From contig NZ_CP079800.1 in assembly GCF_028869115.1 (NCBI RefSeq), positions 2,046,001 to 2,110,000 on the forward strand: DNA of 64,000 nucleotides, given 5' to 3'. The position numbers and the translations under genes are program-made. This document shows, one piece after another, positions 1-64,000 of this stretch. The DNA is from Pseudemcibacter aquimaris (GTDB taxonomy: Bacteria; Pseudomonadota; Alphaproteobacteria; Sphingomonadales; Emcibacteraceae). The notes under the pieces were generated by a model, which worked only from the letters and a program-made list of their open reading frames with translations, ran no database searches and was not told the DNA's origin. Every line of letters begins with the position of its first letter. The first letter of the stretch is position 1.

Positions 1-768
1 ATTAAAGTAAGGCTTGATGGTGCCCTTGGGTCACGGGGTGCGGCATTGCTTGAACCATATTCCGATTATGATACCAAAGGGTTAATCATCACAAAAAGTG
101 AAGACATCAGACCCGTTCTGTTAAAAGCCATCAAAATGGGTTTCCAGGTTGAAACACATGCCATTGGTGATGCCGCCAACAGGATAATTCTGGATTTATA
201 CGAGGAAGCCTTTAAAGCGGTTCCAAAATCACAACGTGCCGTTCAAGATCCAAGATGGCGTGTGGAACATGCACAAAACATCCAACCAGAAGACGTTGAT
301 CGCTTTATTGACCTTGACGTCATTCCGTCAATGCAGGCGTCGCATGCCATTGGTGACCTTCATTTTGCCGGCATTAGATTGGGCATTCCGCGACTTGCCA
401 ATGCCTATCTATGGCGTACGTTAATTGACAAGGGTTCGATTATTGCCGGCGGATCTGATCAGCCAGTTGAAATTGGCGACCCACGTATTGAATTTTACGC
501 CGCCGTTGCCAGAAAAGATTTCGATGGCTATACCGGTGAAGGATGGCACCCTGAATATGCGGTAACTCGTGAAGAGGCCCTAAAAATGTTAACCATCTGG
601 GGTGCGCATACCGCGTTTCAGGAAAATATTCTAGGCAGTATTGAAGTTGGAAAGCTGGCTGACCTAAGTATTATGGATAAAGACATAATGACCATCCCAG
701 AAGACCAGATTATGACAGCTGAAAATGTCATGACGGTCGTTAACGGAAAAATTGTTTATCAAAAATAA
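1..768 (+). CDS. YtcJ-type amidohydrolase, C-terminal part (cut by window edge)
   Basis: The frame is open from base 1 (I-K-V-R-L-D-G-A-L-G-S-R-G) and ends at 768, so the gene starts outside the window. It is the C-terminal half of an Amidohydrolase_3 (YtcJ-like) metal hydrolase. THAIGD and EHAQN carry the later metal-binding histidines, and GGSDQPVE carries the catalytic Asp. It closely resembles the complete gene 11 bp downstream over its whole visible length, which points to tandem duplication. One local difference is FAGIRLGIPRL where the two paralogues at 780 and 9645 read FAEDRLG. The N-terminus and export signal cannot be seen. Family members hydrolyse amide or cyclic amide bonds; the substrate here is unknown. 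Confidence 0.9.
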   Translation: MKVRLDGALGSRGAALLEPYSDYDTKGLIITKSEDIRPVLLKAIKMGFQVETHAIGDAANRIILDLYEEAFKAVPKSQRAVQDPRWRVEHAQNIQPEDVDRFIDLDVIPSMQASHAIGDLHFAGIRLGIPRLANAYLWRTLIDKGSIIAGGSDQPVEIGDPRIEFYAAVARKDFDGYTGEGWHPEYAVTREEALKMLTIWGAHTAFQENILGSIEVGKLADLSIMDKDIMTIPEDQIMTAENVMTVVNGKIVYQK

Positions 769-779
769 GAGTAGAAAAT

Positions 780-2456
780 ATGATTAAAAAAATATTAGGA
801 ACCGCAGCATTAACTGCATTAATGACAACAACATCATTTGCACAAAGCTGTGTTGATGCTGATATCGTTCTTAAGAATGGTAAAATATATACCGTTAACG
901 ACAACCAACCAACCGCAGAAGCAACAGCCATTTTGGGTAATAAAATTATTTATGTTGGCGATAATATCGGTGTTGAACGTTATGCATGTGGTGATGCAAA
1001 TATCATCGACCTCGCTGGTAAGGCCGTTTATCCAGGACTTATTGAATCCCACGGACATTTGGAAGGTGTCGGTTTCCGTGAAGTAAACCTGAACCTGCAA
1101 GGTATTGATAGTCTTGCTGAAATGCTTGCTGCCGTTAAAGCATATGCTGATGAAAACCCGGATGCAGAATGGGTATCCGGCCGCGGATGGATCGAAAAAG
1201 TTTGGCCGGAAGGTCGCTTCCCAACACGTCAGGATCTTGATGAAATTGTTCCTGACCGTCCCGTATATCTTGGCCGTGCAGATGGCCATAGTGCCGTTAT
1301 CAATACCAAAGCCATGGAAATGGCCGGTATCACAGGCACAACTGAAAATCCGGTTGGTGGCCATATTAACCTTGATGACAATGGTGAACCGACAGGTATG
1401 TTGATTGATAACGCAATGAACATCGTTAGCAGCCTAATCCCTTCACCAAATAGAGAGCAAACAAAAGCAGCCATAAAACGTGGCGCAGAACGAAATGCAT
1501 CCCTTGGCTGGACAGGTTTCCATAATGCTGGAAGTACTTACGAAAGCCTTGAACTTGCCAAAGAGCTTCGTGCAGAAGGTGCCCTTGCACATAGACTATA
1601 TCAAGTAATGTGGATGGACGAAAATGCCGAAAGACTGGCTGAAGAAGGGCCAGACATTGACCCTGAACATTATGTAACCACACGTGGTATCAAAATGATG
1701 ATGGATGGTGCACTTGGTTCCCGTGGTGCGCTTTTCATTGATAAATATGCCGATTATGACACCAAAGGTCTTCCGATGTTTACACAGGAAGAAATGATGC
1801 CATTGATCATCAAGGCACTTGAAAACGGCATTCAAATTCAAACACATGCCATCGGCGATGGGGCGAACCGCATCATGCTTGATATTTACGAAGATGCGTT
1901 CAAAGCCGTGCCAAAATCAAAACGTAAAGTGGCAGATGCAAGATGGCGTATTGAACATGCGCAGAACATTCAACCAAATGATCAGGACCGTTTCATTGAC
2001 CTTGATGTCATCCCATCAATGCAACCATCCCACGCGATTGGTGATCTTCATTTCGCAGAGGACCGCTTGGGACGTGAACGACTTGCCAATGCTTATCCAT
2101 GGCGTATAATGATTGATAAGGGCGCAATTATCCCCGGCGGTTCGGATCAGCCTGTTGAAATTGGTGATCCACGCATTGAATTTTATGCAGCTGTAGCCCG
2201 TAAAGACTTAAGCGGTTTTTCTGCTGACGGATGGCATCCGGAATATGCGGTAACCCGTGAAGAAGCACTAAAAATGTTTACAATTTGGGGTGCAATGGCC
2301 GCATTCCAAGAAGATGTGCTTGGTTCTATCGAAGTTGGTAAACTTGCTGATTTCAGTATTTTTGACAAAGATCTTATGACCATTCCAGAAGATCAGATTA
2401 TGAGTGCTGAAAATGTGATGACAATTGTAAATGGAAAAATTGTTTATCAGAAATAA
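780..2456 (+). CDS. Exported YtcJ-type amidohydrolase
   Basis: Complete 558-residue Amidohydrolase_3 family enzyme. Residues 1-21 form a signal peptide (Lys-rich start, hydrophobic core, cut after SFA/Q), so it probably acts in the periplasm. Metal and catalytic residues are visible: H91-G-H93, H356 in THAIGD, H393 in EHAQN and D456 in GGSDQPVE. It is the second of two tandem copies, 11 bp after the truncated one, with an RBS-like AGAGTAG before the ATG, so the pair is probably one transcript. A TonB receptor gene begins 88 bp further on, suggesting uptake and hydrolysis of one class of compound. The natural substrate of such exported members is not established. Confidence 0.93.
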   Translation: MIKKILGTAALTALMTTTSFAQSCVDADIVLKNGKIYTVNDNQPTAEATAILGNKIIYVGDNIGVERYACGDANIIDLAGKAVYPGLIESHGHLEGVGFREVNLNLQGIDSLAEMLAAVKAYADENPDAEWVSGRGWIEKVWPEGRFPTRQDLDEIVPDRPVYLGRADGHSAVINTKAMEMAGITGTTENPVGGHINLDDNGEPTGMLIDNAMNIVSSLIPSPNREQTKAAIKRGAERNASLGWTGFHNAGSTYESLELAKELRAEGALAHRLYQVMWMDENAERLAEEGPDIDPEHYVTTRGIKMMMDGALGSRGALFIDKYADYDTKGLPMFTQEEMMPLIIKALENGIQIQTHAIGDGANRIMLDIYEDAFKAVPKSKRKVADARWRIEHAQNIQPNDQDRFIDLDVIPSMQPSHAIGDLHFAEDRLGRERLANAYPWRIMIDKGAIIPGGSDQPVEIGDPRIEFYAAVARKDLSGFSADGWHPEYAVTREEALKMFTIWGAMAAFQEDVLGSIEVGKLADFSIFDKDLMTIPEDQIMSAENVMTIVNGKIVYQK

Positions 2457-2492
2457 CTTTAAGTTAACTATTTTAGATTTAAAGTTATTTTT
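2453..2492 (+). terminator. AT-rich stem-loop after the amidohydrolase
   Basis: ATAACTTTAA overlaps the stop codon and pairs with TTAAAGTTAT at 2479-2488, followed by a short T run. The stem contains only two G-C pairs, so it would be a weak or leaky terminator before the TonB receptor gene. Confidence 0.35.
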
Positions 2493-2544
2493 AATTAGCG
2501 CCTCTTGGGGATTGAAAGGATAACGAGAGATTAGCTTATATAAA

Positions 2545-4641
2545 ATGAAAAGGCTTACACCACTTTCAATATATGCTTCTGTTCTATTAGGTTCATGGGC
2601 ATCGGCAAATGATACATTGCCAGATACCGACCTTACCAATTATTCAATCGAAGAATTGCTAAACATTAGAACGACTGTATCGACACTGACACCACAAACA
2701 GCAATGGAAGCCCCCTCTTCCGTCACTGTATATACCCGTCAAGAAATCATGAGCATGGGTGTCGATACGGTTGAAGACCTTCTTAATTTTATTCCGGGCG
2801 CCTATACCAACCGCAGTGATGCACTTGGTAAAAGTGCCATTTTCCGTGGAAGATCAACGGGCCCCTGTGGAAATGGGGTTTTATTCCTGCTTGATAATGT
2901 TGCAGTAAATGACAGTGTTTGTGGCGGGGCCGCCGAAGGCCTTCCTTTCATGAGCGTTTCAAACATTGAACAAATAGAGGTTATCCGTGGCCCCGGTTCA
3001 GCGATTTATGGATCAGGTGCACTTTACGGTGTTGTAAACATCATTTCCCGTAAAGACAGCAATAACATAAGCGCATCTTATGGTTCCTTCTATGCCAGAG
3101 AGGTCAGCTTTCAAAACAGCGCTGAATGGGAAACGATTAAATCATCCATATCGGGCAAGTATTTTGAAGATGACGGCGAATATTATGAACCATTCTTCAA
3201 TCATTTTGGCGAACTAAACCCAACCAAAGACCCTGTGAAAGGCTTTGATGGTGCGTTAAATCTCGACATTTCCGGACTACAGTTAAACGGTTATTTTTTC
3301 TATAGACGCATGGGTGAATTTGTCGCTGGCGGTGCTCAGGGTGACTTAAGCGGCAAACAAAGAACCGACACCCATAATGTGATTATATCCGCACGTTATC
3401 CGTATCAAGTTAATCCTAAACTTACAATTGAACCATATGCCGATTTCAAATATTTCCAATCTGATTTTAGGTCACTATTATTCCCTGCATCCGCTGCTGC
3501 GGACTTAGTATGGACTAACGGGGCCGAGGTTGACGCCGAAGGTGGCAATTACCGCGAAGGTAAAGATTACCGTATTGGTTTTTCTGCCAATTGGGAACAT
3601 GCAGAAAATCATACCATTACAATGGGCGCTAATTTTAAAGAAAACAGCATTGATCGAAATTCATTTCAGGGTAACTGGGATCAGGATGCTTTTTTTGCAA
3701 GCGATGGCGTGGATTTTATCCCCGGCGACGAGCATGTCATTGGTTTCTTTGGCGGGTATGGATTACCGCTTAACCCTGATGAATATTATCTTATTGATGC
3801 CACCTCTCAACAAATCATTGGTACTTACCTGCAAAGTCAATGGCGACCAACCGACAATTTATCTATAACAAGTGGCATAAGATACGATGATCATAAAGAA
3901 ATTGGCAGCAAAATAAGTCTTCGTGGCGGTGTTGTTTATAAATTAACGGATGACACAACAGTCAAAGGATTGTTTGGACAAGCATTCAGGGCGCCAACCA
4001 TTGCAGAAACAGATTCAGAAATTGCCACCAATGCGGTTGGTAACCCTAACCTTAATCCTGAACATATCACAACATTTGAAGCATCCATTTCACAGCGTTT
4101 TGGTAAAAGCATTTTTACCATTACATGGTTTAGAAATGAATTGTCGGACGTCATCAAACCCGTTCTCGTAGAAGACATCATCGAAGGTTTTAACGCATTT
4201 CAGGCACAGAACTTAAATAAAATCACAAATACCGGTTGGGAAGCAGAAGCATTATTTAATCCCGTTGAAAATGTAACATTAAAAGTTGGTGGTTCTATTA
4301 TGAACAATGCCGATGAAGTTGGCGTTGCTGAAAAACAGGCCTTTTGGGTTTTAAATTATAATCTGAACCAATGGAATTTTAATATAAACGGATTTTATCG
4401 TAGCGGTTTTATTTCCAAGCTAGCCGATGGCAACTTATACCCTGAAAACATCAATATTGATGCCTTTACCCATTTTAATGCCAAGTTATCGTATCAAGTG
4501 AATGATAATGTACAGCTTTATGTTAAAGCCAATAATTTATTTGATAAATATTATAAAAACTTTTCATACGTCGAAGGATTGGAAAATGGTACACCGCTTC
4601 GTGGTCTTTCCGCAAAATTTGGAATGTTTATGACATATTAA
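2545..4641 (+). CDS. TonB-dependent outer membrane receptor
   Basis: 698 residues. A signal peptide (about 1-21, ending SWASA/N) is followed by a plug domain. Typical plug motifs are APSSVTVYTRQEI near residue 55, a VEDLLNFIPG segment, and IEQIEVIRGPGSAIYGSGAL, the most conserved TBDT stretch. A beta-barrel follows, with the TonB-family C-terminal strand pattern (KANNLFDKYY, then LRGLSAKFGMFMTY). Two cysteines in the plug (GPCGNG and DSVCGG) could form a disulfide. It imports large or scarce substrates across the outer membrane using TonB energy. Lying 88 bp after an exported amidohydrolase, it may feed or share that enzyme's substrate; this is inference. Confidence 0.93.
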   Translation: MKRLTPLSIYASVLLGSWASANDTLPDTDLTNYSIEELLNIRTTVSTLTPQTAMEAPSSVTVYTRQEIMSMGVDTVEDLLNFIPGAYTNRSDALGKSAIFRGRSTGPCGNGVLFLLDNVAVNDSVCGGAAEGLPFMSVSNIEQIEVIRGPGSAIYGSGALYGVVNIISRKDSNNISASYGSFYAREVSFQNSAEWETIKSSISGKYFEDDGEYYEPFFNHFGELNPTKDPVKGFDGALNLDISGLQLNGYFFYRRMGEFVAGGAQGDLSGKQRTDTHNVIISARYPYQVNPKLTIEPYADFKYFQSDFRSLLFPASAAADLVWTNGAEVDAEGGNYREGKDYRIGFSANWEHAENHTITMGANFKENSIDRNSFQGNWDQDAFFASDGVDFIPGDEHVIGFFGGYGLPLNPDEYYLIDATSQQIIGTYLQSQWRPTDNLSITSGIRYDDHKEIGSKISLRGGVVYKLTDDTTVKGLFGQAFRAPTIAETDSEIATNAVGNPNLNPEHITTFEASISQRFGKSIFTITWFRNELSDVIKPVLVEDIIEGFNAFQAQNLNKITNTGWEAEALFNPVENVTLKVGGSIMNNADEVGVAEKQAFWVLNYNLNQWNFNINGFYRSGFISKLADGNLYPENINIDAFTHFNAKLSYQVNDNVQLYVKANNLFDKYYKNFSYVEGLENGTPLRGLSAKFGMFMTY

Positions 4642-4851
4642 AACAAACCAGTATGCATGTATAAACACCCGCCCTCAGGCACAATATCAGAAAAACCTTA
4701 TATAAATAAAGCACTTAACGTGATCACATAAGTTTCATATTGTTTCAAAAAACAACAATTTATGTACATTTTGTTTTTTACATCATGATAAATACTCATT
4801 ATACTGCCTTTGAATTTTATAAATTGGGGGACATTTAATAGGGAGTTATTA

Positions 4852-5571
4852 ATGTCAGATGTCATCCTGATAGTTGATGATGAAGACGAATTTAGAGATG
4901 TCGTTTCAGCACTTTTGGAACTGAATGGTTTTGAAGTGCTCGAAACGCAAAATGTGAACGAGATGTACAGCCATCTTGAAAACCGCAATATATCTCTTAT
5001 TCTTCTTGATATATCACTTCCGGATCAGGATGGTCTATCGGCCTTAAAAGAATTAAGAGAAGGCAATGATATCCCTATCGTTCTTCTAACGGGTAAAGGT
5101 GACATTAACTATAAAGTTGTCGGCCTTGAGCTTGGTGCTGATGATTATATCACTAAACCATTCCATTCCCATGAATTGGTCGCACGCCTTAAAAACATTT
5201 TAAGAAGATCGTCCAGCAATAATGATAATGGCTCCGGGGCTGCCCAGAACGACGATATGATTGTATTTAACGGCTGGAAGCTTGATACCCATTCAAGAAC
5301 TTTATTTGCTCCAGATGGTGAAAACATCGCTATCACAGGACACGAATATGCAATTTTAAGCGCACTGATTTCAGCAGCAGGCCGCACATTAAGCCGTGAA
5401 CAGTTATTAGATCATATCGGTGCCAATTCAAGGGATTATACTCCCTTCGATAGAAGCCTTGATGTTATGGTCGCCAAATTACGCCGTAAATTAAAAGATG
5501 ATGCAAAAAACCCACAGTATATTCGCACCATCAGGCAAGTAGGTTATATGTTCATCGGAAAAATTGAATAA
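4852..5571 (+). CDS. OmpR-family response regulator
   Basis: 239 residues from the ATG at 4852, which is preceded by GGGAG; the in-frame TTG at 4810 lacks an RBS and would add a non-family extension. The receiver domain (1-115) has the acidic pocket D9/D10, phospho-acceptor D53 and K102. The C-terminal winged helix (about 135-238) has the HEYAIL start and the conserved RRKLKDD...IRTIRQVGYMF end. It is a DNA-binding output protein of a two-component system. It converges on the BvgS-like hybrid kinase gene, with 5 bp between the stop codons, so they are probable partners. The decamer repeats at 9233-9272 upstream of that kinase gene are a candidate target. Confidence 0.93.
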   Translation: MSDVILIVDDEDEFRDVVSALLELNGFEVLETQNVNEMYSHLENRNISLILLDISLPDQDGLSALKELREGNDIPIVLLTGKGDINYKVVGLELGADDYITKPFHSHELVARLKNILRRSSSNNDNGSGAAQNDDMIVFNGWKLDTHSRTLFAPDGENIAITGHEYAILSALISAAGRTLSREQLLDHIGANSRDYTPFDRSLDVMVAKLRRKLKDDAKNPQYIRTIRQVGYMFIGKIE

Positions 5572-5576
5572 CGAAT

Positions 5577-8060
5577 TTATCTATCCAATGTGCGCCTTAC
5601 CGCAAAGGCAAGCTCATGATGGCTATATGGTTTTGCAAGCACACTTCTTTTCAATTCTTCTTTAATTCTGCTTCCTGACACATCAACCTCGACATTATCT
5701 GAATATCCACTGGTCAATAGAATTTTTATGGATGGATTTAATTCCCGCGCAATTTGGGAAACCTTATATCCATCATCATCATCTGGCATAACGATATCAC
5801 TGAATAATAATTCAATATCGCTGTTTTTTTTCAAGATATCTATCGCTGTCTTGCTATCATTGGCCGCAAACACCGAATAACCAAGGTTTTTAAGCTGGTT
5901 CTCAGCCACCTCGCATAGGTTTTCTTCATCATCAAGAACAAGTATTTTTTCCTTACCCGTTGGCAATAATACTTGTTCTTCTCTTACCTCTTCATCCGCT
6001 TCGAATGCTCTATAAGAACGCGGGATATATAAATTGATCGTTGTACCAACACCAATTTCAGAATGAATTCGTAGATGCCCACCTGTACGCTGCGCAAACC
6101 CGTGAACCATGCTTAAACCAAGACCGGTGCCTTTATTCACTGACTTGGTTGTGAAAAATGGTTCTAAAACTTTATCTTTAATCGCTGGGGCTATCCCCTC
6201 ACCGGTATCAGTAAAAGATATAAGAATATGATCGCCGATTTTACTATCTGATACTCTTTCTACATATTGTTCATTGAGCACAACATTTTCTGTTTTTATG
6301 GTGAACGAACCGCCGTTCGGCATCGCGTCTCGTGCATTAAGGCAGATATTTAATACTGCATCCTCAAATTCACTTTCGTCAATTTCCGCCGGCCACAAGT
6401 TTTCTAATAATGATGTTTCAAACTGAATAGTATGACCAAGTGATTTGCTCATAGAATCCTGAAAAATTCGAATACAGTCATTGACGTTGGTAACCGCTCT
6501 TTGCGGTGATGAATTCCTCGAAAAACTAAGAAGCTTTTTGATCAGATTACTGCCCCGATCCACACTTTTAATCGCTTTTTGCAATCTGCTTTTTTGTTTT
6601 GCTTCTGCTTCAATCGTACTATCCAGAATTTCGAGATTTCCAAGAATAATACCAAGGATATTATTAAAGTCATGGGCAATACCACCCGTAAGTTGGCCCA
6701 CAGCATCCATTTTTTGCGAATGACGCAGCTGGTCTTCCCTTTCTTTAAGCTCGGAAAGATCCTGGAACTGCGCCACGAAATGTTTTGGTTTACCTTCCCC
6801 ATCACGAACCAAAGACGCATTAAATTGAACTGGCACAATACTATTATCAGCACGTACGTAACGTTCTTCCAGTTCAAATGATGGACGGATGCCCTTTAGA
6901 ACCTCTTTCATCATTGACATGCTGTTTTTAAGATCATCCTTATGCGTTACTTGCATAAGTGTCTTTTCAAGCATCTCATCTTCGCTGAAATCCAAAATAT
7001 TACAAAGCGCATCATTAACCCTTAAAAAATTGCCATCAATGGAAATAAGGGCCATGCCATTGGTCGCATAATCAAAGGCATTTTGGAACTGGTTACTCAT
7101 TTCATCAAGTTTGGATGATGATATTTTACTTTGAGTAATATCGCTTGAAAAACCAATGATGTTTTTTATCTTTCCCTCTTCATAAACTGGATGAATTTGA
7201 CTTGATAACCATCTGACGGTTCCATCCTTATGAACAATTCTATAATCGGGAATTTTGGCTTTATAGTCGCTTTTTATAACGCGCTCTATTGCATTCTTAT
7301 AAAAATCCCTGTCTTCACGGTGTAAAATCTGATCCCAGATAAATGGATCCTGATAAATTTCTTCGCAGGTAAATTTTGTCCATTCCTCAAAATTAGGGCT
7401 AATATATTCAATATCTCTCATATTTGGCTTCAGGATATAAAATAAACCATCAACAGTTTCTGCAATTTGCTTAAAACGTTCTTCACTGGACTTTCTAAGT
7501 GAGATTTCTTTACGAAGACTGTAATTCCATAACAAGAATAAAAGAATAATAATAAGCGAAGCCCCAATAATCCTTAATATAAGCGAATAATCTGGGTCCG
7601 GCGCTTTTTCAAGCATGATCCATTGACGGTTGATTTCCGCTTTTTCCTGTACCGTTACGCTATCGATGGCTTTTCTCACCGCGCTACTTAAATGTGGTAG
7701 ATCAGAACGAATACCAATTGCGATCTTTGTCGAATATGGCGTACTACCAACTGTCACCAAGTTCGTCAGATTTTCCATGGCGATATTATAGGACGTGATC
7801 GGCACGCTTCCGACATAGGCATCAGCCTCACCCGATGACACGAGCTTTAAAGCCTCTGGAATTGTTGCAACTTCAATCACATTGATATCGGGGTAAAATT
7901 CTTTAATTCTTCTGGTGACCCTGAAACCTGCAACTTGTGCAACCGTTCTGCCACTAAGGCCAGACAAATCCACAAATACATCTTCATTTTCGCGGGCAAA
8001 AATCACACTGTCGAGCGTCATATATACTTCGGTGAAATCAATGTATTTTTCCCTATCCAT
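5577..8060 (-). CDS. BvgS-like hybrid sensor kinase, 3' fragment (frameshifted)
   Basis: This is the larger part of a sensor kinase interrupted by a one-base frameshift. The frame is open back to about 8106; 8060 is only its first ATG. In order: second half of a Venus-flytrap domain (SBP_bac_3), one membrane helix near residues 167-190, two PAS domains (about 200-320 and 330-445), HisKA with H463 in GGIAHDFNN, and HATPase_c with [16 protein letters not shown] and [13 protein letters not shown]-terminal receiver domain follows, with DDEE and FSDIVMPD. It is the only one of the three kinases of this class here with a visible 3' end that has PAS and receiver domains. As read it cannot be made as one protein with its N-terminal sensor. 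Restoring one base joins it to the 8099-9163 fragment, about 1195 residues in total. Confidence 0.88.
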
Positions 8061-8098
8061 TGACGGGGTAATCGCGGTTATGACATCGGCTTGTTTAT

Positions 8099-9163
8099 TT
8101 AGCTCATGGCCAGTCCTTGGCGGAAATTATTATTTTCCACCCATTCAAACTGAAGCCCGAGTTTTTCCTTTAAAATATTAATATAAGACCCTGAAATTCC
8201 CGAAATTTCGCCATTTTCGTCAATGAATTCAACAGGTAAAATCGTTGGATCAACCGCCACCCTAACAACCGGGTTCTTTGCCAACCAATCTTCTTCTGAC
8301 GGGGTAAGCAATAAATCACTATCCGCACGGTCCGGCAAAAACCACTTATCTTTTAATGATTTAAATTCTTCTTCCGATATACTGAGCATTCCTTTTTGAA
8401 TAATAGAACCAAGCATCGGTTGATCATTACGTGTCGCTATACGAACATAATCCATATTTGGAATATTCATAAAGCCAAGGTTGCCAAGCACTTTAACATT
8501 GGGAATAAATTCACTGTCGATTACATATTTACCAATTAACAACGGCAAAAAGAACAAATCACCCGTACCATTTGCAATAGCAAGCATCGCGGACGTTGAA
8601 TTATCAACATCAATAAATTCTAAATCAGGGTATTTTTCTTTATACTGTCTTGTTGCTGCCCACCCTTTAAGAACCAGTATTCTTTTACCTCTTAACTGTT
8701 CAACAGAGTTAATATCTTCGTGCGATGTGCTACCAAACACAGCTGGTAACAATTCAAGATATGGCGGCGAAAAATCAAGGAAACTTTCACGTACCGGTGT
8801 TTGAACAATATTATGAGAAACATCAATTTCACGGTTTTCAAGCCTTGTGATAAGGTTTGCCCATATTTCATCTGTGACGAACTCTAGCTCTAAACCGACT
8901 TTTTCGGCAACAAGTCGAAAGTAATCAATTGAAAAACCCGCGGGTTCACCCGCTCTCATAAATTCAATTGGGGCGGCATTGAATTTTGCAGTAACAGTTA
9001 TCTTCGGATTGTTTGCAATCCATTCCACTTCTTCCGTGGTTAAGATCGGCGTATCAAGAAGATCATTTTCACTACCATCTGGCTGAACATAAGTTTGCGC
9101 ATCGGCAGATACCGATAACAAACATAATCCAAAAATAATATGTAGTAAGGTCTTGATCATCAT
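8099..9163 (-). CDS. BvgS-like sensor kinase, 5' fragment (periplasmic sensor)
   Basis: 354 residues as read. A signal peptide (1-22, ending SADA/Q) is followed by a complete SBP_bac_3 Venus-flytrap domain beginning LTTEEVEWIANNP. A second begins LTPSEEDWLAKNP and stops abruptly after FRQGLAMS. The LTxEExxWLxxNP opening is typical of BvgS/EvgS-type periplasmic sensors. In the kinases at 11493 and 25022 the same point continues for 12 residues (Q-G to A-D) and into the rest of the domain. Here the next base triplets give TAA, and the correct continuation (ELNKQADVITAITPS) lies in another frame. One extra G near 8104-8106 would restore it. Either a real lesion or a sequencing error. Confidence 0.88.
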   Translation of the reverse strand: MMIKTLLHIIFGLCLLSVSADAQTYVQPDGSENDLLDTPILTTEEVEWIANNPKITVTAKFNAAPIEFMRAGEPAGFSIDYFRLVAEKVGLELEFVTDEIWANLITRLENREIDVSHNIVQTPVRESFLDFSPPYLELLPAVFGSTSHEDINSVEQLRGKRILVLKGWAATRQYKEKYPDLEFIDVDNSTSAMLAIANGTGDLFFLPLLIGKYVIDSEFIPNVKVLGNLGFMNIPNMDYVRIATRNDQPMLGSIIQKGMLSISEEEFKSLKDKWFLPDRADSDLLLTPSEEDWLAKNPVVRVAVDPTILPVEFIDENGEISGISGSYINILKEKLGLQFEWVENNNFRQGLAMS

Positions 9164-9232
9164 CCGAATAATTCATTATTATTAATCAATGATTTATAAT
9201 TTGAATCGCATAAATAATCAAATAAACAGTCC

Positions 9233-9272
9233 TTTGGTTACATTTGGTTACAATTCATTACAATAAATTACA
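9233..9272 (-). promoter_or_regulatory. Four tandem 10-bp repeats, likely response-regulator sites
   Basis: Read on the + strand: TTTGGTTACA, TTTGGTTACA, ATTCATTACA, ATAAATTACA, head to tail with no gap. The TTACA core recurs at exactly 10 bp, one helical turn, as in TorR or OmpR binding arrays. The array sits about 70-110 bp before the start of the kinase gene at 9163, a suitable distance for activation, and an OmpR-family regulator is encoded at 4852. Which regulator binds is inference. Confidence 0.6.
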
Positions 9273-9305
9273 CAAAAGTACTTATTTAGTCATTTTCCAG
9301 AAACA

Positions 9306-9380
9306 TTGGCAGGGTAGTTTTCTTTTACTGCGTCAGATCATGTAGGTTAGATTTATAACTTATAAAAAATCTTGGCAGGG
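9306..9380 (+). repeat. Direct repeat TTGGCAGGG, two copies
   Basis: TTGGCAGGG at 9306-9314 and again at 9372-9380, start to start 66 bp, each followed by a T-rich stretch. This could be a paired binding site in the leader of the 9645 gene. No sigma-54 type GC element follows at the required spacing. Confidence 0.4.
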
Positions 9381-9465
9381 GTATTTTTTAAATTACAGTT
9401 TGGAAAATATATTTTTTATATTTGGGCACATAAACTTAGATGCAGTAAAAAAACGAACTACATGT

Positions 9466-9517
9466 ACGAGAGTTAGGAAATAAATCACCCATATTTTCTA
9501 ACTCCCGTATTTTTTTT
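9466..9517 (+). terminator. Strong stem-loop with T tract (attenuator or sRNA end)
   Basis: The arm 9466-9481 (ACGAGAGTTAGGAAAT) pairs with 9493-9508 with one mismatch and one G-U pair, an 11-nt loop, and then a T run at 9510-9517. It is a canonical intrinsic terminator reading left to right. No + strand gene ends nearby, so it ends either a short untranslated RNA or a leader transcript of the amidohydrolase gene that starts 128 bp later. Confidence 0.65.
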
Positions 9518-9644
9518 GTTCATTTTCCCTTTAAATCCCCCCTTTTCGGTAAAAACTCGTTGTAATCTGCAGCATATACGTTCTATCTTGCATGTGACAA
9601 AATTTAAAAATCAAAAATCGCGCAAAATTTAACGAGGAAATAAT

Positions 9645-11360
9645 ATGATAAAAAACATATTGCTTGCCACTGCGGCCATGGGGCTGCTTGCTGCTTGTTC
9701 CGCAGAACAAGGAAGCGGAGGATCAAAAGAAACATCTGCATCAAATGCCGTTTGTACACCGGCAGATATCGTTTTAACAAACGGTACCGTTTATACGGTT
9801 AATGACAACAACCCATCTGCAGAAGCCATTGCCATTAAAGACAGTAAATTCATTTATGTCGGCGATAATGGTGGTGCAGAACGTTATGCCTGCGGCGATG
9901 CAAATGTTATTGATTTGGCGGGTAAGGCCGTTTATCCGGGTTTTATTGAATCCCACGGACATATTTCCGGCGTTGGTTTCCGCGAAGTAAACCTGAACCT
10001 TCAAGGTATCAATAGTCTTGCTGAAATGCTTGCCGCGGTTAAGGAATATGCTGATGCAAACCCGGATCAACCATGGATCGTCGGCCGTGGCTGGATTGAA
10101 AAAGTGTGGCCGGAAAAACGTTTCCCAACCCGTCAGGATCTTGATGAAATCGTACCTGATCGTCCAGTTTACCTAACCCGTGCTGACGGCCATGCATCCG
10201 TTATTAATACGGTCGCTATGAATATGGCTGAAATCACAGGGCAAAGTGAAAACCCGGTTGGTGGACATATTAATCTTGATGAAAATGGTGAACCGACAGG
10301 CATGCTGATTGATACGGCAATGCGTTACGTGCGTCCGCTTATCCCTGCACCGACATCTGCGGATGTAAAACGTGCAATCCAGGCTGGTACTGAACGTAAT
10401 GTTAAACTTGGCTGGACTGGCTTCCAAAACGCGGGCAGTTCATGGGAATCCTTTAACCTGATGAAAGAACTTCGTGATGAAGGGAAGCTCGCTCACCGTA
10501 TTTATGACGCAATGGGTTACGGCGATAGCGCGAGCAAGCTGGTTGCGGATGGTGCAATCATTGATCCGGAACATTATCTAACCGTTCGTGATATTAAAAT
10601 CGTAATGGATGGTGCCCTTGGATCACGCGGTGCAGCATTCATCGAACCATATGCTGATTATGATACGCGTGGTTTGATGCGTTATACACCGGAAGAAATT
10701 CTGCCATTACTAGAAGGCGCACTAAAAGCCGGCATTCAAATTGAAACTCATGCCATTGGTGATGATGCAAACCGTAAGGTTCTTGATGCATATGAAATGG
10801 CATTTAACAATGTCCCGAAATCACAGCGTAAAGTGAATGACGTTCGCTGGCGTATTGAACATGCACAAAATGTTCAGCCGGACGATGTTGACCGTTTCAT
10901 CGATCTTGATGTTCTGCCATCAATGCAACCGTCACATGCGATTGGCGATCTTCACTTTGCCGAAGACCGCCTTGGACTTGAACGCCTTAAGAACGCTTAC
11001 CTATGGCGCGTATTCATTGATAAAGGTGCCATTATTCCTGGCGGCTCAGACCAGCCGGTTGAAATTGGTGATCCTCGTATTGAATTTTACGCGGCCATTG
11101 CCCGTAAAGATCTTAATGGCTTCTCAGCCCAAGGATGGCACCCTGAATATGCGGTAACACGTGAAGAAGCCTTAAAAATGCTAACCATTTGGGGCGCATA
11201 TGCTGCATTCCAAGAAGATGCTCTTGGCTCCATTGAAATGGGTAAGCTTGCTGATCTTGTGGTATTTGATAAGGATTTAATGGTCATTCCAGAGGATCAA
11301 ATCATGTCATCCAATGCTGTTTTAACTATTGTTCATGGTGACATCAAACACCAGCAATAA
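9645..11360 (+). CDS. YtcJ-type amidohydrolase lipoprotein
   Basis: 571 residues. The N-terminus has a lipoprotein signal with lipobox LLAAC (lipidated C18) followed by a Ser/Gly-rich linker, so the enzyme is membrane-anchored, unlike its soluble paralogue at 780. The rest is the same Amidohydrolase_3 fold: H104-G-H106, THAIGDDANR, EHAQN and GGSDQPVE are all present. RBS GAGGAA precedes the ATG. A long leader (9164-9644) with repeats and a stem-loop suggests regulated expression, and a clear terminator follows at 11388. A BvgS-like kinase gene starts 132 bp downstream. Likely role: hydrolysis of amide-containing nutrients in the periplasm; substrate unknown. Confidence 0.93.
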   Translation: MIKNILLATAAMGLLAACSAEQGSGGSKETSASNAVCTPADIVLTNGTVYTVNDNNPSAEAIAIKDSKFIYVGDNGGAERYACGDANVIDLAGKAVYPGFIESHGHISGVGFREVNLNLQGINSLAEMLAAVKEYADANPDQPWIVGRGWIEKVWPEKRFPTRQDLDEIVPDRPVYLTRADGHASVINTVAMNMAEITGQSENPVGGHINLDENGEPTGMLIDTAMRYVRPLIPAPTSADVKRAIQAGTERNVKLGWTGFQNAGSSWESFNLMKELRDEGKLAHRIYDAMGYGDSASKLVADGAIIDPEHYLTVRDIKIVMDGALGSRGAAFIEPYADYDTRGLMRYTPEEILPLLEGALKAGIQIETHAIGDDANRKVLDAYEMAFNNVPKSQRKVNDVRWRIEHAQNVQPDDVDRFIDLDVLPSMQPSHAIGDLHFAEDRLGLERLKNAYLWRVFIDKGAIIPGGSDQPVEIGDPRIEFYAAIARKDLNGFSAQGWHPEYAVTREEALKMLTIWGAYAAFQEDALGSIEMGKLADLVVFDKDLMVIPEDQIMSSNAVLTIVHGDIKHQQ

Positions 11361-11387
11361 GTAAAATCAATAACTTAGAATAAATTA

Positions 11388-11417
11388 GGCTACTTTTCTT
11401 TTAAAGTAGCCTTTTTT
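11388..11417 (+). terminator. Intrinsic terminator after the lipoprotein amidohydrolase
   Basis: GGCTACTTT pairs with AAAGTAGCC (11403-11411) and is followed by six T residues. Confidence 0.85.
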
Positions 11418-11492
11418 ATACATGTTAACTATTTAGTCACTAAAATGCTCTACAATTAAAAGTTAAGAATAATAAATCTAGAGCAGCATGTT

Positions 11493-13892
11493 TTGAGTAA
11501 ATTTATAGTATGGATTATTTTATTGGGGGTTTCGTTGCATGGTTACCTTAACCCTGTAAAGGCTCAAGACGTCTCATTCACACAAGAAGAACTAAATTGG
11601 ATTAATGAAAACCCTGTACTGCGCGCTGGTAGTGCCATCGATGTTCCACCTTTACATTATTTCCGTCAAGGTGTGCCAACAGGTTATTCCATTGATTATA
11701 TGAAACTGGTTGCAAATAAGGCCGGGTTTGAGCTTGAATTTGTTAATGCCGCCAGCCATGGCGATTTTGTTCTTATGTTAGAACAGCGGGAAATAGATGT
11801 CATGCATAGCTTGACACCGTCCGAAGAACGAAGGGCGCATATGAATTTTACCCCAACGTATATGAATGTGCCTCTCGTATATTTCGGACGTACCGGAAGC
11901 GACCAGATCAGATCAATTGAAGATTTAAATGGTCAAAGGGTGGGCGCAGTAACCGGATGGTTAACAACAGAAATCTATAAAACAGAACATCCCGAATTTA
12001 ATTTAAGTGAATATTCAGGAATAATAGAAGGTTTAAACGCAATTTCAGCAAATGAAATTGACATCTTTGTTGCCCAGCTTCCCGTGGGTAACTACACATT
12101 GAACCAACACTTCATTTCCGGTGTAGAAGTTATCGGCAGACAGTTTTTCCCAGAGGAACATTCAGGGGACCTACTTGCATTAGGGGTCAGAAATGACATT
12201 CCAATTTTAACCGATATTCTAATCAAGGCGGCCTACGCCGTCACTGAACAAGAATTATCAGTCATATCGCAACGTTGGCTAAATGAATATAACGAGATTG
12301 AAAATATCGGCCTTACTCAAGAAGAGCTTGAGTTCTTATCAGAAAACCAGACCTTTCTTGTTGCCGCAGACCCACAAGCAGCACCAATTGAATATATTGA
12401 TCAGGACGGTAACATTTCCGGCATATCCGGCGACTATTTAAATTTAATTGCTAATAAATTAAACGTTGAATTTAAATGGCTGGGTAATGAAACCATACAA
12501 GATGGTGCTGAAAGCCTTAAACGCGGCGAAGCAGATTTATTCTCTGCAGCCAGCCCAAACAGGGAAAGACTTGAATATCTTGATTTTTCAAGTTCATATC
12601 TGACAATTTCGACGTTTATTTTCGCCAGGTCCGATGAAAGCTCGTTCGCCAATTTATCAGCAATGAGCGGGTTTAATTTTGCACAAGTCGCAGGTTTTGC
12701 AATCACCACATACATTAAAGAAAATTACCCGGATATAAATATCACTGAATATACATCTGTTGAAGATGCACTTATAGCCGTTAATAACGGTGAAGCAGAC
12801 GCATATGCCGGAAGCATCCCATCCGCCGCGAGCGTTATTTCATCAAAAGGACTGTTGCATGTGAACATTATTGGTGAAAGTGAGTTTAAAGCGTTCATTA
12901 GCATAGGCACCAGAAAAGAATTACCCTTGTTATCCAGTGCAATTGAAAAAGCGATGAATTCAATCACTGAAATTGAACATAACGAAATTTCCAAAAAATG
13001 GATGGCAACGCAAATCGCGCCTGTCAGCGATTATAGCCTTCTGTTCCGTTTTATAATTGGCGCGATTGCAGTAATTACATTCGTGTTGATTTGGAACGGC
13101 AAATTAAGAAATGAGATTGGGCGACGCAAAGAAGCCGAACTGGAAATGCAAACAGCTAGACGAGAGGCCGAAGAAGCAAGTCGTGCCAAGTCAGCCTTCC
13201 TTGCCAATATGTCCCATGAAATCAGAACACCGCTTAATGCCATCATCGGCTTTTCAGAGGTCATGTCATCAGGAACATTCGGCAAGATACAAAATGAGAA
13301 ATACAGTGAATATCTAAAAGATATCCATAACAGCGGTCAGCATCTGGCAACTGTTATTAATGACATACTTGATCTTTCGAAAATCGAAGCCGGAAAATGG
13401 AAACTGAATGAAGAAGAATTTCACATAAACAAATGCCTTGATGATGCACTGGATATGTTTAAAGAGCTGGCCAACACCAAAGGCGTTGAAATGTCATGTC
13501 ATTGTCAAAAAGATATCGAAAAAATCGTCGTCAAGGGTGACGCCCACTGCATTATGCGCGCCATCATTAACCTGATCTCTAATTCAGTTAAGTTTACCCC
13601 TGAAAATGGTAAAGTTTACTGTCAAACCAACATCAATGGCACAGGTGAGCTGATGATTGAAATTATTGATACCGGTGTTGGCATTCCAGAAGACCGTATT
13701 GACCATGTTGTCCACCCGTTTGATCAGGCACATGATAATCAGTATTTGAAAGAAGAAGGCACTGGCCTTGGGCTTTCTATCGTGCAAAACCTTGTCAAAT
13801 TACATGACGGTAACTTCAGCATAAAAAGCGAAGTCGGGAAAGGCACCCGTGCAACGATCACCCTTCCCGCTAATAGAGTTATTGCGGCATAG
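11493..13892 (+). CDS. BvgS-like sensor histidine kinase, two Venus-flytrap domains
   Basis: 799 residues from a TTG start at 11493; the nearby ATG at 11488 reads straight into a stop. Signal peptide ends at VKA/Q (residue 25). Two SBP_bac_3 domains follow, about 30-265 (opening FTQEELNWINENP) and 275-510 (LTQEELEFLSENQ), then a transmembrane helix (about 520-540) and a short coiled coil. HisKA has H575 in NMSHEIRTP, and HATPase_c has NLISNSVKF, DTGVGI and GTGLGLSIV. It has no PAS or receiver domain. No response regulator gene adjoins it. The sensor domains resemble amino-acid or peptide binding proteins; the ligand is not known. It converges on pepN. Confidence 0.92.
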   Translation: MSKFIVWIILLGVSLHGYLNPVKAQDVSFTQEELNWINENPVLRAGSAIDVPPLHYFRQGVPTGYSIDYMKLVANKAGFELEFVNAASHGDFVLMLEQREIDVMHSLTPSEERRAHMNFTPTYMNVPLVYFGRTGSDQIRSIEDLNGQRVGAVTGWLTTEIYKTEHPEFNLSEYSGIIEGLNAISANEIDIFVAQLPVGNYTLNQHFISGVEVIGRQFFPEEHSGDLLALGVRNDIPILTDILIKAAYAVTEQELSVISQRWLNEYNEIENIGLTQEELEFLSENQTFLVAADPQAAPIEYIDQDGNISGISGDYLNLIANKLNVEFKWLGNETIQDGAESLKRGEADLFSAASPNRERLEYLDFSSSYLTISTFIFARSDESSFANLSAMSGFNFAQVAGFAITTYIKENYPDINITEYTSVEDALIAVNNGEADAYAGSIPSAASVISSKGLLHVNIIGESEFKAFISIGTRKELPLLSSAIEKAMNSITEIEHNEISKKWMATQIAPVSDYSLLFRFIIGAIAVITFVLIWNGKLRNEIGRRKEAELEMQTARREAEEASRAKSAFLANMSHEIRTPLNAIIGFSEVMSSGTFGKIQNEKYSEYLKDIHNSGQHLATVINDILDLSKIEAGKWKLNEEEFHINKCLDDALDMFKELANTKGVEMSCHCQKDIEKIVVKGDAHCIMRAIINLISNSVKFTPENGKVYCQTNINGTGELMIEIIDTGVGIPEDRIDHVVHPFDQAHDNQYLKEEGTGLGLSIVQNLVKLHDGNFSIKSEVGKGTRATITLPANRVIAA

Positions 13893-13906
13893 TGCCAAAA
13901 CAATAC

Positions 13907-16516
13907 CTAATCTAAGCTTTTTGAAACGATTTCATGGACATTCTTGGATAGACCGTCTTGTGCTAAAATATCATTCAATGTCTTTTTCATCATGTTTTGA
14001 CGGTTTTCATCAAATGATTTCCAACGTGTAAGCTGCTTGGCCAGTCCCGCTGCGATTTGCGGGTTTAACGGGTCGAGTGCTTTGATGTTCTTGCCTAAAA
14101 ACTCATACCCCCTGCCTGATTTATCGTGGAAACGAACCTGATTTAATCCGCAGAAAACACTGATCAACGAACGAACACGGTTTGGTGTTTTAAGATCAAA
14201 ATCCTTGTGTTCATTAAGTTTTTCTATTTGGTCCAACACGTCTTCCCTTGATGACATGGCTTGTGCACTGAACCATTTATCAAGTACCAATTGATCATGA
14301 TGCCATTTATCATAAAAATTTGTAATCGCCTTATCACGGTCAGGGCTATTGCTATTCACAAGGAAGGTAAACGCCGAAATTTCATCGGTCATATTATTGG
14401 CGTTATAGAATTGGTTTTTGCAAATTTGATAAATTTCCGTATCGGCAATTTCCATTAAATATCCAAGAACCATATTCTTTAGACGACGACGACCAACGGC
14501 TTCTGGTGTAAATTCGTAACTCTCACCCGTGTTGCATTCATGATATACGGCAAGCATTTCATCCTTTAGCGCAGTCGCAAGCCCAGCAACCACCAGTTTA
14601 CGTGCCTCATGAATGCCGTCCACATTGATAGTATCCATCTTTTGGCCAAGCACCCCTTCTGATGGCAGCGCAAGCATTTCACCAATGAATGCTTTATCAA
14701 GTGACTTATCAGTCAGCACAAGTCGAATGGCATCAATAAATGCATAATCAAGATCAAGTTCACGGCCATTATCAAGGTCATCAACAAGCTTAAGAATAAT
14801 ATCGGTTGATATTTCCTGTGCCGCTTCCCAGCGATTAAAACTGTCACTGTCATGACCGATCAGGAATATCTGTTCATCACGGGTAAGGTCCGTATTCAGC
14901 TTAATCGGCGCAGAAAACCCACGTAGGATAGATGGAATAGGTTTGTGCTCTAATCCTTCAAATGTGAATTCTTGTTCTGATTTTTTAAGATCAAGCAAGA
15001 TCGTTTCATTTGGTAATAATTCATTGCCATAACGGTCAATTAAACCAAGCTCAATTGGGATATGCATTGGTTTCTTATTGGTTTGACCGCGGGTATCCGG
15101 AATTTTTTGTGAAAAGGTTAGTGTATATTTTCCATTATTAAATGATGATTTTACATCCACCTCCGGTGTGCCGGCCTGGCTATACCAAAGTCTGAATTGA
15201 GAAAGATCAATGCCAGAACCATCTTCCATCGCTTTAACGAAATCTTCGCATGTGACAGCCTGCCCGTCATGACGTTCAAAATAAAGGTCCATTGCCTTTC
15301 TGTATTTTTCAGGGCCAAGAATACGGTGCATCATGCGGATGACTTCTGCGCCCTTTTCATATACGGTCATGGTATAGAAATTATTGATTTCCATATATTC
15401 TTCCGGGCGTACCGGATGGGCCATTGGGCTGCTGTCTTCGGCGAATTGATGTTGGCGTAATGTACGCACATCATTTATCCGGCATACGGCGCGGCTGCCC
15501 ATATCCGATGAAAATTCATGATCACGGAATACGGTCAATCCTTCTTTAAGGCTTAATTGAAACCAATCACGGCAGGTAACACGGTTTCCCGTCCAGTTAT
15601 GGAAATATTCATGGGCGACTACCGCTTCCACAAATGAGAAATCCGTATCCGTTGCGGTTTCCGCCTTCGCAAGTACGCATTTGGTATTAAAAATATTTAG
15701 CGATTTATTTTCCATAGCCCCCATATTGAAATGGCTTACCGCAACGATATTGAAAATTTCCAGATCATATTCAAGACCGTATACGTCCTCATCCCATTTC
15801 ATGGATTTAATAAGGCTGTCCATCGCATGCGGACATTTATCCAAGTCTTGTTCTTCCGCAAAAATGCGTAAGACAACATCCATGCCGCTTTTGGTGGTAA
15901 AGCTGTCTTCAACCATGCCAAGACGTCCACCAACCAGCGCGAATAGGTAACTTGGCTTTGGAAAGGGATCATCCCATACAACAAAATGACGACCGTCTGC
16001 TGCGTCCCCACGTTCAATTTCATTACCATTGGAAAGCAGGATCGGGTATTTCGCGTTATTGGCTTCGATCCGCACGCGATATTTTGACATTACATCAGGG
16101 CGGTCAATAAAATATGTGATACGGCGAAAGCCTTGTGCCTCACACTGGGTGCAGAACATGCCGTTTGATACATAAAGCCCTTCCAAGGCCGTATTGCTTG
16201 CCGGATCAATGTCATTCACAATCATAAGGTCAAATTCATCAGGAACGTTATGGATCGTTAATGTTTCATCATCAACTTCATATTCCGCATTTGCATTATT
16301 CAAAATCACGGAAATAAGTTTGATATCCTTGCCATCCAGAACGAGCGGCGCGTCTTTTTCCCCTTGGCGTTTAATATGCATACGTGATGTAACATGTGTC
16401 ACATTATCATGAAGGTCAAAATTAAGGTCCACCGTTTCGATGGTGAAATCAGGAATTTTATAATCACGTAGATATTTTGTTTCCGGTGCAGCTTCCTGCG
16501 CTGTGAAATCAAGCAT
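13907..16516 (-). CDS. pepN: Aminopeptidase N (M1 family)
   Basis: 869 residues, the usual length of bacterial PepN. Cytosolic zinc aminopeptidase that trims N-terminal residues from peptides. The substrate-binding GAMEN motif is followed by the zinc signature HEYFH (H302, E303, H306) with NWTGNRVTCRDWFQ, both as in E. coli PepN. The DUF3458 region and the all-helical C-terminal domain (to LSKNVHEIVSKSLD) are intact. No signal peptide. It lies 44 bp downstream of the ArsM-like gene on the same strand, so the two may be co-transcribed. In a window rich in exported amidohydrolases and peptidases it would complete peptide use inside the cell. Confidence 0.97.
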   Translation of the reverse strand: MLDFTAQEAAPETKYLRDYKIPDFTIETVDLNFDLHDNVTHVTSRMHIKRQGEKDAPLVLDGKDIKLISVILNNANAEYEVDDETLTIHNVPDEFDLMIVNDIDPASNTALEGLYVSNGMFCTQCEAQGFRRITYFIDRPDVMSKYRVRIEANNAKYPILLSNGNEIERGDAADGRHFVVWDDPFPKPSYLFALVGGRLGMVEDSFTTKSGMDVVLRIFAEEQDLDKCPHAMDSLIKSMKWDEDVYGLEYDLEIFNIVAVSHFNMGAMENKSLNIFNTKCVLAKAETATDTDFSFVEAVVAHEYFHNWTGNRVTCRDWFQLSLKEGLTVFRDHEFSSDMGSRAVCRINDVRTLRQHQFAEDSSPMAHPVRPEEYMEINNFYTMTVYEKGAEVIRMMHRILGPEKYRKAMDLYFERHDGQAVTCEDFVKAMEDGSGIDLSQFRLWYSQAGTPEVDVKSSFNNGKYTLTFSQKIPDTRGQTNKKPMHIPIELGLIDRYGNELLPNETILLDLKKSEQEFTFEGLEHKPIPSILRGFSAPIKLNTDLTRDEQIFLIGHDSDSFNRWEAAQEISTDIILKLVDDLDNGRELDLDYAFIDAIRLVLTDKSLDKAFIGEMLALPSEGVLGQKMDTINVDGIHEARKLVVAGLATALKDEMLAVYHECNTGESYEFTPEAVGRRRLKNMVLGYLMEIADTEIYQICKNQFYNANNMTDEISAFTFLVNSNSPDRDKAITNFYDKWHHDQLVLDKWFSAQAMSSREDVLDQIEKLNEHKDFDLKTPNRVRSLISVFCGLNQVRFHDKSGRGYEFLGKNIKALDPLNPQIAAGLAKQLTRWKSFDENRQNMMKKTLNDILAQDGLSKNVHEIVSKSLD

Positions 16517-16560
16517 ATTTAAACTCTCTTATTATTATCTCTAAATTTCCGGTAAATGAC

Positions 16561-17697
16561 TTAACAACATCCGCTGCTTTGGCTTGGGTCGGTTGTAAGC
16601 TTTTCTGCGCCGCGTTTTGTTTCTTCCGGTGTGCGTTCTTTAAATGAACAACAGGATAGCGGAATATCTTCCGTAACAGCAATTAACGGCTCAACAAATT
16701 CCATATGGCTTTTGTAAGGTTCTTTTTGCATACGGGCAAATGTCTTATCCCCAACGGCCATACGTTTGCCGCGCGGGAATGTACGCCCCTCTTCATCAGT
16801 AACTTCTTTAAACGGCCCTTTATAAATAACCGCTTGGTTTTTATCATATTCCGTGGCTGGGTCCCCTTTCCACGCAAGGATTGTCATGGAACGATATTCA
16901 ATCCCCTCAACCACTTGCCATGGTGTTTGATCAAGCTTGTCGATGGTGATGCCGTAAAAGCCGACTTCTTCTAATAATTCACCAAATTCCGCTTCTTGAA
17001 ACGCACCGGAAATGCATCCGGACCAAAGCTTCTCATCACGTTTTAAATGTTCTGGCGAATATTCATCGGACACGATATCGGAAATGGCAATACGTCCACC
17101 CGGTTTTAAAACACGGAACATTTCTTTAAACAGTTCCTTTTTTTCCTGATCCGATACCAGATTAAGCACGCAGTTACTCACGATAATATCAATGCTATCA
17201 TCTGCAATCAGTGGCGATGCTTCCCTGATTTCCGCCATTTTATTTTGAAGAGCTGCATATGACGCGCTGTCCGTTACCGGATGATCATTTAAATATTCAT
17301 CCACCAATCCCATATCAGTTTTTAAATCCTGAATTTGACCTTTTCTAAATTCCACATTGGAATATCCGATCTTTTCCGCAACAATTGGCGCATTGCGGCG
17401 CGCCAGATCAAGCATATCATCGGTCATATCAACGCCGATCACACGCCCTTTTTCACCAACAACTTGTGACGCAATGAAACAAATCTTGCCGCCACCAGAA
17501 CCAAGGTCAAGAACAACGTCCCCCTCACGAACATATTGTGACGGGTCACCGCAGCCGTAATCGCGTTCGATTACTTCTGACGGGATGATCTTCAAATATT
17601 CCGTATTATAATCAACTGGACAACATAATTCCGCCTGTCTTGCGTTTGCGCCTTCGGAATATCTTTCCTGTACTGATGTGGTGACATTTATACCCAT
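16561..17697 (-). CDS. arsM: ArsM-like arsenite methyltransferase
   Basis: 378 residues. Class I SAM methyltransferase with motif I VLDLGSGGGK and acidic VIGVDMTDDM. Three cysteine positions typical of As(III) methyltransferases are present: ELCC near residue 25, SNCVLNL, and SGCISGA. Additional Cys pairs at the C-terminus (LSCCSF and a terminal GCC) could bind the metalloid. The expected reaction is stepwise methylation of trivalent arsenic by SAM. No arsR or ars transporter gene lies nearby. The C-terminal extension with a CC end differs from standard ArsM, so another thiophilic substrate is possible. The downstream gene is pepN, 44 bp away. Confidence 0.7.
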   Translation of the reverse strand: MGINVTTSVQERYSEGANARQAELCCPVDYNTEYLKIIPSEVIERDYGCGDPSQYVREGDVVLDLGSGGGKICFIASQVVGEKGRVIGVDMTDDMLDLARRNAPIVAEKIGYSNVEFRKGQIQDLKTDMGLVDEYLNDHPVTDSASYAALQNKMAEIREASPLIADDSIDIIVSNCVLNLVSDQEKKELFKEMFRVLKPGGRIAISDIVSDEYSPEHLKRDEKLWSGCISGAFQEAEFGELLEEVGFYGITIDKLDQTPWQVVEGIEYRSMTILAWKGDPATEYDKNQAVIYKGPFKEVTDEEGRTFPRGKRMAVGDKTFARMQKEPYKSHMEFVEPLIAVTEDIPLSCCSFKERTPEETKRGAEKLTTDPSQSSGCC

Positions 17698-17736
17698 AAT
17701 TATTCTTTCTTGGTGAATTGTTACTTTTTGTCAGAA

Positions 17737-17759
17737 TAGATGAACTGGACCGTCATCTA
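17737..17759 (-). terminator. Perfect 7-bp stem-loop downstream of cpdR
   Basis: TAGATGA pairs perfectly with TCATCTA around a 9-nt loop, between the cpdR stop and the arsM-like gene. There is no long T run, so it may instead be an operator for the arsM-like gene. Confidence 0.35.
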
Positions 17760-17791
17760 CAATCAAATAATCGTGAACTTAAAAGAAAATT

Positions 17792-18151
17792 TTATGCAGC
17801 CAATAGCCGCTCGACCTCATCCACCAAATCACGCAGATGAAATGGTTTTTGCAGTAGTTTCGAACTTTTCGGGCGTTCTTTTGTCCTGTCCATGGCCACC
17901 GCGGCAAAGCCCGTGATAAACATAACCGGTAAATCATCAATGATCGCTGTCGCCTGACGCGCCAGTTCAATACCGTCCATCCCCGGCATTACAATATCAG
18001 TTAAAAGTAAATCAAAATGATTTTCACGAAGATGTGGAATGGCTTCAAGTCCGTGTGAAACGGACACAACCTCATAGCCTGCTTTTTCAAGCGAACGGCT
18101 TAGAAACGAACGCATTGTTTCATCATCTTCTGCTAATAATATACGCGGCAC
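17792..18151 (-). CDS. cpdR: CpdR response regulator
   Basis: 119 residues from the GTG at 18151, chosen because GGAGAAGACGG lies just upstream and the product then begins (M)PRILLAEDD exactly as in CpdR; the longer ATG at 18226 adds a non-conserved extension. Single receiver domain with E8-D9-D10, phospho-acceptor D52 (LLLTDIVMPGMDGIELA), MFITGFAAVAMD and KPFHLRDLVDEVE. In Caulobacter, unphosphorylated CpdR primes ClpXP for cell-cycle proteolysis and its C-terminal AA makes it a ClpXP substrate; here the end is LLAA. It is divergent from the N-formylglutamate amidohydrolase gene, a common alphaproteobacterial arrangement. Confidence 0.93.
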   Translation of the reverse strand: MPRILLAEDDETMRSFLSRSLEKAGYEVVSVSHGLEAIPHLRENHFDLLLTDIVMPGMDGIELARQATAIIDDLPVMFITGFAAVAMDRTKERPKSSKLLQKPFHLRDLVDEVERLLAA

Positions 18152-18269
18152 TGTCCCGTCTTCTCCACAAACTTTTAACATCCTGTGATTACAGGACTTA
18201 TTCATTAAGTCTAGCGATAATTTCAATTTTTATCTATTCTTTTTTTAAACTATTCGCTAACCTCAATGC

Positions 18270-19115
18270 ATGGTTTTATTTTCAATTAAATCTGCGGATA
18301 ATAAAAGCAATAATATCATCTATAATTCGCCCCATAGCGGTGAATTATTCCCTGATGATTTTCTTGATCAAATTTCAATTGATAAACATATTCTTCTATG
18401 CTCGGGGGACAGCTTTGTTGATAGGCTGTTTGATGATGCGCCGAAGTATGGATCGTCGATAATGGCCAATAATTATGCCCGCAGCTTCATGGACACGAAC
18501 CGTGCTGCATATGAACTGGATAAAACCATGTTTTCCGGTGATATCCCCGAACATCTGCTGGATCACAGCCGCAAAGTTGATCTTGGCTATGGATCAATTG
18601 CCAAATACGCCTATACAAGACAGGATATTTATATGGACACGATCCCGTTTAAAGAGGCCGAAGAACGCATCAACAAATTCTATTTCCCGGTTCATAAACA
18701 GCTTGAACACTTATTAAACGAAAATTTCAATGACTTTGGATATTCATTACTGATTGATTGTCATTCGATGCCTTCCAATGAATTTTTGGATATTAAAACA
18801 ATCCATAGCCAGCCCGATATCGTCATCGGTGATTTATATGGAAATAGCTGTTCAGATAAAATTACAGAATACATTAAACATTTCTTTGAAGATGCGGACC
18901 TTTCCGTTGCCATGAATGATCCTTTCGCCGGTGGATATAACACCGACCATTACGGCCGCCCATCCGAAAACAAACACGCCATTCAGATTGAAATTAACAA
19001 ATCACTTTATATGGATGAACATAACCGCTGCCCAAATTCCGGCTTTCATCAAACCAAATCCATGCTCAATATTTTGATGAAATGGCTCGACCGTGATATG
19101 GAAAATTTGATTTAG
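18270..19115 (+). CDS. N-formylglutamate amidohydrolase family protein
   Basis: 281 residues, the usual size for the family. Recognisable segments are IIYNSPHSGELFPDDF near the start, ARSFMDTNR, a central LLIDCHSMPS, and NDPFAGGYNTDHYGRP followed by AIQIEINKSLYMDE. The family hydrolyses N-formyl-L-glutamate to glutamate and formate in histidine degradation, but no hut genes are in the window. Its divergent pairing with cpdR is conserved in many alphaproteobacteria and may reflect chromosomal history more than function. No signal peptide. The start at 18270 has only a weak RBS. Confidence 0.88.
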   Translation: MVLFSIKSADNKSNNIIYNSPHSGELFPDDFLDQISIDKHILLCSGDSFVDRLFDDAPKYGSSIMANNYARSFMDTNRAAYELDKTMFSGDIPEHLLDHSRKVDLGYGSIAKYAYTRQDIYMDTIPFKEAEERINKFYFPVHKQLEHLLNENFNDFGYSLLIDCHSMPSNEFLDIKTIHSQPDIVIGDLYGNSCSDKITEYIKHFFEDADLSVAMNDPFAGGYNTDHYGRPSENKHAIQIEINKSLYMDEHNRCPNSGFHQTKSMLNILMKWLDRDMENLI

Positions 19116-19121
19116 CTTTAT

Positions 19122-19222
19122 ACAAAACAAAAGGCCATCCGGTTCTTCCGAATGGCCCAAGTCTAGGGAGGAAATGCTCTTTAGAGCGGTAACAGTGTTC
19201 CTACACCATGAACGCTGTTGTT
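19122..19222 (-). ncRNA. mmgR: Candidate mmgR/alpha-r8 family small RNA
   Basis: Read on the minus strand there is a hairpin (GCTCT/AGAGC), then the exact 10-mer TTTCCTCCCT (complement of 19165-19174). A terminator hairpin follows at 19133-19157 (GGCCATTCGG pairs with CCGGATGGCC), then TTTTGTTTT. This order, an anti-Shine-Dalgarno core followed by an intrinsic terminator, is what I recall of MmgR in Sinorhizobium and relatives, which limits polyhydroxybutyrate accumulation. The 5' end is a guess: a TAAATA box near 19225-19230 with TTGCGT 16 bp before it. Assignment rests on motif memory, not on a covariance search. Confidence 0.55.
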
Positions 19223-19518
19223 AACTTATATTTACCTATTCTTAGAATTAACGCAAGTAGAAAAATGTCTTTATTTTTCAATAAGTTAGCCCGTGCAAAA
19301 ATACCACACTGTGGCAAATATGACACACTAAGAAAAACGTGAAAATATGCTTATTTTTCAGCACCTTACCCCCAAAATACGGCATATTTTGCAAAAATGT
19401 CACGCATACGATTTTTTAAAAAAAATCACTATTTTTTGCCAAATTTATGAATTTCGGCATTTCTTATACTTAAGTTCTTTTAAATTCGCGGTTGTTCGCG
19501 TCATATCTTTCCTATAGA

Positions 19519-19540
19519 TTCCCTAAAAACAATAAGGGAA
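19519..19540 (+). promoter_or_regulatory. Small hairpin covering the RBS of the next gene
   Basis: TTCCCT (19519-19524) pairs with AGGGAA (19535-19540), which is the ribosome binding site for the GTG at 19547. A 6-bp stem with a 10-nt loop is modest but could lower translation. Confidence 0.3.
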
Positions 19541-19546
19541 AAACAA

Positions 19547-20356
19547 GTGCTTAATTTCAATGAACCGATAATGATGTTGATGGTATTACCAGCGGCAATC
19601 ACCGTTATTGGTCATGCGCTATTCCGTTTTTTTGCCGGCGAAGGGATCGGCCATACCCTTGCCAATTCATCACTTATTATCGCATTCATGATTACTATGT
19701 TGATTTATTACGGCGTCCCTACCCTGCCGATCCGTGTGAATACGGATCAATTGTTTTTCATATGTCTGATTTCATTATGTTTTGGCATGTTGCAGGACCG
19801 ATACCCGAAAATGAACCTGTTATCACCGCAAGTTCATATTGCACTCATGATACTGGTGGTATTCTGGATTTATGCCAATAATGCAAATTTCCCCGTAGCG
19901 CGGGTCAATATATATGCGCTTGCTTTCATTACCATTATATCAATCATCCTTTTCCTGAAACTCGAAGACATTCAATATAATGCGTTACAAGCGCCCGTAT
20001 CGTTATTCTGGGCGGCGGTGGGGTTATTCGTTGTTGCTAAGGGCGCCAATATCCCTTTAAGTGAAAATCTGATGATGATTTTGATTGCATCATTCGGTGC
20101 TTATCTGGTGCTTAATTTTCCAAAACCCAAATTTCCTTTTGGTGCATCGGCGCTTTATCCCGGTTTCCTTATTATATTAAGTGTAGCCATGCAGATGCAC
20201 GGCACTGATCCGTCACTTGGTTTTTCCCTCGTGATATTGACCATGATTTTTTATTCGGAAGATATACTTGGACTGGTGCATGATGAATATGCAACGCCAC
20301 TTATTCGGTTAATCATGCCAGCATTTCCAATCTTTTTTGCGTGGATATTTTCATAA
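19547..20356 (+). CDS. Polytopic membrane protein of unknown function
   Basis: 269 residues from a GTG start preceded by AAGGGA. About eight or nine hydrophobic helices cover almost the whole length, with short polar loops (for example QDRYPKMNLLSPQ near residue 85 and PKPKFPFGASALYPG near 195). No signal peptide, catalytic motif or transporter signature that I can name. It lies between the sRNA region and an S9 peptidase gene 74 bp downstream on the same strand. It could be a YhhN-like or lipid-related membrane protein, but I do not assign it. Confidence 0.8.
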   Translation: MLNFNEPIMMLMVLPAAITVIGHALFRFFAGEGIGHTLANSSLIIAFMITMLIYYGVPTLPIRVNTDQLFFICLISLCFGMLQDRYPKMNLLSPQVHIALMILVVFWIYANNANFPVARVNIYALAFITIISIILFLKLEDIQYNALQAPVSLFWAAVGLFVVAKGANIPLSENLMMILIASFGAYLVLNFPKPKFPFGASALYPGFLIILSVAMQMHGTDPSLGFSLVILTMIFYSEDILGLVHDEYATPLIRLIMPAFPIFFAWIFS

Positions 20357-20430
20357 AACCCGCCATATTGCCAATAAGCATATGAACTGATAGGATATTT
20401 TCCATAAATATATAGAAGGGGAATTTATTC

Positions 20431-22455
20431 ATGCGACTTTTTGCCGTAATCGTTTTATGTGTTTCATCCATAACCGCCCACGCGGATACCATGAACATGG
20501 TTGATTTATTAAATGTCCCAAGCGTACGTGACGGACAATTATCACCAAATGACGATAAAATTTTATTCGTAAAAAGCGTTGCCGATTGGGCAGAGAATAA
20601 AAACGTCACCAGCATTTGGCAGGTGGATACAAATGGCAACAACATGATGCAGGTATCAACCAATGCCACAAACGCCACATCCCCAAGATGGTCACCTGAT
20701 GGTAAAAAGATCATGTTTATTAGTAAACGTGGCGCCGATGATGTAAATCAGGTTTATATTATGCCCGCTGATGGTGGCGAGGCATTAAGATTAACCGATC
20801 ATAAAACCGCCGTGACATCGGCCACATGGTCCCAAGACGGGTCGCTAATTTATTTCATTGCCGCACAACCAAAATCAAAAACGGAACAAGAAAACGAAGC
20901 AAGCGGCGACGATATTTACAAGTTCGAACAAAATTATAAACAAAAGCACCTGTGGAAAGTATCCGTTGATGAAGGGTTAGAAACCCGCCTTACCTATGGT
21001 GATTTCAGTGTAACGAGTTACAAACAATCACAAGACGGTAAAAAAATCGTCCATAGCCGTGCTCCAAACCCGCTTCTTGATGCGGCACTGGAAAGTGAAA
21101 TTTGGATCATGGATTCTGATGGGACAAACGCTGGTCAGGTCACAGAAAATAAAAACCCGGAATCGCGCGCGGAACTTTCCCCGGATAATAAAACGGTGCT
21201 TTATCTGTCATGGACCGATGAAAATGATGTCCCCTATTTTGAAAATAATCTATTTTTAATTTCTGCGAATGGCGGCACGCCACGTCAAATGCTGGGTAAT
21301 TTCGATCAAGATATTCAACAGGCACATTGGTCGCAGGACGGTGAACGCATATATTTCAAAGCGAACATGGGTGTTCACAACGAATTATTTGAATATACCC
21401 TTGAAAGCGCAGAAATTAAGCAATTAACAAACGGTGATCATACCGTTTCAAGCTGGCATTATAATGCGCGCCGTAATCATCACCTTATGTCCATCAGATC
21501 AGAACATAACAATGGTGATTTCTGGCACATGGCATCAAATGATAATGAACCATCACGTATCACAAACATTTATGATTATCTTAAGCGTGATTTTGACCTG
21601 CCACGTCAGGACATCGTGCGTTGGAAAGGCGCCGATGGCGTAGATATTGAGGGCACCATTTATTACCCCCATGATTATGACGCGAGCAAAAGATACCCGC
21701 TTGTGGTGCAAACCCACGGTGGCCCAAGAGCATCGGATCAATGGGGTGGACTTTTTAGCAGCACATCATACGCACCGATACTTGCGGCACATGGTTATGT
21801 GATTTTAAGACCAAATTACCGCGGTAGCCTTGGCTATGGTGATGACTTCGTCCGTGATATGGTGGATAGCTATTTCAATCAATCCCACCTTGATGTAATG
21901 GCAGGCGTTGATCATTTAATCGAAGCCGGAATTGTTGATGGCGATAAAATGGTCAAAATGGGATATAGCGCCGGTGGTCATATGACCAATAAAATCATCA
22001 CCTACACGGGCCGCTTCAAGGCGGCATCATCCGCCGCCGGTACCGTGAACTGGATATCCATGTATAGCCAATCGGACACGCGCATTTACCGCACACCATG
22101 GTTTGGCGGCACACCGTGGCAAACTGACGCACCAATTGAAACATATTGGGATCATTCCCCGTTAAAAGACGTTGCAAAGGTCACAACACCAACAATGATC
22201 ATTGTTGGTGGTGCTGATGTCCGCGTTCCCAAGGAACAATCAATTGAATTATACCGCGCGTTAAAATCAAATGGTGTTGAAAGCGACCTTTATATCGTGC
22301 CACGCGAAGGGCATGGTTGGCGCGAATTACGCCACCGCCTTGGAAAAATGAATTTGGAAATGACATGGTTTGAAAAATATGTTCATGGCCGTGAATTTGA
22401 ACATGAAACGGTTTCCAGTGATAATGAAAACAGCGAAACCACCGTTGTCGAATGA
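20431..22455 (+). CDS. Exported S9 family prolyl oligopeptidase-type peptidase
   Basis: 674 residues. A signal peptide (1-19, ending AHA/D) is followed by a beta-propeller with WD40/TolB-like PRWSPDGKKIMF repeats (about 25-390). The C-terminal alpha/beta hydrolase has nucleophile S513 in GYSAGGH, D596 in VGGADVRVPK and H628 in EGHGW, a complete catalytic triad. The oxyanion-side segment is THGGPRASDQWG. Such enzymes cleave short peptides after proline or remove acylated residues; export suggests nutritional use in the periplasm. AAGGGGAA is a good RBS. A GAF protein gene follows. Confidence 0.94.
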   Translation: MRLFAVIVLCVSSITAHADTMNMVDLLNVPSVRDGQLSPNDDKILFVKSVADWAENKNVTSIWQVDTNGNNMMQVSTNATNATSPRWSPDGKKIMFISKRGADDVNQVYIMPADGGEALRLTDHKTAVTSATWSQDGSLIYFIAAQPKSKTEQENEASGDDIYKFEQNYKQKHLWKVSVDEGLETRLTYGDFSVTSYKQSQDGKKIVHSRAPNPLLDAALESEIWIMDSDGTNAGQVTENKNPESRAELSPDNKTVLYLSWTDENDVPYFENNLFLISANGGTPRQMLGNFDQDIQQAHWSQDGERIYFKANMGVHNELFEYTLESAEIKQLTNGDHTVSSWHYNARRNHHLMSIRSEHNNGDFWHMASNDNEPSRITNIYDYLKRDFDLPRQDIVRWKGADGVDIEGTIYYPHDYDASKRYPLVVQTHGGPRASDQWGGLFSSTSYAPILAAHGYVILRPNYRGSLGYGDDFVRDMVDSYFNQSHLDVMAGVDHLIEAGIVDGDKMVKMGYSAGGHMTNKIITYTGRFKAASSAAGTVNWISMYSQSDTRIYRTPWFGGTPWQTDAPIETYWDHSPLKDVAKVTTPTMIIVGGADVRVPKEQSIELYRALKSNGVESDLYIVPREGHGWRELRHRLGKMNLEMTWFEKYVHGREFEHETVSSDNENSETTVVE

Positions 22456-22475
22456 CCTTGAAAGGGATGGTCATT
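22451..22475 (+). terminator. Stem-loop overlapping the S9 peptidase stop
   Basis: AATGACC pairs perfectly with GGTCATT around an 11-nt loop. It lacks a T tract, so it may be only partly terminating. Confidence 0.3.
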
Positions 22476-22520
22476 ACTGTTATCAATATAAACAAGCTCA
22501 CTTAACCAGTTGAAAGACAT

Positions 22521-23015
22521 ATGGAAAATATTAAGAAGCTCATATTAGAAAGTGATGGACCGTTACCGGAAAAAGACATCTTGTCCGCCCTGGCGCAGGA
22601 TGTTCTGGATCAACTTGATGTGGATCTTGTCAGCATTTGGTATTTTGATGATGGGTTAAGCAAGATAACATGCCAACATTCCGTTGATAAATTTAAAAAA
22701 CGCGAATTAAAAGATACGGTTCTTCTGGCGGCTGATTTTCCAAATTATTTCACCGCAATGATCGAAGGAGTCACCATTAGGGCAGATGATGTCACAAGTG
22801 ACCGCAACACGATTGAATTGGTTGACGCATATTTTAATCCCAATGACATTAAATCATTACTTGATTATATTATATATACAAATGGCAAGCCAACGGGCCT
22901 GATTTGTTGTGAAACAACATCCACTTACAGGCATTGGCAGGATAGCGACGAGACCATTATTCGTGCCCTTACAGTAATGGCAGGAATGGAACTTAGAAAC
23001 GCCAGTTCCAACTAA
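22521..23015 (+). CDS. GAF-domain protein
   Basis: 164 residues, essentially one GAF-like domain: ILSALAQDVLDQLDVDLVSIWYFDD, a central strand region, then GKPTGLICCETTSTYRHWQDSDETIIRALTVMAGMEL, the usual GAF ending with a long final helix. GAF domains bind small ligands or cofactors in signalling proteins. No output domain is attached, so it would act through a partner. Two adjacent Cys (ICCE) lie near the usual ligand pocket. It is encoded 65 bp after the S9 peptidase and 82 bp before typA. Confidence 0.8.
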   Translation: MENIKKLILESDGPLPEKDILSALAQDVLDQLDVDLVSIWYFDDGLSKITCQHSVDKFKKRELKDTVLLAADFPNYFTAMIEGVTIRADDVTSDRNTIELVDAYFNPNDIKSLLDYIIYTNGKPTGLICCETTSTYRHWQDSDETIIRALTVMAGMELRNASSN

Positions 23016-23097
23016 ATAAATCTTTAAATAGACATGTCATAAAAGATCGCTATACTGCGCCAACTTTATTTTAGGCACCAACAATTGGCGAAATCAG

Positions 23098-24927
23098 ATG
23101 ACCTTACGCAATATTGCTATTATTGCCCACGTTGACCACGGCAAAACCACACTCGTTGACGGCATGTTTAAACAAAGCGGCATGTACCGTGAAAATGAAA
23201 CCGTTGAAGAGCTGGCAATGGACAGCAACGAGATTGAAAAAGAACGCGGCATTACCATTTTTGCAAAATGTACGGCGGTTGACTGGGGTGATCATCGCAT
23301 CAATATCGTCGATACACCGGGACACGCCGACTTCGGTGGTGAAGTGGAACGTATCCTTAATATGGTGGATGGTGTGATCCTGCTCGTGGATAGCGCCGAA
23401 GGCCCAATGCCACAAACCAAATTCGTAACCGGTAAGGCCCTCTCACTTGGCCTTAAGCCAATTGTGGTTATCAATAAAATTGATAAGGCTGACCGCCGCC
23501 CGGACGAAGTACACGACGAAGTATTCGATCTGTTTGTATCGCTGGACGCCAATGATGAACAGCTTGATTTCCCAATGTTATATGCATCCGGCCGTGATGG
23601 TTGGGCATCCCGTGAACTTGATGGGCCGCAGGAAAACCTTGATCCGCTTTTTGAAACGATCATTGATTATTATGACAAGCCAGCCATGCGCACAAAAGAA
23701 ATCATTGATGAACCATTCACAATGCTTGCGACACTGCTTGACCGTGATAATTTCATGGGCCGTGTTCTGACGGGCCGTGTTCAAAGCGGTAAAATCAAGG
23801 TCAATGACCCGATTAAAGTGATCAACCAAGCTGGCGAAGAAGTGGAAGCAGGACGTGCAACCAAACTTATGTCATTCGATGGCCTTGACCGTGTTCCGGT
23901 TGATGAGGCGATCGCGGGTGACATCATCGCCATCGCTGGACTTAGCATCGGTACGGTTGCCGATACCATTTGCGCGCCAGAGGTAACAGAACCATTAAAA
24001 GCACAGCCAATTGATCCACCAACGCTATCAATGGCATTTACGGTGAATGACAGCCCGCTTGCTGGACGCGAAGGCGACAAAGTTACGTCACGTATGATCC
24101 GTGACAGACTGTTAAAAGAGGCAGAAGGTAACGTCGCCATCCGCATCACCGAAGCAGAAAGCAAAGATAGCTTTGATGTTGCCGGACGTGGCGAGCTTCA
24201 ATTGGGTGTTCTTATTGAAACAATGCGCCGCGAAGGGTTCGAATTATCCATATCCCGCCCACGCGTTCTTTATCAAACGGACGAAAATGGCGGCCGAACA
24301 GAACCATTCGAAGAAGTCATCGTTGACGTTGACGAAGATTATTCAGGTGTTGTTGTTGAAAAAATGGCCGAACGCAAGGCAGAAATGACAGACATGCGTT
24401 CAAGTGGTACTGGCAAAACTCGCATTACCTTCCTCGCCCCGTCACGCGGATTAATTGGTTATCACGGTGAATTTCTAACCGATACGCGCGGTACAGGTAT
24501 TATGAACCGCACATACCATAGCTATGGTCCATATAAAGGCCCAATTCAGGGCCGCCGCGTTGGTGTTCTGATCAGCATGGGTATGGGTAAGGCAGTTGCA
24601 TACGCCCTCTTTAACCTGGAAGACCGCGGTGTGATCATGATCCACCCACAGGAAGAAGTATACGAAGGCATGATCATCGGTGAACACGCTCGTTCCAATG
24701 ATCTTGATGTAAACGTTCTTAAAGGTAAGCAATTAACCAACATCCGTGCTGCGGGTAAGGATGATGCGATCAAGCTGACACCACCACGTAAATTAAGCCT
24801 TGAGCAGGCAATTGCCTATATTCAGGATGATGAACTTGTGGAAGTGACACCGGAAAGCATTCGCCTTAGAAAACGTTTCCTAATTCCGCATGAGCGTAAA
24901 AAGGCAGCCAAGGCAGCGTCACAATAA
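23098..24927 (+). CDS. typA: Translational GTPase TypA/BipA
   Basis: 609 residues, the standard TypA length. GTPase motifs are [10 protein letters not shown] (P-loop), RGITI (switch I), [10 protein letters not shown] and NKIDK. Elongation-factor domain II, the EF-G-like domain ([20 protein letters not shown]) and the TypA-specific C-terminal domain ([14 protein letters not shown] with [10 protein letters not shown]) are all present. It binds ribosomes and assists 50S assembly and stress or cold adaptation. Cytosolic. The gene appears single, with no close operon partner. Confidence 0.97.
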
Positions 24928-25021
24928 ATTAATACGCTTTTTTAAGAATGACTTAATACTTATTCCCTATTATCACCAGTTGATGTAAATTTACTCAATT
25001 GAGAATAACGGGGAAGAATAT

Positions 25022-27469
25022 ATGAGTTTGTTACCCAATGGGGGTTGGCGTATTAAACCCCTTTTAGGTTATGCTGTAATTATCATTACAACATTGCTCG
25101 GTTCTGCCTTTGCGCAGACCAGCAACAATTTCGTGCTAAATCTTTCGGCTGAAGAACAACAATGGATTTCTGAAAATCCAACGCTTACCGTTACCAATCA
25201 GATGAACTGGGCACCTATTGATTTTGTTGATGGTGATCGCCCTTCTGGTTTTTCCATTGATTATTTAAACTTAGTTCTAAGCAAGGTTGGCCTTAATGCA
25301 AGCTATATAAATGGCTTAGCATGGAATGACCTTCATTCTATGGCAATAAATAATGAAGTGGATATTATCCATAGCGTTATTCGCACAGAAGAAAGAGAAA
25401 AGCATTTCTTATTTTCTGATCATTATCTTGAATTACCCGTTGGTTTTTATGGTCTACCTGGAAGCGCTCCTGTAGAAAGCGTAGAGGATTTATCTGGAAA
25501 GGCTGTTGGATCAATTCGAAACTCTGGTACTGCAAACGTCCTTAAAAAAGAAAGCCCAGGAAGTACTATACTGGAATTTACTGATATCAATGAAGCACTT
25601 GTCGCATTAAGTGGCGGCATTATTGATATTTATGCCGGACGTGTTCCAATTGTAAATCACGCTATCTCAACCAATCGCTATACGAACCTTGATTTTCTAG
25701 GCGGCGCAATTTTTACCTACAGTAACCGTGATGCACGGCTTCGTATTGCAGTACATAATAGCAACCCTTTATTAATGGCTATCATTGAAAAAGGAATGAG
25801 CGCTGTTACAGATAACGAGTATCAATTTCTCGTGGATAAATGGCAGACAAGTTCCTTAAGAGCGGGTAATTTCCGCTTAACTGAAGAAGAAAGAAATTGG
25901 TTAGACAATAACCCTATTATTAGGGTTGCTTCTTTTCCGAACATTGAACCATTGGAATTTGTTACACCCGATGGGCGTATTAGTGGGATTACAGGAACAT
26001 ACCTTGATATACTTTCAGAATTATTGGGCATCAGATTTGAATGGGTAAGAAATGAGACCTGGGAACAAGGATTTGAAATGATCAAATCCGGAACCGCCGA
26101 CATCATTTCGGCAACAACATCAACGCCAGAACGCGATGAATATCTTTCATATTCTGACCCATATTTATCACTTAACAATATGATATTCTCTATTCGCGGT
26201 AATAATTATTCTTCGATGCAAGACTTAAGAGGTAAAAAAATTGCCCAAGTAAGTAACTTTGCAATCACTGATTTTTTGAGAAATGACTATCCAGATATTG
26301 AAATCATTGAAACTGAAACCGCCACAGATGCATTAAACCTCGTTAATGATCAACAGGCCGACGCCTTTATCGCAAGCACTTTACTGGTGACCCCTATCAT
26401 TGCCCAACATAGTATGGATGATATTATTGCCACCGGAAGTAGCCCGTATGAAATTATTGAAACCATTGGCATAAGAAAAGACCTTACGATATTGTCTAGC
26501 GTAATAAAAAAAGCGATGGCAAGCATCACGGCAGTAGAAAAAGCAACCATAAACAATGAATGGATGATCCCACGCACACAAGCAAAACAGGATTATACAT
26601 TAGTTCTAAGCATTACAGGTGTATTAATCACCTTTACATTGATTGTATTATTCTGGAACGCGAGCCTTAGGAAAGAAGTTTCAAGGCGTATTAAAACCGA
26701 AAATGAACTTCATAAATCCAGATCCATCGCTGAAGGCGAACGCGTAAAAGCCCAAGTCGCTAAACGTGAAGCCGAAGATGCCAACAGGGCAAAGTCAACA
26801 TTCCTTGCAAATATGTCTCATGAACTGCGTACCCCCTTAAATGCGATTATCGGTTTTTCCGACGTCATGTCCGCAGAAATTTACGGAAAACTGGATAACC
26901 CGAAATATAAAGAATATCTGAAAGATATTAATAATAGCGGCCTTCATCTTGTGACAATCATCAACGACATTCTTGATCTTTCAAAAATCGAAGCCGGTAA
27001 AATGCAGCTTGTTAAATCACCCTTTGATTTAAATGAATGTATTACCGAGGCCGTCAAGATGGTTCAGAACTCAGCTGAACGTCAAAAAATATCGCTTACC
27101 CAGTATGGATCGTCTTATGAAATTTATGCAGATAAAAACGCTTTAAAAAGAATTTTTATCAATCTTCTTTCCAATGCTGTTAAATTTACACCGGAAAATG
27201 GCAGTATATCCATTACCCTTTCCATCGAAGATGATATTATCATTTATGTGAAAGATAGTGGCATCGGTATCCCTAAGGATAAACTTGAACAAGTCATCAA
27301 GCCATTTGAACAAATCGAACAAGATTCAAATATTAACGAAGAAGGCACCGGCCTTGGCCTATCTATTGTAAACAAGCTAACCGAACTTCATGGTGGCAGT
27401 TTTAAACTTGATAGTGATCTGGGAATGGGTACAACTGCCATCGTACGACTGCCGCATACCAAACTTTAA
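25022..27469 (+). CDS. BvgS-like sensor histidine kinase, two Venus-flytrap domains
   Basis: 815 residues with RBS GGGGAAG. Signal peptide through SAFA/Q (about residue 32). Two SBP_bac_3 sensor domains follow, about 40-275 (LSAEEQQWISENP) and 285-520 (LTEEERNWLDNNP), then a membrane helix near 530-550 (TLVLSITGVLITFTLIVLFW) and a coiled coil. HisKA has H600 in NMSHELRTP, and HATPase_c has NLLSNAVKF, DSGIGI and GTGLGLSIV. It has the same architecture as the kinase at 11493 and no receiver domain. No response regulator gene is adjacent. Ligand unknown; a terminator-like hairpin follows at 27490. Confidence 0.92.
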   Translation: MSLLPNGGWRIKPLLGYAVIIITTLLGSAFAQTSNNFVLNLSAEEQQWISENPTLTVTNQMNWAPIDFVDGDRPSGFSIDYLNLVLSKVGLNASYINGLAWNDLHSMAINNEVDIIHSVIRTEEREKHFLFSDHYLELPVGFYGLPGSAPVESVEDLSGKAVGSIRNSGTANVLKKESPGSTILEFTDINEALVALSGGIIDIYAGRVPIVNHAISTNRYTNLDFLGGAIFTYSNRDARLRIAVHNSNPLLMAIIEKGMSAVTDNEYQFLVDKWQTSSLRAGNFRLTEEERNWLDNNPIIRVASFPNIEPLEFVTPDGRISGITGTYLDILSELLGIRFEWVRNETWEQGFEMIKSGTADIISATTSTPERDEYLSYSDPYLSLNNMIFSIRGNNYSSMQDLRGKKIAQVSNFAITDFLRNDYPDIEIIETETATDALNLVNDQQADAFIASTLLVTPIIAQHSMDDIIATGSSPYEIIETIGIRKDLTILSSVIKKAMASITAVEKATINNEWMIPRTQAKQDYTLVLSITGVLITFTLIVLFWNASLRKEVSRRIKTENELHKSRSIAEGERVKAQVAKREAEDANRAKSTFLANMSHELRTPLNAIIGFSDVMSAEIYGKLDNPKYKEYLKDINNSGLHLVTIINDILDLSKIEAGKMQLVKSPFDLNECITEAVKMVQNSAERQKISLTQYGSSYEIYADKNALKRIFINLLSNAVKFTPENGSISITLSIEDDIIIYVKDSGIGIPKDKLEQVIKPFEQIEQDSNINEEGTGLGLSIVNKLTELHGGSFKLDSDLGMGTTAIVRLPHTKL

Positions 27470-27489
27470 ACAATCATTGGAACTTTTAA

Positions 27490-27543
27490 CTGTGTTAGTG
27501 GTGTATTATTTCACAAGAATCACCACAGGTATAACACTGTTTT
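27490..27543 (+). terminator. Composite stem-loop after the kinase gene
   Basis: CTGTGTTA-GTGGTG pairs with CACCAC...TAACACTG (one mismatch, a small internal loop) and is followed by TTTT. It fits as an intrinsic terminator for the kinase gene. Confidence 0.55.
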
Positions 27544-27650
27544 ACCCCATATAACACACCTACCCCTCTACCCCACCTCAAATTATCATCAATCTAACAT
27601 ACTGATTAAAAACGATTTTTAAAAAACTTTCATTTTTTATCCAAATGTTG

Positions 27651-27691
27651 TTGACTATTTTTGTATTGGTGTTATATATAACTACAACACC
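27651..27691 (+). promoter_or_regulatory. Strong promoter with overlapping palindrome for the small ORF
   Basis: TTGACT at 27651-27656 and TATATA at 27673-27678 are 16 bp apart, close to the sigma-70 consensus. A near-palindrome runs from GGTGTTATA (from 27668) to TACAACACC (to 27691), 8 of 9 positions matching, and covers the -10 box. That is a plausible repressor operator. Confidence 0.6.
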
Positions 27692-27754
27692 TAATCAGCA
27701 ACACAGCTAAACAGGTAACCAAAACAGAAGATATAAACTTGAAAGGAATTTAAA

Positions 27755-27958
27755 ATGTTTAACCTATATAAAGATGCAATCGATCAAAACGGCTTCATGG
27801 CTCTAGTAAGCAACAACATCGAAACAACAACTAAAGAGCAAGAAACTCATAGTCGTCAGGTATTCGCTGGATTTGCAATTGTCAGCCTAGCTATTATGTC
27901 AGTCATCGGCAAAGGATCAGAAGTATTATCAGCAGTTGCGACATCAACAGTAATCTAA
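27755..27958 (+). CDS. Small single-span membrane protein, unknown
   Basis: 67 residues with a good RBS (GAAAGGAATTTAAA before ATG) and a near-consensus promoter about 80 bp upstream. The first 35 residues are polar. They are followed by a hydrophobic segment (VFAGFAIVSLAIMSVIG, about 38-54) and a small-residue tail (SAVATSTVI). The transcript is isolated between two hairpins, so it is probably expressed on its own and strongly. No family recognised. It could be a stress-induced membrane peptide or a regulator of a membrane complex; I found no antisense partner of toxin-antitoxin type. Confidence 0.7.
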   Translation: MFNLYKDAIDQNGFMALVSNNIETTTKEQETHSRQVFAGFAIVSLAIMSVIGKGSEVLSAVATSTVI

Positions 27959-27975
27959 GTGGTAACATATAAAAC

Positions 27976-27996
27976 CGGGGCTGGATGGATGCCCCG
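27976..27996 (+). terminator. Hairpin after the small ORF
   Basis: CGGGGC pairs with GCCCCG around a 9-nt loop, 17 bp after the stop. There is no T tract, so termination strength is uncertain. Confidence 0.4.
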
Positions 27997-28113
27997 TATG
28001 ACCGGAATTTCCTCCCCCAATGTGTGTCATGTGCCCTCTTTACCCATCATTAATAATAATGGTTTATAATCATAGTATTGATAAACCAATTTATATCAAA
28101 GCAAGAGGGACAC

Positions 28114-28374
28114 ATGACACATTTTCTATCGTCAGATAAAAATCCGAAAGGTCATAAGCTTGAGGATATATTAAAACACATCAGAAATGATGTGATTTAT
28201 CGTGCGACCAAAATCATGAATGATAATAGACCGGAAGCACAGCATGTTTTAAACAATAATATTCAAATCTTACAGTACTTAGAAGATTCCATAAAATTGG
28301 CCGAAGACAGCACAACTGTACTAAACCGTGCCTTCGGTGTAAGAGAAAACGGCAAGCCAAGAATTGGTGATTAA
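28114..28374 (+). CDS. Small hypothetical protein
   Basis: 86 residues from the ATG at 28114, chosen because AGAGGGA precedes it; an in-frame TTG at 28078 has no RBS. The protein is hydrophilic and predicted mostly helical (KLEDILKHIRNDVIYRATKIM, then HVLNNNIQILQYLEDSIKLAED), with no signal peptide or membrane segment. No family recognised. It lies 11 bp upstream of the PAS_5 protein gene and is probably co-transcribed, so a role in the same signalling or stress pathway is possible. Confidence 0.75.
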   Translation: MTHFLSSDKNPKGHKLEDILKHIRNDVIYRATKIMNDNRPEAQHVLNNNIQILQYLEDSIKLAEDSTTVLNRAFGVRENGKPRIGD

Positions 28375-28385
28375 TAGTTAGTTTT

Positions 28386-28913
28386 ATGAGTAACATGCCT
28401 TTAAAATCAGTTGAATATATTTTCAACAATCGACAGTTCGTCATGAACTTCTATAATCTTGATGAATTGCCCCCATCAGATGCGGGCGAATTAACCTCTT
28501 TTTATCAGCTTTGGAACAAATTGCGAGATGGCAAGAAAATCCCTAGCCGCCAAGATTATACTTTTGAAAATCTAAAAGGCTGGCATACCAATATTCGTCT
28601 AGTTGATCTTGGTGAGGAAATTAATTCCCCCAAACACAACATCATTCTTGGTGAAACATACAAACGTTATTGGGGAAATGATACAATGTATAACCGATTT
28701 GTAGCATCTAAAGATGCAACAGCAGATAATAGAGAAAAATATCTTAAATCGCTTGGTTGTTTTATGAATTATCATTACGCGATTAGCGTTGGCAACTCAC
28801 CAAAACTAGATAATCCTCTACGGCAAGTCGCCTGGATTGATTTACCGCTCTCCAATGGTAACAATGATGAGATTAGCTTTTTACTTACCGCATTAATTCC
28901 GCTTGAGGAATAA
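28386..28913 (+). CDS. PAS_5-family PAS domain protein
   Basis: 175 residues. The segment FYQLWNKLRDGKKIPSRQDYTFENLKG matches the start of the alphaproteobacterial stand-alone PAS_5 family (L.xYW..lR.gr.lPsR.di.P). The core IRLVDLGEE, an RYWGNDTMYNRF segment (family: R..G..i....g.d.tG) and a final LLTALIPL strand also fit. Such proteins have no kinase or DNA-binding domain and their function is mostly unknown; they may sense small molecules. The gene follows a small helical protein gene by 11 bp. Confidence 0.75.
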   Translation: MSNMPLKSVEYIFNNRQFVMNFYNLDELPPSDAGELTSFYQLWNKLRDGKKIPSRQDYTFENLKGWHTNIRLVDLGEEINSPKHNIILGETYKRYWGNDTMYNRFVASKDATADNREKYLKSLGCFMNYHYAISVGNSPKLDNPLRQVAWIDLPLSNGNNDEISFLLTALIPLEE

Positions 28914-28999
28914 TTGAACCAGAATTTCAATATATATATTCTACAAGCCTAATCCTTTCACCGCTTGACATTCCCCCTAAAATCCTTGAAACAAGATGC

Positions 29000-29791
29000 A
29001 TGAGCACGGAAAACGAATATATTGATTTTATCAACACGCTGGGCGATGCGGCCGCTGACGTCAGCCTTAAATTCTTTAAAAAACCGCTTGAGGTTCTAAG
29101 TAAAGGGCAAAAGCTAGGTACCGATTTCGATCCTGTAACGGTTGCCGACCGAAATACAGAATTTGTGATCCGTGAATTAATCCGTGAAAAATACCCGACC
29201 CATTCTATTATGGGTGAGGAACACGCCGACGAACAAAATAACGGCGATATGACATGGATCATTGACCCGATTGATGGCACACGTGCTTATATTACCGGCG
29301 TGCCCACATGGGGGACGCTCATCGCCCTTAAAAATGGTGATAATCATGAAATTGGTATGATTGATCAACCCTATTTAAAAGAACGTTTTATCGGCACTCC
29401 AAACGGCAGCACCATGAACGGTAAATCGATTAAATGTCGCCCATGCGATACGATTTTTAATGCCACCATTTCCACAACTGATCCATTACAGCTTTTTAAA
29501 GACGATGATGAACAGGACCGTTTTTTCCGCGTCGCAGCGGGTGCCAAAATGATGCGTAATGGTTATGATTGTTATGCTTACGCAATGGTCGCAATGGGGT
29601 TCATGGATGTGGTAATTGAAAGCGGCCTTGAAGCGTATGATATTCAGGGCATTATCCCTGTGGTCGAAGGCGCCGGCGGCATCGTCACCAACTGGCAAGG
29701 GGATAAAGTCACCGCTGGCGGTCAGGTTGTTGCCTGCGGTGACAAAAGATTACATGAACAAGTTATCGGACTACTGAATACGTCCATATAA
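29000..29791 (+). CDS. hisN: Histidinol-phosphatase, inositol monophosphatase family
   Basis: 263 residues. Metal and substrate motifs of the IMPase family are present: D(P)VTVADRNTE, GEEHAD, WIIDPIDGTRAYITG (DPIDGT signature) and a C-terminal YDIQGIIPVVEGAGG. The DGTRAY form (instead of DGTxNF) and GVPTWGTLIAL are typical of HisN-type histidinol-phosphatases, which make histidinol from its phosphate. A general inositol phosphatase role cannot be excluded. Its last 21 bp overlap the convergent hydrolase gene on the other strand. Confidence 0.88.
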   Translation: MSTENEYIDFINTLGDAAADVSLKFFKKPLEVLSKGQKLGTDFDPVTVADRNTEFVIRELIREKYPTHSIMGEEHADEQNNGDMTWIIDPIDGTRAYITGVPTWGTLIALKNGDNHEIGMIDQPYLKERFIGTPNGSTMNGKSIKCRPCDTIFNATISTTDPLQLFKDDDEQDRFFRVAAGAKMMRNGYDCYAYAMVAMGFMDVVIESGLEAYDIQGIIPVVEGAGGIVTNWQGDKVTAGGQVVACGDKRLHEQVIGLLNTSI

Positions 29792-30706
29792 AAACCGGTC
29801 AATCACAGTCCACATTTGATTTCGATATTCGTCACTCTCGCGGTAAAGCTCATGTCTTGCCCCTTCGATGGTTGTGACTTTTACATTATTCATTTTCGCA
29901 ATCAGCTTAAATGTGGTCTGGTTATTCACAACTTTTTCATCGCCGGAAAGAATAAATAGACAGGGTGTTTTAATTTTTTCCATAAAACCGCTGCTTTTGA
30001 TTTTTTTAATGCTGTTCATGGCACCCTTAAGCCAGCCATATGTCACACCCCCGACAAATAGATCAGGATTATGTTTTATAGCTTCCTGTGAATGATCATA
30101 ACGTTCCTGGTCATGGGTCAATCTTTCAAACGCATGATTATGATCAATCATACTTTTGCGTCTTGCTTGGCCCACGGCAAATATCCGAGACATACCAAGG
30201 AAATACATAATTTTAAAAAACAGTTTGGCAAAAAATCTTTTAAAAAAACCGCCATGCCCCATATCCGTGAAGGGGGACAACAATACCGCCTTATCCACCA
30301 CCCCGGGATAATCATGTAGGAACCGTAACGCCAGATGCGATCCCAATGAATGCGACACCAGAAATACAGGTAACCCAAGTTCCGCAGGGCGGACGATGTC
30401 TTCGGTAAATTCCTGTATATCCATCACGATGCGGCCAAAATCGGGGTTATGGCTTTTCCTGGGATTAGTAAGCATCCGGCCCGATAAACCCTGCCCGCGG
30501 TGATCCATGGTGAAAACGTGAAAGCCGCGTTTTTGAAAATCTTCAATGAATTCTTTATATTTCTCGATAAATTCCCGGTGCCCGTTAATTAAGAGTATTG
30601 TACCAATAGCCATTCCTTCCGCCGGAAACACACCATATCTGATGCTCACCCCGTCAGAAGTTTTAAAAAAATCGGTTGCTCCTTTATGCGGTAAAAATTT
30701 ATTCAT
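29771..30706 (-). CDS. Alpha/beta hydrolase, lysophospholipase (PldB-like)
   Basis: 311 residues. Serine aminopeptidase/S33 fold: ILLINGHREFIEKY, then TMDHRGQGLSGR, nucleophile in VSHSLGSHLAL, the Asp in LSGDEKVV and the His in GARHELYRE. The HG-type start and DHRGQGLS are typical of the PldB/monoglyceride lipase group, which cleaves lysophospholipids or monoacylglycerols. No signal peptide. It converges on hisN with a 21-bp overlap of coding ends. Its start has only a weak RBS. Confidence 0.88.
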   Translation of the reverse strand: MNKFLPHKGATDFFKTSDGVSIRYGVFPAEGMAIGTILLINGHREFIEKYKEFIEDFQKRGFHVFTMDHRGQGLSGRMLTNPRKSHNPDFGRIVMDIQEFTEDIVRPAELGLPVFLVSHSLGSHLALRFLHDYPGVVDKAVLLSPFTDMGHGGFFKRFFAKLFFKIMYFLGMSRIFAVGQARRKSMIDHNHAFERLTHDQERYDHSQEAIKHNPDLFVGGVTYGWLKGAMNSIKKIKSSGFMEKIKTPCLFILSGDEKVVNNQTTFKLIAKMNNVKVTTIEGARHELYRESDEYRNQMWTVIDRFLYGRIQ

Positions 30707-30770
30707 TTAATATTTTCAAAATTGTCACATAAAAATAATACATTATTGACGTAAAAAGAAAATAATGCAC

Positions 30771-30800
30771 TTGACTTACATGTTATCTAATCATTATTTT
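30771..30800 (+). promoter_or_regulatory. Putative promoter of the peroxiredoxin gene
   Basis: TTGACT at 30771-30776 and TATTTT at 30795-30800 with an 18-bp spacer, about 45 bp before the ATG. No obvious OxyR-type dyad overlaps it. Confidence 0.4.
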
Positions 30801-30845
30801 TAAAACTTTCCAACTAAATTACATTTTCATTCAGGAGAAAATAAA

Positions 30846-31445
30846 ATGTCACTTATCGGTCAAAGAGCACCGGATTTCACTGCTCAAACAGTCATGGAAA
30901 ATGACGAAATTAAAGAAATCAATCTACATGAATATCTGGATGGCGACTACGGCCTAGTTTTCTTCTATCCACTTGACTTCACATTTGTATGTCCATCTGA
31001 AATTCTTGCGTTCTCAAACCGCATGGACAAATTTAAAGAACTTGGTTGTAAAGTTCTTGGCGTTAGTGTCGACAGTCAATTCTCTCACTATGCATGGCGT
31101 AACACAGATGTAAACAAGGGCGGTATTGGTTCTATCAATTTCCCACTTGTTGCTGACCTTACAAAGAAAATCGCAACTGATTATGGCGTACTTATCGATG
31201 GTGCTGGTGTTGCGCTTCGTGGTTCATTCCTAATCGATAAAGCGGGTAATATCCGTCACTATGTGATCAATGACCTGCCACTTGGTCGTAACGTTGACGA
31301 AAGCGTTCGTATGGTTGAAGCACTTCAATTCCATGAAGCACACGGCGAAGTTTGCCCTGCTGGTTGGAACAAAGGTGACGATGGCATGACACCAAACGCA
31401 GACGGTGTTGCGAGCTATCTTGAAAGTCACGCTGACGAGCTTTAA
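30846..31445 (+). CDS. Typical 2-Cys peroxiredoxin (AhpC/TSA)
   Basis: 199 residues. Peroxidatic Cys in DFTFVCPSE and resolving Cys in HGEVCPAGW, with the conserved GGIGSINFPLVAD loop, make this a typical 2-Cys peroxiredoxin. It reduces hydrogen peroxide and organic peroxides in the cytosol using a thioredoxin-like donor. AGGAG RBS, its own promoter and its own terminator indicate a single-gene unit, probably well expressed. No ahpF lies beside it. Confidence 0.96.
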   Translation: MSLIGQRAPDFTAQTVMENDEIKEINLHEYLDGDYGLVFFYPLDFTFVCPSEILAFSNRMDKFKELGCKVLGVSVDSQFSHYAWRNTDVNKGGIGSINFPLVADLTKKIATDYGVLIDGAGVALRGSFLIDKAGNIRHYVINDLPLGRNVDESVRMVEALQFHEAHGEVCPAGWNKGDDGMTPNADGVASYLESHADEL

Positions 31446-31474
31446 TTCTTACTGAATTAAGAACTGATAAAAGA

Positions 31475-31504
31475 AAAGCCCGCTTTGAACAAGCGGGCTT
31501 TTTT
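31475..31504 (+). terminator. Strong intrinsic terminator, probably bidirectional
   Basis: AAAGCCCGCTT pairs with AAGCGGGCTTT, followed by a T run to 31504. On the minus strand the same stem ends in TTTTCTTTT, so it can also end the convergent symporter gene. Confidence 0.92.
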
Positions 31505-31525
31505 AATGGATTAATTTAAATCCTA

Positions 31526-32770
31526 TTAGATATTCGGATCGCGTCTGAACTCATCCAGGTCAATCTCATCTTCCCATTTGGCAACTGCGGTACATACGGC
31601 AAGGTCACCGGTTACATTCACCGTTGTACGACACATATCAAGTGGACGATCAAACGGAAGTAAGAAACCAACAACTAATGCTGTTTGATCAGCAGAAATA
31701 CCCATCACACTTAATACACCCGCCAACAGGAACAAGCTCGCTGATGGAACAGCTGCTGTACCAATTGAAGCAATCGTCGTGGTAAGCGCGATTAGACCAT
31801 AATCGACTAAACTCAGTTCAATACCGAATGACTGCGCAACAAACACGGCCACCGTTCCTACATAAATACCGGTACCGTCCATGTTTATAGTCGCGCCTAG
31901 CGGGATTACAGATGAAGCAACAGGTGGCTTAATACCAAGGTTATCCTCAGCCACAGCAATTGTTACAGGCATTGTCGCGCTACTTGATGATGTGGAAAAG
32001 GCCACCAGTTGTGCGTCAATAATATCTTTAAAGAAACGAATAGCAGGAAGCCCAAGAACAAATCGAATTAAACTACCGTGCATAATCACGACGTGGAGTA
32101 TACAACCCGCAATAATGGTACCCGCGAGTGGGAAAATATCCAATAACGTTTCAGCACCGCGCGTTCCGGCGACAGCCGCAATCAATGCGAAAACGCCGAA
32201 TGGTGCCACTTCCATAATGATATGGGTAATTTTAAGCACAACTTCAGACGCACTTTCCATTAAATCTGCAACAGGTTTTGCTTTTTCACCAGCAAGCATA
32301 ATACCGATACCAAACATAATCGCGAAAAAGATAACAGCCAGAATATCACCTTCAGCAAGGGCCATTACAGGGTTCGCAGGGATAATATTCATTAATTGGG
32401 TGCTTAATGGGACCGGGTCCGCCGTCTGCATTGGTTCACCGCCAGTGATTGAAACGCCGACACCTGGCTGGATAACTGCAGCCAACGTTAAACCAATAAA
32501 AATAGCAACTGCAGTGGTACCCATATACAGACCTAATGTCTTAATACCAATTGAACCAAGTTTCTTGGGGCTCCCCATTGAAACAACACCAGATACGAGA
32601 GTAACAAAAATTAGAGGCACAACAATCATTCTGATTAATTTTACAAATAAATCCCCAATCCATTTGATGTTGGCGGCCATTTCCCCAAGTAAAGTCCCCG
32701 CAATAACCCCAAGTATAAGCGCAAGTACAATACGCTTCCAAAGCTTCATTTCAAACCAGGCTTTTACCAT
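31526..32770 (-). CDS. Dicarboxylate/amino acid:cation symporter (DAACS)
   Basis: 414 residues, eight predicted membrane helices plus two re-entrant loops. Family hallmarks: the Ser-rich hairpin AFSTSSSSATMPVT, the NMDGTGIYVG helix (sodium site), and FDRPLDMCRTTVNVTGD, which lines the substrate carboxylate. It imports glutamate, aspartate or C4-dicarboxylates with Na+ or H+; the exact substrate cannot be read from the motifs. The MCRT form with Arg suits an acidic substrate. RBS AGGGA. Single gene sharing a terminator with the peroxiredoxin. Confidence 0.94.
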   Translation of the reverse strand: MVKAWFEMKLWKRIVLALILGVIAGTLLGEMAANIKWIGDLFVKLIRMIVVPLIFVTLVSGVVSMGSPKKLGSIGIKTLGLYMGTTAVAIFIGLTLAAVIQPGVGVSITGGEPMQTADPVPLSTQLMNIIPANPVMALAEGDILAVIFFAIMFGIGIMLAGEKAKPVADLMESASEVVLKITHIIMEVAPFGVFALIAAVAGTRGAETLLDIFPLAGTIIAGCILHVVIMHGSLIRFVLGLPAIRFFKDIIDAQLVAFSTSSSSATMPVTIAVAEDNLGIKPPVASSVIPLGATINMDGTGIYVGTVAVFVAQSFGIELSLVDYGLIALTTTIASIGTAAVPSASLFLLAGVLSVMGISADQTALVVGFLLPFDRPLDMCRTTVNVTGDLAVCTAVAKWEDEIDLDEFRRDPNI

Positions 32771-32936
32771 TTTTGATATTCCCTACCTCTTTAAGAATTT
32801 TTGATTATATTTTTGTTAAAGGATGACTATATAGCAGCATATCCAATTCTAAAAGATTTTTTATAAGGCATGATAAAAACGTGATTGCCAATGATATCAA
32901 TATAAACTAGTCTGCGCCCGACGATAAAAAATCCGC

Positions 32937-33013
<77 letters not shown>

Positions 33014-33137
33014 GTAACTTATTGATATACAAAAATAAAAACAACTTACCTTATTCCATATCTATATAAAAAGACAGTCAGCAAGCAAATAGCAATCACT
33101 CTACAAAATTTGAACAATACACTTTTAATTACAAAGT

Positions 33138-33175
33138 GAGGTGTAGAGTTAATTGTTCAACTAACTTCTACACCT
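33138..33175 (-). terminator. Long stem-loop after the anchor protein gene
   Basis: GAGGTGTAGA pairs perfectly with TCTACACCTC and extends through GTTA/TAAC with one bulged base. It lies 12 bp beyond the stop of the minus-strand gene at 33187. The T tract is imperfect. Confidence 0.6.
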
Positions 33176-33186
33176 CTATGATTATG

Positions 33187-33768
33187 TTATTTTACACCAG
33201 TGATTTTATAAGTGCCTTTTGTACTTAATATCACCTTTAAGTCACCATCACTTTCGTTTCTGAAATACCAGCCATGTGAACCGGTAAATGGTGCTGTAAA
33301 TGTACCTAGGGCACTTCTTCCTGTGCTGTCAGCAAAGCTTTCGTAAAATCCAGTGGTGTCGCCTTCTGGCTCACCATGGAAATCGTAATAAATTTCGCCT
33401 TCTTCAACGGCCCATTCGAAAATCATTCTGTCGCCTTTATTCATATCAAACTTATATTCAAGTTGACCGCCTAATGGCACGTCGATTGTGGCAACATCTT
33501 TTTTCATGTTGGTAAATTCGTCTGTGCGTTCATCACCAACGGTGCCACTTGCGATAATATTGGCGGCACTTGATCCAGAATTTTTAATCTCACCCATGGA
33601 TTTTAATCCCAAGGCACTGCCGACACCTGTAGGGTCAACACCATATTCAGACGGCAGCACGACTGTTACAGCAAGCACACCCGCCACGGCAGCGGCAATG
33701 ATAGTTGATTTAATAAGTTTTTCACTCGATGGAAGCTCAGCTTCTGTTGGTATATTAGAGTTATACAT
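33187..33768 (-). CDS. Transmembrane anchor protein of a metal-resistance cluster
   Basis: 193 residues with RBS AAGGA. A short cytosolic N-terminus (MYNSNIPTEAELPSSEKL) leads to one helix (about 22-41), then a conserved EYGVDPTGVGSALGLKSMGEIK segment and a periplasmic beta-rich domain (PLGGQLEYKF..., FHGEPEG, HGWYFRNES). This layout is familiar from proteins annotated as transmembrane anchor proteins that sit beside hupE and czc/cus genes in many proteobacteria. The molecular role is not established. It lies 24 bp downstream of the hupE-like gene and is the last gene of the operon. Confidence 0.82.
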   Translation of the reverse strand: MYNSNIPTEAELPSSEKLIKSTIIAAAVAGVLAVTVVLPSEYGVDPTGVGSALGLKSMGEIKNSGSSAANIIASGTVGDERTDEFTNMKKDVATIDVPLGGQLEYKFDMNKGDRMIFEWAVEEGEIYYDFHGEPEGDTTGFYESFADSTGRSALGTFTAPFTGSHGWYFRNESDGDLKVILSTKGTYKITGVK

Positions 33769-33792
33769 ATTTTTTTCCTTTAAGAATTAGTT

Positions 33793-34506
33793 TTAAGCGA
33801 CGAAATAACCAGTGATCTGATACCACATAAGGAGAAATCCTAGCATCATGACAAAGGCATTCACTGTGTAAGCATTTTTGATGAAACTGTTTGTTTTGCG
33901 CCAATATGAAATAGCGATCAAAATAACAGCTAGGGCAAGAATCTGCCCAATTTCCACACCGATATTAAAGAAGATCAAGTTTGGAAGTAAACCGTCCGGT
34001 GATAGTTCATAATCTTGGATTTTGGTCGCAAGGCCGTAACCATGGAACAATCCGAAAACCAGCGTCGCTATTTTTGTATTTGGTTGGTAATTGAACCAAC
34101 GTTGAAACGCACCCATATTATCAAGGGACTTGTAAACAACGGAAAATCCAATAATTGCATCAATGATATAAGCACTAACACTTATTTCCATTAATACGCC
34201 GCTTAAAAGCGTAACAATGTGACCAACAGCAAAAATCGTGACATAAATGGTCACGTCTTTTAACTTATATAAAAAGAAAATAACGCCAAACAGAAACAAT
34301 AGATGATCATAACCAGTCATCATATGTTTAGCGCCAAGGTAAATAAAGGGAATGGGAGCTACACCCGATATTGTCTGTACATAATTTTTATCACCTTCCG
34401 TGATACCATGGGCGAATACATCGCCAGTCATACCGACAAAGATTGCCAGAATGGATAACAGCAAAAATAACATTGAATGTTTATTTGCCTTAAAAGAGTT
34501 AATCAT
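33793..34506 (-). CDS. HupE/UreJ-family membrane protein
   Basis: 237 residues with RBS GAGGT. Hydrophobic N-terminus (possible signal peptide ending VFA/H) followed by about six membrane helices. Family features: YLGAKHMMTGYDHLLFLFGVIFF (the conserved H...GxDH segment), FTVGH-type IFAVGHIVTLL, a central Glu-containing helix, LVFGLFHGYGLA and FNIGVEIGQ. HupE/UreJ proteins are linked to nickel or cobalt uptake; members in czc/cus-type clusters probably handle other metals. Placed between the His-rich protein and the anchor protein genes. Confidence 0.9.
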   Translation of the reverse strand: MINSFKANKHSMLFLLLSILAIFVGMTGDVFAHGITEGDKNYVQTISGVAPIPFIYLGAKHMMTGYDHLLFLFGVIFFLYKLKDVTIYVTIFAVGHIVTLLSGVLMEISVSAYIIDAIIGFSVVYKSLDNMGAFQRWFNYQPNTKIATLVFGLFHGYGLATKIQDYELSPDGLLPNLIFFNIGVEIGQILALAVILIAISYWRKTNSFIKNAYTVNAFVMMLGFLLMWYQITGYFVA

Positions 34507-34618
34507 TTTAACCTCATTTAAATTTTTTGTTGTCGTCGAACCAATTGATATGTGTGTTCATAATGATTTGGACGACATAAGTTCTGAATTTAAGTTAGTT
34601 TATTATTTTGACTTGTAT

Positions 34619-35053
34619 TTAAATCCGAAATCTCTGCGTAAACATATATGTTTTTCTGTTTTTTACAGAATTACTGAAAATTAAATCCCACGCCCGGTAT
34701 CTGTAGCCATCCTCAAAGGGATATATTTGAATGAAGAAGGAAAGAGAAAAGAAAAAATTCTCTATCGCAGGGTATTGATTATAAGAAATTAATCTTGCTT
34801 GATTATTCTGAACCTGCTGGCCATTTTTCAGCAACAAATCGTTGAGATAATCAGATGCCTCATAATGTAATGCGTAATGATCTTCCGGCTCATTCAGATG
34901 CTGTTGTTCATGCTCATGATAACTTGCATGATCAGTAACTTTTTCATGTTCATAATAATTATGCAATGCGTAGAGAACGTCATGCGAGTACCATGATGAA
35001 AACAGCGGTACTATCATCGACAAAATCAAAATGAATATATTTAATTTTCGCAT
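34619..35053 (-). CDS. Small exported His-rich protein
   Basis: 144 residues from the ATG at 35053 (AGAGAACG upstream). A hydrophobic N-terminus (IFILILSMIVPLFSSWYS) acts as signal peptide or anchor. It is followed by a segment dense in His and Glu (HNYYEHEKVTDHASYHEHEQ, then HLNEPEDHYALHYE), well suited to binding Zn, Co, Ni or Cu in the periplasm. A second hydrophobic patch (FFFSLSFFIQIYPF) lies near residue 105. No named family. It sits 47 bp after the truncated RND pump gene and upstream of the hupE-like gene, supporting a metal role. Confidence 0.7.
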   Translation of the reverse strand: MRKLNIFILILSMIVPLFSSWYSHDVLYALHNYYEHEKVTDHASYHEHEQQHLNEPEDHYALHYEASDYLNDLLLKNGQQVQNNQARLISYNQYPAIENFFFSLSFFIQIYPFEDGYRYRAWDLIFSNSVKNRKTYMFTQRFRI

Positions 35054-35100
35054 TTCGTTCTCTAAATTAATTTTATGCAAAGTATTCCGTTTACTGGCGT

Positions 35101-37471
<2,371 letters not shown>

Positions 37472-37593
37472 TGTTACGTTCCTTTCGTTTGTTAAGCATG
37501 TTTGTTGTCGATGAAAAGAAAATAACAATTGCAATAAATTAAAAGAATATAGATAATATGAAAAAGTTTATTTCAAAAAATGGAATAATATAA

Positions 37594-38493
37594 ATGGATA
37601 ATTTGCGTTTAATGAACATCTTTTCCGTGGTAGCAGAAAGCAATGGATTTGCCGCCGCAGCAAGACGGCTTGCCATGTCACCGCCAAGCGTTACTCGCGC
37701 CGTATCGGAACTGGAAAATGAACTCGGCGCAAAATTATTTCACCGCACCACCAGAACTGTACGGTTAACTGAAATCGGTGAAAATTATTTACAGGACGTA
37801 AGAAGAATTATTGATGATGTTAACGCGGCCAATGCCGCGGTCACCGGATTACGCGCCGCACCCGTTGGGGGAATGTCGGTTACGGCCCCCGTGTTATTCG
37901 GGCAAATGTATATTGCCCCCACCATCAGTAAATATTTAAAAAAATGGCCCGACACCCAAATACACGCATTATTCCTTGATCGGGTCGTCAATATGTTAGA
38001 GGAAGGAATGGATGTCGCCGTCAGGATCGGCCATTTACCGGATTCAAACATGCGAGCGGTTAGAGTGGGACAGGTCCGCGTGATTACCTGCGCATCACCA
38101 AAGTATCTTGAAAAACATGGTATCCCTAATCACCCGCGTGAACTAACGGATCATCAAACTATTTCGTCACTTGCGCTGAACCCCACGCCAAAATGGCGAT
38201 TTTGCATTGATGGTAAGGATCGGTACGTAAACGTCAAACCACGCTTGACTAGCACATCAAATGGCGGGGCCATTTCTGCGGCCTGTTCCGGGCTTGGCAT
38301 TACAAGATTGATATCATATCAAGTGGCGCCAGATCTTACGAAAGGATCATTAAAAACAGTACTTGAAGAATTTGAATTACCAAAATTACCCATTCACATC
38401 CTTCACCGCGAAGAGCAAGGCGGCAGCGCCAAAATTCGTGAATTCATCGATATGTTAAAAACCGATTTACGCGCAAATCCGAATATTAATTGA
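37594..38493 (+). CDS. LysR-family transcriptional regulator
   Basis: 299 residues. N-terminal winged helix (1-60: VVAESNGFAAAARRLAMSPPSVTRAVSELENELGAKLFHRT) and a C-terminal LysR substrate-binding domain (about 90-295). The segment APVLFGQMYIAP and the ending GLGITRLISYQVAPDL are typical of the subgroup that often controls AhpD-like or oxidoreductase genes next door. It probably regulates the divergent AhpD-like gene; inducer unknown. Confidence 0.93.
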   Translation: MDNLRLMNIFSVVAESNGFAAAARRLAMSPPSVTRAVSELENELGAKLFHRTTRTVRLTEIGENYLQDVRRIIDDVNAANAAVTGLRAAPVGGMSVTAPVLFGQMYIAPTISKYLKKWPDTQIHALFLDRVVNMLEEGMDVAVRIGHLPDSNMRAVRVGQVRVITCASPKYLEKHGIPNHPRELTDHQTISSLALNPTPKWRFCIDGKDRYVNVKPRLTSTSNGGAISAACSGLGITRLISYQVAPDLTKGSLKTVLEEFELPKLPIHILHREEQGGSAKIREFIDMLKTDLRANPNIN

Positions 38494-38501
38494 TATAAAA
38501 A

Positions 38502-38526
38502 AAGAAGAGGGCTAAACCCTCTTCTT
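38502..38526. terminator. Bidirectional terminator between convergent genes
   Basis: GAAGAGGG pairs with CCCTCTTC around a CTAAA loop, with an A run on the left and a T-rich right side. It can end both the LysR gene and the convergent methyltransferase gene. Confidence 0.75.
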
Positions 38527-38554
38527 CAATAAAATTAATTTTTGAATTGTGCAA

Positions 38555-39352
38555 TTAATGCATCGGTTTTGCGAATTTCAGTGTGTAACGATCACTTTCA
38601 CCGATTGCTTTTAATCCGTTTTGAATTTCTTCCAGATTATTTTCATCAAGTCCATTTTTTGAAAGCACAGGTGGTAGGTTCCACACACCACCCGGATGAT
38701 CTTTCGGATCTTTTGGATTAGCATTAATTTGCGATGTCCCCAGATAAATAAAGCCGATCGCTTCAGCATCCTTAATCATACAAGGTTCACATGTATATCC
38801 ATTACCGTCACCCGCATCATTACTACGGTGATCCACCATGCCTAAAATGCCACCTGGTTTCAGTGTTTTATAAAAAGCACGTAATTTTTCAAATTCACTT
38901 CTGCCGGTCCAGTTATGGTAATTTCTAAAGGATAGAACCATGTCTGCTGAATTTTCTTCACCGTAAACTGATCCGGAAAGCGGCACCATCGTTACATTAC
39001 CGTATAATTCTGGGTTTGCAGCAAGGCGTGCTTGTTCACGTTTATATCCGTCTGTTCCTTCATCGGAAGTCGCACTAACATATTTACCGTTTCGGTTTAA
39101 GTAAGGCGCTAATACTTCTTGATACCAGCCACCGCCAGGTGCGATTTCAACAACGGTCATATTATCTTTAATGCCAAAAAAGTTCAGTGTTTCAACCGGA
39201 TTACGGTATTTATCGCGTGCCTTATTTGCTTCTGATCTGTGATCACCTGCCAAAACCTCTTCAAGCGATTGAGCATGCGTCACAGAAAACATGTTTAATG
39301 AAATGGCTGCTACACTGATTAATTTTACGATACGTCCTAATTTATAAGTCAT
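38555..39352 (-). CDS. Exported class I SAM-dependent methyltransferase (COG4798-like)
   Basis: 265 residues with RBS GGGGACC. A signal peptide (1-27, ending THA/Q) precedes a methyltransferase fold: MTVVEIAPGGGWYQEVLAPYL is motif I, then YVSATSD, MVLSFRNYHNW (motif IV-like) and LKPGGILGMVDHR (post-I/VI). Proteins of this exported group are known but their acceptor is not, and SAM is not known to be available in the periplasm. Two Cys in YTCEPCMI could form a disulfide or bind metal. It lies 57 bp downstream of an exported M20-like protein gene on the same strand. Confidence 0.88.
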   Translation of the reverse strand: MTYKLGRIVKLISVAAISLNMFSVTHAQSLEEVLAGDHRSEANKARDKYRNPVETLNFFGIKDNMTVVEIAPGGGWYQEVLAPYLNRNGKYVSATSDEGTDGYKREQARLAANPELYGNVTMVPLSGSVYGEENSADMVLSFRNYHNWTGRSEFEKLRAFYKTLKPGGILGMVDHRSNDAGDGNGYTCEPCMIKDAEAIGFIYLGTSQINANPKDPKDHPGGVWNLPPVLSKNGLDENNLEEIQNGLKAIGESDRYTLKFAKPMH

Positions 39353-39409
39353 TTTGGGTCCCCTAATATTTGACTTTGGAATTATGCATTCATTATTAAA
39401 TACATTAAT

Positions 39410-40654
39410 TTAATTTGCAACCGCATTACCAATTGTAACGGCGGTTAAAAATACATTCTTGGCGGTACGCTGCATAACGGTAATATCTGCCCATTCTTCC
39501 GGATAGCCTCGCCTGCCGCCGCGGGAACTGGAAATACCAATGGATAATGTGCCGCCGGCAATGGAAACATTCAAATTCGCAGAACCAGCATTTGACATAC
39601 GCGGGTCATTGCCAAGGTAATTTGAAATAGCACGCGATGTTTGCACCAGCGAACTTTCAAGTGCACCATCAATTTGCCCCGGTGGCGTATCGGATACAAC
39701 CTCCATTTCAAATTTAATACCTAATTCCCATGTCACATCATCCAGAATTTTACGCACCTTTTCTTCCATACTTTGAATATGTTCAAGATCAAGCGAACGT
39801 ACATCCAATGAGAACCAACCATGCTCCGGTTTATGGTTAAACACCGAACCACTATTTAACACGGCGACATTCAACCGTGTGCGGCGATCATTATAAATCT
39901 GTGGTTCCGGAATTTGCAGAATTCGGTCAACGGCACGGGCGATGCCTTGGTTCAAATTTGGTGTGCCGCCATTTAGAGTATGACCGGACGGGCCATATGC
40001 ATGAATTTTCCACCAGTGAATACCGAGCGCGCCATAACTGATGCTGCTCCCTTCACCCAAAACATCAACAAAACCAATGGCCTGATCCTTATATTCAGCA
40101 TATAAATGCTTCATTCCTCTAAGGCCGGTTTCTTCCTCTGCAACACCCGCAAAAACAATATCATGTTCAGGTGTAAACCCATTATCGATTAATGCTTTCG
40201 CCGCAGATAAAAGCGACACGGTGGTTAATGATGTGTTGGTACCCGGTCCAACAACAAGATCGCCATCAATCACGGGTGGCTTACCGGATGCTCTTTGATT
40301 TTCCGCAACAGTTGCCAGATCATCCAACGTCGCAACAAAAACCAATGCTTTACCGGAACGCCCCGGAATGCGACCAATCACATTTGGCGCATCATTCACC
40401 CGCACATCACTAAGGCCGATTTTTCGCATTTCTTCTGCGACTGCGGCTGCGCGGTCATGTTCAGCGCCCGATGGGGAAATAATACCGCCGATTTTCACCA
40501 GCAAATTTGCCGTTTCAAGACGGGTGTCATCAATGTCCTTTAATCCCTTTTGCACAGCATCATCTGCCACCGCATGTTCAAGACTTCTTTCAGCGGCCCA
40601 CGTAACAGTCACAGACATAATAAACATCAACACTATTTTGAATAATTTGAACAT
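39410..40654 (-). CDS. Exported M20-family metallohydrolase-like protein, ligands degenerate
   Basis: 414 residues with RBS GGGAGAA and a signal peptide ending TWA/A (about residue 20). The M20/M25/M40 peptidase fold is clear, with the EEE catalytic motif (GVAEEETGLRG) and the dimerisation domain (AYGPSGHTLNGG). Three metal-ligand positions look changed. The usual GHxDTV reads ATLDDLATV, the usual GPGxxDxKG reads GPGTNTSLTTV, and the final AHxxxEY region reads GGRRGYPEEW. It may therefore be a non-catalytic binding protein or use metal differently. Co-oriented with the exported methyltransferase gene 57 bp downstream. Confidence 0.85.
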   Translation of the reverse strand: MFKLFKIVLMFIMSVTVTWAAERSLEHAVADDAVQKGLKDIDDTRLETANLLVKIGGIISPSGAEHDRAAAVAEEMRKIGLSDVRVNDAPNVIGRIPGRSGKALVFVATLDDLATVAENQRASGKPPVIDGDLVVGPGTNTSLTTVSLLSAAKALIDNGFTPEHDIVFAGVAEEETGLRGMKHLYAEYKDQAIGFVDVLGEGSSISYGALGIHWWKIHAYGPSGHTLNGGTPNLNQGIARAVDRILQIPEPQIYNDRRTRLNVAVLNSGSVFNHKPEHGWFSLDVRSLDLEHIQSMEEKVRKILDDVTWELGIKFEMEVVSDTPPGQIDGALESSLVQTSRAISNYLGNDPRMSNAGSANLNVSIAGGTLSIGISSSRGGRRGYPEEWADITVMQRTAKNVFLTAVTIGNAVAN

Positions 40655-40820
40655 TTCTATTTCTCCCGCTTATATTCCAGTTATGGTTTTTATTTGAAGT
40701 TATAAGGTGTATTATGTATATAGAATAACGTTTAGAAGTAAAATTTATAAAAAGTACAAACAATATTTCTTAAAATCTGCACCTTAGAAATATTAGGGTA
40801 TATTCTATGAAGGGGAATTC

Positions 40821-42392
40821 ATGGAACAGGTTCATAAAGATCAAATAGTGCACCGCATGATAACGTATCTGATCGTTGGGATCGGGTTTTCATTATTTTA
40901 TGTTGCCTTGCGCGGCAACCCATGGATGGGAAATAGTGAACTTCATGTGATTATGGAAGTAGCGGCAACATTGCTAGCTTTCTTCGTTGGCACATTGGCG
41001 CTTGTGACCTATTACTCCAAAAAAAATAGCACAATCCTATTCATCGGCGCAGGCTTTCTTGGCACCGCTTTCCTCGATGGTTTTCACGGCATCGTGACAT
41101 CCAGTTTCTTTGCCCCGTTTATGCCGTCTGATAATACATCACTTATCCCATGGAGCTGGATTGCATCCAGAAGTTTTCTGTCGATTTACCTGTTCTTAAG
41201 TGTACTCGCGTGGCAGCGCGAAACAAAAACTGATAATGCAAATCCGGTTAGTGAAAAAACGGTCTATATTACGTCCATAACATTAACATTATTATGCTTT
41301 TTAATATTTGCATTTATTCCGCTGGCACCTGGATATTTTTCCCAATTTATATTCCATAGACCAGAAGAATATATCCCTGCGTTCTTCTTCGCACTTTCCA
41401 TTATTGGCTATATTAAAAAAGGGCACTGGAAAGAAAATGTTTTTGAATTTTATCTGATTTTATCGTTGATTGTCGGGTTTATCAGTCAAGCGATCTATAT
41501 GCCTTATTCCGCATTTGTCTACGATATTGAATTTGATATGGCGCATGTCCTTAAAATCACAAGCTATGCTTTGGTTTTAACAGGACTGCTCATAAACATG
41601 TATGAAATTTATCAAAAGGTGGAAGTGGCCAATAAAGCAAAAACCGAATTTTTAAATATCATGTCCCATGAATTAAGAACGCCGCTGACAGTGATTTTGG
41701 GATACACACCGATCCTGACGCACCCTGAAAAATTACCTGCAACCAAAAAATTGCTCACGGCACTCGAGGAAAAAGAAATCAGCCACGAGGGTGTTACCAT
41801 TTTGCTGCAAAATGCATTATCGGAATTTTCAAAATATTGCGGCAAGATGGATTCATCAGGCAAACAATTAATGTCTCTGATTAATGACATGCTGGACTTA
41901 TCCAAAATCGAAGCCAACATGTTGATTATCGAACCAGCAAAGATCAATACCAAACCGATTTTCAAATCCATTGCAAAACAATTTGAAAAAAGTATTTCAG
42001 ATAAAGGGCTGACCTTAAACATCAACAGTGAAGATGAAAAAATATTTGTGGATGAACGACGCCTTATCCAAATTTTGATCAATTTAGTCAGCAATGCGAT
42101 TAAGTTTACCGAAAAAGGCGTTATTGAAATTTCGACAATCCCGACCGGTGATTTTGTTGAATTTAGAGTAACCGACACCGGCTGCGGCATCAGTAAAGAA
42201 GATCTGGGCCGTGTTTTTGAACAATTCACCCAAGCCGATAATACATCAACCCGTAATATTGGTGGCAGCGGGCTTGGACTAACCATTACAAAGCGTCTTG
42301 TTGAAATGCACGGCGGAAAAATATCAGTTTCAAGTATTCTTGGACAGGGTACGACATTTACGTTTACAATACCCCGGGTAAAGAAAGGATAA
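40821..42392 (+). CDS. Membrane sensor histidine kinase (MASE-type sensor)
   Basis: 523 residues with RBS AAGGGGAA. About eight membrane helices (residues 14-262) form an integral sensor similar to MASE3-type domains, with the motif GFLGTAFLDGFHGIV (73-92). HisKA follows with H283 in NIMSHELRTP, then HATPase_c with NLVSNAIKF, DTGCGI and GGSGLGLTITKRLVEMHGG. No periplasmic domain of size, so it likely senses something within the membrane. The next gene, 2 bp on, is a single-domain response regulator, its obvious partner. Confidence 0.93.
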   Translation: MEQVHKDQIVHRMITYLIVGIGFSLFYVALRGNPWMGNSELHVIMEVAATLLAFFVGTLALVTYYSKKNSTILFIGAGFLGTAFLDGFHGIVTSSFFAPFMPSDNTSLIPWSWIASRSFLSIYLFLSVLAWQRETKTDNANPVSEKTVYITSITLTLLCFLIFAFIPLAPGYFSQFIFHRPEEYIPAFFFALSIIGYIKKGHWKENVFEFYLILSLIVGFISQAIYMPYSAFVYDIEFDMAHVLKITSYALVLTGLLINMYEIYQKVEVANKAKTEFLNIMSHELRTPLTVILGYTPILTHPEKLPATKKLLTALEEKEISHEGVTILLQNALSEFSKYCGKMDSSGKQLMSLINDMLDLSKIEANMLIIEPAKINTKPIFKSIAKQFEKSISDKGLTLNINSEDEKIFVDERRLIQILINLVSNAIKFTEKGVIEISTIPTGDFVEFRVTDTGCGISKEDLGRVFEQFTQADNTSTRNIGGSGLGLTITKRLVEMHGGKISVSSILGQGTTFTFTIPRVKKG

Positions 42393-42394
42393 TT

Positions 42395-42745
42395 ATGGCA
42401 ACAATATTACTTGTCGATGATGACGATGACATTCGTGAACTGGTGATCTTGCGATTGGAAATTGCCGGATATGATGTGGACTTTGCCGTGAACGGGAAAA
42501 TTGGCATGGATAAGGCTTTAAAGCAATCCTATGACCTGATTTTAATGGATATGCACATGCCGGTAATGGACGGCCATGAGTCCATAAGACAGTTAAGGCA
42601 AATGGGTTACACAGGCAAAATCGTCGGCCTTACCGCATCCGCGATGGTCAATGATACACAAAAGGCCATTATTTCCGGCTGTGACGATGTGATTTGTAAA
42701 CCGATCACCGAAGAATTCGAAGAACAAGTCGCCAGTTATCTTTAA
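42395..42745 (+). CDS. Single-domain response regulator
   Basis: 116 residues, one receiver domain: D8-D9-D10 acidic pocket, phospho-acceptor D52 (LILMDMHMPVMDG), the conserved LTASAM segment and K (CKPITEEF). No output domain, so it signals by protein contact, as in phosphorelays. It begins 2 bp after the membrane kinase stop, so translation is probably coupled. It converges on the flavoprotein gene with 6 bp between stops. Confidence 0.93.
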   Translation: MATILLVDDDDDIRELVILRLEIAGYDVDFAVNGKIGMDKALKQSYDLILMDMHMPVMDGHESIRQLRQMGYTGKIVGLTASAMVNDTQKAIISGCDDVICKPITEEFEEQVASYL

Positions 42746-42751
42746 CTCAGA

Positions 42752-44746
42752 TTAATCAGCACTCATTAAATATTGATCCGCAAGTACTTCTCTCACCGCG
42801 CGATGCGCCTGATCAATGGCCGCATCAGTAAATGGGCTTGCATCCGCATCGGAATTTGCCACCGACAGACGGCCAAGTTGTTTCCTTGCAATCACACATG
42901 GTCTGTCGTCGGTCGCAAACATAGCCCAGTGGTATGGTTCCGTGATCGTGTCATAGGCATAAGCATTCCCGTGCGGCCATCGGTTAACCGTAATCGCGGC
43001 AATATCACGGGCCGCATCAAAACCACCATCACCAAGCATACGTTGCAATTGTTCACGGATGTTACGTTCAAATGTTTCAAATGGCGTGTTTAAAAGATCA
43101 TAACGACCAAGGCGTAATTGATCACGACGAAGTTCACCCGGCGCATTGGGCGCACGGTGCATTTTCACAATCACCGGTTCATCCATTGTCCGTGGTGATA
43201 CATAATCCCCCACGCGTAACGGGTAATGCAGACTGGATGTGGTGTGATATAACCCCGGTGATGAAATCGCACTTAGCCCGAGTTTTTCAAACGCCTTACC
43301 ATCACGAAGTAATACATTGGTATAAACGCGCGGCGCCTTAATACCATAAAGCATGGCTTCTTTTTGCTCTTCGGAATAATCATTACAGATATACGGAATA
43401 ACATTATGCCAGCAGGCAAAAATAACATTCTTTGATTTTACCCGTTTGCCCTGCCCGCCCTGCATATAATCAATGGTGACATCCTTTGCATTTTCAGGAT
43501 CACCATTATGAGCCACATTGATCGCAGTACTATTAAGGCGCAATCTTGTGTTGCTACCCGCGACATCCAGTTTCGAATAATCCACTTTGGCGGTGAATAT
43601 ATCATCAAGCGTTTCCCCCGGAATTGCGTCCGGTATCATTTTACGGACCGTCATGCGGGTGATGGTTGCGTTACCATCGGGGAAATAAATGCTGTCTTCT
43701 TCATATTCGTGTTCACGGCCATGCTGTGATCCGCCGATATGATGCATAGGACTGATTTTTTCCGTGGGTTTAAGGTTCAAATGTTTAAATCCCGGATTAC
43801 CACCCAGTTCCCAACAAAAAAGCGCAGGAACCTGTTCCGCGCCCATATAAAATCTGAAATGTAACCCTGGCGCAAATAACGGCAAAACTCGTTCATCAAT
43901 GCCAAGTTCCTTTGTGACATAATCCGCATATGTCATGCCGGCGAGTTTCTTTTTCTTTTCTTCGTCACTTAGTCCAACAAATGATGGGGCCACCACATCT
44001 TCGCTGTATAGTTTTTGAAAAGCCGCTTTTAAATCATCATCGATCGGGGCATTTTCAAAAAACTCTTCCCAACCCCCACGTGCACGACGATTACGTTTCA
44101 CTAGACCGTTTTTACCGCCAAATGTTTCTTCGGCGAAATATGTTGCGCCGCCAAGCCCGCGTTCGGTGCGGTGCTCACGTATCATTGCGCGTGTTTTTTC
44201 ATGATATTCTTTTGTATCAATACCGATTTCACGTAAAAACCCCATCGCAACCGGGCTATAATTGCTTGGCTGTTCGATATTAAGTGTCCCGCCATTCACA
44301 ATGATATTACGGCTATCAAGGTTATATTCATTGCGTTTGGCATGACCGCCGAAATCATCATGATTTTCAAGGATTAAAACTTTTTTATCCGGTCCCGCGC
44401 TTTCACGGTAAAACCATGCCGCCGCAAGACCGCTTATGCCGCCACCAACGACAACAAGGTCATATTCTTCGCCCGTATCAACCGCGCTAAATTCATCGCC
44501 GTCACGCACCAAATGTGCCGTTTCAAATGAACCATCATGGCTGCCACGCATGCCGTCTTTATTCGGGGGATAATAATCCGCGTCCATCTGTCCGCCACGC
44601 GGGTCATCAAACGCTTGCATCGCTTTCGCCAACGAAGGACACAGAATGGCACCCGTAACAGCAATGCTTGCACCACTTAAAAAATCGCGGCGCAGGATTT
44701 TACGGTTCATTCCCAGTTCTTTATCGGTGAAATTCTTCTTTGTCAT
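42752..44746 (-). CDS. Tat-exported flavin amine oxidase, spermidine dehydrogenase-like
   Basis: 664 residues with RBS AGGGG. A twin-arginine signal (LRRDFLSGASI, about residues 18-28) shows export in folded form. The FAD-binding start is YDLVVVGGGISGLAAAWFYR. The family matches spermidine dehydrogenase: YYPPNKDGMRGSHDGSFE near residue 58, FGGHAKRNEY, and the late AYAYDTITEPYHWAMFATDDRP. It would oxidise a polyamine or related amine in the periplasm and pass electrons on. A PuuC-like aldehyde dehydrogenase is encoded at 51277, so an amine-to-acid route is possible. Polyamine specificity is inferred from the family, not from residues I can prove. Confidence 0.85.
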   Translation of the reverse strand: MTKKNFTDKELGMNRKILRRDFLSGASIAVTGAILCPSLAKAMQAFDDPRGGQMDADYYPPNKDGMRGSHDGSFETAHLVRDGDEFSAVDTGEEYDLVVVGGGISGLAAAWFYRESAGPDKKVLILENHDDFGGHAKRNEYNLDSRNIIVNGGTLNIEQPSNYSPVAMGFLREIGIDTKEYHEKTRAMIREHRTERGLGGATYFAEETFGGKNGLVKRNRRARGGWEEFFENAPIDDDLKAAFQKLYSEDVVAPSFVGLSDEEKKKKLAGMTYADYVTKELGIDERVLPLFAPGLHFRFYMGAEQVPALFCWELGGNPGFKHLNLKPTEKISPMHHIGGSQHGREHEYEEDSIYFPDGNATITRMTVRKMIPDAIPGETLDDIFTAKVDYSKLDVAGSNTRLRLNSTAINVAHNGDPENAKDVTIDYMQGGQGKRVKSKNVIFACWHNVIPYICNDYSEEQKEAMLYGIKAPRVYTNVLLRDGKAFEKLGLSAISSPGLYHTTSSLHYPLRVGDYVSPRTMDEPVIVKMHRAPNAPGELRRDQLRLGRYDLLNTPFETFERNIREQLQRMLGDGGFDAARDIAAITVNRWPHGNAYAYDTITEPYHWAMFATDDRPCVIARKQLGRLSVANSDADASPFTDAAIDQAHRAVREVLADQYLMSAD

Positions 44747-44898
44747 TGTGACCCCTATATTTTATGCATTTTTTCAAGGCTAGCACACAGGGTAATATTA
44801 TAACAATGATTATTTTTTGATATAAAACCCATATTCATACTTGCCTAGAATGCTTAGCAATTTATATTTACCCATCATTATTAAGACAGGAATTAACC

Positions 44899-45735
44899 GT
44901 GATTATTCGTTCAATGTGGCTATTATGTGTTCTGATTTTCAGCATCCAGTTTACACATGCAGAGATCAGAAACATTTCCTTAAAAAGCGAAATTTTCAAC
45001 AATGAACGAATGCTGCGCGTTTATCTGCCGGATGGTTATGATGAAAATCGTGATGCGCCCTATCCGGTCCTTTATATGAATGATGGTCAGAATTTATATT
45101 CCGCAAGTGACAGCATGACCGGCAAAGAATGGAATATGGATGAAACGCTGGACGCATTAATCGGCCACGGCGATATTCCGCCGATGATTGTGGTTGGGAT
45201 TGATACCCCATCATACGCGGACCGTGGCAATGAATATTTGCCGTGGCCCGATAAATACTTAAACCCACCCATCCCGGAACCAATGGGAAAATCATATCCC
45301 GATTTTCTGGAAAAAGAAGTCATCCCACATGTTGAACAACAATTTAACGTGGGAAAAACACCCGATGACCGCGCCCTTGGTGGATCATCATATGGCGGTT
45401 TAATCACCATGTATACGGCCGTCAATAAAGAACTTTTTTCAAGTTATCTGATCGAAAGCCCGTCATTTTATGTAAAAAATCGCGCCATAATCCGTGAACT
45501 GCGCCGAAAGGATGTATTTGGCGACAAATTATACATCGGCATTGGCACACATGAGGGGTTAGCAAGCTGCGAATTTGAAGGAAACAATGAAGCCGTCGAT
45601 GACATGCGCCGCGCCGTTGAAACAATGGACGGTGATTTTGAACTTTTCGATGTGGTTGAAGAATGCGGCTTTCATTCGGAAACCGCATGGTCAAGACGGC
45701 TACCCACCGCCCTGATCAGTTTATTTGGTAATTAA
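44899..45735 (+). CDS. Exported esterase (esterase D/enterochelin esterase type)
   Basis: 278 residues from a GTG start with AGGA upstream. Signal peptide ends THA/E (about residue 21). Alpha/beta hydrolase of the putative-esterase family: LPDGYDENRDAPYPVLYMNDGQN, an MDETLD segment, nucleophile Ser in LGGSSYGGL, and a late HSETAWSRRL with the catalytic His. Related proteins cleave siderophore esters, S-formylglutathione or carbohydrate esters; export excludes the formylglutathione role. Divergent from the flavin oxidase gene; its stop is 3 bp from that of the convergent porin gene. Confidence 0.88.
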   Translation: MIIRSMWLLCVLIFSIQFTHAEIRNISLKSEIFNNERMLRVYLPDGYDENRDAPYPVLYMNDGQNLYSASDSMTGKEWNMDETLDALIGHGDIPPMIVVGIDTPSYADRGNEYLPWPDKYLNPPIPEPMGKSYPDFLEKEVIPHVEQQFNVGKTPDDRALGGSSYGGLITMYTAVNKELFSSYLIESPSFYVKNRAIIRELRRKDVFGDKLYIGIGTHEGLASCEFEGNNEAVDDMRRAVETMDGDFELFDVVEECGFHSETAWSRRLPTALISLFGN

Positions 45736-45738
45736 ACA

Positions 45739-46935
45739 CTACCAATCAATATTAAAACGCATCCCCATAACATCAGCGTTATTTTTGTGACCAAGGAAAT
45801 CGCGGTCTTTTACCACTGTATGTCCATATTCCATGATCGCACGCATGAAGCGTGTCATATACCATGTGACGCTTGCGATATAATTTGTCTGTTCACCGCC
45901 AAGCGCCGTTTTATCATTCAAATCAAGGACATCATAACGCGCAGAAACCATCCACAGGCCCTTACCACCACTGCCAAGGGGACTTGCCACTTGCGGACGG
46001 CCCCAAGCGCCAGATTTAATATTCATCGGGCGTTCTTCACCCGTCAGAATATATCCAACTTCTGCATATCCGCCGGAAAGCTTTGCGTTTGTGCCAACAT
46101 CAATCGCGTCTTTTGCGTTCAAATGATAATATTCTGCCGTCGCGAACAGACTTCCCTGTGTTAAGGCAGATTCAAGCGTATATAGATTATCTTTGGTCGC
46201 CTGACTTGCAAAGCTGCTCACAGTCATAGATTGCCTAGTGATGGCCTTGGATTTATAGGTAAGCGCGCCTTCATCATTTCTGTTGCGGTATCTGGCGGAT
46301 GATGCAAGCATCCATTTACCCGCGCCAACTTTACCGCCAACGGAACCGCGAACAGATCCGATAAACCCTTCATTTTCAGCGGCTGTAAATTTATATCCAC
46401 CTTGAAACAGCCCAAGGGTAAGCCCCCAATTATCACTTCCCGTCGCGAATATGGCACCCATGGCACGGCCAAAACCGAATGCAAATCGTGATGCGCTTCG
46501 TTCCATCAATGTTGTCTGGCTTAATGGTGTCATAAAATCAATTGTATGTGGCACCCTGATATTACCAACGGTCACATTCCAATCTTTATCCGTGTACCGA
46601 ACAAGCGCATCCCGTACGACAACAGTATCCGTTGAAAGATCCGCTTCGAATTTAAAGGAAACGTTATTGTTTACCTTTGCATCAATACCAAACCATCCAG
46701 CGCGCAATTTTGTACCTGAAAAATTATTATCAGGGTTATCATCGCTGCCCGCGCTATAATCCAACATCATACGGCCACGAATGTTATATTCACGCATTCC
46801 ATCCGCCGATTTTACTGGCGGAACCGGATCAGAATTTAAAAATGCAATTGAATTATCCTGTGCATGCGAACTTGACACAACGAAAAAAGCTGACAGCGCA
46901 GTCGCGCCCACCAAAACAGATTTTAACGTATACAT
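45739..46935 (-). CDS. Phosphate-selective porin O/P-like outer membrane porin
   Basis: 398 residues. A signal peptide (1-25, ending SHA/Q) is followed by a beta-barrel of alternating hydrophobic strands. Family marks: AGWFGIDAKVNNNVSFKFEA, DWNVTVGNIRVPHTIDFMTP, and a C-terminal strand ending GMRFNIDW with terminal aromatic Trp. OprP/OprO-type porins pass small anions; related porins serve organic acid or amino compound uptake in catabolic operons. It is the last gene of the operon hpaI-DUF6282-porin (13 bp after DUF6282), so it likely admits that pathway's substrate. Confidence 0.85.
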   Translation of the reverse strand: MYTLKSVLVGATALSAFFVVSSSHAQDNSIAFLNSDPVPPVKSADGMREYNIRGRMMLDYSAGSDDNPDNNFSGTKLRAGWFGIDAKVNNNVSFKFEADLSTDTVVVRDALVRYTDKDWNVTVGNIRVPHTIDFMTPLSQTTLMERSASRFAFGFGRAMGAIFATGSDNWGLTLGLFQGGYKFTAAENEGFIGSVRGSVGGKVGAGKWMLASSARYRNRNDEGALTYKSKAITRQSMTVSSFASQATKDNLYTLESALTQGSLFATAEYYHLNAKDAIDVGTNAKLSGGYAEVGYILTGEERPMNIKSGAWGRPQVASPLGSGGKGLWMVSARYDVLDLNDKTALGGEQTNYIASVTWYMTRFMRAIMEYGHTVVKDRDFLGHKNNADVMGMRFNIDW

Positions 46936-46948
46936 ATTATTTTACTTA

Positions 46949-47908
46949 CTAAAGCCCCATTAAGCGGGCGGCATTGCCACCAACCATTTTTTTAATATCG
47001 TCGTGGGAATATCCGATATCAAGACAGGTTGCAATAACGTTTTTAAACCCTTCTACCGGGGTTGGGTTGCCGACCTGTCCCAGATCAGAGCCAAGAATGG
47101 TTCGGTCAACGGTTCCCGCCTTAATCAGTTTGTCCAGATTTTCTGGCGTATAAAAATGAAACTTTGATCCCGGTACAAACATACACATACTATGTTCCAG
47201 AAAGGCACCCATTTTCACCAGTTCACCCATTTCTTCGTAAGTGGCATCAATCAGATATGATGGATGATTAACGAGCAGCTTTTTAACGCCGCGCTTTTTC
47301 GCCTCTTCAAACAGTGGGAAAATTTCCGTAATGTGTAAATGCCCGCCGGAAAGAACAATGTCAGCTTCCGCGATCATATCAAGGATAAATTTAACCTCAT
47401 CAATCAGGTTGCCGTTATCATCCAGCACCGAAAGCTCAATCGGGGCCAGCATCTTTTCTTTGGTGGTTGGGAATTTCTTTTCGAAATCCTTATCCGATTT
47501 ATGATGATCAATATGGTTTTTCGATGAAAATGTTGGCATCCACACAAGTTTCGCACCCAGTTTAATGCCATGATCCACCGCAAATCGGTTTATACCACCT
47601 GTGGAATTGTTAAGCGGCACACCGGATAACATTTCAACATTTAATTCACCGAAATGGCGCATCAATAATTCCGTCACGGGCGTCGCGGAATAATAATGGT
47701 CCTTAATCAGGATTGCACGAAGGCCTGCCTCTGCCCCTTCTTTCATCACTTCGATATGATCGATACAGCGTGGCATTACGCTTGGCCCGCTATGGCAATG
47801 AAGGTCGATCGCCCCTTCTAATAATTCAGAAAGCAGCGCATCGTCATATTTTGCGGCTGGTGATTGTTCAGTGGTTGAATTAATCCTGTCAGGGATATTT
47901 TTAATCAT
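46949..47908 (-). CDS. DUF6282-like metal-dependent hydrolase
   Basis: 319 residues with RBS AGAGAAG. Amidohydrolase/PHP-like barrel: IDLHCHSGPSVMPR is the first metal site (HxH), followed by LIKDHYYSA, LSGGHLHITE, LLVNHPSYL and a late ILGSDLGQVGNP with the catalytic Asp. Proteins of this type (DUF6282) have no confirmed substrate. No signal peptide. It is translated between an HpaI-type aldolase gene (11 bp upstream) and the porin gene, so it probably hydrolyses an intermediate of the same catabolic route. Confidence 0.82.
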   Translation of the reverse strand: MIKNIPDRINSTTEQSPAAKYDDALLSELLEGAIDLHCHSGPSVMPRCIDHIEVMKEGAEAGLRAILIKDHYYSATPVTELLMRHFGELNVEMLSGVPLNNSTGGINRFAVDHGIKLGAKLVWMPTFSSKNHIDHHKSDKDFEKKFPTTKEKMLAPIELSVLDDNGNLIDEVKFILDMIAEADIVLSGGHLHITEIFPLFEEAKKRGVKKLLVNHPSYLIDATYEEMGELVKMGAFLEHSMCMFVPGSKFHFYTPENLDKLIKAGTVDRTILGSDLGQVGNPTPVEGFKNVIATCLDIGYSHDDIKKMVGGNAARLMGL

Positions 47909-47919
47909 GTTTACTTCTC

Positions 47920-48687
47920 TTAATAAAATTCGTCTTTTAAATTCTGAATGCCGGATTGGATCAGGTTATGTTCTGACCCCAGCGCGAACATGGTCACCCC
48001 CAGTTCACGAAGCATGTCTTTTTCATGTGTTTTTGCATATGCGGAAATGCGTTTCCCCGCTTTCCTTGCCACATTACACACGTGCCTTACCGCATCCATA
48101 ACCACTTCATCGGTGGGCGATGATGCGCCGTAACCGACGGTTAAATCCATGCGGCCAAGGAAAATACAGTCAATTTCTTTCTCTTTCACGATGTCTTCAA
48201 TGTTGTTGACGGCTTCTACGTCTTCGATCTGTGCGATGATGACGGTTTCACTATCTGCCTGATCAATATATTCATTCATTGGTTTTGTACTGTATCCACC
48301 CGCACGCTGCGTTCCGGCGAAACCGCGGTTTCCGTTACGGTAACGGCCGCCGCCTGCAATTTCGGCTGCCTTTTCTGCGGTGGCCACATGGGGCACGATC
48401 ACCCCTGTCGCCCCACAATCAAGTGGCCACAGCATGCCAGTCGCCGTATTTTGTTGAATACGCACAAACATCGGCATGTCTGTTGCCTTTCCTGCAAGTA
48501 AACAAGCATCAAGGCCCCCAAGATCGAATGGGCTGTGTTCCTGATCGATCACAAGGAAATCCAGTTCCGAATTGCCCATGACTTCCACCATGGAATGATG
48601 CGGTGTTTTCACAAAACAGCCGATGAGTTCTTCCCCAGCCAGCATGCGGCTGCGAAATTCAGATTGTCGCGTCATTAATTCTGTCAT
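47920..48687 (-). CDS. HpcH/HpaI family aldolase
   Basis: 255 residues with RBS AGGGC. Class II pyruvate aldolase fold: FLVIDQEHSPFD holds the catalytic His, QIEDVEAVNNI and FLGRMDLTVGYG hold the metal-binding Glu and Asp, and PHVATAEKA is the conserved Arg/His loop region. The family splits 2-keto-3-deoxy or 4-hydroxy-2-oxo acids to pyruvate and an aldehyde; here an aldehyde dehydrogenase gene in the divergent operon could take the aldehyde. First gene of the minus-strand operon. Confidence 0.9.
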   Translation of the reverse strand: MTELMTRQSEFRSRMLAGEELIGCFVKTPHHSMVEVMGNSELDFLVIDQEHSPFDLGGLDACLLAGKATDMPMFVRIQQNTATGMLWPLDCGATGVIVPHVATAEKAAEIAGGGRYRNGNRGFAGTQRAGGYSTKPMNEYIDQADSETVIIAQIEDVEAVNNIEDIVKEKEIDCIFLGRMDLTVGYGASSPTDEVVMDAVRHVCNVARKAGKRISAYAKTHEKDMLRELGVTMFALGSEHNLIQSGIQNLKDEFY

Positions 48688-48772
48688 TTTGCCCTATTTG
48701 CTACATTTGTCTTGATATTTGGAACAGAGTATCAATAATTGAGAAATTGTCAAAATGAATATAGGGAATTTC

Positions 48773-49816
48773 ATGAACAAATTCGCCATCAAAATTGGTG
48801 ACACTCTGCTTAAAAATCCGCTGATTTGTGGGTCTGGTGAGCATTTCATTGAACTTTCCGGAATGGAACGCGCCTTAAAAGCGGGCGCGGCAGCGGTGGT
48901 GATTAAATCCACCAACGAATCTGATGCGGCGAAAGAACAGCTTGAAAAAACCGATTACGCCCTGATTGACAGTGATTTCAACAAGATTAACTGGGATCAT
49001 AATCCGCCACGGGGCGCGAGCCTTTTTAACCGATCTGGCCTTCACCCATTACCATTTGATGAATGGCTTGACCTTGCAATTAAGGCCGACGAACTTGCCA
49101 AAACATATGATGCTTACGCGGTGGCGAGCCTGATCCCCGCAGACATCGACAATTTGATCCACATGGCAAAAGAGGTCGAAAAAGCAGGCATCAGAATACT
49201 TGAGGTCAACGTCGGCGCGCCGCATGGGAAAGAAGCCGCAAAGGGCGCAATCCTGCTTGAACAGGAAGCGGATCATATCCGTGAGATAACAGAAAAATTA
49301 CGTGCGGCTGTTGATATGCCATTATGGATAAAGCTTGCGGGACAAAGCCCCGAAGTTCCTGCCATGGCAGAGGCGGCAATGAAGGCTGGCGCGGACACAG
49401 TCACCTTAATGGGGCGATATATGGGCTTTATTCCCGATATTGAGACCGGTGAACCGATCCTTGGCACCCATGCGGCCATTGGCGGATCATGGGCATTACC
49501 GCTTACCGCGCATCATTTGGTAAAAACCCGTGAACGCATTGGTAAAAATTATCCGGTTATGGCCACCAATGGCGCCCGTAACGGTAATGATATCATCCGG
49601 TTCATGATATCCGGTGCAAGTGCGGTGCAAATGACCAGTGCCATATTTACTGGTGGTTTTGAAGTAATCGAAAAATCATTAAAGCAGATAGAAGATTATC
49701 TGAATGAAAAGAACATGACGGCAAATGATTTGGTCGGCCTTGCTGCTGATAAGGTAAAAACATATGCTGAACAGCAAAATAATAAAGAATATTGGCGCGA
49801 ATTTACGCCCGAATAA
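48773..49816 (+). CDS. Dihydroorotate dehydrogenase-like flavoprotein
   Basis: 347 residues from the ATG at 48773 (TAGGGA upstream); an ATG 18 bp earlier has no clear RBS. FMN-binding TIM barrel: KIGDTLLKNPLICGSGEH opens the fold, ILEVNVGAPHG is the substrate-side strand, LWIKLAGQSPEV and the phosphate-binding end VMATNGARNGNDIIRFMISGASAVQMTSA follow. It resembles PreA or DHOD family members, which reduce or oxidise ring C=C bonds. Gene context (cupin, aminotransferase, aldehyde dehydrogenase) says catabolism, not pyrimidine synthesis. Substrate unknown. Confidence 0.87.
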   Translation: MNKFAIKIGDTLLKNPLICGSGEHFIELSGMERALKAGAAAVVIKSTNESDAAKEQLEKTDYALIDSDFNKINWDHNPPRGASLFNRSGLHPLPFDEWLDLAIKADELAKTYDAYAVASLIPADIDNLIHMAKEVEKAGIRILEVNVGAPHGKEAAKGAILLEQEADHIREITEKLRAAVDMPLWIKLAGQSPEVPAMAEAAMKAGADTVTLMGRYMGFIPDIETGEPILGTHAAIGGSWALPLTAHHLVKTRERIGKNYPVMATNGARNGNDIIRFMISGASAVQMTSAIFTGGFEVIEKSLKQIEDYLNEKNMTANDLVGLAADKVKTYAEQQNNKEYWREFTPE

Positions 49817-49830
49817 TTAAAGGAAAAATT

Positions 49831-50166
49831 ATGACGATACCTAATGTGAACTGGGATGATATGGAATGGAAAAAAATCCGTGACGGCGTTTATCAAAAGG
49901 CATTCACGGGTGAAGGGGCGACCCTTGCCATGCATAAGCTTGAACCACAGCACGAGCCAAAACCACATAAACATATTTACGAACAAATCGTTTATATCAT
50001 GGGGGGTACCGTTGATTTCCACGTGGGCGATGAGGTTTTCCGCCTAACCAAGGGTGGAATGCTTGTGGTGCCACCAAATGTGATGCATCACGCCGTTGTG
50101 GTTGGTGACGAAGATGTTCTTAATTTGGATATCTTTACCCCGAAACGTCCGGAATTTTTCGAGTAA
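49831..50166 (+). CDS. Cupin-domain protein
   Basis: 111 residues from the ATG at 49831 with AAAGGA upstream; a start at 49792 would add a basic leader overlapping the previous gene. A single small cupin: HEPKPHKHIYEQIVYIMGGTVDFHVG holds the first metal motif (His, His, Glu), and LVVPPNVMHHAVV holds the second His. It could be a dioxygenase, isomerase or binding protein. It sits 14 bp after the DHOD-like gene and 5 bp before the aminotransferase gene, so it belongs to that pathway. Confidence 0.88.
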   Translation: MTIPNVNWDDMEWKKIRDGVYQKAFTGEGATLAMHKLEPQHEPKPHKHIYEQIVYIMGGTVDFHVGDEVFRLTKGGMLVVPPNVMHHAVVVGDEDVLNLDIFTPKRPEFFE

Positions 50167-50171
50167 TCAAT

Positions 50172-51275
50172 ATGACAGATAATAATTCACCAAAAATCAA
50201 GCCAAATGATTATGTGCAGGATTCACCACCACAAATCCAGCCACCCGCGAATACAAAAGGGCCGGACTTTAAAATCAGTCTTGCGTTTAACGAAAGTCCA
50301 TATCCACCAAGCCCAAAAGCGGTTGAGGCTTATCACAATGCTGTAGGGATGTTGAACAGATACCCGAATTATTATTCGGCGGATGTAAGACAGGTTCTTG
50401 GTGAAAAATACGGCCTTGATGATACCAAGATCATGTGTGCGGCCGGGTCAGAACAAATTTTAAGCTATATCGCGCGCGCCTATATCGGCGAAGGCGATGA
50501 GGTTATCCACCCACGATATGGATTTATGGTTTACCGTTTTAACATCGCCATGCAAGGGGCAACGGCGGTAGCCATCCAACACGACGATGATTTCGTTATT
50601 CAGGTTGATAACATTTTAAATGCAGTGACCGATAAAACCCGTGTTGTTTTCTTTGATAATCCCGGCAACCCAACCGGCACATACGTCAAATATGACGAGG
50701 TCGTAAGATTACGCGAAGAATTACCGGATCATATTTTACTGGTTCTTGATGCGGCTTACGCGGAATTTGCTGATAAGGATGATTATGATTGTGGTTTCGA
50801 TCTTGTTGATAAACATGAAAACGTCATCGTTACACGCACGCTTTCAAAACTTTACGGCTTAAGCGGCCTGCGGATTGGCTGGGCATATTCCACCAACGAT
50901 ATAATCAACACCATGATGCATTTAAAGGGCGGCTTTAACGTATCAAAGCCCGCGCAAATGGCGGGTGCTGCAGCCGTTCTTGATCAGGATTACGCAGATG
51001 AAACTTTAAAGAAATGCCAGAACGGCATAGCTTATCTGACAAATGAGCTACGCGCCATAGGACTAAAGGTCACGGATAGTGTTTGTAATTTCATTATGTT
51101 ACATTTTGAAAGCCGCGATCAAATGAAAGCATGTGATACTTTTCTAAAAGAAAACGGTATCATGGTTGGCCCGCTTGGCGCATATGGCCTTGATCAAACA
51201 TTGCGTATCACCGTTGGCACGGATGATGAAAACAAAGCCTTTATTGACACAATGAAAAATTTTATGGGGAAATAA
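50172..51275 (+). CDS. HisC-like PLP aminotransferase
   Basis: 367 residues, class I/II aminotransferase. FNESPYPPSPKAV is the histidinol-phosphate aminotransferase-type start, GSEQIL binds PLP phosphate, FFDNPGNPTGTYV and VLDAAYAEFAD bind the ring, and TRTLSKLYGLSGLRIGW holds the PLP Lys. Located in a catabolic operon with aldehyde dehydrogenase 1 bp downstream and without other his genes, so it probably transaminates an amino acid or amine from the pathway rather than histidinol phosphate. Confidence 0.88.
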   Translation: MTDNNSPKIKPNDYVQDSPPQIQPPANTKGPDFKISLAFNESPYPPSPKAVEAYHNAVGMLNRYPNYYSADVRQVLGEKYGLDDTKIMCAAGSEQILSYIARAYIGEGDEVIHPRYGFMVYRFNIAMQGATAVAIQHDDDFVIQVDNILNAVTDKTRVVFFDNPGNPTGTYVKYDEVVRLREELPDHILLVLDAAYAEFADKDDYDCGFDLVDKHENVIVTRTLSKLYGLSGLRIGWAYSTNDIINTMMHLKGGFNVSKPAQMAGAAAVLDQDYADETLKKCQNGIAYLTNELRAIGLKVTDSVCNFIMLHFESRDQMKACDTFLKENGIMVGPLGAYGLDQTLRITVGTDDENKAFIDTMKNFMGK

Positions 51276-51276
51276 T

Positions 51277-52773
51277 ATGGATCTGCCTGATTATAATGGC
51301 TGGAAAAAACTGGCCTCTGAACTTGAACATAAAACAAAGCCATTTATCGGCGGTGATTATGTGGATAGCGCCAGCGACAATATATACCAGACCATCAATC
51401 CGGCAACCGAACAGGTCACAGCGGAAATTTCCGCCTGTAACCGTGATGATGTTGATATGGCAGTGCGTTATGCACGTGCCGCCTTTAACAAGGGCACATG
51501 GTCCCGCATGGCCGCCCGTGACCGCGGTGCGGTTTTACAAAAATTGGCCGTTCTAGTTCATGAAAATGCTGATGAACTGGCATTAATGGAATGCATCAAT
51601 GTGGGTAAGCCAATTATGGAAGCCCGCATGGCCGATATCAATCTGGCCAGTGCTGCATTAAAATGGTACGGCGAGGCCATCGATAAATTAACCGATGAAA
51701 TCATCGCAACACCCGATAATGTGCGCGCCAGTATCACCCGTGAACCGATGGGCGTTGTTGGTGTGGTTGTGCCGTGGAATTTCCCACTGCTGATGGCATG
51801 CTGGAAAATTGCCCCTGCCCTTGCGGCCGGTAACAGCGTGGTTGTTAAACCATCCGAACAAACACCGCAATCGATCCTTAAACTGGCCGAACTTGCCATA
51901 AAAGCTGGCATGCCGGATGGTGTGTTTAATGTGGTGCCCGGAACGGGTATTGATGCCGGTGCGGCGCTTGGCCTTCATAACGATGTGGACTGTTTAACAT
52001 TCACCGGGTCAACGACTGTTGGGAAAAAGTTCCTTGAATATTCCGGGCAAAGCAACATGAAATCCGTATGGCTTGAATGCGGTGGCAAAAACCCGAACAT
52101 CGTTATGGCTGATTGTCCCGATATGGATAAGGCCGTCATGAATGCGGCCATGAATGTATTTTTTAACCAAGGGGAAATCTGCGCCGCTGCATCAAGATTA
52201 CTTGTGGAAGAAAGCATTCGTGATGAATTTGTCGCCCGTGTTGCAGAAATCGGCAAAACACGTGTCCCCGGTGACCCGTTAAACCCGGAAACCAATCTTG
52301 GTGCCATTGTTGATAAAACACAATTCGACCGCATTAACGGCTATATCGCCAAGGGTAAAGAAGAAGGGGCAGATTTGGTCCTTGGCGGTGATACCGCAAC
52401 CATTAATGACAGCGGATATTACATCAACCCGACCATATTCCAGAATGTAACCAATGATATGACCATCGCACGCGAGGAAATATTTGGCCCGGTCATTGCC
52501 GCGATCAGCTTTAAAGACATCGATGAAGCCATCGAAATAGCCAACGATAGCCCATATGGCCTCGCCGCGGGTATCTGGACATCAAACATTAACGTCGCCC
52601 ACCGCGCCGCACGTGACATTCAAGCGGGCGCCGTATCCATCAACAGCTATAACAGCATCGACATTGCCTTGCCATTCGGCGGATACAAACAATCCGGTAT
52701 CGGCGTCGATAAATCCATCCATGCTATTGAGAAATACACGAACATGAAATCAACTTGGCTTGAGCTGGATTAG
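51277..52773 (+). CDS. Aldehyde dehydrogenase, PuuC-like
   Basis: 498 residues. NAD(P)-binding ALDH with PWNFPLLMACWKIAPALAAGN, FTGSTTVGKKF, the general-base Glu in WLECGGKNPN, and the catalytic Cys in NQGEICAAASR. The overall sequence is near the gamma-glutamyl-aminobutyraldehyde (PuuC) and betaine-aldehyde groups, which oxidise amino-aldehydes. Translation is coupled: its ATG lies 1 bp after the aminotransferase stop, with GGGGAAA as RBS. A Tat-exported spermidine-dehydrogenase-like enzyme encoded 6.5 kb away could supply an amino-aldehyde. Confidence 0.93.
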   Translation: MDLPDYNGWKKLASELEHKTKPFIGGDYVDSASDNIYQTINPATEQVTAEISACNRDDVDMAVRYARAAFNKGTWSRMAARDRGAVLQKLAVLVHENADELALMECINVGKPIMEARMADINLASAALKWYGEAIDKLTDEIIATPDNVRASITREPMGVVGVVVPWNFPLLMACWKIAPALAAGNSVVVKPSEQTPQSILKLAELAIKAGMPDGVFNVVPGTGIDAGAALGLHNDVDCLTFTGSTTVGKKFLEYSGQSNMKSVWLECGGKNPNIVMADCPDMDKAVMNAAMNVFFNQGEICAAASRLLVEESIRDEFVARVAEIGKTRVPGDPLNPETNLGAIVDKTQFDRINGYIAKGKEEGADLVLGGDTATINDSGYYINPTIFQNVTNDMTIAREEIFGPVIAAISFKDIDEAIEIANDSPYGLAAGIWTSNINVAHRAARDIQAGAVSINSYNSIDIALPFGGYKQSGIGVDKSIHAIEKYTNMKSTWLELD

Positions 52774-52819
52774 TGGCAAGTAAATCTAAAGACACAATCA
52801 AGAAATTGTGATCCAAAAC

Positions 52820-52842
52820 ACCAAAGAAATCCTTGGTTTTTT
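52820..52842 (+). terminator. Terminator after the catabolic operon
   Basis: ACCAAAG pairs with CTTGGT (one mismatch) followed by six T residues, 47 bp after the aldehyde dehydrogenase stop. Confidence 0.5.
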
Positions 52843-52893
52843 GCCCCACACCCTTATAGTTACATTTAAAATTAATTCTTAATAGGGGTTAAA

Positions 52894-53889
52894 ATGGATA
52901 AGAATATCAAACTGTGGCCAGTCATTTTACTTTGTGCGGCGGCCTATCCTGGTTTTATAAGTGCATATGCATGGTCGATCGCACAGTATAATGACAATGG
53001 GGCAATGACAGGGGCATTAATTGCGCTGATTATCATGCTTACAATGATGTTCTTACCCATTCAATGTTTACGAACACTGGTAAGCATTAATAAAACCCCG
53101 CCGCAAAATGCGTATCAATTAAGAATTGCGTTTAATTTACTGGTTGCGACACCACCCTTTTATATATTTGTGGGAACAGTAACGGGATGGATTGGCATCA
53201 GTTCATTGCAATCCCCCATATGGATTGGGTTTGTATTGTTATTGGGCGCATGGGCGTTTTTTGGAAGCGAGCCACAAGAAAAAGCCCAAAAATCATCCCT
53301 GAATTTCGTTCTCATTAAAAAAATTCACCGTATCAGTGCCATATTGCTCGTGGTCGGGTTTATCGGAGCCCATTTAAGCAATCACCTGTTCGCGCTTATT
53401 TCCAATGAAAAACATGAAGAAATCAGATTACTGCTTCGCACTTTTTACGCGTCTGATGTGATTGAACCCATCATGCTTTTCCTATTCTTTCTTATGGTTT
53501 CAACCGGCATTCCAATGGCAAACAGATATATGAAAGCAAAACCGGACACGTTTCGCGTTCTTCAAATCGGTACGGGCTTTTATTTGGTTTTATTCCTGTG
53601 TGCGCACATCAATGCCACCATTAGCGCACGATTTAGGGATACCCCGACAGACTGGATTTTCGCAACCGGTGAAGCCGGATTGATCAATGGATATTTCATC
53701 CTGATCCCATATTATTTCTTGTCTGTTTTACTCATGTGGCTGCACGTGTCACTGGGCATCAGGGCAGCCTTAATCAACAAACGCATAGATAAGGATCGCG
53801 CAAACCGCATCTATTACCGCCTGATCACCATCGGTGGCTTATTTTCCGCAGCAACCCTCGCCGCTATTTTAGGGGTTCAAATTGGGTAA
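52894..53889 (+). CDS. Polytopic membrane protein, possible b-type cytochrome
   Basis: 331 residues with RBS AGGGG and about nine hydrophobic helices. One helix pair carries histidines at helix ends (KKIHRISAILLVV, then GAHLSNHLF), and a further helix has FLCAHINATI. This arrangement resembles the haem-anchoring subunits of succinate dehydrogenase or cytochrome b561-like proteins, but the family is not recognised and haem binding is inference. No partner subunit genes lie nearby. It converges on the secreted Cys-pair protein gene with 17 bp between stops. Confidence 0.75.
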   Translation: MDKNIKLWPVILLCAAAYPGFISAYAWSIAQYNDNGAMTGALIALIIMLTMMFLPIQCLRTLVSINKTPPQNAYQLRIAFNLLVATPPFYIFVGTVTGWIGISSLQSPIWIGFVLLLGAWAFFGSEPQEKAQKSSLNFVLIKKIHRISAILLVVGFIGAHLSNHLFALISNEKHEEIRLLLRTFYASDVIEPIMLFLFFLMVSTGIPMANRYMKAKPDTFRVLQIGTGFYLVLFLCAHINATISARFRDTPTDWIFATGEAGLINGYFILIPYYFLSVLLMWLHVSLGIRAALINKRIDKDRANRIYYRLITIGGLFSAATLAAILGVQIG

Positions 53890-53906
53890 CCGGCACTTTA
53901 TTTACC

Positions 53907-55727
53907 CTATTCCTCACCGGGTTCAATAATTGTTGGTTGTACAAGAATTACTGTTTCCGGTCTTTTACGGCGTGTATCTTCATGTTTGAACAAGTTTGCC
54001 AATACCGGAAGAGTACCAACCGTTTCCTTGCTTGGGTCCGAAACATGAGTCACCAGTTGCAATTGACAATCATCCGGGAAATCAGACATTGGAATATCAT
54101 ACACGGCCCCAAGGTGTTTTACCCCCTTGGTCGCAGTATCAAATCCAAGCATCGCCCAGATGCTGTTTAATTTGGCATTTTCCCCTTCGAATAAAGTCCA
54201 AGTGCCAAGGTGATCTCTACCTGTGGTAATTTCTTGGCCCTCGTCATGGAAAACATGTTCACCGTCGACATAGTGATCCTCTGTCCAGGAAACGGTCAGT
54301 TTCCAATCACGGTACATTTCAAAAATCAGATAGCGTGTCGGAAGGAATATATTTCCATCCTTGTCTTCTAACCACTGGGCATGGAAAGTGCCGTCATCTG
54401 GACTATCGGCGATGTCGGTACTGACAATCAATTGATCATCATGCCAGCCCGCACGGATATCCAAATTGGTATCACCCGCTGAAATACGTGAAAAATCACC
54501 TCTTGTGCGGTCTTTATCTGTTTTTGGCCCCTTTGGACCACCGCCGCCGAAACCACCAAACCCGATCAAGTTACCAATGGCTTTGGTTGCCGCCCCCTTG
54601 GCCGCGCCCGTTACCCTGTCACGCATTTCTTTTGCCGCTTGGGCAGAACTGCCGACCTCGTCATTGGGGCCGATGATGATGCTTTCATAATCCTGTTCCG
54701 GGAATGTGCAGGCGTTTTTCTGTGGCGGACATTTCTTTGCAATACAATCATCACGGTCTTTTACCGCCTTATCAAAATCAGTCTTAATTTTGTCCCGCTC
54801 TTTCAGTGCTTTTTCAAGATCCTTTTCAGCATTTCGTAATTCTTTAGAGATTTTTTCAATTTTATCTCTTTCTCTTTTTAAATCCTCTTTATCTTGCTCT
54901 GCCTCATATACCGTTTGATCTCTTTTTGTGCCTTGCTCTCTTGCGGCTTTTTCCATTGCCAACCTATTTAGAAGTATATCCCCAAAAAAATCACGGCTTA
55001 ATATTAATTGTGCTTTTAAAAATGCAACGCGTGTCCTTAAAGCATTCACGACATTAACGTTATCAAGTGCTTTCTGATAAAATTCATTCAGTTTTTCCGC
55101 TTGTTTTCTACAGTCTTTGCAAACCTCAAAATATGGGCCTTTCCAATCAATGAATAAATCCGGCGTCTTAATAATTTCACCGCCGGGAATTGATATTTCT
55201 GTCTTTGGCTGCTCGCCACCTTTCGGTTTACATTTTGAAAGTTCACATGCATCAAGTGCACGTTTTAAACTTTGCGCAGTCAATTTCAATTGATCATAAT
55301 TTTGCTGTAATACGGGCAGGCTCTCATTAAATAATTCTGCCATTTCCATAGCCGTTTGTAATGCTTGTGCTGCTTGTTCATCTGTCTGGTTTTCCGGAAT
55401 GGGGCGTCTATGTTTATTGTAAATATCTCGAAGATCCTCAAGAGCTTTCATCATGCTATAAGCATTAAATAAATCTTGCATGGTTTCATTATATTGCTTT
55501 GCAAGATCGCGACATGACCGGCAACTGGTTTCATAAGGTATCCATTTCACTGGGTAAGGGTCTATCCCACTTACTTCGCCCCTAGATTCCGTGTTTGGAT
55601 CATTTGTTGAAATTAAATCATCATAACGGTTACGCTCATATTTATAGTCTTCCTGCGATAACGCCGGGTTAATTACCGTGATGAATAAAGCAAATGAAAT
55701 GCATATGAATTTAAAGAGCTGCTCCAT
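53907..55727 (-). CDS. Secreted coiled-coil protein with repeated Cys pairs, unknown
   Basis: 606 residues with RBS GAGGG. Signal peptide 1-25 (ending ALS/Q). Two related modules follow. Module 1 starts with CxxC (C69/C72, CRSCRDLAKQ), runs through a helical stretch and ends with CELSKC (C161/C166). Module 2 starts with CxxC (C203/C206, CKDCRKQAEK), contains a long charged coiled coil (about 255-325) and ends with CIAKKC (C328/C333). Next come a Gly-rich hinge (GFGGFGGGGPKGPK near 395) and a beta-rich domain with WLEDKDGN and WTLFEGENAKL. No known family. It may be an envelope structural or metal-binding protein; it is the last gene on the strand after the amidohydrolase operon. Confidence 0.8.
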   Translation of the reverse strand: MEQLFKFICISFALFITVINPALSQEDYKYERNRYDDLISTNDPNTESRGEVSGIDPYPVKWIPYETSCRSCRDLAKQYNETMQDLFNAYSMMKALEDLRDIYNKHRRPIPENQTDEQAAQALQTAMEMAELFNESLPVLQQNYDQLKLTAQSLKRALDACELSKCKPKGGEQPKTEISIPGGEIIKTPDLFIDWKGPYFEVCKDCRKQAEKLNEFYQKALDNVNVVNALRTRVAFLKAQLILSRDFFGDILLNRLAMEKAAREQGTKRDQTVYEAEQDKEDLKRERDKIEKISKELRNAEKDLEKALKERDKIKTDFDKAVKDRDDCIAKKCPPQKNACTFPEQDYESIIIGPNDEVGSSAQAAKEMRDRVTGAAKGAATKAIGNLIGFGGFGGGGPKGPKTDKDRTRGDFSRISAGDTNLDIRAGWHDDQLIVSTDIADSPDDGTFHAQWLEDKDGNIFLPTRYLIFEMYRDWKLTVSWTEDHYVDGEHVFHDEGQEITTGRDHLGTWTLFEGENAKLNSIWAMLGFDTATKGVKHLGAVYDIPMSDFPDDCQLQLVTHVSDPSKETVGTLPVLANLFKHEDTRRKRPETVILVQPTIIEPGEE

Positions 55728-55838
55728 AAATTGACCCTCTCATTTTTATGGTGAGTTTCTTATTTTTCCCTATCAAACTATAGAACAACATCAATTTTAA
55801 AGTGTAACGATTCTTTGATTACAGAGCAAGGAGCAGCT

Positions 55839-57107
55839 TTAATCCGGCACCCTGTTACCCGCGATCCAGACACTTTCTATGGATTTTGTATTTCTGATAT
55901 CTTCAGCCGGGTTATCAGAAAGCACAACCAAATCACCCCATTTTCCGGGCGTTAAGGTGCCCACATCATGTGCACCAATACAGGCTGCCGCAACACCAGT
56001 TGAGGCACGAATAATTTCCATCGGCGACATGCCCGCATCCGCCATCATGTGCATTTCCATATGTTCGAAATACCCTTGGAACCGTGCGGCAACACCCGTG
56101 TCTGTCCCCATTGCAATTTTGACATCAGCCATGTTTAACAGGTCGATATTTTCCATCGCAATATTAAGCCCCGCTTTATATCCGGCGGCCGTTGGGCTGT
56201 TTTTCACGCGCTCTCGCCTTTCCGCCGTCATTAATTCACGAAGAACAGCCGGATCAACTTCTTTTAAAAAGAACGGGTCATTAAAAAACTCTGGTTTCTC
56301 GGCATAGGCAAACGCAGATACCTCACGCGTTAAGGTCGGCACATAACAAATATCTTTTGATTTGATAAGCCCCACAAATTCATCATCAACATGCTTGTCG
56401 CGAATGCTATGGGCTATTAAATCTGCACCAGCCCGCAAAATATATTTGGCATCATCCAGATAGAATAAATGAACGGCAAGCGGTAAACGTCTATTGTGGG
56501 CTTGATCCAGTAGCGCATCAAACAATTCATATGGCATTTTCTGTGACCGCCCCAGATTATCATCAAGGCGCATTTTTATGTAATTCGCACCCATATCTGC
56601 GTTTTTGTTTACTTCTGCACGGATGGCATCTTCATTAGTTCCGCTAACCACACTGCCCGCCACCATAATACGCGCACGGTTTAGACCTGCGTTATTTTGG
56701 ATATCGCGGATGGCAAAGCCCTCTTCACCATCACCACCCAGGCTGTTGACGGTCGTAACACCGTATCTCGCGTATAAGGAAAGCTGACGCAACAGATTAT
56801 CCGCAGTGTAATGCCCACCCTGAAGCCCGATTACATCACCCACATGGCCATGGGCGTTGATGATACCCGGCATAATAGTTTTACCCGATACATCAATCAC
56901 TGTCGTACCGTCAGGCAACGTCACATCATCCATGTACCCCATAGCACGAATGCGACCATCGGTGATTACCAGCACACCATTTTCAAGGGGCGTTGCGTCC
57001 GTCCCGTCAATAATCCTTGCGCCGACAAATGCAATGGTTCCATCATTTGCAACAGCCGTATTTGTAAATACAATAAATACTGAAATTAAAGCCAAGATTT
57101 TTTTCAT
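55839..57107 (-). CDS. Exported imidazolonepropionase-like amidohydrolase
   Basis: 422 residues with a very strong RBS (GGAGGAGG). Signal peptide ends AVA/N (about residue 20). Amidohydrolase_1 fold: IDVSGKTIMPGIINAHGHVGD holds the HxH metal site, LPLAVHLF and DLIAHSIRD hold the next histidines, and IAMGTDTGV holds the catalytic Asp. It belongs to the exported prolidase/imidazolonepropionase-like group, some of which cleave Xaa-Pro dipeptides. A metal-bridging Lys may be YIKMRLDD. It is the third gene of cupin-aminotransferase-amidohydrolase. Confidence 0.9.
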   Translation of the reverse strand: MKKILALISVFIVFTNTAVANDGTIAFVGARIIDGTDATPLENGVLVITDGRIRAMGYMDDVTLPDGTTVIDVSGKTIMPGIINAHGHVGDVIGLQGGHYTADNLLRQLSLYARYGVTTVNSLGGDGEEGFAIRDIQNNAGLNRARIMVAGSVVSGTNEDAIRAEVNKNADMGANYIKMRLDDNLGRSQKMPYELFDALLDQAHNRRLPLAVHLFYLDDAKYILRAGADLIAHSIRDKHVDDEFVGLIKSKDICYVPTLTREVSAFAYAEKPEFFNDPFFLKEVDPAVLRELMTAERRERVKNSPTAAGYKAGLNIAMENIDLLNMADVKIAMGTDTGVAARFQGYFEHMEMHMMADAGMSPMEIIRASTGVAAACIGAHDVGTLTPGKWGDLVVLSDNPAEDIRNTKSIESVWIAGNRVPD

Positions 57108-57169
57108 GAACGCCTCCTCCCAAAGATGTTGATGTCATCAGGATACAATAAATGAAATAATTTGAAACT

Positions 57170-58294
57170 TTAAATTAACTCTTTAAACGCCTTGAAGAAC
57201 GCTTCATTTTCCGATTTTAATCCATATGAAATTCGGATGTGGCTATTAAGGCCCCAATTACGCCCATAATTGATAAAGATTTTTTGTTTCTTTAACTCAT
57301 CAACGATCGCGTCACTGCGGTCACCCATTTCAAGAAGGATAAAGGGCGGCACACCGGCAACAGTCGTGATGCCAAGTTTTGCGGCCTCACTTTCAAAATA
57401 ATTGCGGCAACTTTCAACATGGGCACGGGATTTTCTTGTGTGTTCAATATCCTGTAACGCGCCCTGCACAGCACCAAATGTCACCATGCTGATGGAACCG
57501 GGGCCGCAGCCGAATTTTGTGATTTTGCTTAAAATATCAGGATGGCCAATACCATATCCCACACGAAAACCGGCCATGGCTTGTGCCTTTGAAAATGTGC
57601 GGGTGATCAGAACGTTTTTATATCCTTCCTTAATCAGATCCAGCCCGTTTTTCCATCCATCCGGCAGGTAATCGGCGTATGCCTCATCAATCACGAAAAG
57701 AACACCTTCGGGTAGGTTGTCCGCAACTTTTTTAAGCTCATCATAGGGTGCCACCGCCCCCGTTGGATTATTCGGCGTGACCACCATAAAAATTTTGGTA
57801 TCTGCATCAACCGCATCCATCATACGGTCAATATCAAAACTGTATCCTTTTTCAGGGATAAGCGGGACATGCTTCACTTCGCGCCCCATGTTTTTGGCCA
57901 CTTGATATCCACCATCCCAGGTATGGGTTCCGGTCACAACATTCCCGCCATCTTGTAAATGTGAAATGGGCGCAAGTCGCTGAAGCTCCGTTGACCCTGT
58001 CCCCATCAAGATCCAGTCTTTATCGATATCATGATATTCCGCGAGCAAGGGTTTTAAGAAACCGCCAATTGCATAACGGTACCCTTCTTTAATGCCTGCT
58101 TCTGCGCCAGCAATAGCAAGTGATGATGGGCCAAGGGCATTTTCATTAAAATTAAGGCGAATTGCACCATCCGGCATCATCATCGAAAGATCAAACTGTC
58201 CACTTGGTGCAGCAACACTGTTTTCAATACCAATGCCCATGCAAGTAGCTGCAGCTGCTGTTCCCCCCAGAAAACTTCTTCTTGATACTTCCAT
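57170..58294 (-). CDS. Tat-exported HisC-like aminotransferase
   Basis: 374 residues with RBS GGGAGG. A twin-arginine signal (SRRSFLGGTAAAATCMGIGI, residues 4-23) directs folded export. The enzyme domain is a fold-type I aminotransferase: LNFNENALGPS, TGSTEL, VVTPNNPTGAV, FVIDEAYADYLP, and the PLP Lys in RTFSKAQAMAGFRVGYG. PLP enzymes in the periplasm are uncommon and must carry their cofactor through Tat. The gene lies 11 bp after a secreted cupin gene and 62 bp before an exported amidohydrolase gene, so the whole set seems to act outside the inner membrane. Confidence 0.9.
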   Translation of the reverse strand: MEVSRRSFLGGTAAAATCMGIGIENSVAAPSGQFDLSMMMPDGAIRLNFNENALGPSSLAIAGAEAGIKEGYRYAIGGFLKPLLAEYHDIDKDWILMGTGSTELQRLAPISHLQDGGNVVTGTHTWDGGYQVAKNMGREVKHVPLIPEKGYSFDIDRMMDAVDADTKIFMVVTPNNPTGAVAPYDELKKVADNLPEGVLFVIDEAYADYLPDGWKNGLDLIKEGYKNVLITRTFSKAQAMAGFRVGYGIGHPDILSKITKFGCGPGSISMVTFGAVQGALQDIEHTRKSRAHVESCRNYFESEAAKLGITTVAGVPPFILLEMGDRSDAIVDELKKQKIFINYGRNWGLNSHIRISYGLKSENEAFFKAFKELI

Positions 58295-58305
58295 TTTTGC
58301 CTCCC

Positions 58306-58791
58306 TTAATTCAATGGCTCTTCATCCAGTTTAAATAGTAAATACATATATGGTTCATCAGGATCGATGATCGTGTTATGGGGCGTGTTTGGCGGCACAT
58401 GAACAAGATCGCCCGGACCAATCACACGGCGTTCCCCGCCCTTAATACCTGTCCCGTGTATTTGTTTACGGGGCAATTCTTTCGGATTTTCAAGCTCCCC
58501 ACCGATCACAAAAGTCGTGTGGCCACGTACACCAATATAATAATCACTTTCTGTTACATGCACCTCTGCCGCGCCAGTTTTCCCGCGAAGCACAAGATAA
58601 AGCGAATGCCCCTCATGATTACCGATTGTTTCATAAACCAAATGTTTATCACCAAGTCTTTCTTCCAAACGATCTGCTGCTTCCTCAAGTGAACCGGCAC
58701 TGCGTAGGATAAATCCAGCAATGCCCGTGTCATCTTGCGCAATCGCAGATAACGGCAAAAAAAGTAAGATAAAAGCAATGATATTTCGCAT
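58306..58791 (-). CDS. Exported cupin-domain protein
   Basis: 161 residues with RBS AGGGG. Signal peptide 1-18 (ending AIA/Q). A single cupin: a first motif with VHVTESDYYIGVRGHTTFVIGG and a second with VHVPPNTPHNTIIDPDEPYMYLLFKL. Metal-binding residues would be His and Glu/Asp of the first motif and H in TPHN. First gene of the minus-strand operon, 11 bp before the Tat aminotransferase gene. Likely an isomerase, oxygenase or ligand-binding helper of that pathway; not assignable further. Confidence 0.85.
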   Translation of the reverse strand: MRNIIAFILLFLPLSAIAQDDTGIAGFILRSAGSLEEAADRLEERLGDKHLVYETIGNHEGHSLYLVLRGKTGAAEVHVTESDYYIGVRGHTTFVIGGELENPKELPRKQIHGTGIKGGERRVIGPGDLVHVPPNTPHNTIIDPDEPYMYLLFKLDEEPLN

Positions 58792-58907
58792 GATTATTCC
58801 CCTGTTCTTATAATAAATCAGGCTAACACCACATTATTTTACGTGCAAACTAAAAAATATTGCTTTGAAATTAAGTAAAAACGACTAACATCAGTAAATT
58901 TTAAAAA

Positions 58908-60650
58908 ATGATTTATAAAAACAATCAAATGAACAAAAATATAGACAATATATCAATCACATACGGGGCGACAGTAAGGGTAAATTACAAAGCCGTAATT
59001 ATAGATAATTTAGAAATCCTAACAAAAAAAAGGCCGTTTACTAAAGTCGATCATGATAAATTATGCATTTTATTACCTGCTATTATTACCGATAAAATGA
59101 GTTTTGATCAAACATCTGATTTACACCAATTGGCTAAGTCACTTGTTTGGGCGCTTTATAATTTTCAAAGTTCAAACGATTTTCGCATTGATGTTATTAA
59201 CAATAATGATGGAACAAAATCATTATGCGTGGAATACATAACTGCTGAACCAATCATTAGTATTATTAAGCTCGTCGAATTAATCATGGGTTTTCTGAAT
59301 TCAAACGAAAACCAAGTAACAAATAATCTGGTGCAAAATGTACATGCAGCTCTAAATCAAATAAGCATTTTATTACCAATCCCACTTTGTCAGACAATGA
59401 TTAATGCAGCAATAAGCCTCAAAACACCTTTTTATCCTATAGATGTATCTGCCTCGCTCGTCGTATACGGTCAGGGCAAGCAATCCATTTTTTACGATCT
59501 GACAAAAAATGAATTTGATAGTCAAATTGGATGCGAACTTCAGTCAGATAAAACAAAATCAAATAATTTATTGAAAATAATGGGATATCCTGTCACTGAA
59601 CAATATCTGGCAACCAATTCCAGTATGTGCCATGCAATAATTAATAAAATTGGTTTTCCTGTCGTTTTCAAACCGCCACAAGGTAAGCTTGGAAATGGCA
59701 TCACTTCCAATATCAACTCTATGCAAGAAATTGATCAGGCATTTCAATATGCCGCAAGATACTCTGATGGGGCAGTGTTAATTGAAAAATTTGTAAGTGG
59801 TATTGATTACCGCATCACCGTATCTGACGGGGTTATCAATGGCATTACCGAAAATTTGCCTGCCTATATAATCGGGGACGGGATTAATCCGATACAGGAA
59901 TTAATTTCAATAGAAAATAATACAAGAAAAAAAGCTAATTCCGATGAACGTACAATTAAGCCAATTTCAATAGATCAACGATTGGTTTCCCACCTTAAAA
60001 GGTCAAATCTTTCTCTTACGAGTGTGCCTGATAACGGACAACAAGTATTTTTAAGAGCAAATTCAAACATTGCGACGGGTGGCATAAGAAATGTCTTAAA
60101 TCAAAGCGAAGTTCATCCGGATAACCTTGAAATGGCCATTGATATCGCACGAATTTTCCGTCTTAATTCCATTGGTATAGATTTTATGACGCCGGATATT
60201 TCCAAATCTTGGAAAGAAATGGGAACAATTATTGAAATTAATACAACGCCTCTTTTAACAGAAGAGATGGCAAAAAATATGTTAAAAAATCAATTTAGTT
60301 CAAGAAATGGCGGCAGAATTCCTACGGCGCTGATCCTTTCAGAAAATTCAGATTTTTCAAATATATATCAACAAAATACCAATATCTATACTGGCATTAT
60401 TAACAATCAAGTTACAAAATTTAATGGTAATCAACCGGTACCAAGCAAAAATACAATTTACCACCGGTGTCTATCACTTTTACCCAATCCTAAACTTGAA
60501 GGACTGATTATCACGATGACACCGGATGATTTAAAATCCGAAGGTTTGCCGCTAGACCGGTTTGACAAATGTATTATTGACAAAAGCTGCGATTACGAAC
60601 CATTCGTTACATTATTAAAAAATAACTGCGAAAATTTCGAAATTAGTTAG
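58908..60650 (+). CDS. Stand-alone cyanophycin-synthetase-like ATP-grasp protein
   Basis: 580 residues; the start could also be the ATG at 58929, neither has a clear RBS. The middle and C-terminal parts match the ATP-grasp module of cyanophycin synthetase. They include VVYGQGKQSIFYDLTKNE, the lid FPVVFKPPQGKLGNGIT, VLIEKFVSGIDYRITVSDG, IGDGINPIQELI, VFLRANSNIATGG and the metal site IIEINTTPLL. The Mur-ligase half found in CphA is missing: the protein ends about 130 residues later in a short unknown domain. It probably ligates an amino acid to a carboxylate with ATP. It is more AT-rich than its neighbours, which may mean transfer. Its end overlaps the convergent amidohydrolase gene by 8 bp. 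Confidence 0.85.
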   Translation: MIYKNNQMNKNIDNISITYGATVRVNYKAVIIDNLEILTKKRPFTKVDHDKLCILLPAIITDKMSFDQTSDLHQLAKSLVWALYNFQSSNDFRIDVINNNDGTKSLCVEYITAEPIISIIKLVELIMGFLNSNENQVTNNLVQNVHAALNQISILLPIPLCQTMINAAISLKTPFYPIDVSASLVVYGQGKQSIFYDLTKNEFDSQIGCELQSDKTKSNNLLKIMGYPVTEQYLATNSSMCHAIINKIGFPVVFKPPQGKLGNGITSNINSMQEIDQAFQYAARYSDGAVLIEKFVSGIDYRITVSDGVINGITENLPAYIIGDGINPIQELISIENNTRKKANSDERTIKPISIDQRLVSHLKRSNLSLTSVPDNGQQVFLRANSNIATGGIRNVLNQSEVHPDNLEMAIDIARIFRLNSIGIDFMTPDISKSWKEMGTIIEINTTPLLTEEMAKNMLKNQFSSRNGGRIPTALILSENSDFSNIYQQNTNIYTGIINNQVTKFNGNQPVPSKNTIYHRCLSLLPNPKLEGLIITMTPDDLKSEGLPLDRFDKCIIDKSCDYEPFVTLLKNNCENFEIS

Positions 60651-62289
60651 CGCTATACACTTCTTTACCGGCCACAAATGTCTTAACCACTTTGATTTTC
60701 CAGATGTCTTCTGCTGGAATTTCAAAATAATTGCGGTCTAAAATGATAAAATCAGCCCAGTAACCCGGCGAAAGCTGTCCAATTTCATTTTCCTGATGTC
60801 CAAGAAACGCCGCTTTCGCTGTAAACAGATCAAAGGCTTGTTCACGGTTTAATGTTTGATTTGGCATCCATCCATCAAGCGGATTACCGTCACGGTCCTG
60901 ACTGGTGATCACCGCGTGTAAACCATAAAAAGGATTTACTGGTTCAACAGGAAAATCAGATCCACCACCAAGATGCGCACCGGATTCCCATAGTGTGCGC
61001 CATGCGTAACCACCTTCTTCTACTCGTTCCATACCGATACGTGTTTCAACCATCCCCATGTCGCTGGTTGCATGTGTCGGATGAATTGAGGCCGCGACCC
61101 CAAGTTCTTTAAACCGCAGGATATCATCCGCGTCAATAATTTGCGCATGTTCAACCCGGTGACGCATTTTACGGCGTAATGGTTCATCCTGTAATCGTTC
61201 ATACATATCAAGAACTTCACGGTTTGCACGGTCGCCGATTGCATGTGTATTTACCTGAAACCCATGCGCCATCGCACGTACCATATGATGTTCCATTTCT
61301 TCTGGTTTAAAGAGCATATCACCACGGTAACCATGGCTGTCTGTATAATCCTCAAGCATCGCGGCACCGCGGGAACCCATTGCCCCGTCGGACAGAATTT
61401 TTACTGCGCGGATTTCCATCATGGCTTTATTATCTGTGATAATTCCGGCTTCCAAATATTGGTCATTGGATGCATCAAGGATATCAAGCATGGCATAAAC
61501 ACGTGCCGGCATGATTTCTTTTTCGCGTAAGGCTAGCATTGCCCGTACCTCATCAGATTTAATGCCCGCGTCATGCGCTGATGTTGTTCCAAGACTAACC
61601 ATATCATTCAGCGCGATCATAATTTCTTCTTGTAAGGTCTCATGATCATTTTCCGGCATCACTTCATAAACCAAATTCATCGCCGTATCGACTAGCACGC
61701 CCGTTGGTTCACCATTTTCGTCTTTCAGAATTTGACCGCCTTGTGGTTCTGGCGTATTGCGGTCGATACCAACAAGTTCAAGAGTTTTACTATTCACCCA
61801 GACCGCATGACCATCAATACGGTTAAGCACGATGGCAATATCCGTGGTTAACGCATCAAGTGTTTCTTTTGTTGGGAATTCTTTGGTTGGCCAATGTTCC
61901 TGGTTCCATCCACGTCCCCATAGCCAACCGTTTGAATTTGGTCTGCCGACAAATTCACGTACACGGTCTTGCGCTTCTTTTTCATCCGCAGCCCCGATTA
62001 AATCAACACTACTTAATGCTCGTCCATGCCATGAAATATGCCCATGTGTATCGATTAATCCCGGAAGAACTGTGCGCCCCTCCCCATCCATACGTTCATC
62101 TGCATTGATATCCGGATTAGCTTCTTTGAATGTCCTTAAAACCTTACCTTCATCATATTCAATTGCGGAAAACTGCTTTAATTTTCCGTCTTCCATAGTA
62201 AAGCCATTAATATTGTATAAAAGTGTGCTGGCCTCGGCTGATGTAAATGCCATAATCCCCGCGGCAATAATGCTTGCTGATAATTTCAT
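60643..62289 (-). CDS. Exported YtcJ-type amidohydrolase
   Basis: 548 residues with RBS AAGGGA. Signal peptide ends AEA/S (about residue 20). Amidohydrolase_3: H82-G-H84 in DTHGHISWHG, THAIGDRANRE, EHAQIIDADD and GGGSDFPVEP. It is more distant from the three copies at the left end than they are from each other (ENDHETL, WLWGRGWNQEHWP), so it is a separate branch. It lies 47 bp downstream of an exported alpha/beta hydrolase gene on the same strand and may be its partner. Confidence 0.92.
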   Translation of the reverse strand: MKLSASIIAAGIMAFTSAEASTLLYNINGFTMEDGKLKQFSAIEYDEGKVLRTFKEANPDINADERMDGEGRTVLPGLIDTHGHISWHGRALSSVDLIGAADEKEAQDRVREFVGRPNSNGWLWGRGWNQEHWPTKEFPTKETLDALTTDIAIVLNRIDGHAVWVNSKTLELVGIDRNTPEPQGGQILKDENGEPTGVLVDTAMNLVYEVMPENDHETLQEEIMIALNDMVSLGTTSAHDAGIKSDEVRAMLALREKEIMPARVYAMLDILDASNDQYLEAGIITDNKAMMEIRAVKILSDGAMGSRGAAMLEDYTDSHGYRGDMLFKPEEMEHHMVRAMAHGFQVNTHAIGDRANREVLDMYERLQDEPLRRKMRHRVEHAQIIDADDILRFKELGVAASIHPTHATSDMGMVETRIGMERVEEGGYAWRTLWESGAHLGGGSDFPVEPVNPFYGLHAVITSQDRDGNPLDGWMPNQTLNREQAFDLFTAKAAFLGHQENEIGQLSPGYWADFIILDRNYFEIPAEDIWKIKVVKTFVAGKEVYSAN

Positions 62290-62336
62290 GTTCGTCCCTT
62301 ATGATGTTTTTTAAGCCATCATACTGAATAACAAGT

Positions 62337-63137
62337 TTAAGGCAAACGTTTAAGAAACTCTTCTACCTCAAGCATATATTCTTCTTTAAATTCTTCTAGT
62401 AGATGCCCACCATTTGGATAAGAAATATGGCTACATTGTTCACCGATTTTCTCGCAAATTTCCCATGCCATTGCCGTTGATGGCCATGCTTTATCCTTGC
62501 CGCCGGAAAGAAGTAACGTTGGAATATCAATATCTTGAACCGGAATAAGCGCTTTTTTTACTTTATCCTTTTGTGTAAGCGAGGCCGCATGACGATTATC
62601 AAGCCCAAGTTCATTTTGCTTTTCCCGTGAAATATATGGAACAAAGGGAATTGCTTTTCCGTCAAAGCTCCAGCTGGAAGGGCTCTGCATTATTTTTGAA
62701 AAATCTTTTGGAAAACCTTGCCAAACAACCTTACTCGGTGCCATCGCAATGATACCTTTATATTCATCGGGATAGTGACTAGCCAGTACAAGTGATGCTT
62801 CCGCCCCTTTTGAAAGACCATAAAGAATCACACCTGAACTTCTTTCATCAAGCCATTTCCTTGCCGTTTCAAAATATTCAATCGGGATCATTTCCAATGT
62901 TTCTGGAAGACCTTCCTCACCATAATATGAAATAGCAAGAACATTATATCCCATCGCATTAAGGCGCGTTGCCGTTTCATGATCTTTGCCCATACCGGAA
63001 CCGGCAACAATTAAGATACCAATTTTATCTTTATTCCCTGCACTATAAAAATCGCCATTAAATGGAACGTTCTTCACCGTTTCCTGTGCATTTGCGACAT
63101 TAAAAATTACCCCAATAGCAATCAAAATTCTAAGCAT
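62337..63137 (-). CDS. Exported alpha/beta hydrolase (BAAT/dienelactone hydrolase-like)
   Basis: 266 residues from the ATG at 63137, chosen because GGAAGA lies 6-7 bases upstream and the product then starts with a signal peptide (MLRILIAIGVIFNVANA/Q); earlier in-frame starts add a polar leader. Fold: ILIVAGSGMGKDHETATRL, nucleophile in YGLSKGAEASLVL, Asp in LLSGGKDKAWPS and His in PNGGHLLEEF. This resembles the acyl-CoA thioester hydrolase/BAAT C-terminal group, but an exported member cannot act on CoA esters; an ester or amide substrate is more likely. Same strand as the amidohydrolase gene. Confidence 0.87.
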   Translation of the reverse strand: MLRILIAIGVIFNVANAQETVKNVPFNGDFYSAGNKDKIGILIVAGSGMGKDHETATRLNAMGYNVLAISYYGEEGLPETLEMIPIEYFETARKWLDERSSGVILYGLSKGAEASLVLASHYPDEYKGIIAMAPSKVVWQGFPKDFSKIMQSPSSWSFDGKAIPFVPYISREKQNELGLDNRHAASLTQKDKVKKALIPVQDIDIPTLLLSGGKDKAWPSTAMAWEICEKIGEQCSHISYPNGGHLLEEFKEEYMLEVEEFLKRLP

Positions 63138-63312
63138 ATTATCTTCCATAAGTTTTTGCGTAATATTAATTCGGATCAAATATTTTTGTTGAAGTTTGCG
63201 ATAAAGCTTTCAAAATTTGAGGTGAATGAATTATCGTTTCTTTATAGTTTCTTAATGACTCTATGAAATAAAAAGTAAATAACATTTAGTATGTTAAACA
63301 TTAGGAGTTGAT

Positions 63313-64000
63313 TTGACAGGGCCAGTTAAAGCTATAAACTTAAATTATATTGGTAATTGGGGACGCATATTTTCAGCAATAATTTTCACATTATTGCTAT
63401 CAATATCCGCAAATGCGCAAGTTTCAGAAACACTGGAAACCTTAACACCCGAAGAACGGGAATGGATTGCGGCAAACCCAGTCCTAAAAACAACCAATAA
63501 TATGGACCTGATCCCGCTTGATTTCGTTGAAAATGGCAGGCCCATGGGTTTCGCCATCGATTATTTAAATCTGGTCGCAAGTAAAATTGGCGTCGAATTA
63601 GAGTTTATAAATGGAAAATCCTGGATTGAGCTTGTTGATATGGCTCGAAATCGTGAAATAGATATAATTCATAGCTTAGTCCAAAACCCAAGACGCGACG
63701 AATTTTTGCATTTTACCACACCATATTTAAATCATTCTGTTGTAACATATGGCCGTGTGGGTGAACCCCGATTAAATAGTATTGAAGATATTGCAGATAA
63801 AAGAATTGGTGTCATCAAGGGTTGGGCAATAACGGATTATTATCAAAATAATCACCCTGAATTTACACTTATTGAATTCACAGGAATTCTTGATGCTTTA
63901 CGTGCAATTTCCAATAATGAAATTGACGTTATGACAGGTTCGATGATTGCCGTTGATTACTATATTTCACAGTACTTCTTGAGAGATATAGTAATCATTG
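63313..64000 (+). CDS. BvgS-like sensor kinase, N-terminal part (cut by window edge)
   Basis: The frame is open from a TTG at 63313 (AGGAG 5 bp upstream) to the end of the window, 229 residues visible. A hydrophobic signal region (IFSAIIFTLLLSISANA/Q, about residues 19-35) is followed by a Venus-flytrap domain. It opens LTPEEREWIAANP and includes PLDFVENGRPMGFAIDYLNL, a segment shared with the kinases at 11493 and 25022. From that similarity it is almost certainly the start of a fourth sensor kinase with SBP_bac_3 domains; the kinase part is outside the window. It is divergent from the abhydrolase/amidohydrolase pair, repeating the kinase-beside-amidohydrolase layout of the left end. Confidence 0.85.
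   Translation, partial: MTGPVKAINLNYIGNWGRIFSAIIFTLLLSISANAQVSETLETLTPEEREWIAANPVLKTTNNMDLIPLDFVENGRPMGFAIDYLNLVASKIGVELEFINGKSWIELVDMARNREIDIIHSLVQNPRRDEFLHFTTPYLNHSVVTYGRVGEPRLNSIEDIADKRIGVIKGWAITDYYQNNHPEFTLIEFTGILDALRAISNNEIDVMTGSMIAVDYYISQYFLRDIVII

Follow-up and report, generated by a model that had tools for sequence, protein, structure and literature searches.

Characterised PF07969/YtcJ-like enzymes cleave N-acyl taurines and epsilon-acyl lysines, according to excerpts of PMC13081902 and PMC10699109. Sensor kinases of the BvgS/EvgS family carry two tandem flytrap domains, and about 30% of twin-flytrap homologs have no PAS domain, as stated in an excerpt of PMC5829827. Within the open-licence PMC literature, we found no paper that links PF07969 amidohydrolases with sensor kinases, none on repertoires of orphan flytrap paralogs and, by title, none on a comparable histidine-kinase expansion. 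Here we analyse a 64,000-nucleotide stretch of Pseudemcibacter aquimaris (contig NZ_CP079800.1, positions 2,046,001 to 2,110,000; the window), in which genes of both kinds lie side by side. On balance, we lean towards reading it as a genus-conserved exported-YtcJ locus with turning-over flytrap kinases, one of which, kinase B, may be an orphan sensor of a carboxylate tied to amidohydrolase 3.

Gene content of the locus

The window comprises the following features.

1..768, + strand: YtcJ-type amidohydrolase 1, 3' part, start outside the window (PF07969, E=3.8e-46, Pfam)
780..2456, + strand: YtcJ-type amidohydrolase 2 (PF07969, E=2.5e-102; Sec-type signal by eye)
2545..4641, + strand: TonB-dependent receptor (Plug and beta-barrel, Pfam)
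4810..5571, + strand: OmpR-family response regulator (PF00072 and PF00486), convergent partner of hybrid kinase A
5577..9163, - strand: kinase A, a frameshifted hybrid with twin flytrap, PAS, PAS, HisKA, HATPase and receiver (Pfam and open reading frames)
9645..11360, + strand: YtcJ-type amidohydrolase 3 (PF07969, E=8.2e-99; lipobox by eye)
11387..11412, + strand: intrinsic-terminator-like hairpin between amidohydrolase 3 and kinase B (10-bp stem, then a T run)
11493..13892, + strand: kinase B (KB), a PAS-less twin-flytrap orphan histidine kinase (two SBP_bac_3, HisKA, HATPase_c; Pfam)
25022..27469, + strand: kinase C, an orphan twin-flytrap kinase with two SBP domains (Pfam), a clade of its own in the kinase tree
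60643..62289, - strand: YtcJ-type amidohydrolase 4 (PF07969, E=4.1e-106)
62337-63179: esterase/BAAT-like gene between amidohydrolase 4 and kinase D
63313..64000, + strand: start of kinase D, an orphan twin-flytrap kinase that continues past the window end

The original prediction had named three YtcJ amidohydrolases, a TonB receptor, an OmpR regulator and two twin-flytrap kinases within positions 1-13892, and Pfam bore out this parts list; of the two kinases, kinase B is intact but kinase A is broken by a frameshift. A fourth amidohydrolase had been placed beside another such kinase, and it does lie near kinase D, with the esterase/BAAT-like gene between the two. Two genes cut by the window ends were completed from the genome: amidohydrolase 1 spans 2045101-2046768 and encodes 555 aa (L001), and kinase D spans 2109313-2111742 (L002:1314-3743) and encodes 809 aa, forming a long lone branch in the tree. 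Kinase C lies downstream of typA (assigned by Pfam) and has no adjoining YtcJ gene in this genome.

The three amidohydrolases complete in the window match PF07969 over its full length, scoring 333-357 bits against a cut-off of 29.7. Amidohydrolase 3 is 72% identical to amidohydrolase 2 and 36% identical to amidohydrolase 4. The columns of H104, H106, K318, H369, H406 and D469 are invariant in 9/9 aligned paralogs; this HxH, K, H, H, D set we take to be the metal ligands. By eye, amidohydrolases 1, 2 and 4 carry Sec-type export signals and amidohydrolase 3 a lipobox, LAAC. Full-length membership of the Pfam family and retention of the putative metal-ligand residues are shared with the metallo bile salt hydrolases and epsilon-lysine acylases. 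An excerpt of PMC13081902 gives a predicted signal peptide for BwBSH1 also, an enzyme of 945 aa in contrast to the 548-571 aa of the complete window genes.

Amidohydrolase 3 is present at the same address in 12/12 genus genomes readable there, with orthologs at 77-90% identity; the closest genome by this protein is G001 (92% over residues 41-571). None of the best 80 named YtcJ loci outside the genus exceeds 54% identity. An M1 aminopeptidase gene (pepN; M1 by Pfam) occurs at the YtcJ address in the relatives read that far. In seven relatives the neighbour of the YtcJ genes is a manC-like gene, but in this genome another gene, which also lies next to gene 3 in G002, takes its place.

Architecture and inheritance of kinase B

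The sensor of kinase B comprises two tandem SBP_bac_3 flytraps, with BvgS 4q0c (aligned over residues 26-511, E=5.3e-29) and EvgS 9ilw as its top solved relatives. As in the PAS-less, linker-X subfamily of the BvgS/EvgS family, the flytraps are joined by a direct linker to a HisKA and HATPase core, with one membrane span by eye and no PAS match at E<=0.01 (Pfam). The phosphoacceptor, His575, is found in 51/51 full-length receiver-less kinases. Unlike BvgS and EvgS, kinase B matches neither a receiver nor an Hpt domain in Pfam, and a scan of its 3-kb surroundings detected no regulator gene; it is therefore not BvgS proper. Its family also differs from BvgS/EvgS: the expansion is restricted to the genus, the distal clefts are clade-specific, and several copies have decayed.

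Kinase B groups with its positional orthologs from G003, G008 and G011 in a single clade at 100/100 support, and all members lie beside amidohydrolase gene 3, in 4/12 genus genomes with a readable interval. The kinase is missing from 8/12 genus genomes that keep gene 3, G001 included. By tree and position, kinase B has been inherited alongside amidohydrolase 3, and of the kinases here it alone resembles a stable partner of the amidohydrolases. The predicted partnership of amidohydrolase and kinase thus finds support in the retention of the clade beside gene 3, but is weakened by the hairpin that separates the two genes. We set aside the idea that amidohydrolase 3 and kinase B form an operon because of this terminator-like hairpin, which belongs to a class with 5 sites found against 2.5 expected in the scanned 2.6 kb; in both L134 and L136 the corresponding gap shows, by eye, a similar hairpin and T run. 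Kinase B probably occupies a transcription unit of its own.

Residues of the ligand clefts

Putative cleft residues were assigned from the alignment together with general contact lists. Among the 51 full-length receiver-less kinases, the cleft arginine, common in SBP_bac_3 proteins generally, is kept in 50/51 at the first flytrap (VFT1) and in 47/51 at the second (VFT2). The cleft acid, presumably the amine-binding residue usually needed for free amino acids, occurs in only 4/51 (VFT1) and 16/51 (VFT2), and the KB clade has glutamine at this position in 4/4 members. With the carboxylate-binding arginine kept and the amine-binding acid absent, the KB clade cleft would accommodate a carboxylate that has no free amine, such as an N-acyl amino acid, more readily than a free amino acid. 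The same residues disfavour free amino acids as the flytrap ligands.

Ranked by clade specificity, the VFT1 site of this acid, 195, came second of 235 positions over seven clades (26 rows; hand-listed, with two other clades of at least 3 rows left out) and fourth of 235 in a nine-clade repeat (35 rows). The nine putative VFT1 cleft positions lie above background in both rankings (p=0.001 for seven clades, p=0.00005 for nine), whereas the VFT2 contacts are weakly clade-specific over seven clades (p=0.04) and not significantly so over nine (p=0.09). One six-row clade varies at the VFT1 site, with T, E, D, Q, D and D. By this measure, the most clade-specific residues of the distal flytrap fall in its putative ligand cleft.

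The flytrap-kinase family across the genus

At E<=1e-30, the kinase subfamily was found in 11/13 genus genomes, our own included, and in 0/27 relatives outside the genus. PF00497 at E<=1e-16 matched 13/13 genus genomes and 0/27 others, a tally that is not a kinase count because stand-alone binding proteins are included. The kinase tree was built on 51 full-length receiver-less kinases from 92 sensor ORFs. Around 48/51 of these kinases, the fetched stretch was searched to a distance of 3 kb and no regulator gene was detected. By these comparisons, the flytrap kinases are a fast-turning-over, genus-restricted family of orphan BvgS-type kinases.

Identity across the 51 kinases is 0.66-0.70 in the DHp region against 0.41-0.43 in the flytraps. 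We set aside DHp conservation as proof of one shared regulator or of a common output, because the motif RTPLNAIIGFS is also carried by 11/18 own-genome kinases outside the flytrap family (30 HisKA loci, 29 of them with an H-box and 18 of these outside the family).

Co-location of YtcJ and kinase genes

The strongest competing explanation is that two unrelated expanded families, with 13 YtcJ and 16 flytrap kinase genes, meet by coincidence and that kinase B merely hitch-hikes; we regard this as unlikely, though it deserves a serious hearing. In our own genome, 2/8 YtcJ loci (one of the eight below the 1e-60 threshold applied to the others) have one of the 13 kinase loci, two adjacent kinases being counted as one gene, at a distance of no more than 5 kb, which is not significantly above chance: 8.6% of 20,000 random relocations and 8.0% of circular shifts did as well (p ~0.08). 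Coincidence is also favoured by the variety of genes that the kinases flank. Within 5 kb, 9/72 kinase sites have a YtcJ gene and 8/72 a GMC oxidoreductase gene, on 544 kb of flank in all, with flanks incomplete and many contigs short. These 72 derive from 73 listed sites, kinase D having appeared twice (at the window end and in L002); they include both L159 (G004) and L195 (G010), whose identical domain scores probably reflect the same DNA in two assemblies, while four contig-edge pieces (G005:C117, G005:C208, G005:C15 and G011:C170) stand outside them. Moreover, the pairing of amidohydrolase 4 with kinase D is without counterpart in the kinase tree.

Against coincidence stand the KB clade, whose address is unchanged across four diverged genomes, and a genus-level excess. 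Across 11 genus genomes, 7 YtcJ loci have a kinase within 5 kb, where even density predicts 0.88; with orthologous loci collapsed, 4 independent loci remain (p ~0.013). Co-occurrence within 5 kb therefore holds genus-wide but not clearly in this genome. Beyond the genus it failed to appear: among the best 80 named YtcJ loci outside it, 0/80 had a flytrap protein nearby, and the kinase subfamily itself has the 0/27 distribution given above.

TonB receptor, regulator and kinase A

The original prediction joined these genes into one sense-import-hydrolyse unit: ligands would come from the amidohydrolases, import would fall to the TonB receptor, and control to the kinases with the OmpR regulator. 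All of its parts are physically present by Pfam, YtcJ and kinase genes are closer genus-wide than even density predicts, and the adjacency of kinase B is inherited; even so, we hold such a unit to be highly improbable. For the TonB receptor, no relative at E<=1e-60 was found in any of the 12 other genus genomes (0/12); some genomes searched had more candidates than were scored, within the genus only G008 (28/32 scored). Kinase A consists of two ORFs, 8099-9163 and 5577-8060, with the frame shift inside the second flytrap domain, and has an intact relative of 1200 aa at L132:2814-6416. Of 12 genomes read, a kinase A-type gene occurs at the YtcJ locus only in our own and in G008.

The regulator has five genus orthologs at 55-65% identity, 5/5 of them convergent beside a hybrid twin-flytrap kinase. 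By synteny, kinase A and its convergent OmpR regulator form a pair that in relatives stands elsewhere, away from YtcJ genes. Like hybrid BvgS-like kinases with a separate regulator, kinase A comprises twin flytraps, PAS, HisKA, HATPase and receiver and has an adjoining regulator gene; it differs in its two PAS domains, in the convergent OmpR-type regulator and in being a broken copy. Among the best 25 NCBIfam families per protein, the sole model above its cut-off was the PAS domain TIGR00229, in kinase A, whose nearest full-length models, PRK13557 and CckA, both fall below theirs. A tree of nine hybrid kinases, with kinase A represented by its C-terminal piece alone, is mostly unresolved with two very long branches, and supports only the grouping of kinase A with L132 (99/98). 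With the TonB receptor unshared, the regulator/hybrid pair elsewhere in relatives and 0/80 among the best named outside loci, we reject the module as a conserved unit; the broken kinase A and the hairpin between gene 3 and kinase B also speak against the predicted unit.

It is likewise very doubtful that kinase B responds not to amidohydrolase chemistry but to a product of the M1 aminopeptidase encoded convergently downstream of it: the two gene ends are 14 bases apart here and the peptidase gene is kept at this address in relatives read to that point, but the KB clefts have no residue of the kind we take to bind amines, the aminopeptidase has no export signal by eye, and two genes lie between kinase B and pepN in G011.

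Discussion

The reading that we prefer is of genus-conserved exported YtcJ amidohydrolases by pepN, decorated with genus-restricted kinases of the BvgS type that may come and go. Kinase B would act as an orphan sensor in the periplasm, and the ligand of its membrane-distal flytrap would be a small carboxylate linked to the chemistry of amidohydrolase 3, more probably an amide substrate that has no free alpha-amine, resembling an N-acyl amino acid, than a free amino acid. It would be transcribed alone and would pass its signal to a regulator whose gene lies elsewhere. The remaining members of the family may play the same role with other ligands, next to other genes.

More tentatively, and with considerable doubt on our part, the family could amount to a chemoreceptor-like repertoire built from BvgS-type kinases: up to about a dozen orphans per genome, in clades re-tuned at the distal cleft to different carboxylates, with a near-fixed DHp helix leading to shared regulators and the KB clade sensing a substrate that resembles N-acyl amino acids and is hydrolysed by the exported YtcJ amidohydrolases beside which the clade is inherited.

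An appealing operon story is thereby replaced by a testable one. To our knowledge, ligands are known for few BvgS-type kinases. In this genus, one kinase architecture has been copied many times, and several clades are distinguished both by the signature of the distal cleft and by the genes next to them. The clades would form a natural series for how flytrap kinases change ligand, and their neighbours, the YtcJ amidohydrolases and a cluster of GMC oxidoreductase, isomerase-like and symporter genes, suggest ligands to try.

Gene content of the window and the genome

The P. aquimaris genome is a single contig of 3.37 Mb, of which the window is 2046001-2110000. Pfam searches recovered the amidohydrolases, TonB receptor, regulator and kinases named in the original prediction. 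YtcJ gene 1 is truncated at the window edge, and its complete copy was read in fetched stretch L001. Kinase A is present as described, but it is not one reading frame. Genome-wide, we found 13 full-length YtcJ-type genes in 8 loci, with 0 internal stops across the 13 matches, and 16 flytrap kinase genes in 13 loci, four of them broken, kinase A included. HisKA matches above cut-off numbered 51, versus 34 receiver matches.

Broken kinases of the genome, and a kinase beyond the parts first named
Window 8099-9163 and 5577-8060, minus strand: kinase A, broken ORFs, frame shift inside the second flytrap
Window 25022-27469: kinase C, an extra twin-flytrap kinase
Genome ~1214 kb: broken kinase, sensor part followed directly by an ATPase-part fragment in a different frame
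Genome ~1294 kb: broken kinase, sensor piece and ATPase piece only
Genome 1474817-1478677 (L012:4818-8678): broken kinase, four tandem flytraps, stop ahead of the kinase part

Four further YtcJ-type genes lie in tandem at genome 1420021-1426931 (L003:5022-11932); by eye, three of them have N termini resembling a lipobox. Among six stretches fetched from relatives for this tandem (L143, L144, L147-L150), G001 alone has a kinase within 5 kb, a broken one; in G010 a kinase lies 5.1 kb off. Separately, window 53907-55727 (minus strand) encodes a 606-aa protein with no Pfam match at 1e-5.

A genus-specific family of flytrap kinases

The best solved relatives of the kinase B sensor are EvgS (9ilw, E=3.3e-30) and BvgS (4q0c, E=5.3e-29 over residues 26-511). 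The protein lacks both a PAS domain and a receiver. In the literature, PAS-less BvgS homologs account for some 30% of kinases with twin flytraps (PMC5829827), and predictions across the family range from one to five flytraps per protein (PMC4352136). A sensor search (E<=1e-30) detected the subfamily in every genus genome except G002 and the half-complete G012 (11 of 13), and in 0 of 27 genomes outside the genus. For 48 of the 51 full-length receiver-less kinases, no regulator gene was detected within 3 kb.

In a tree of these 51 kinases, kinase B and three positional orthologs form one clade (support 100/100), and kinases adjoining a GMC oxidoreductase cluster form a separate clade, supported at 100/99 and drawn from six genomes. 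Kinase D stands alone on a long branch; kinase C falls in a third clade, one G005 member of which adjoins a YtcJ gene. From these placements, YtcJ-adjacent kinases span at least three lineages, with only the kinase B clade retaining its YtcJ neighbour across genomes.

The GMC-linked kinases are convergent to the oxidoreductase gene at 0-23 bases in all six genomes (L017:1098-7493, L151, L158, L173, L181, L192), a closer association than that of YtcJ genes with kinases; nearby are a nucleoside/H+ symporter-like gene and, in five of the six as judged by clustering, a xylose-isomerase-like gene. The same sensor type also drives a diguanylate cyclase, in a protein that joins three flytraps to PAS and GGDEF domains (L159:7617-11114 and L195:7639-11136, whose identical domain scores may reflect one DNA in two assemblies). 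Two relatives carry a head-to-tail row of four flytrap kinases (L188:4650-15041, L180:2-12237).

Proximity of YtcJ genes and kinases

The proposed co-occurrence of YtcJ genes with twin-flytrap kinases within 5 kb exceeded chance across the genus, but not clearly in P. aquimaris alone, and was not seen at the named loci beyond the genus. In the P. aquimaris genome, a kinase locus lies within 5 kb of 2 of 8 YtcJ loci, which random placement equals in 8.6% of 20,000 trials. Across 11 genus genomes (35.1 Mb, 57 YtcJ loci, 72 kinase sites, 544 kb of flank), 9 of the 72 sites have a YtcJ gene this close, corresponding to 7 YtcJ loci against 0.88 expected in the flank at even YtcJ density. Because four of the seven share one inherited address, the independent cases number only four (p about 0.013). 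Outside the genus, a flytrap profile built from this genus (E<=1e-3) found no flytrap protein near YtcJ in the best 80 named loci (0/80; 1.32 Mb, many short contigs).

The conserved address of YtcJ gene 3

We compared this address in 12 genomes, excluding G004, which holds a contig-edge fragment of gene 3 only; neighbours were named by Pfam or else by family clustering. YtcJ gene 3 occurs in 12/12, though in G006 and G012 the contig ends within it. Seven relatives (G003, G005, G007-G011) share the order of a manC-like gene followed by YtcJ genes and variable neighbours; a different gene occupies the manC position in P. aquimaris and G002, and the contig stops there in G001, G006 and G012. Downstream, directly or past inserts, an M1 aminopeptidase gene follows in 11/12, the G003 contig ending first. 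A kinase lies between gene 3 and this aminopeptidase gene (or contig end, in G003) in 4/12, namely P. aquimaris, G003, G008 and G011; that interval holds no kinase in G001, the nearest relative by gene 3.

The interval between YtcJ genes 2 and 3 holds the TonB receptor, regulator and kinase A in P. aquimaris, is empty in G007, and in G003, G010, G011 and G005 contains a small membrane gene and a gene called GntR-like by eye, which Pfam did not match at 1e-15. G008 alone has an intact kinase A-type gene at this address; the kinase found there in G003 is a different receiver-bearing one, 25% identical to that of G008.

These neighbours argue against the receptor and regulator as parts of one unit. 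A search of the 12 other genus genomes gave no relative of the receptor at E<=1e-60; one from another family is 40% identical. The regulator has five genus orthologs (55-65% identity), all convergent with a ~1200-aa hybrid twin-flytrap kinase across a gap of at most 30 bases; on the fetched stretches, no YtcJ gene lies within 10 kb of any of them, and three (G006, G008, G010) share their stretch with the GMC oxidoreductase/isomerase-like/symporter cluster. Since the orthologous pairs stand away from YtcJ genes, the regulator and kinase A are a genuine two-component unit, present here by happenstance and with its kinase broken.

Cleft residues and possible ligands

In the three genomes sharing kinase B, its orthologs match it at 47-50% identity across the aligned protein (41-47% for the sensor), and YtcJ gene 3 is 78-80% identical. 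Mean identity within the kinase family is 41-43% for the flytraps and 66-70% for the phosphoacceptor helix domain (DHp). Four cleft sites were chosen in advance from the amino-acid-binding motif and positioned via alignments, the reference sites being Arg75 and Asp157 of glutamine-binding protein. The arginine is retained in 50/51 membrane-distal flytraps (VFT1) and 47/51 second flytraps (VFT2); the acid site is Asp or Glu in just 4/51 and 16/51, respectively. At the VFT1 acid site, the kinase B clade has Gln (4/4), the GMC clade Ile (6/6), the kinase C clade Arg (4/4) and the L015 clade Thr (3/3); other clades are heterogeneous, one clade of six rows strongly so.

When positions were ranked by how far identity within clades exceeds identity between clades, this site came 2 of 235 with seven clades and 4 with nine; its VFT2 counterpart ranked 2 of 233 and 3. 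Nine putative ligand-contact positions exceeded background in VFT1 (p=0.001 for seven clades and 0.00005 for nine) and did so weakly or not at all in VFT2 (p=0.04 and 0.09). Cleft divergence between clades is thus greatest in the membrane-distal flytrap, which may reflect different ligands.

In both kinase B clefts the arginine that binds carboxylates is present and the acid that binds amines is missing. This pattern fits a carboxylate whose amine is blocked or lacking, for instance an N-acyl amino acid, better than a free ligand of the amino-acid type, as envisaged in the original prediction. Characterised enzymes of the amidohydrolase family split N-acyl bonds: one is a bile salt hydrolase, which is secreted and accepts N-acyl taurines as well (PMC13081902, preprint), and another an epsilon-lysine acylase assigned to the YtcJ-like family (PMC10699109).

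Between amidohydrolase 3 and kinase B, positions 11387-11412 form a hairpin followed by a T run. Taken alone it is weak evidence, because the scan gave 5 sites of this kind where chance predicts 2.5; by eye, both L134 and L136 show a comparable hairpin in the corresponding gap, and the two genes are probably separate units. A tie between kinase B and amidohydrolase chemistry is plausible, though on balance less likely than not.

Overall, the observation behind the sense-import-hydrolyse proposal was mostly right, but its "unit" is not a unit. What lasts, as read from the genomes, is a genus-specific repertoire of apparently orphan flytrap kinases, one member of which is inherited beside a predicted exported amidohydrolase.
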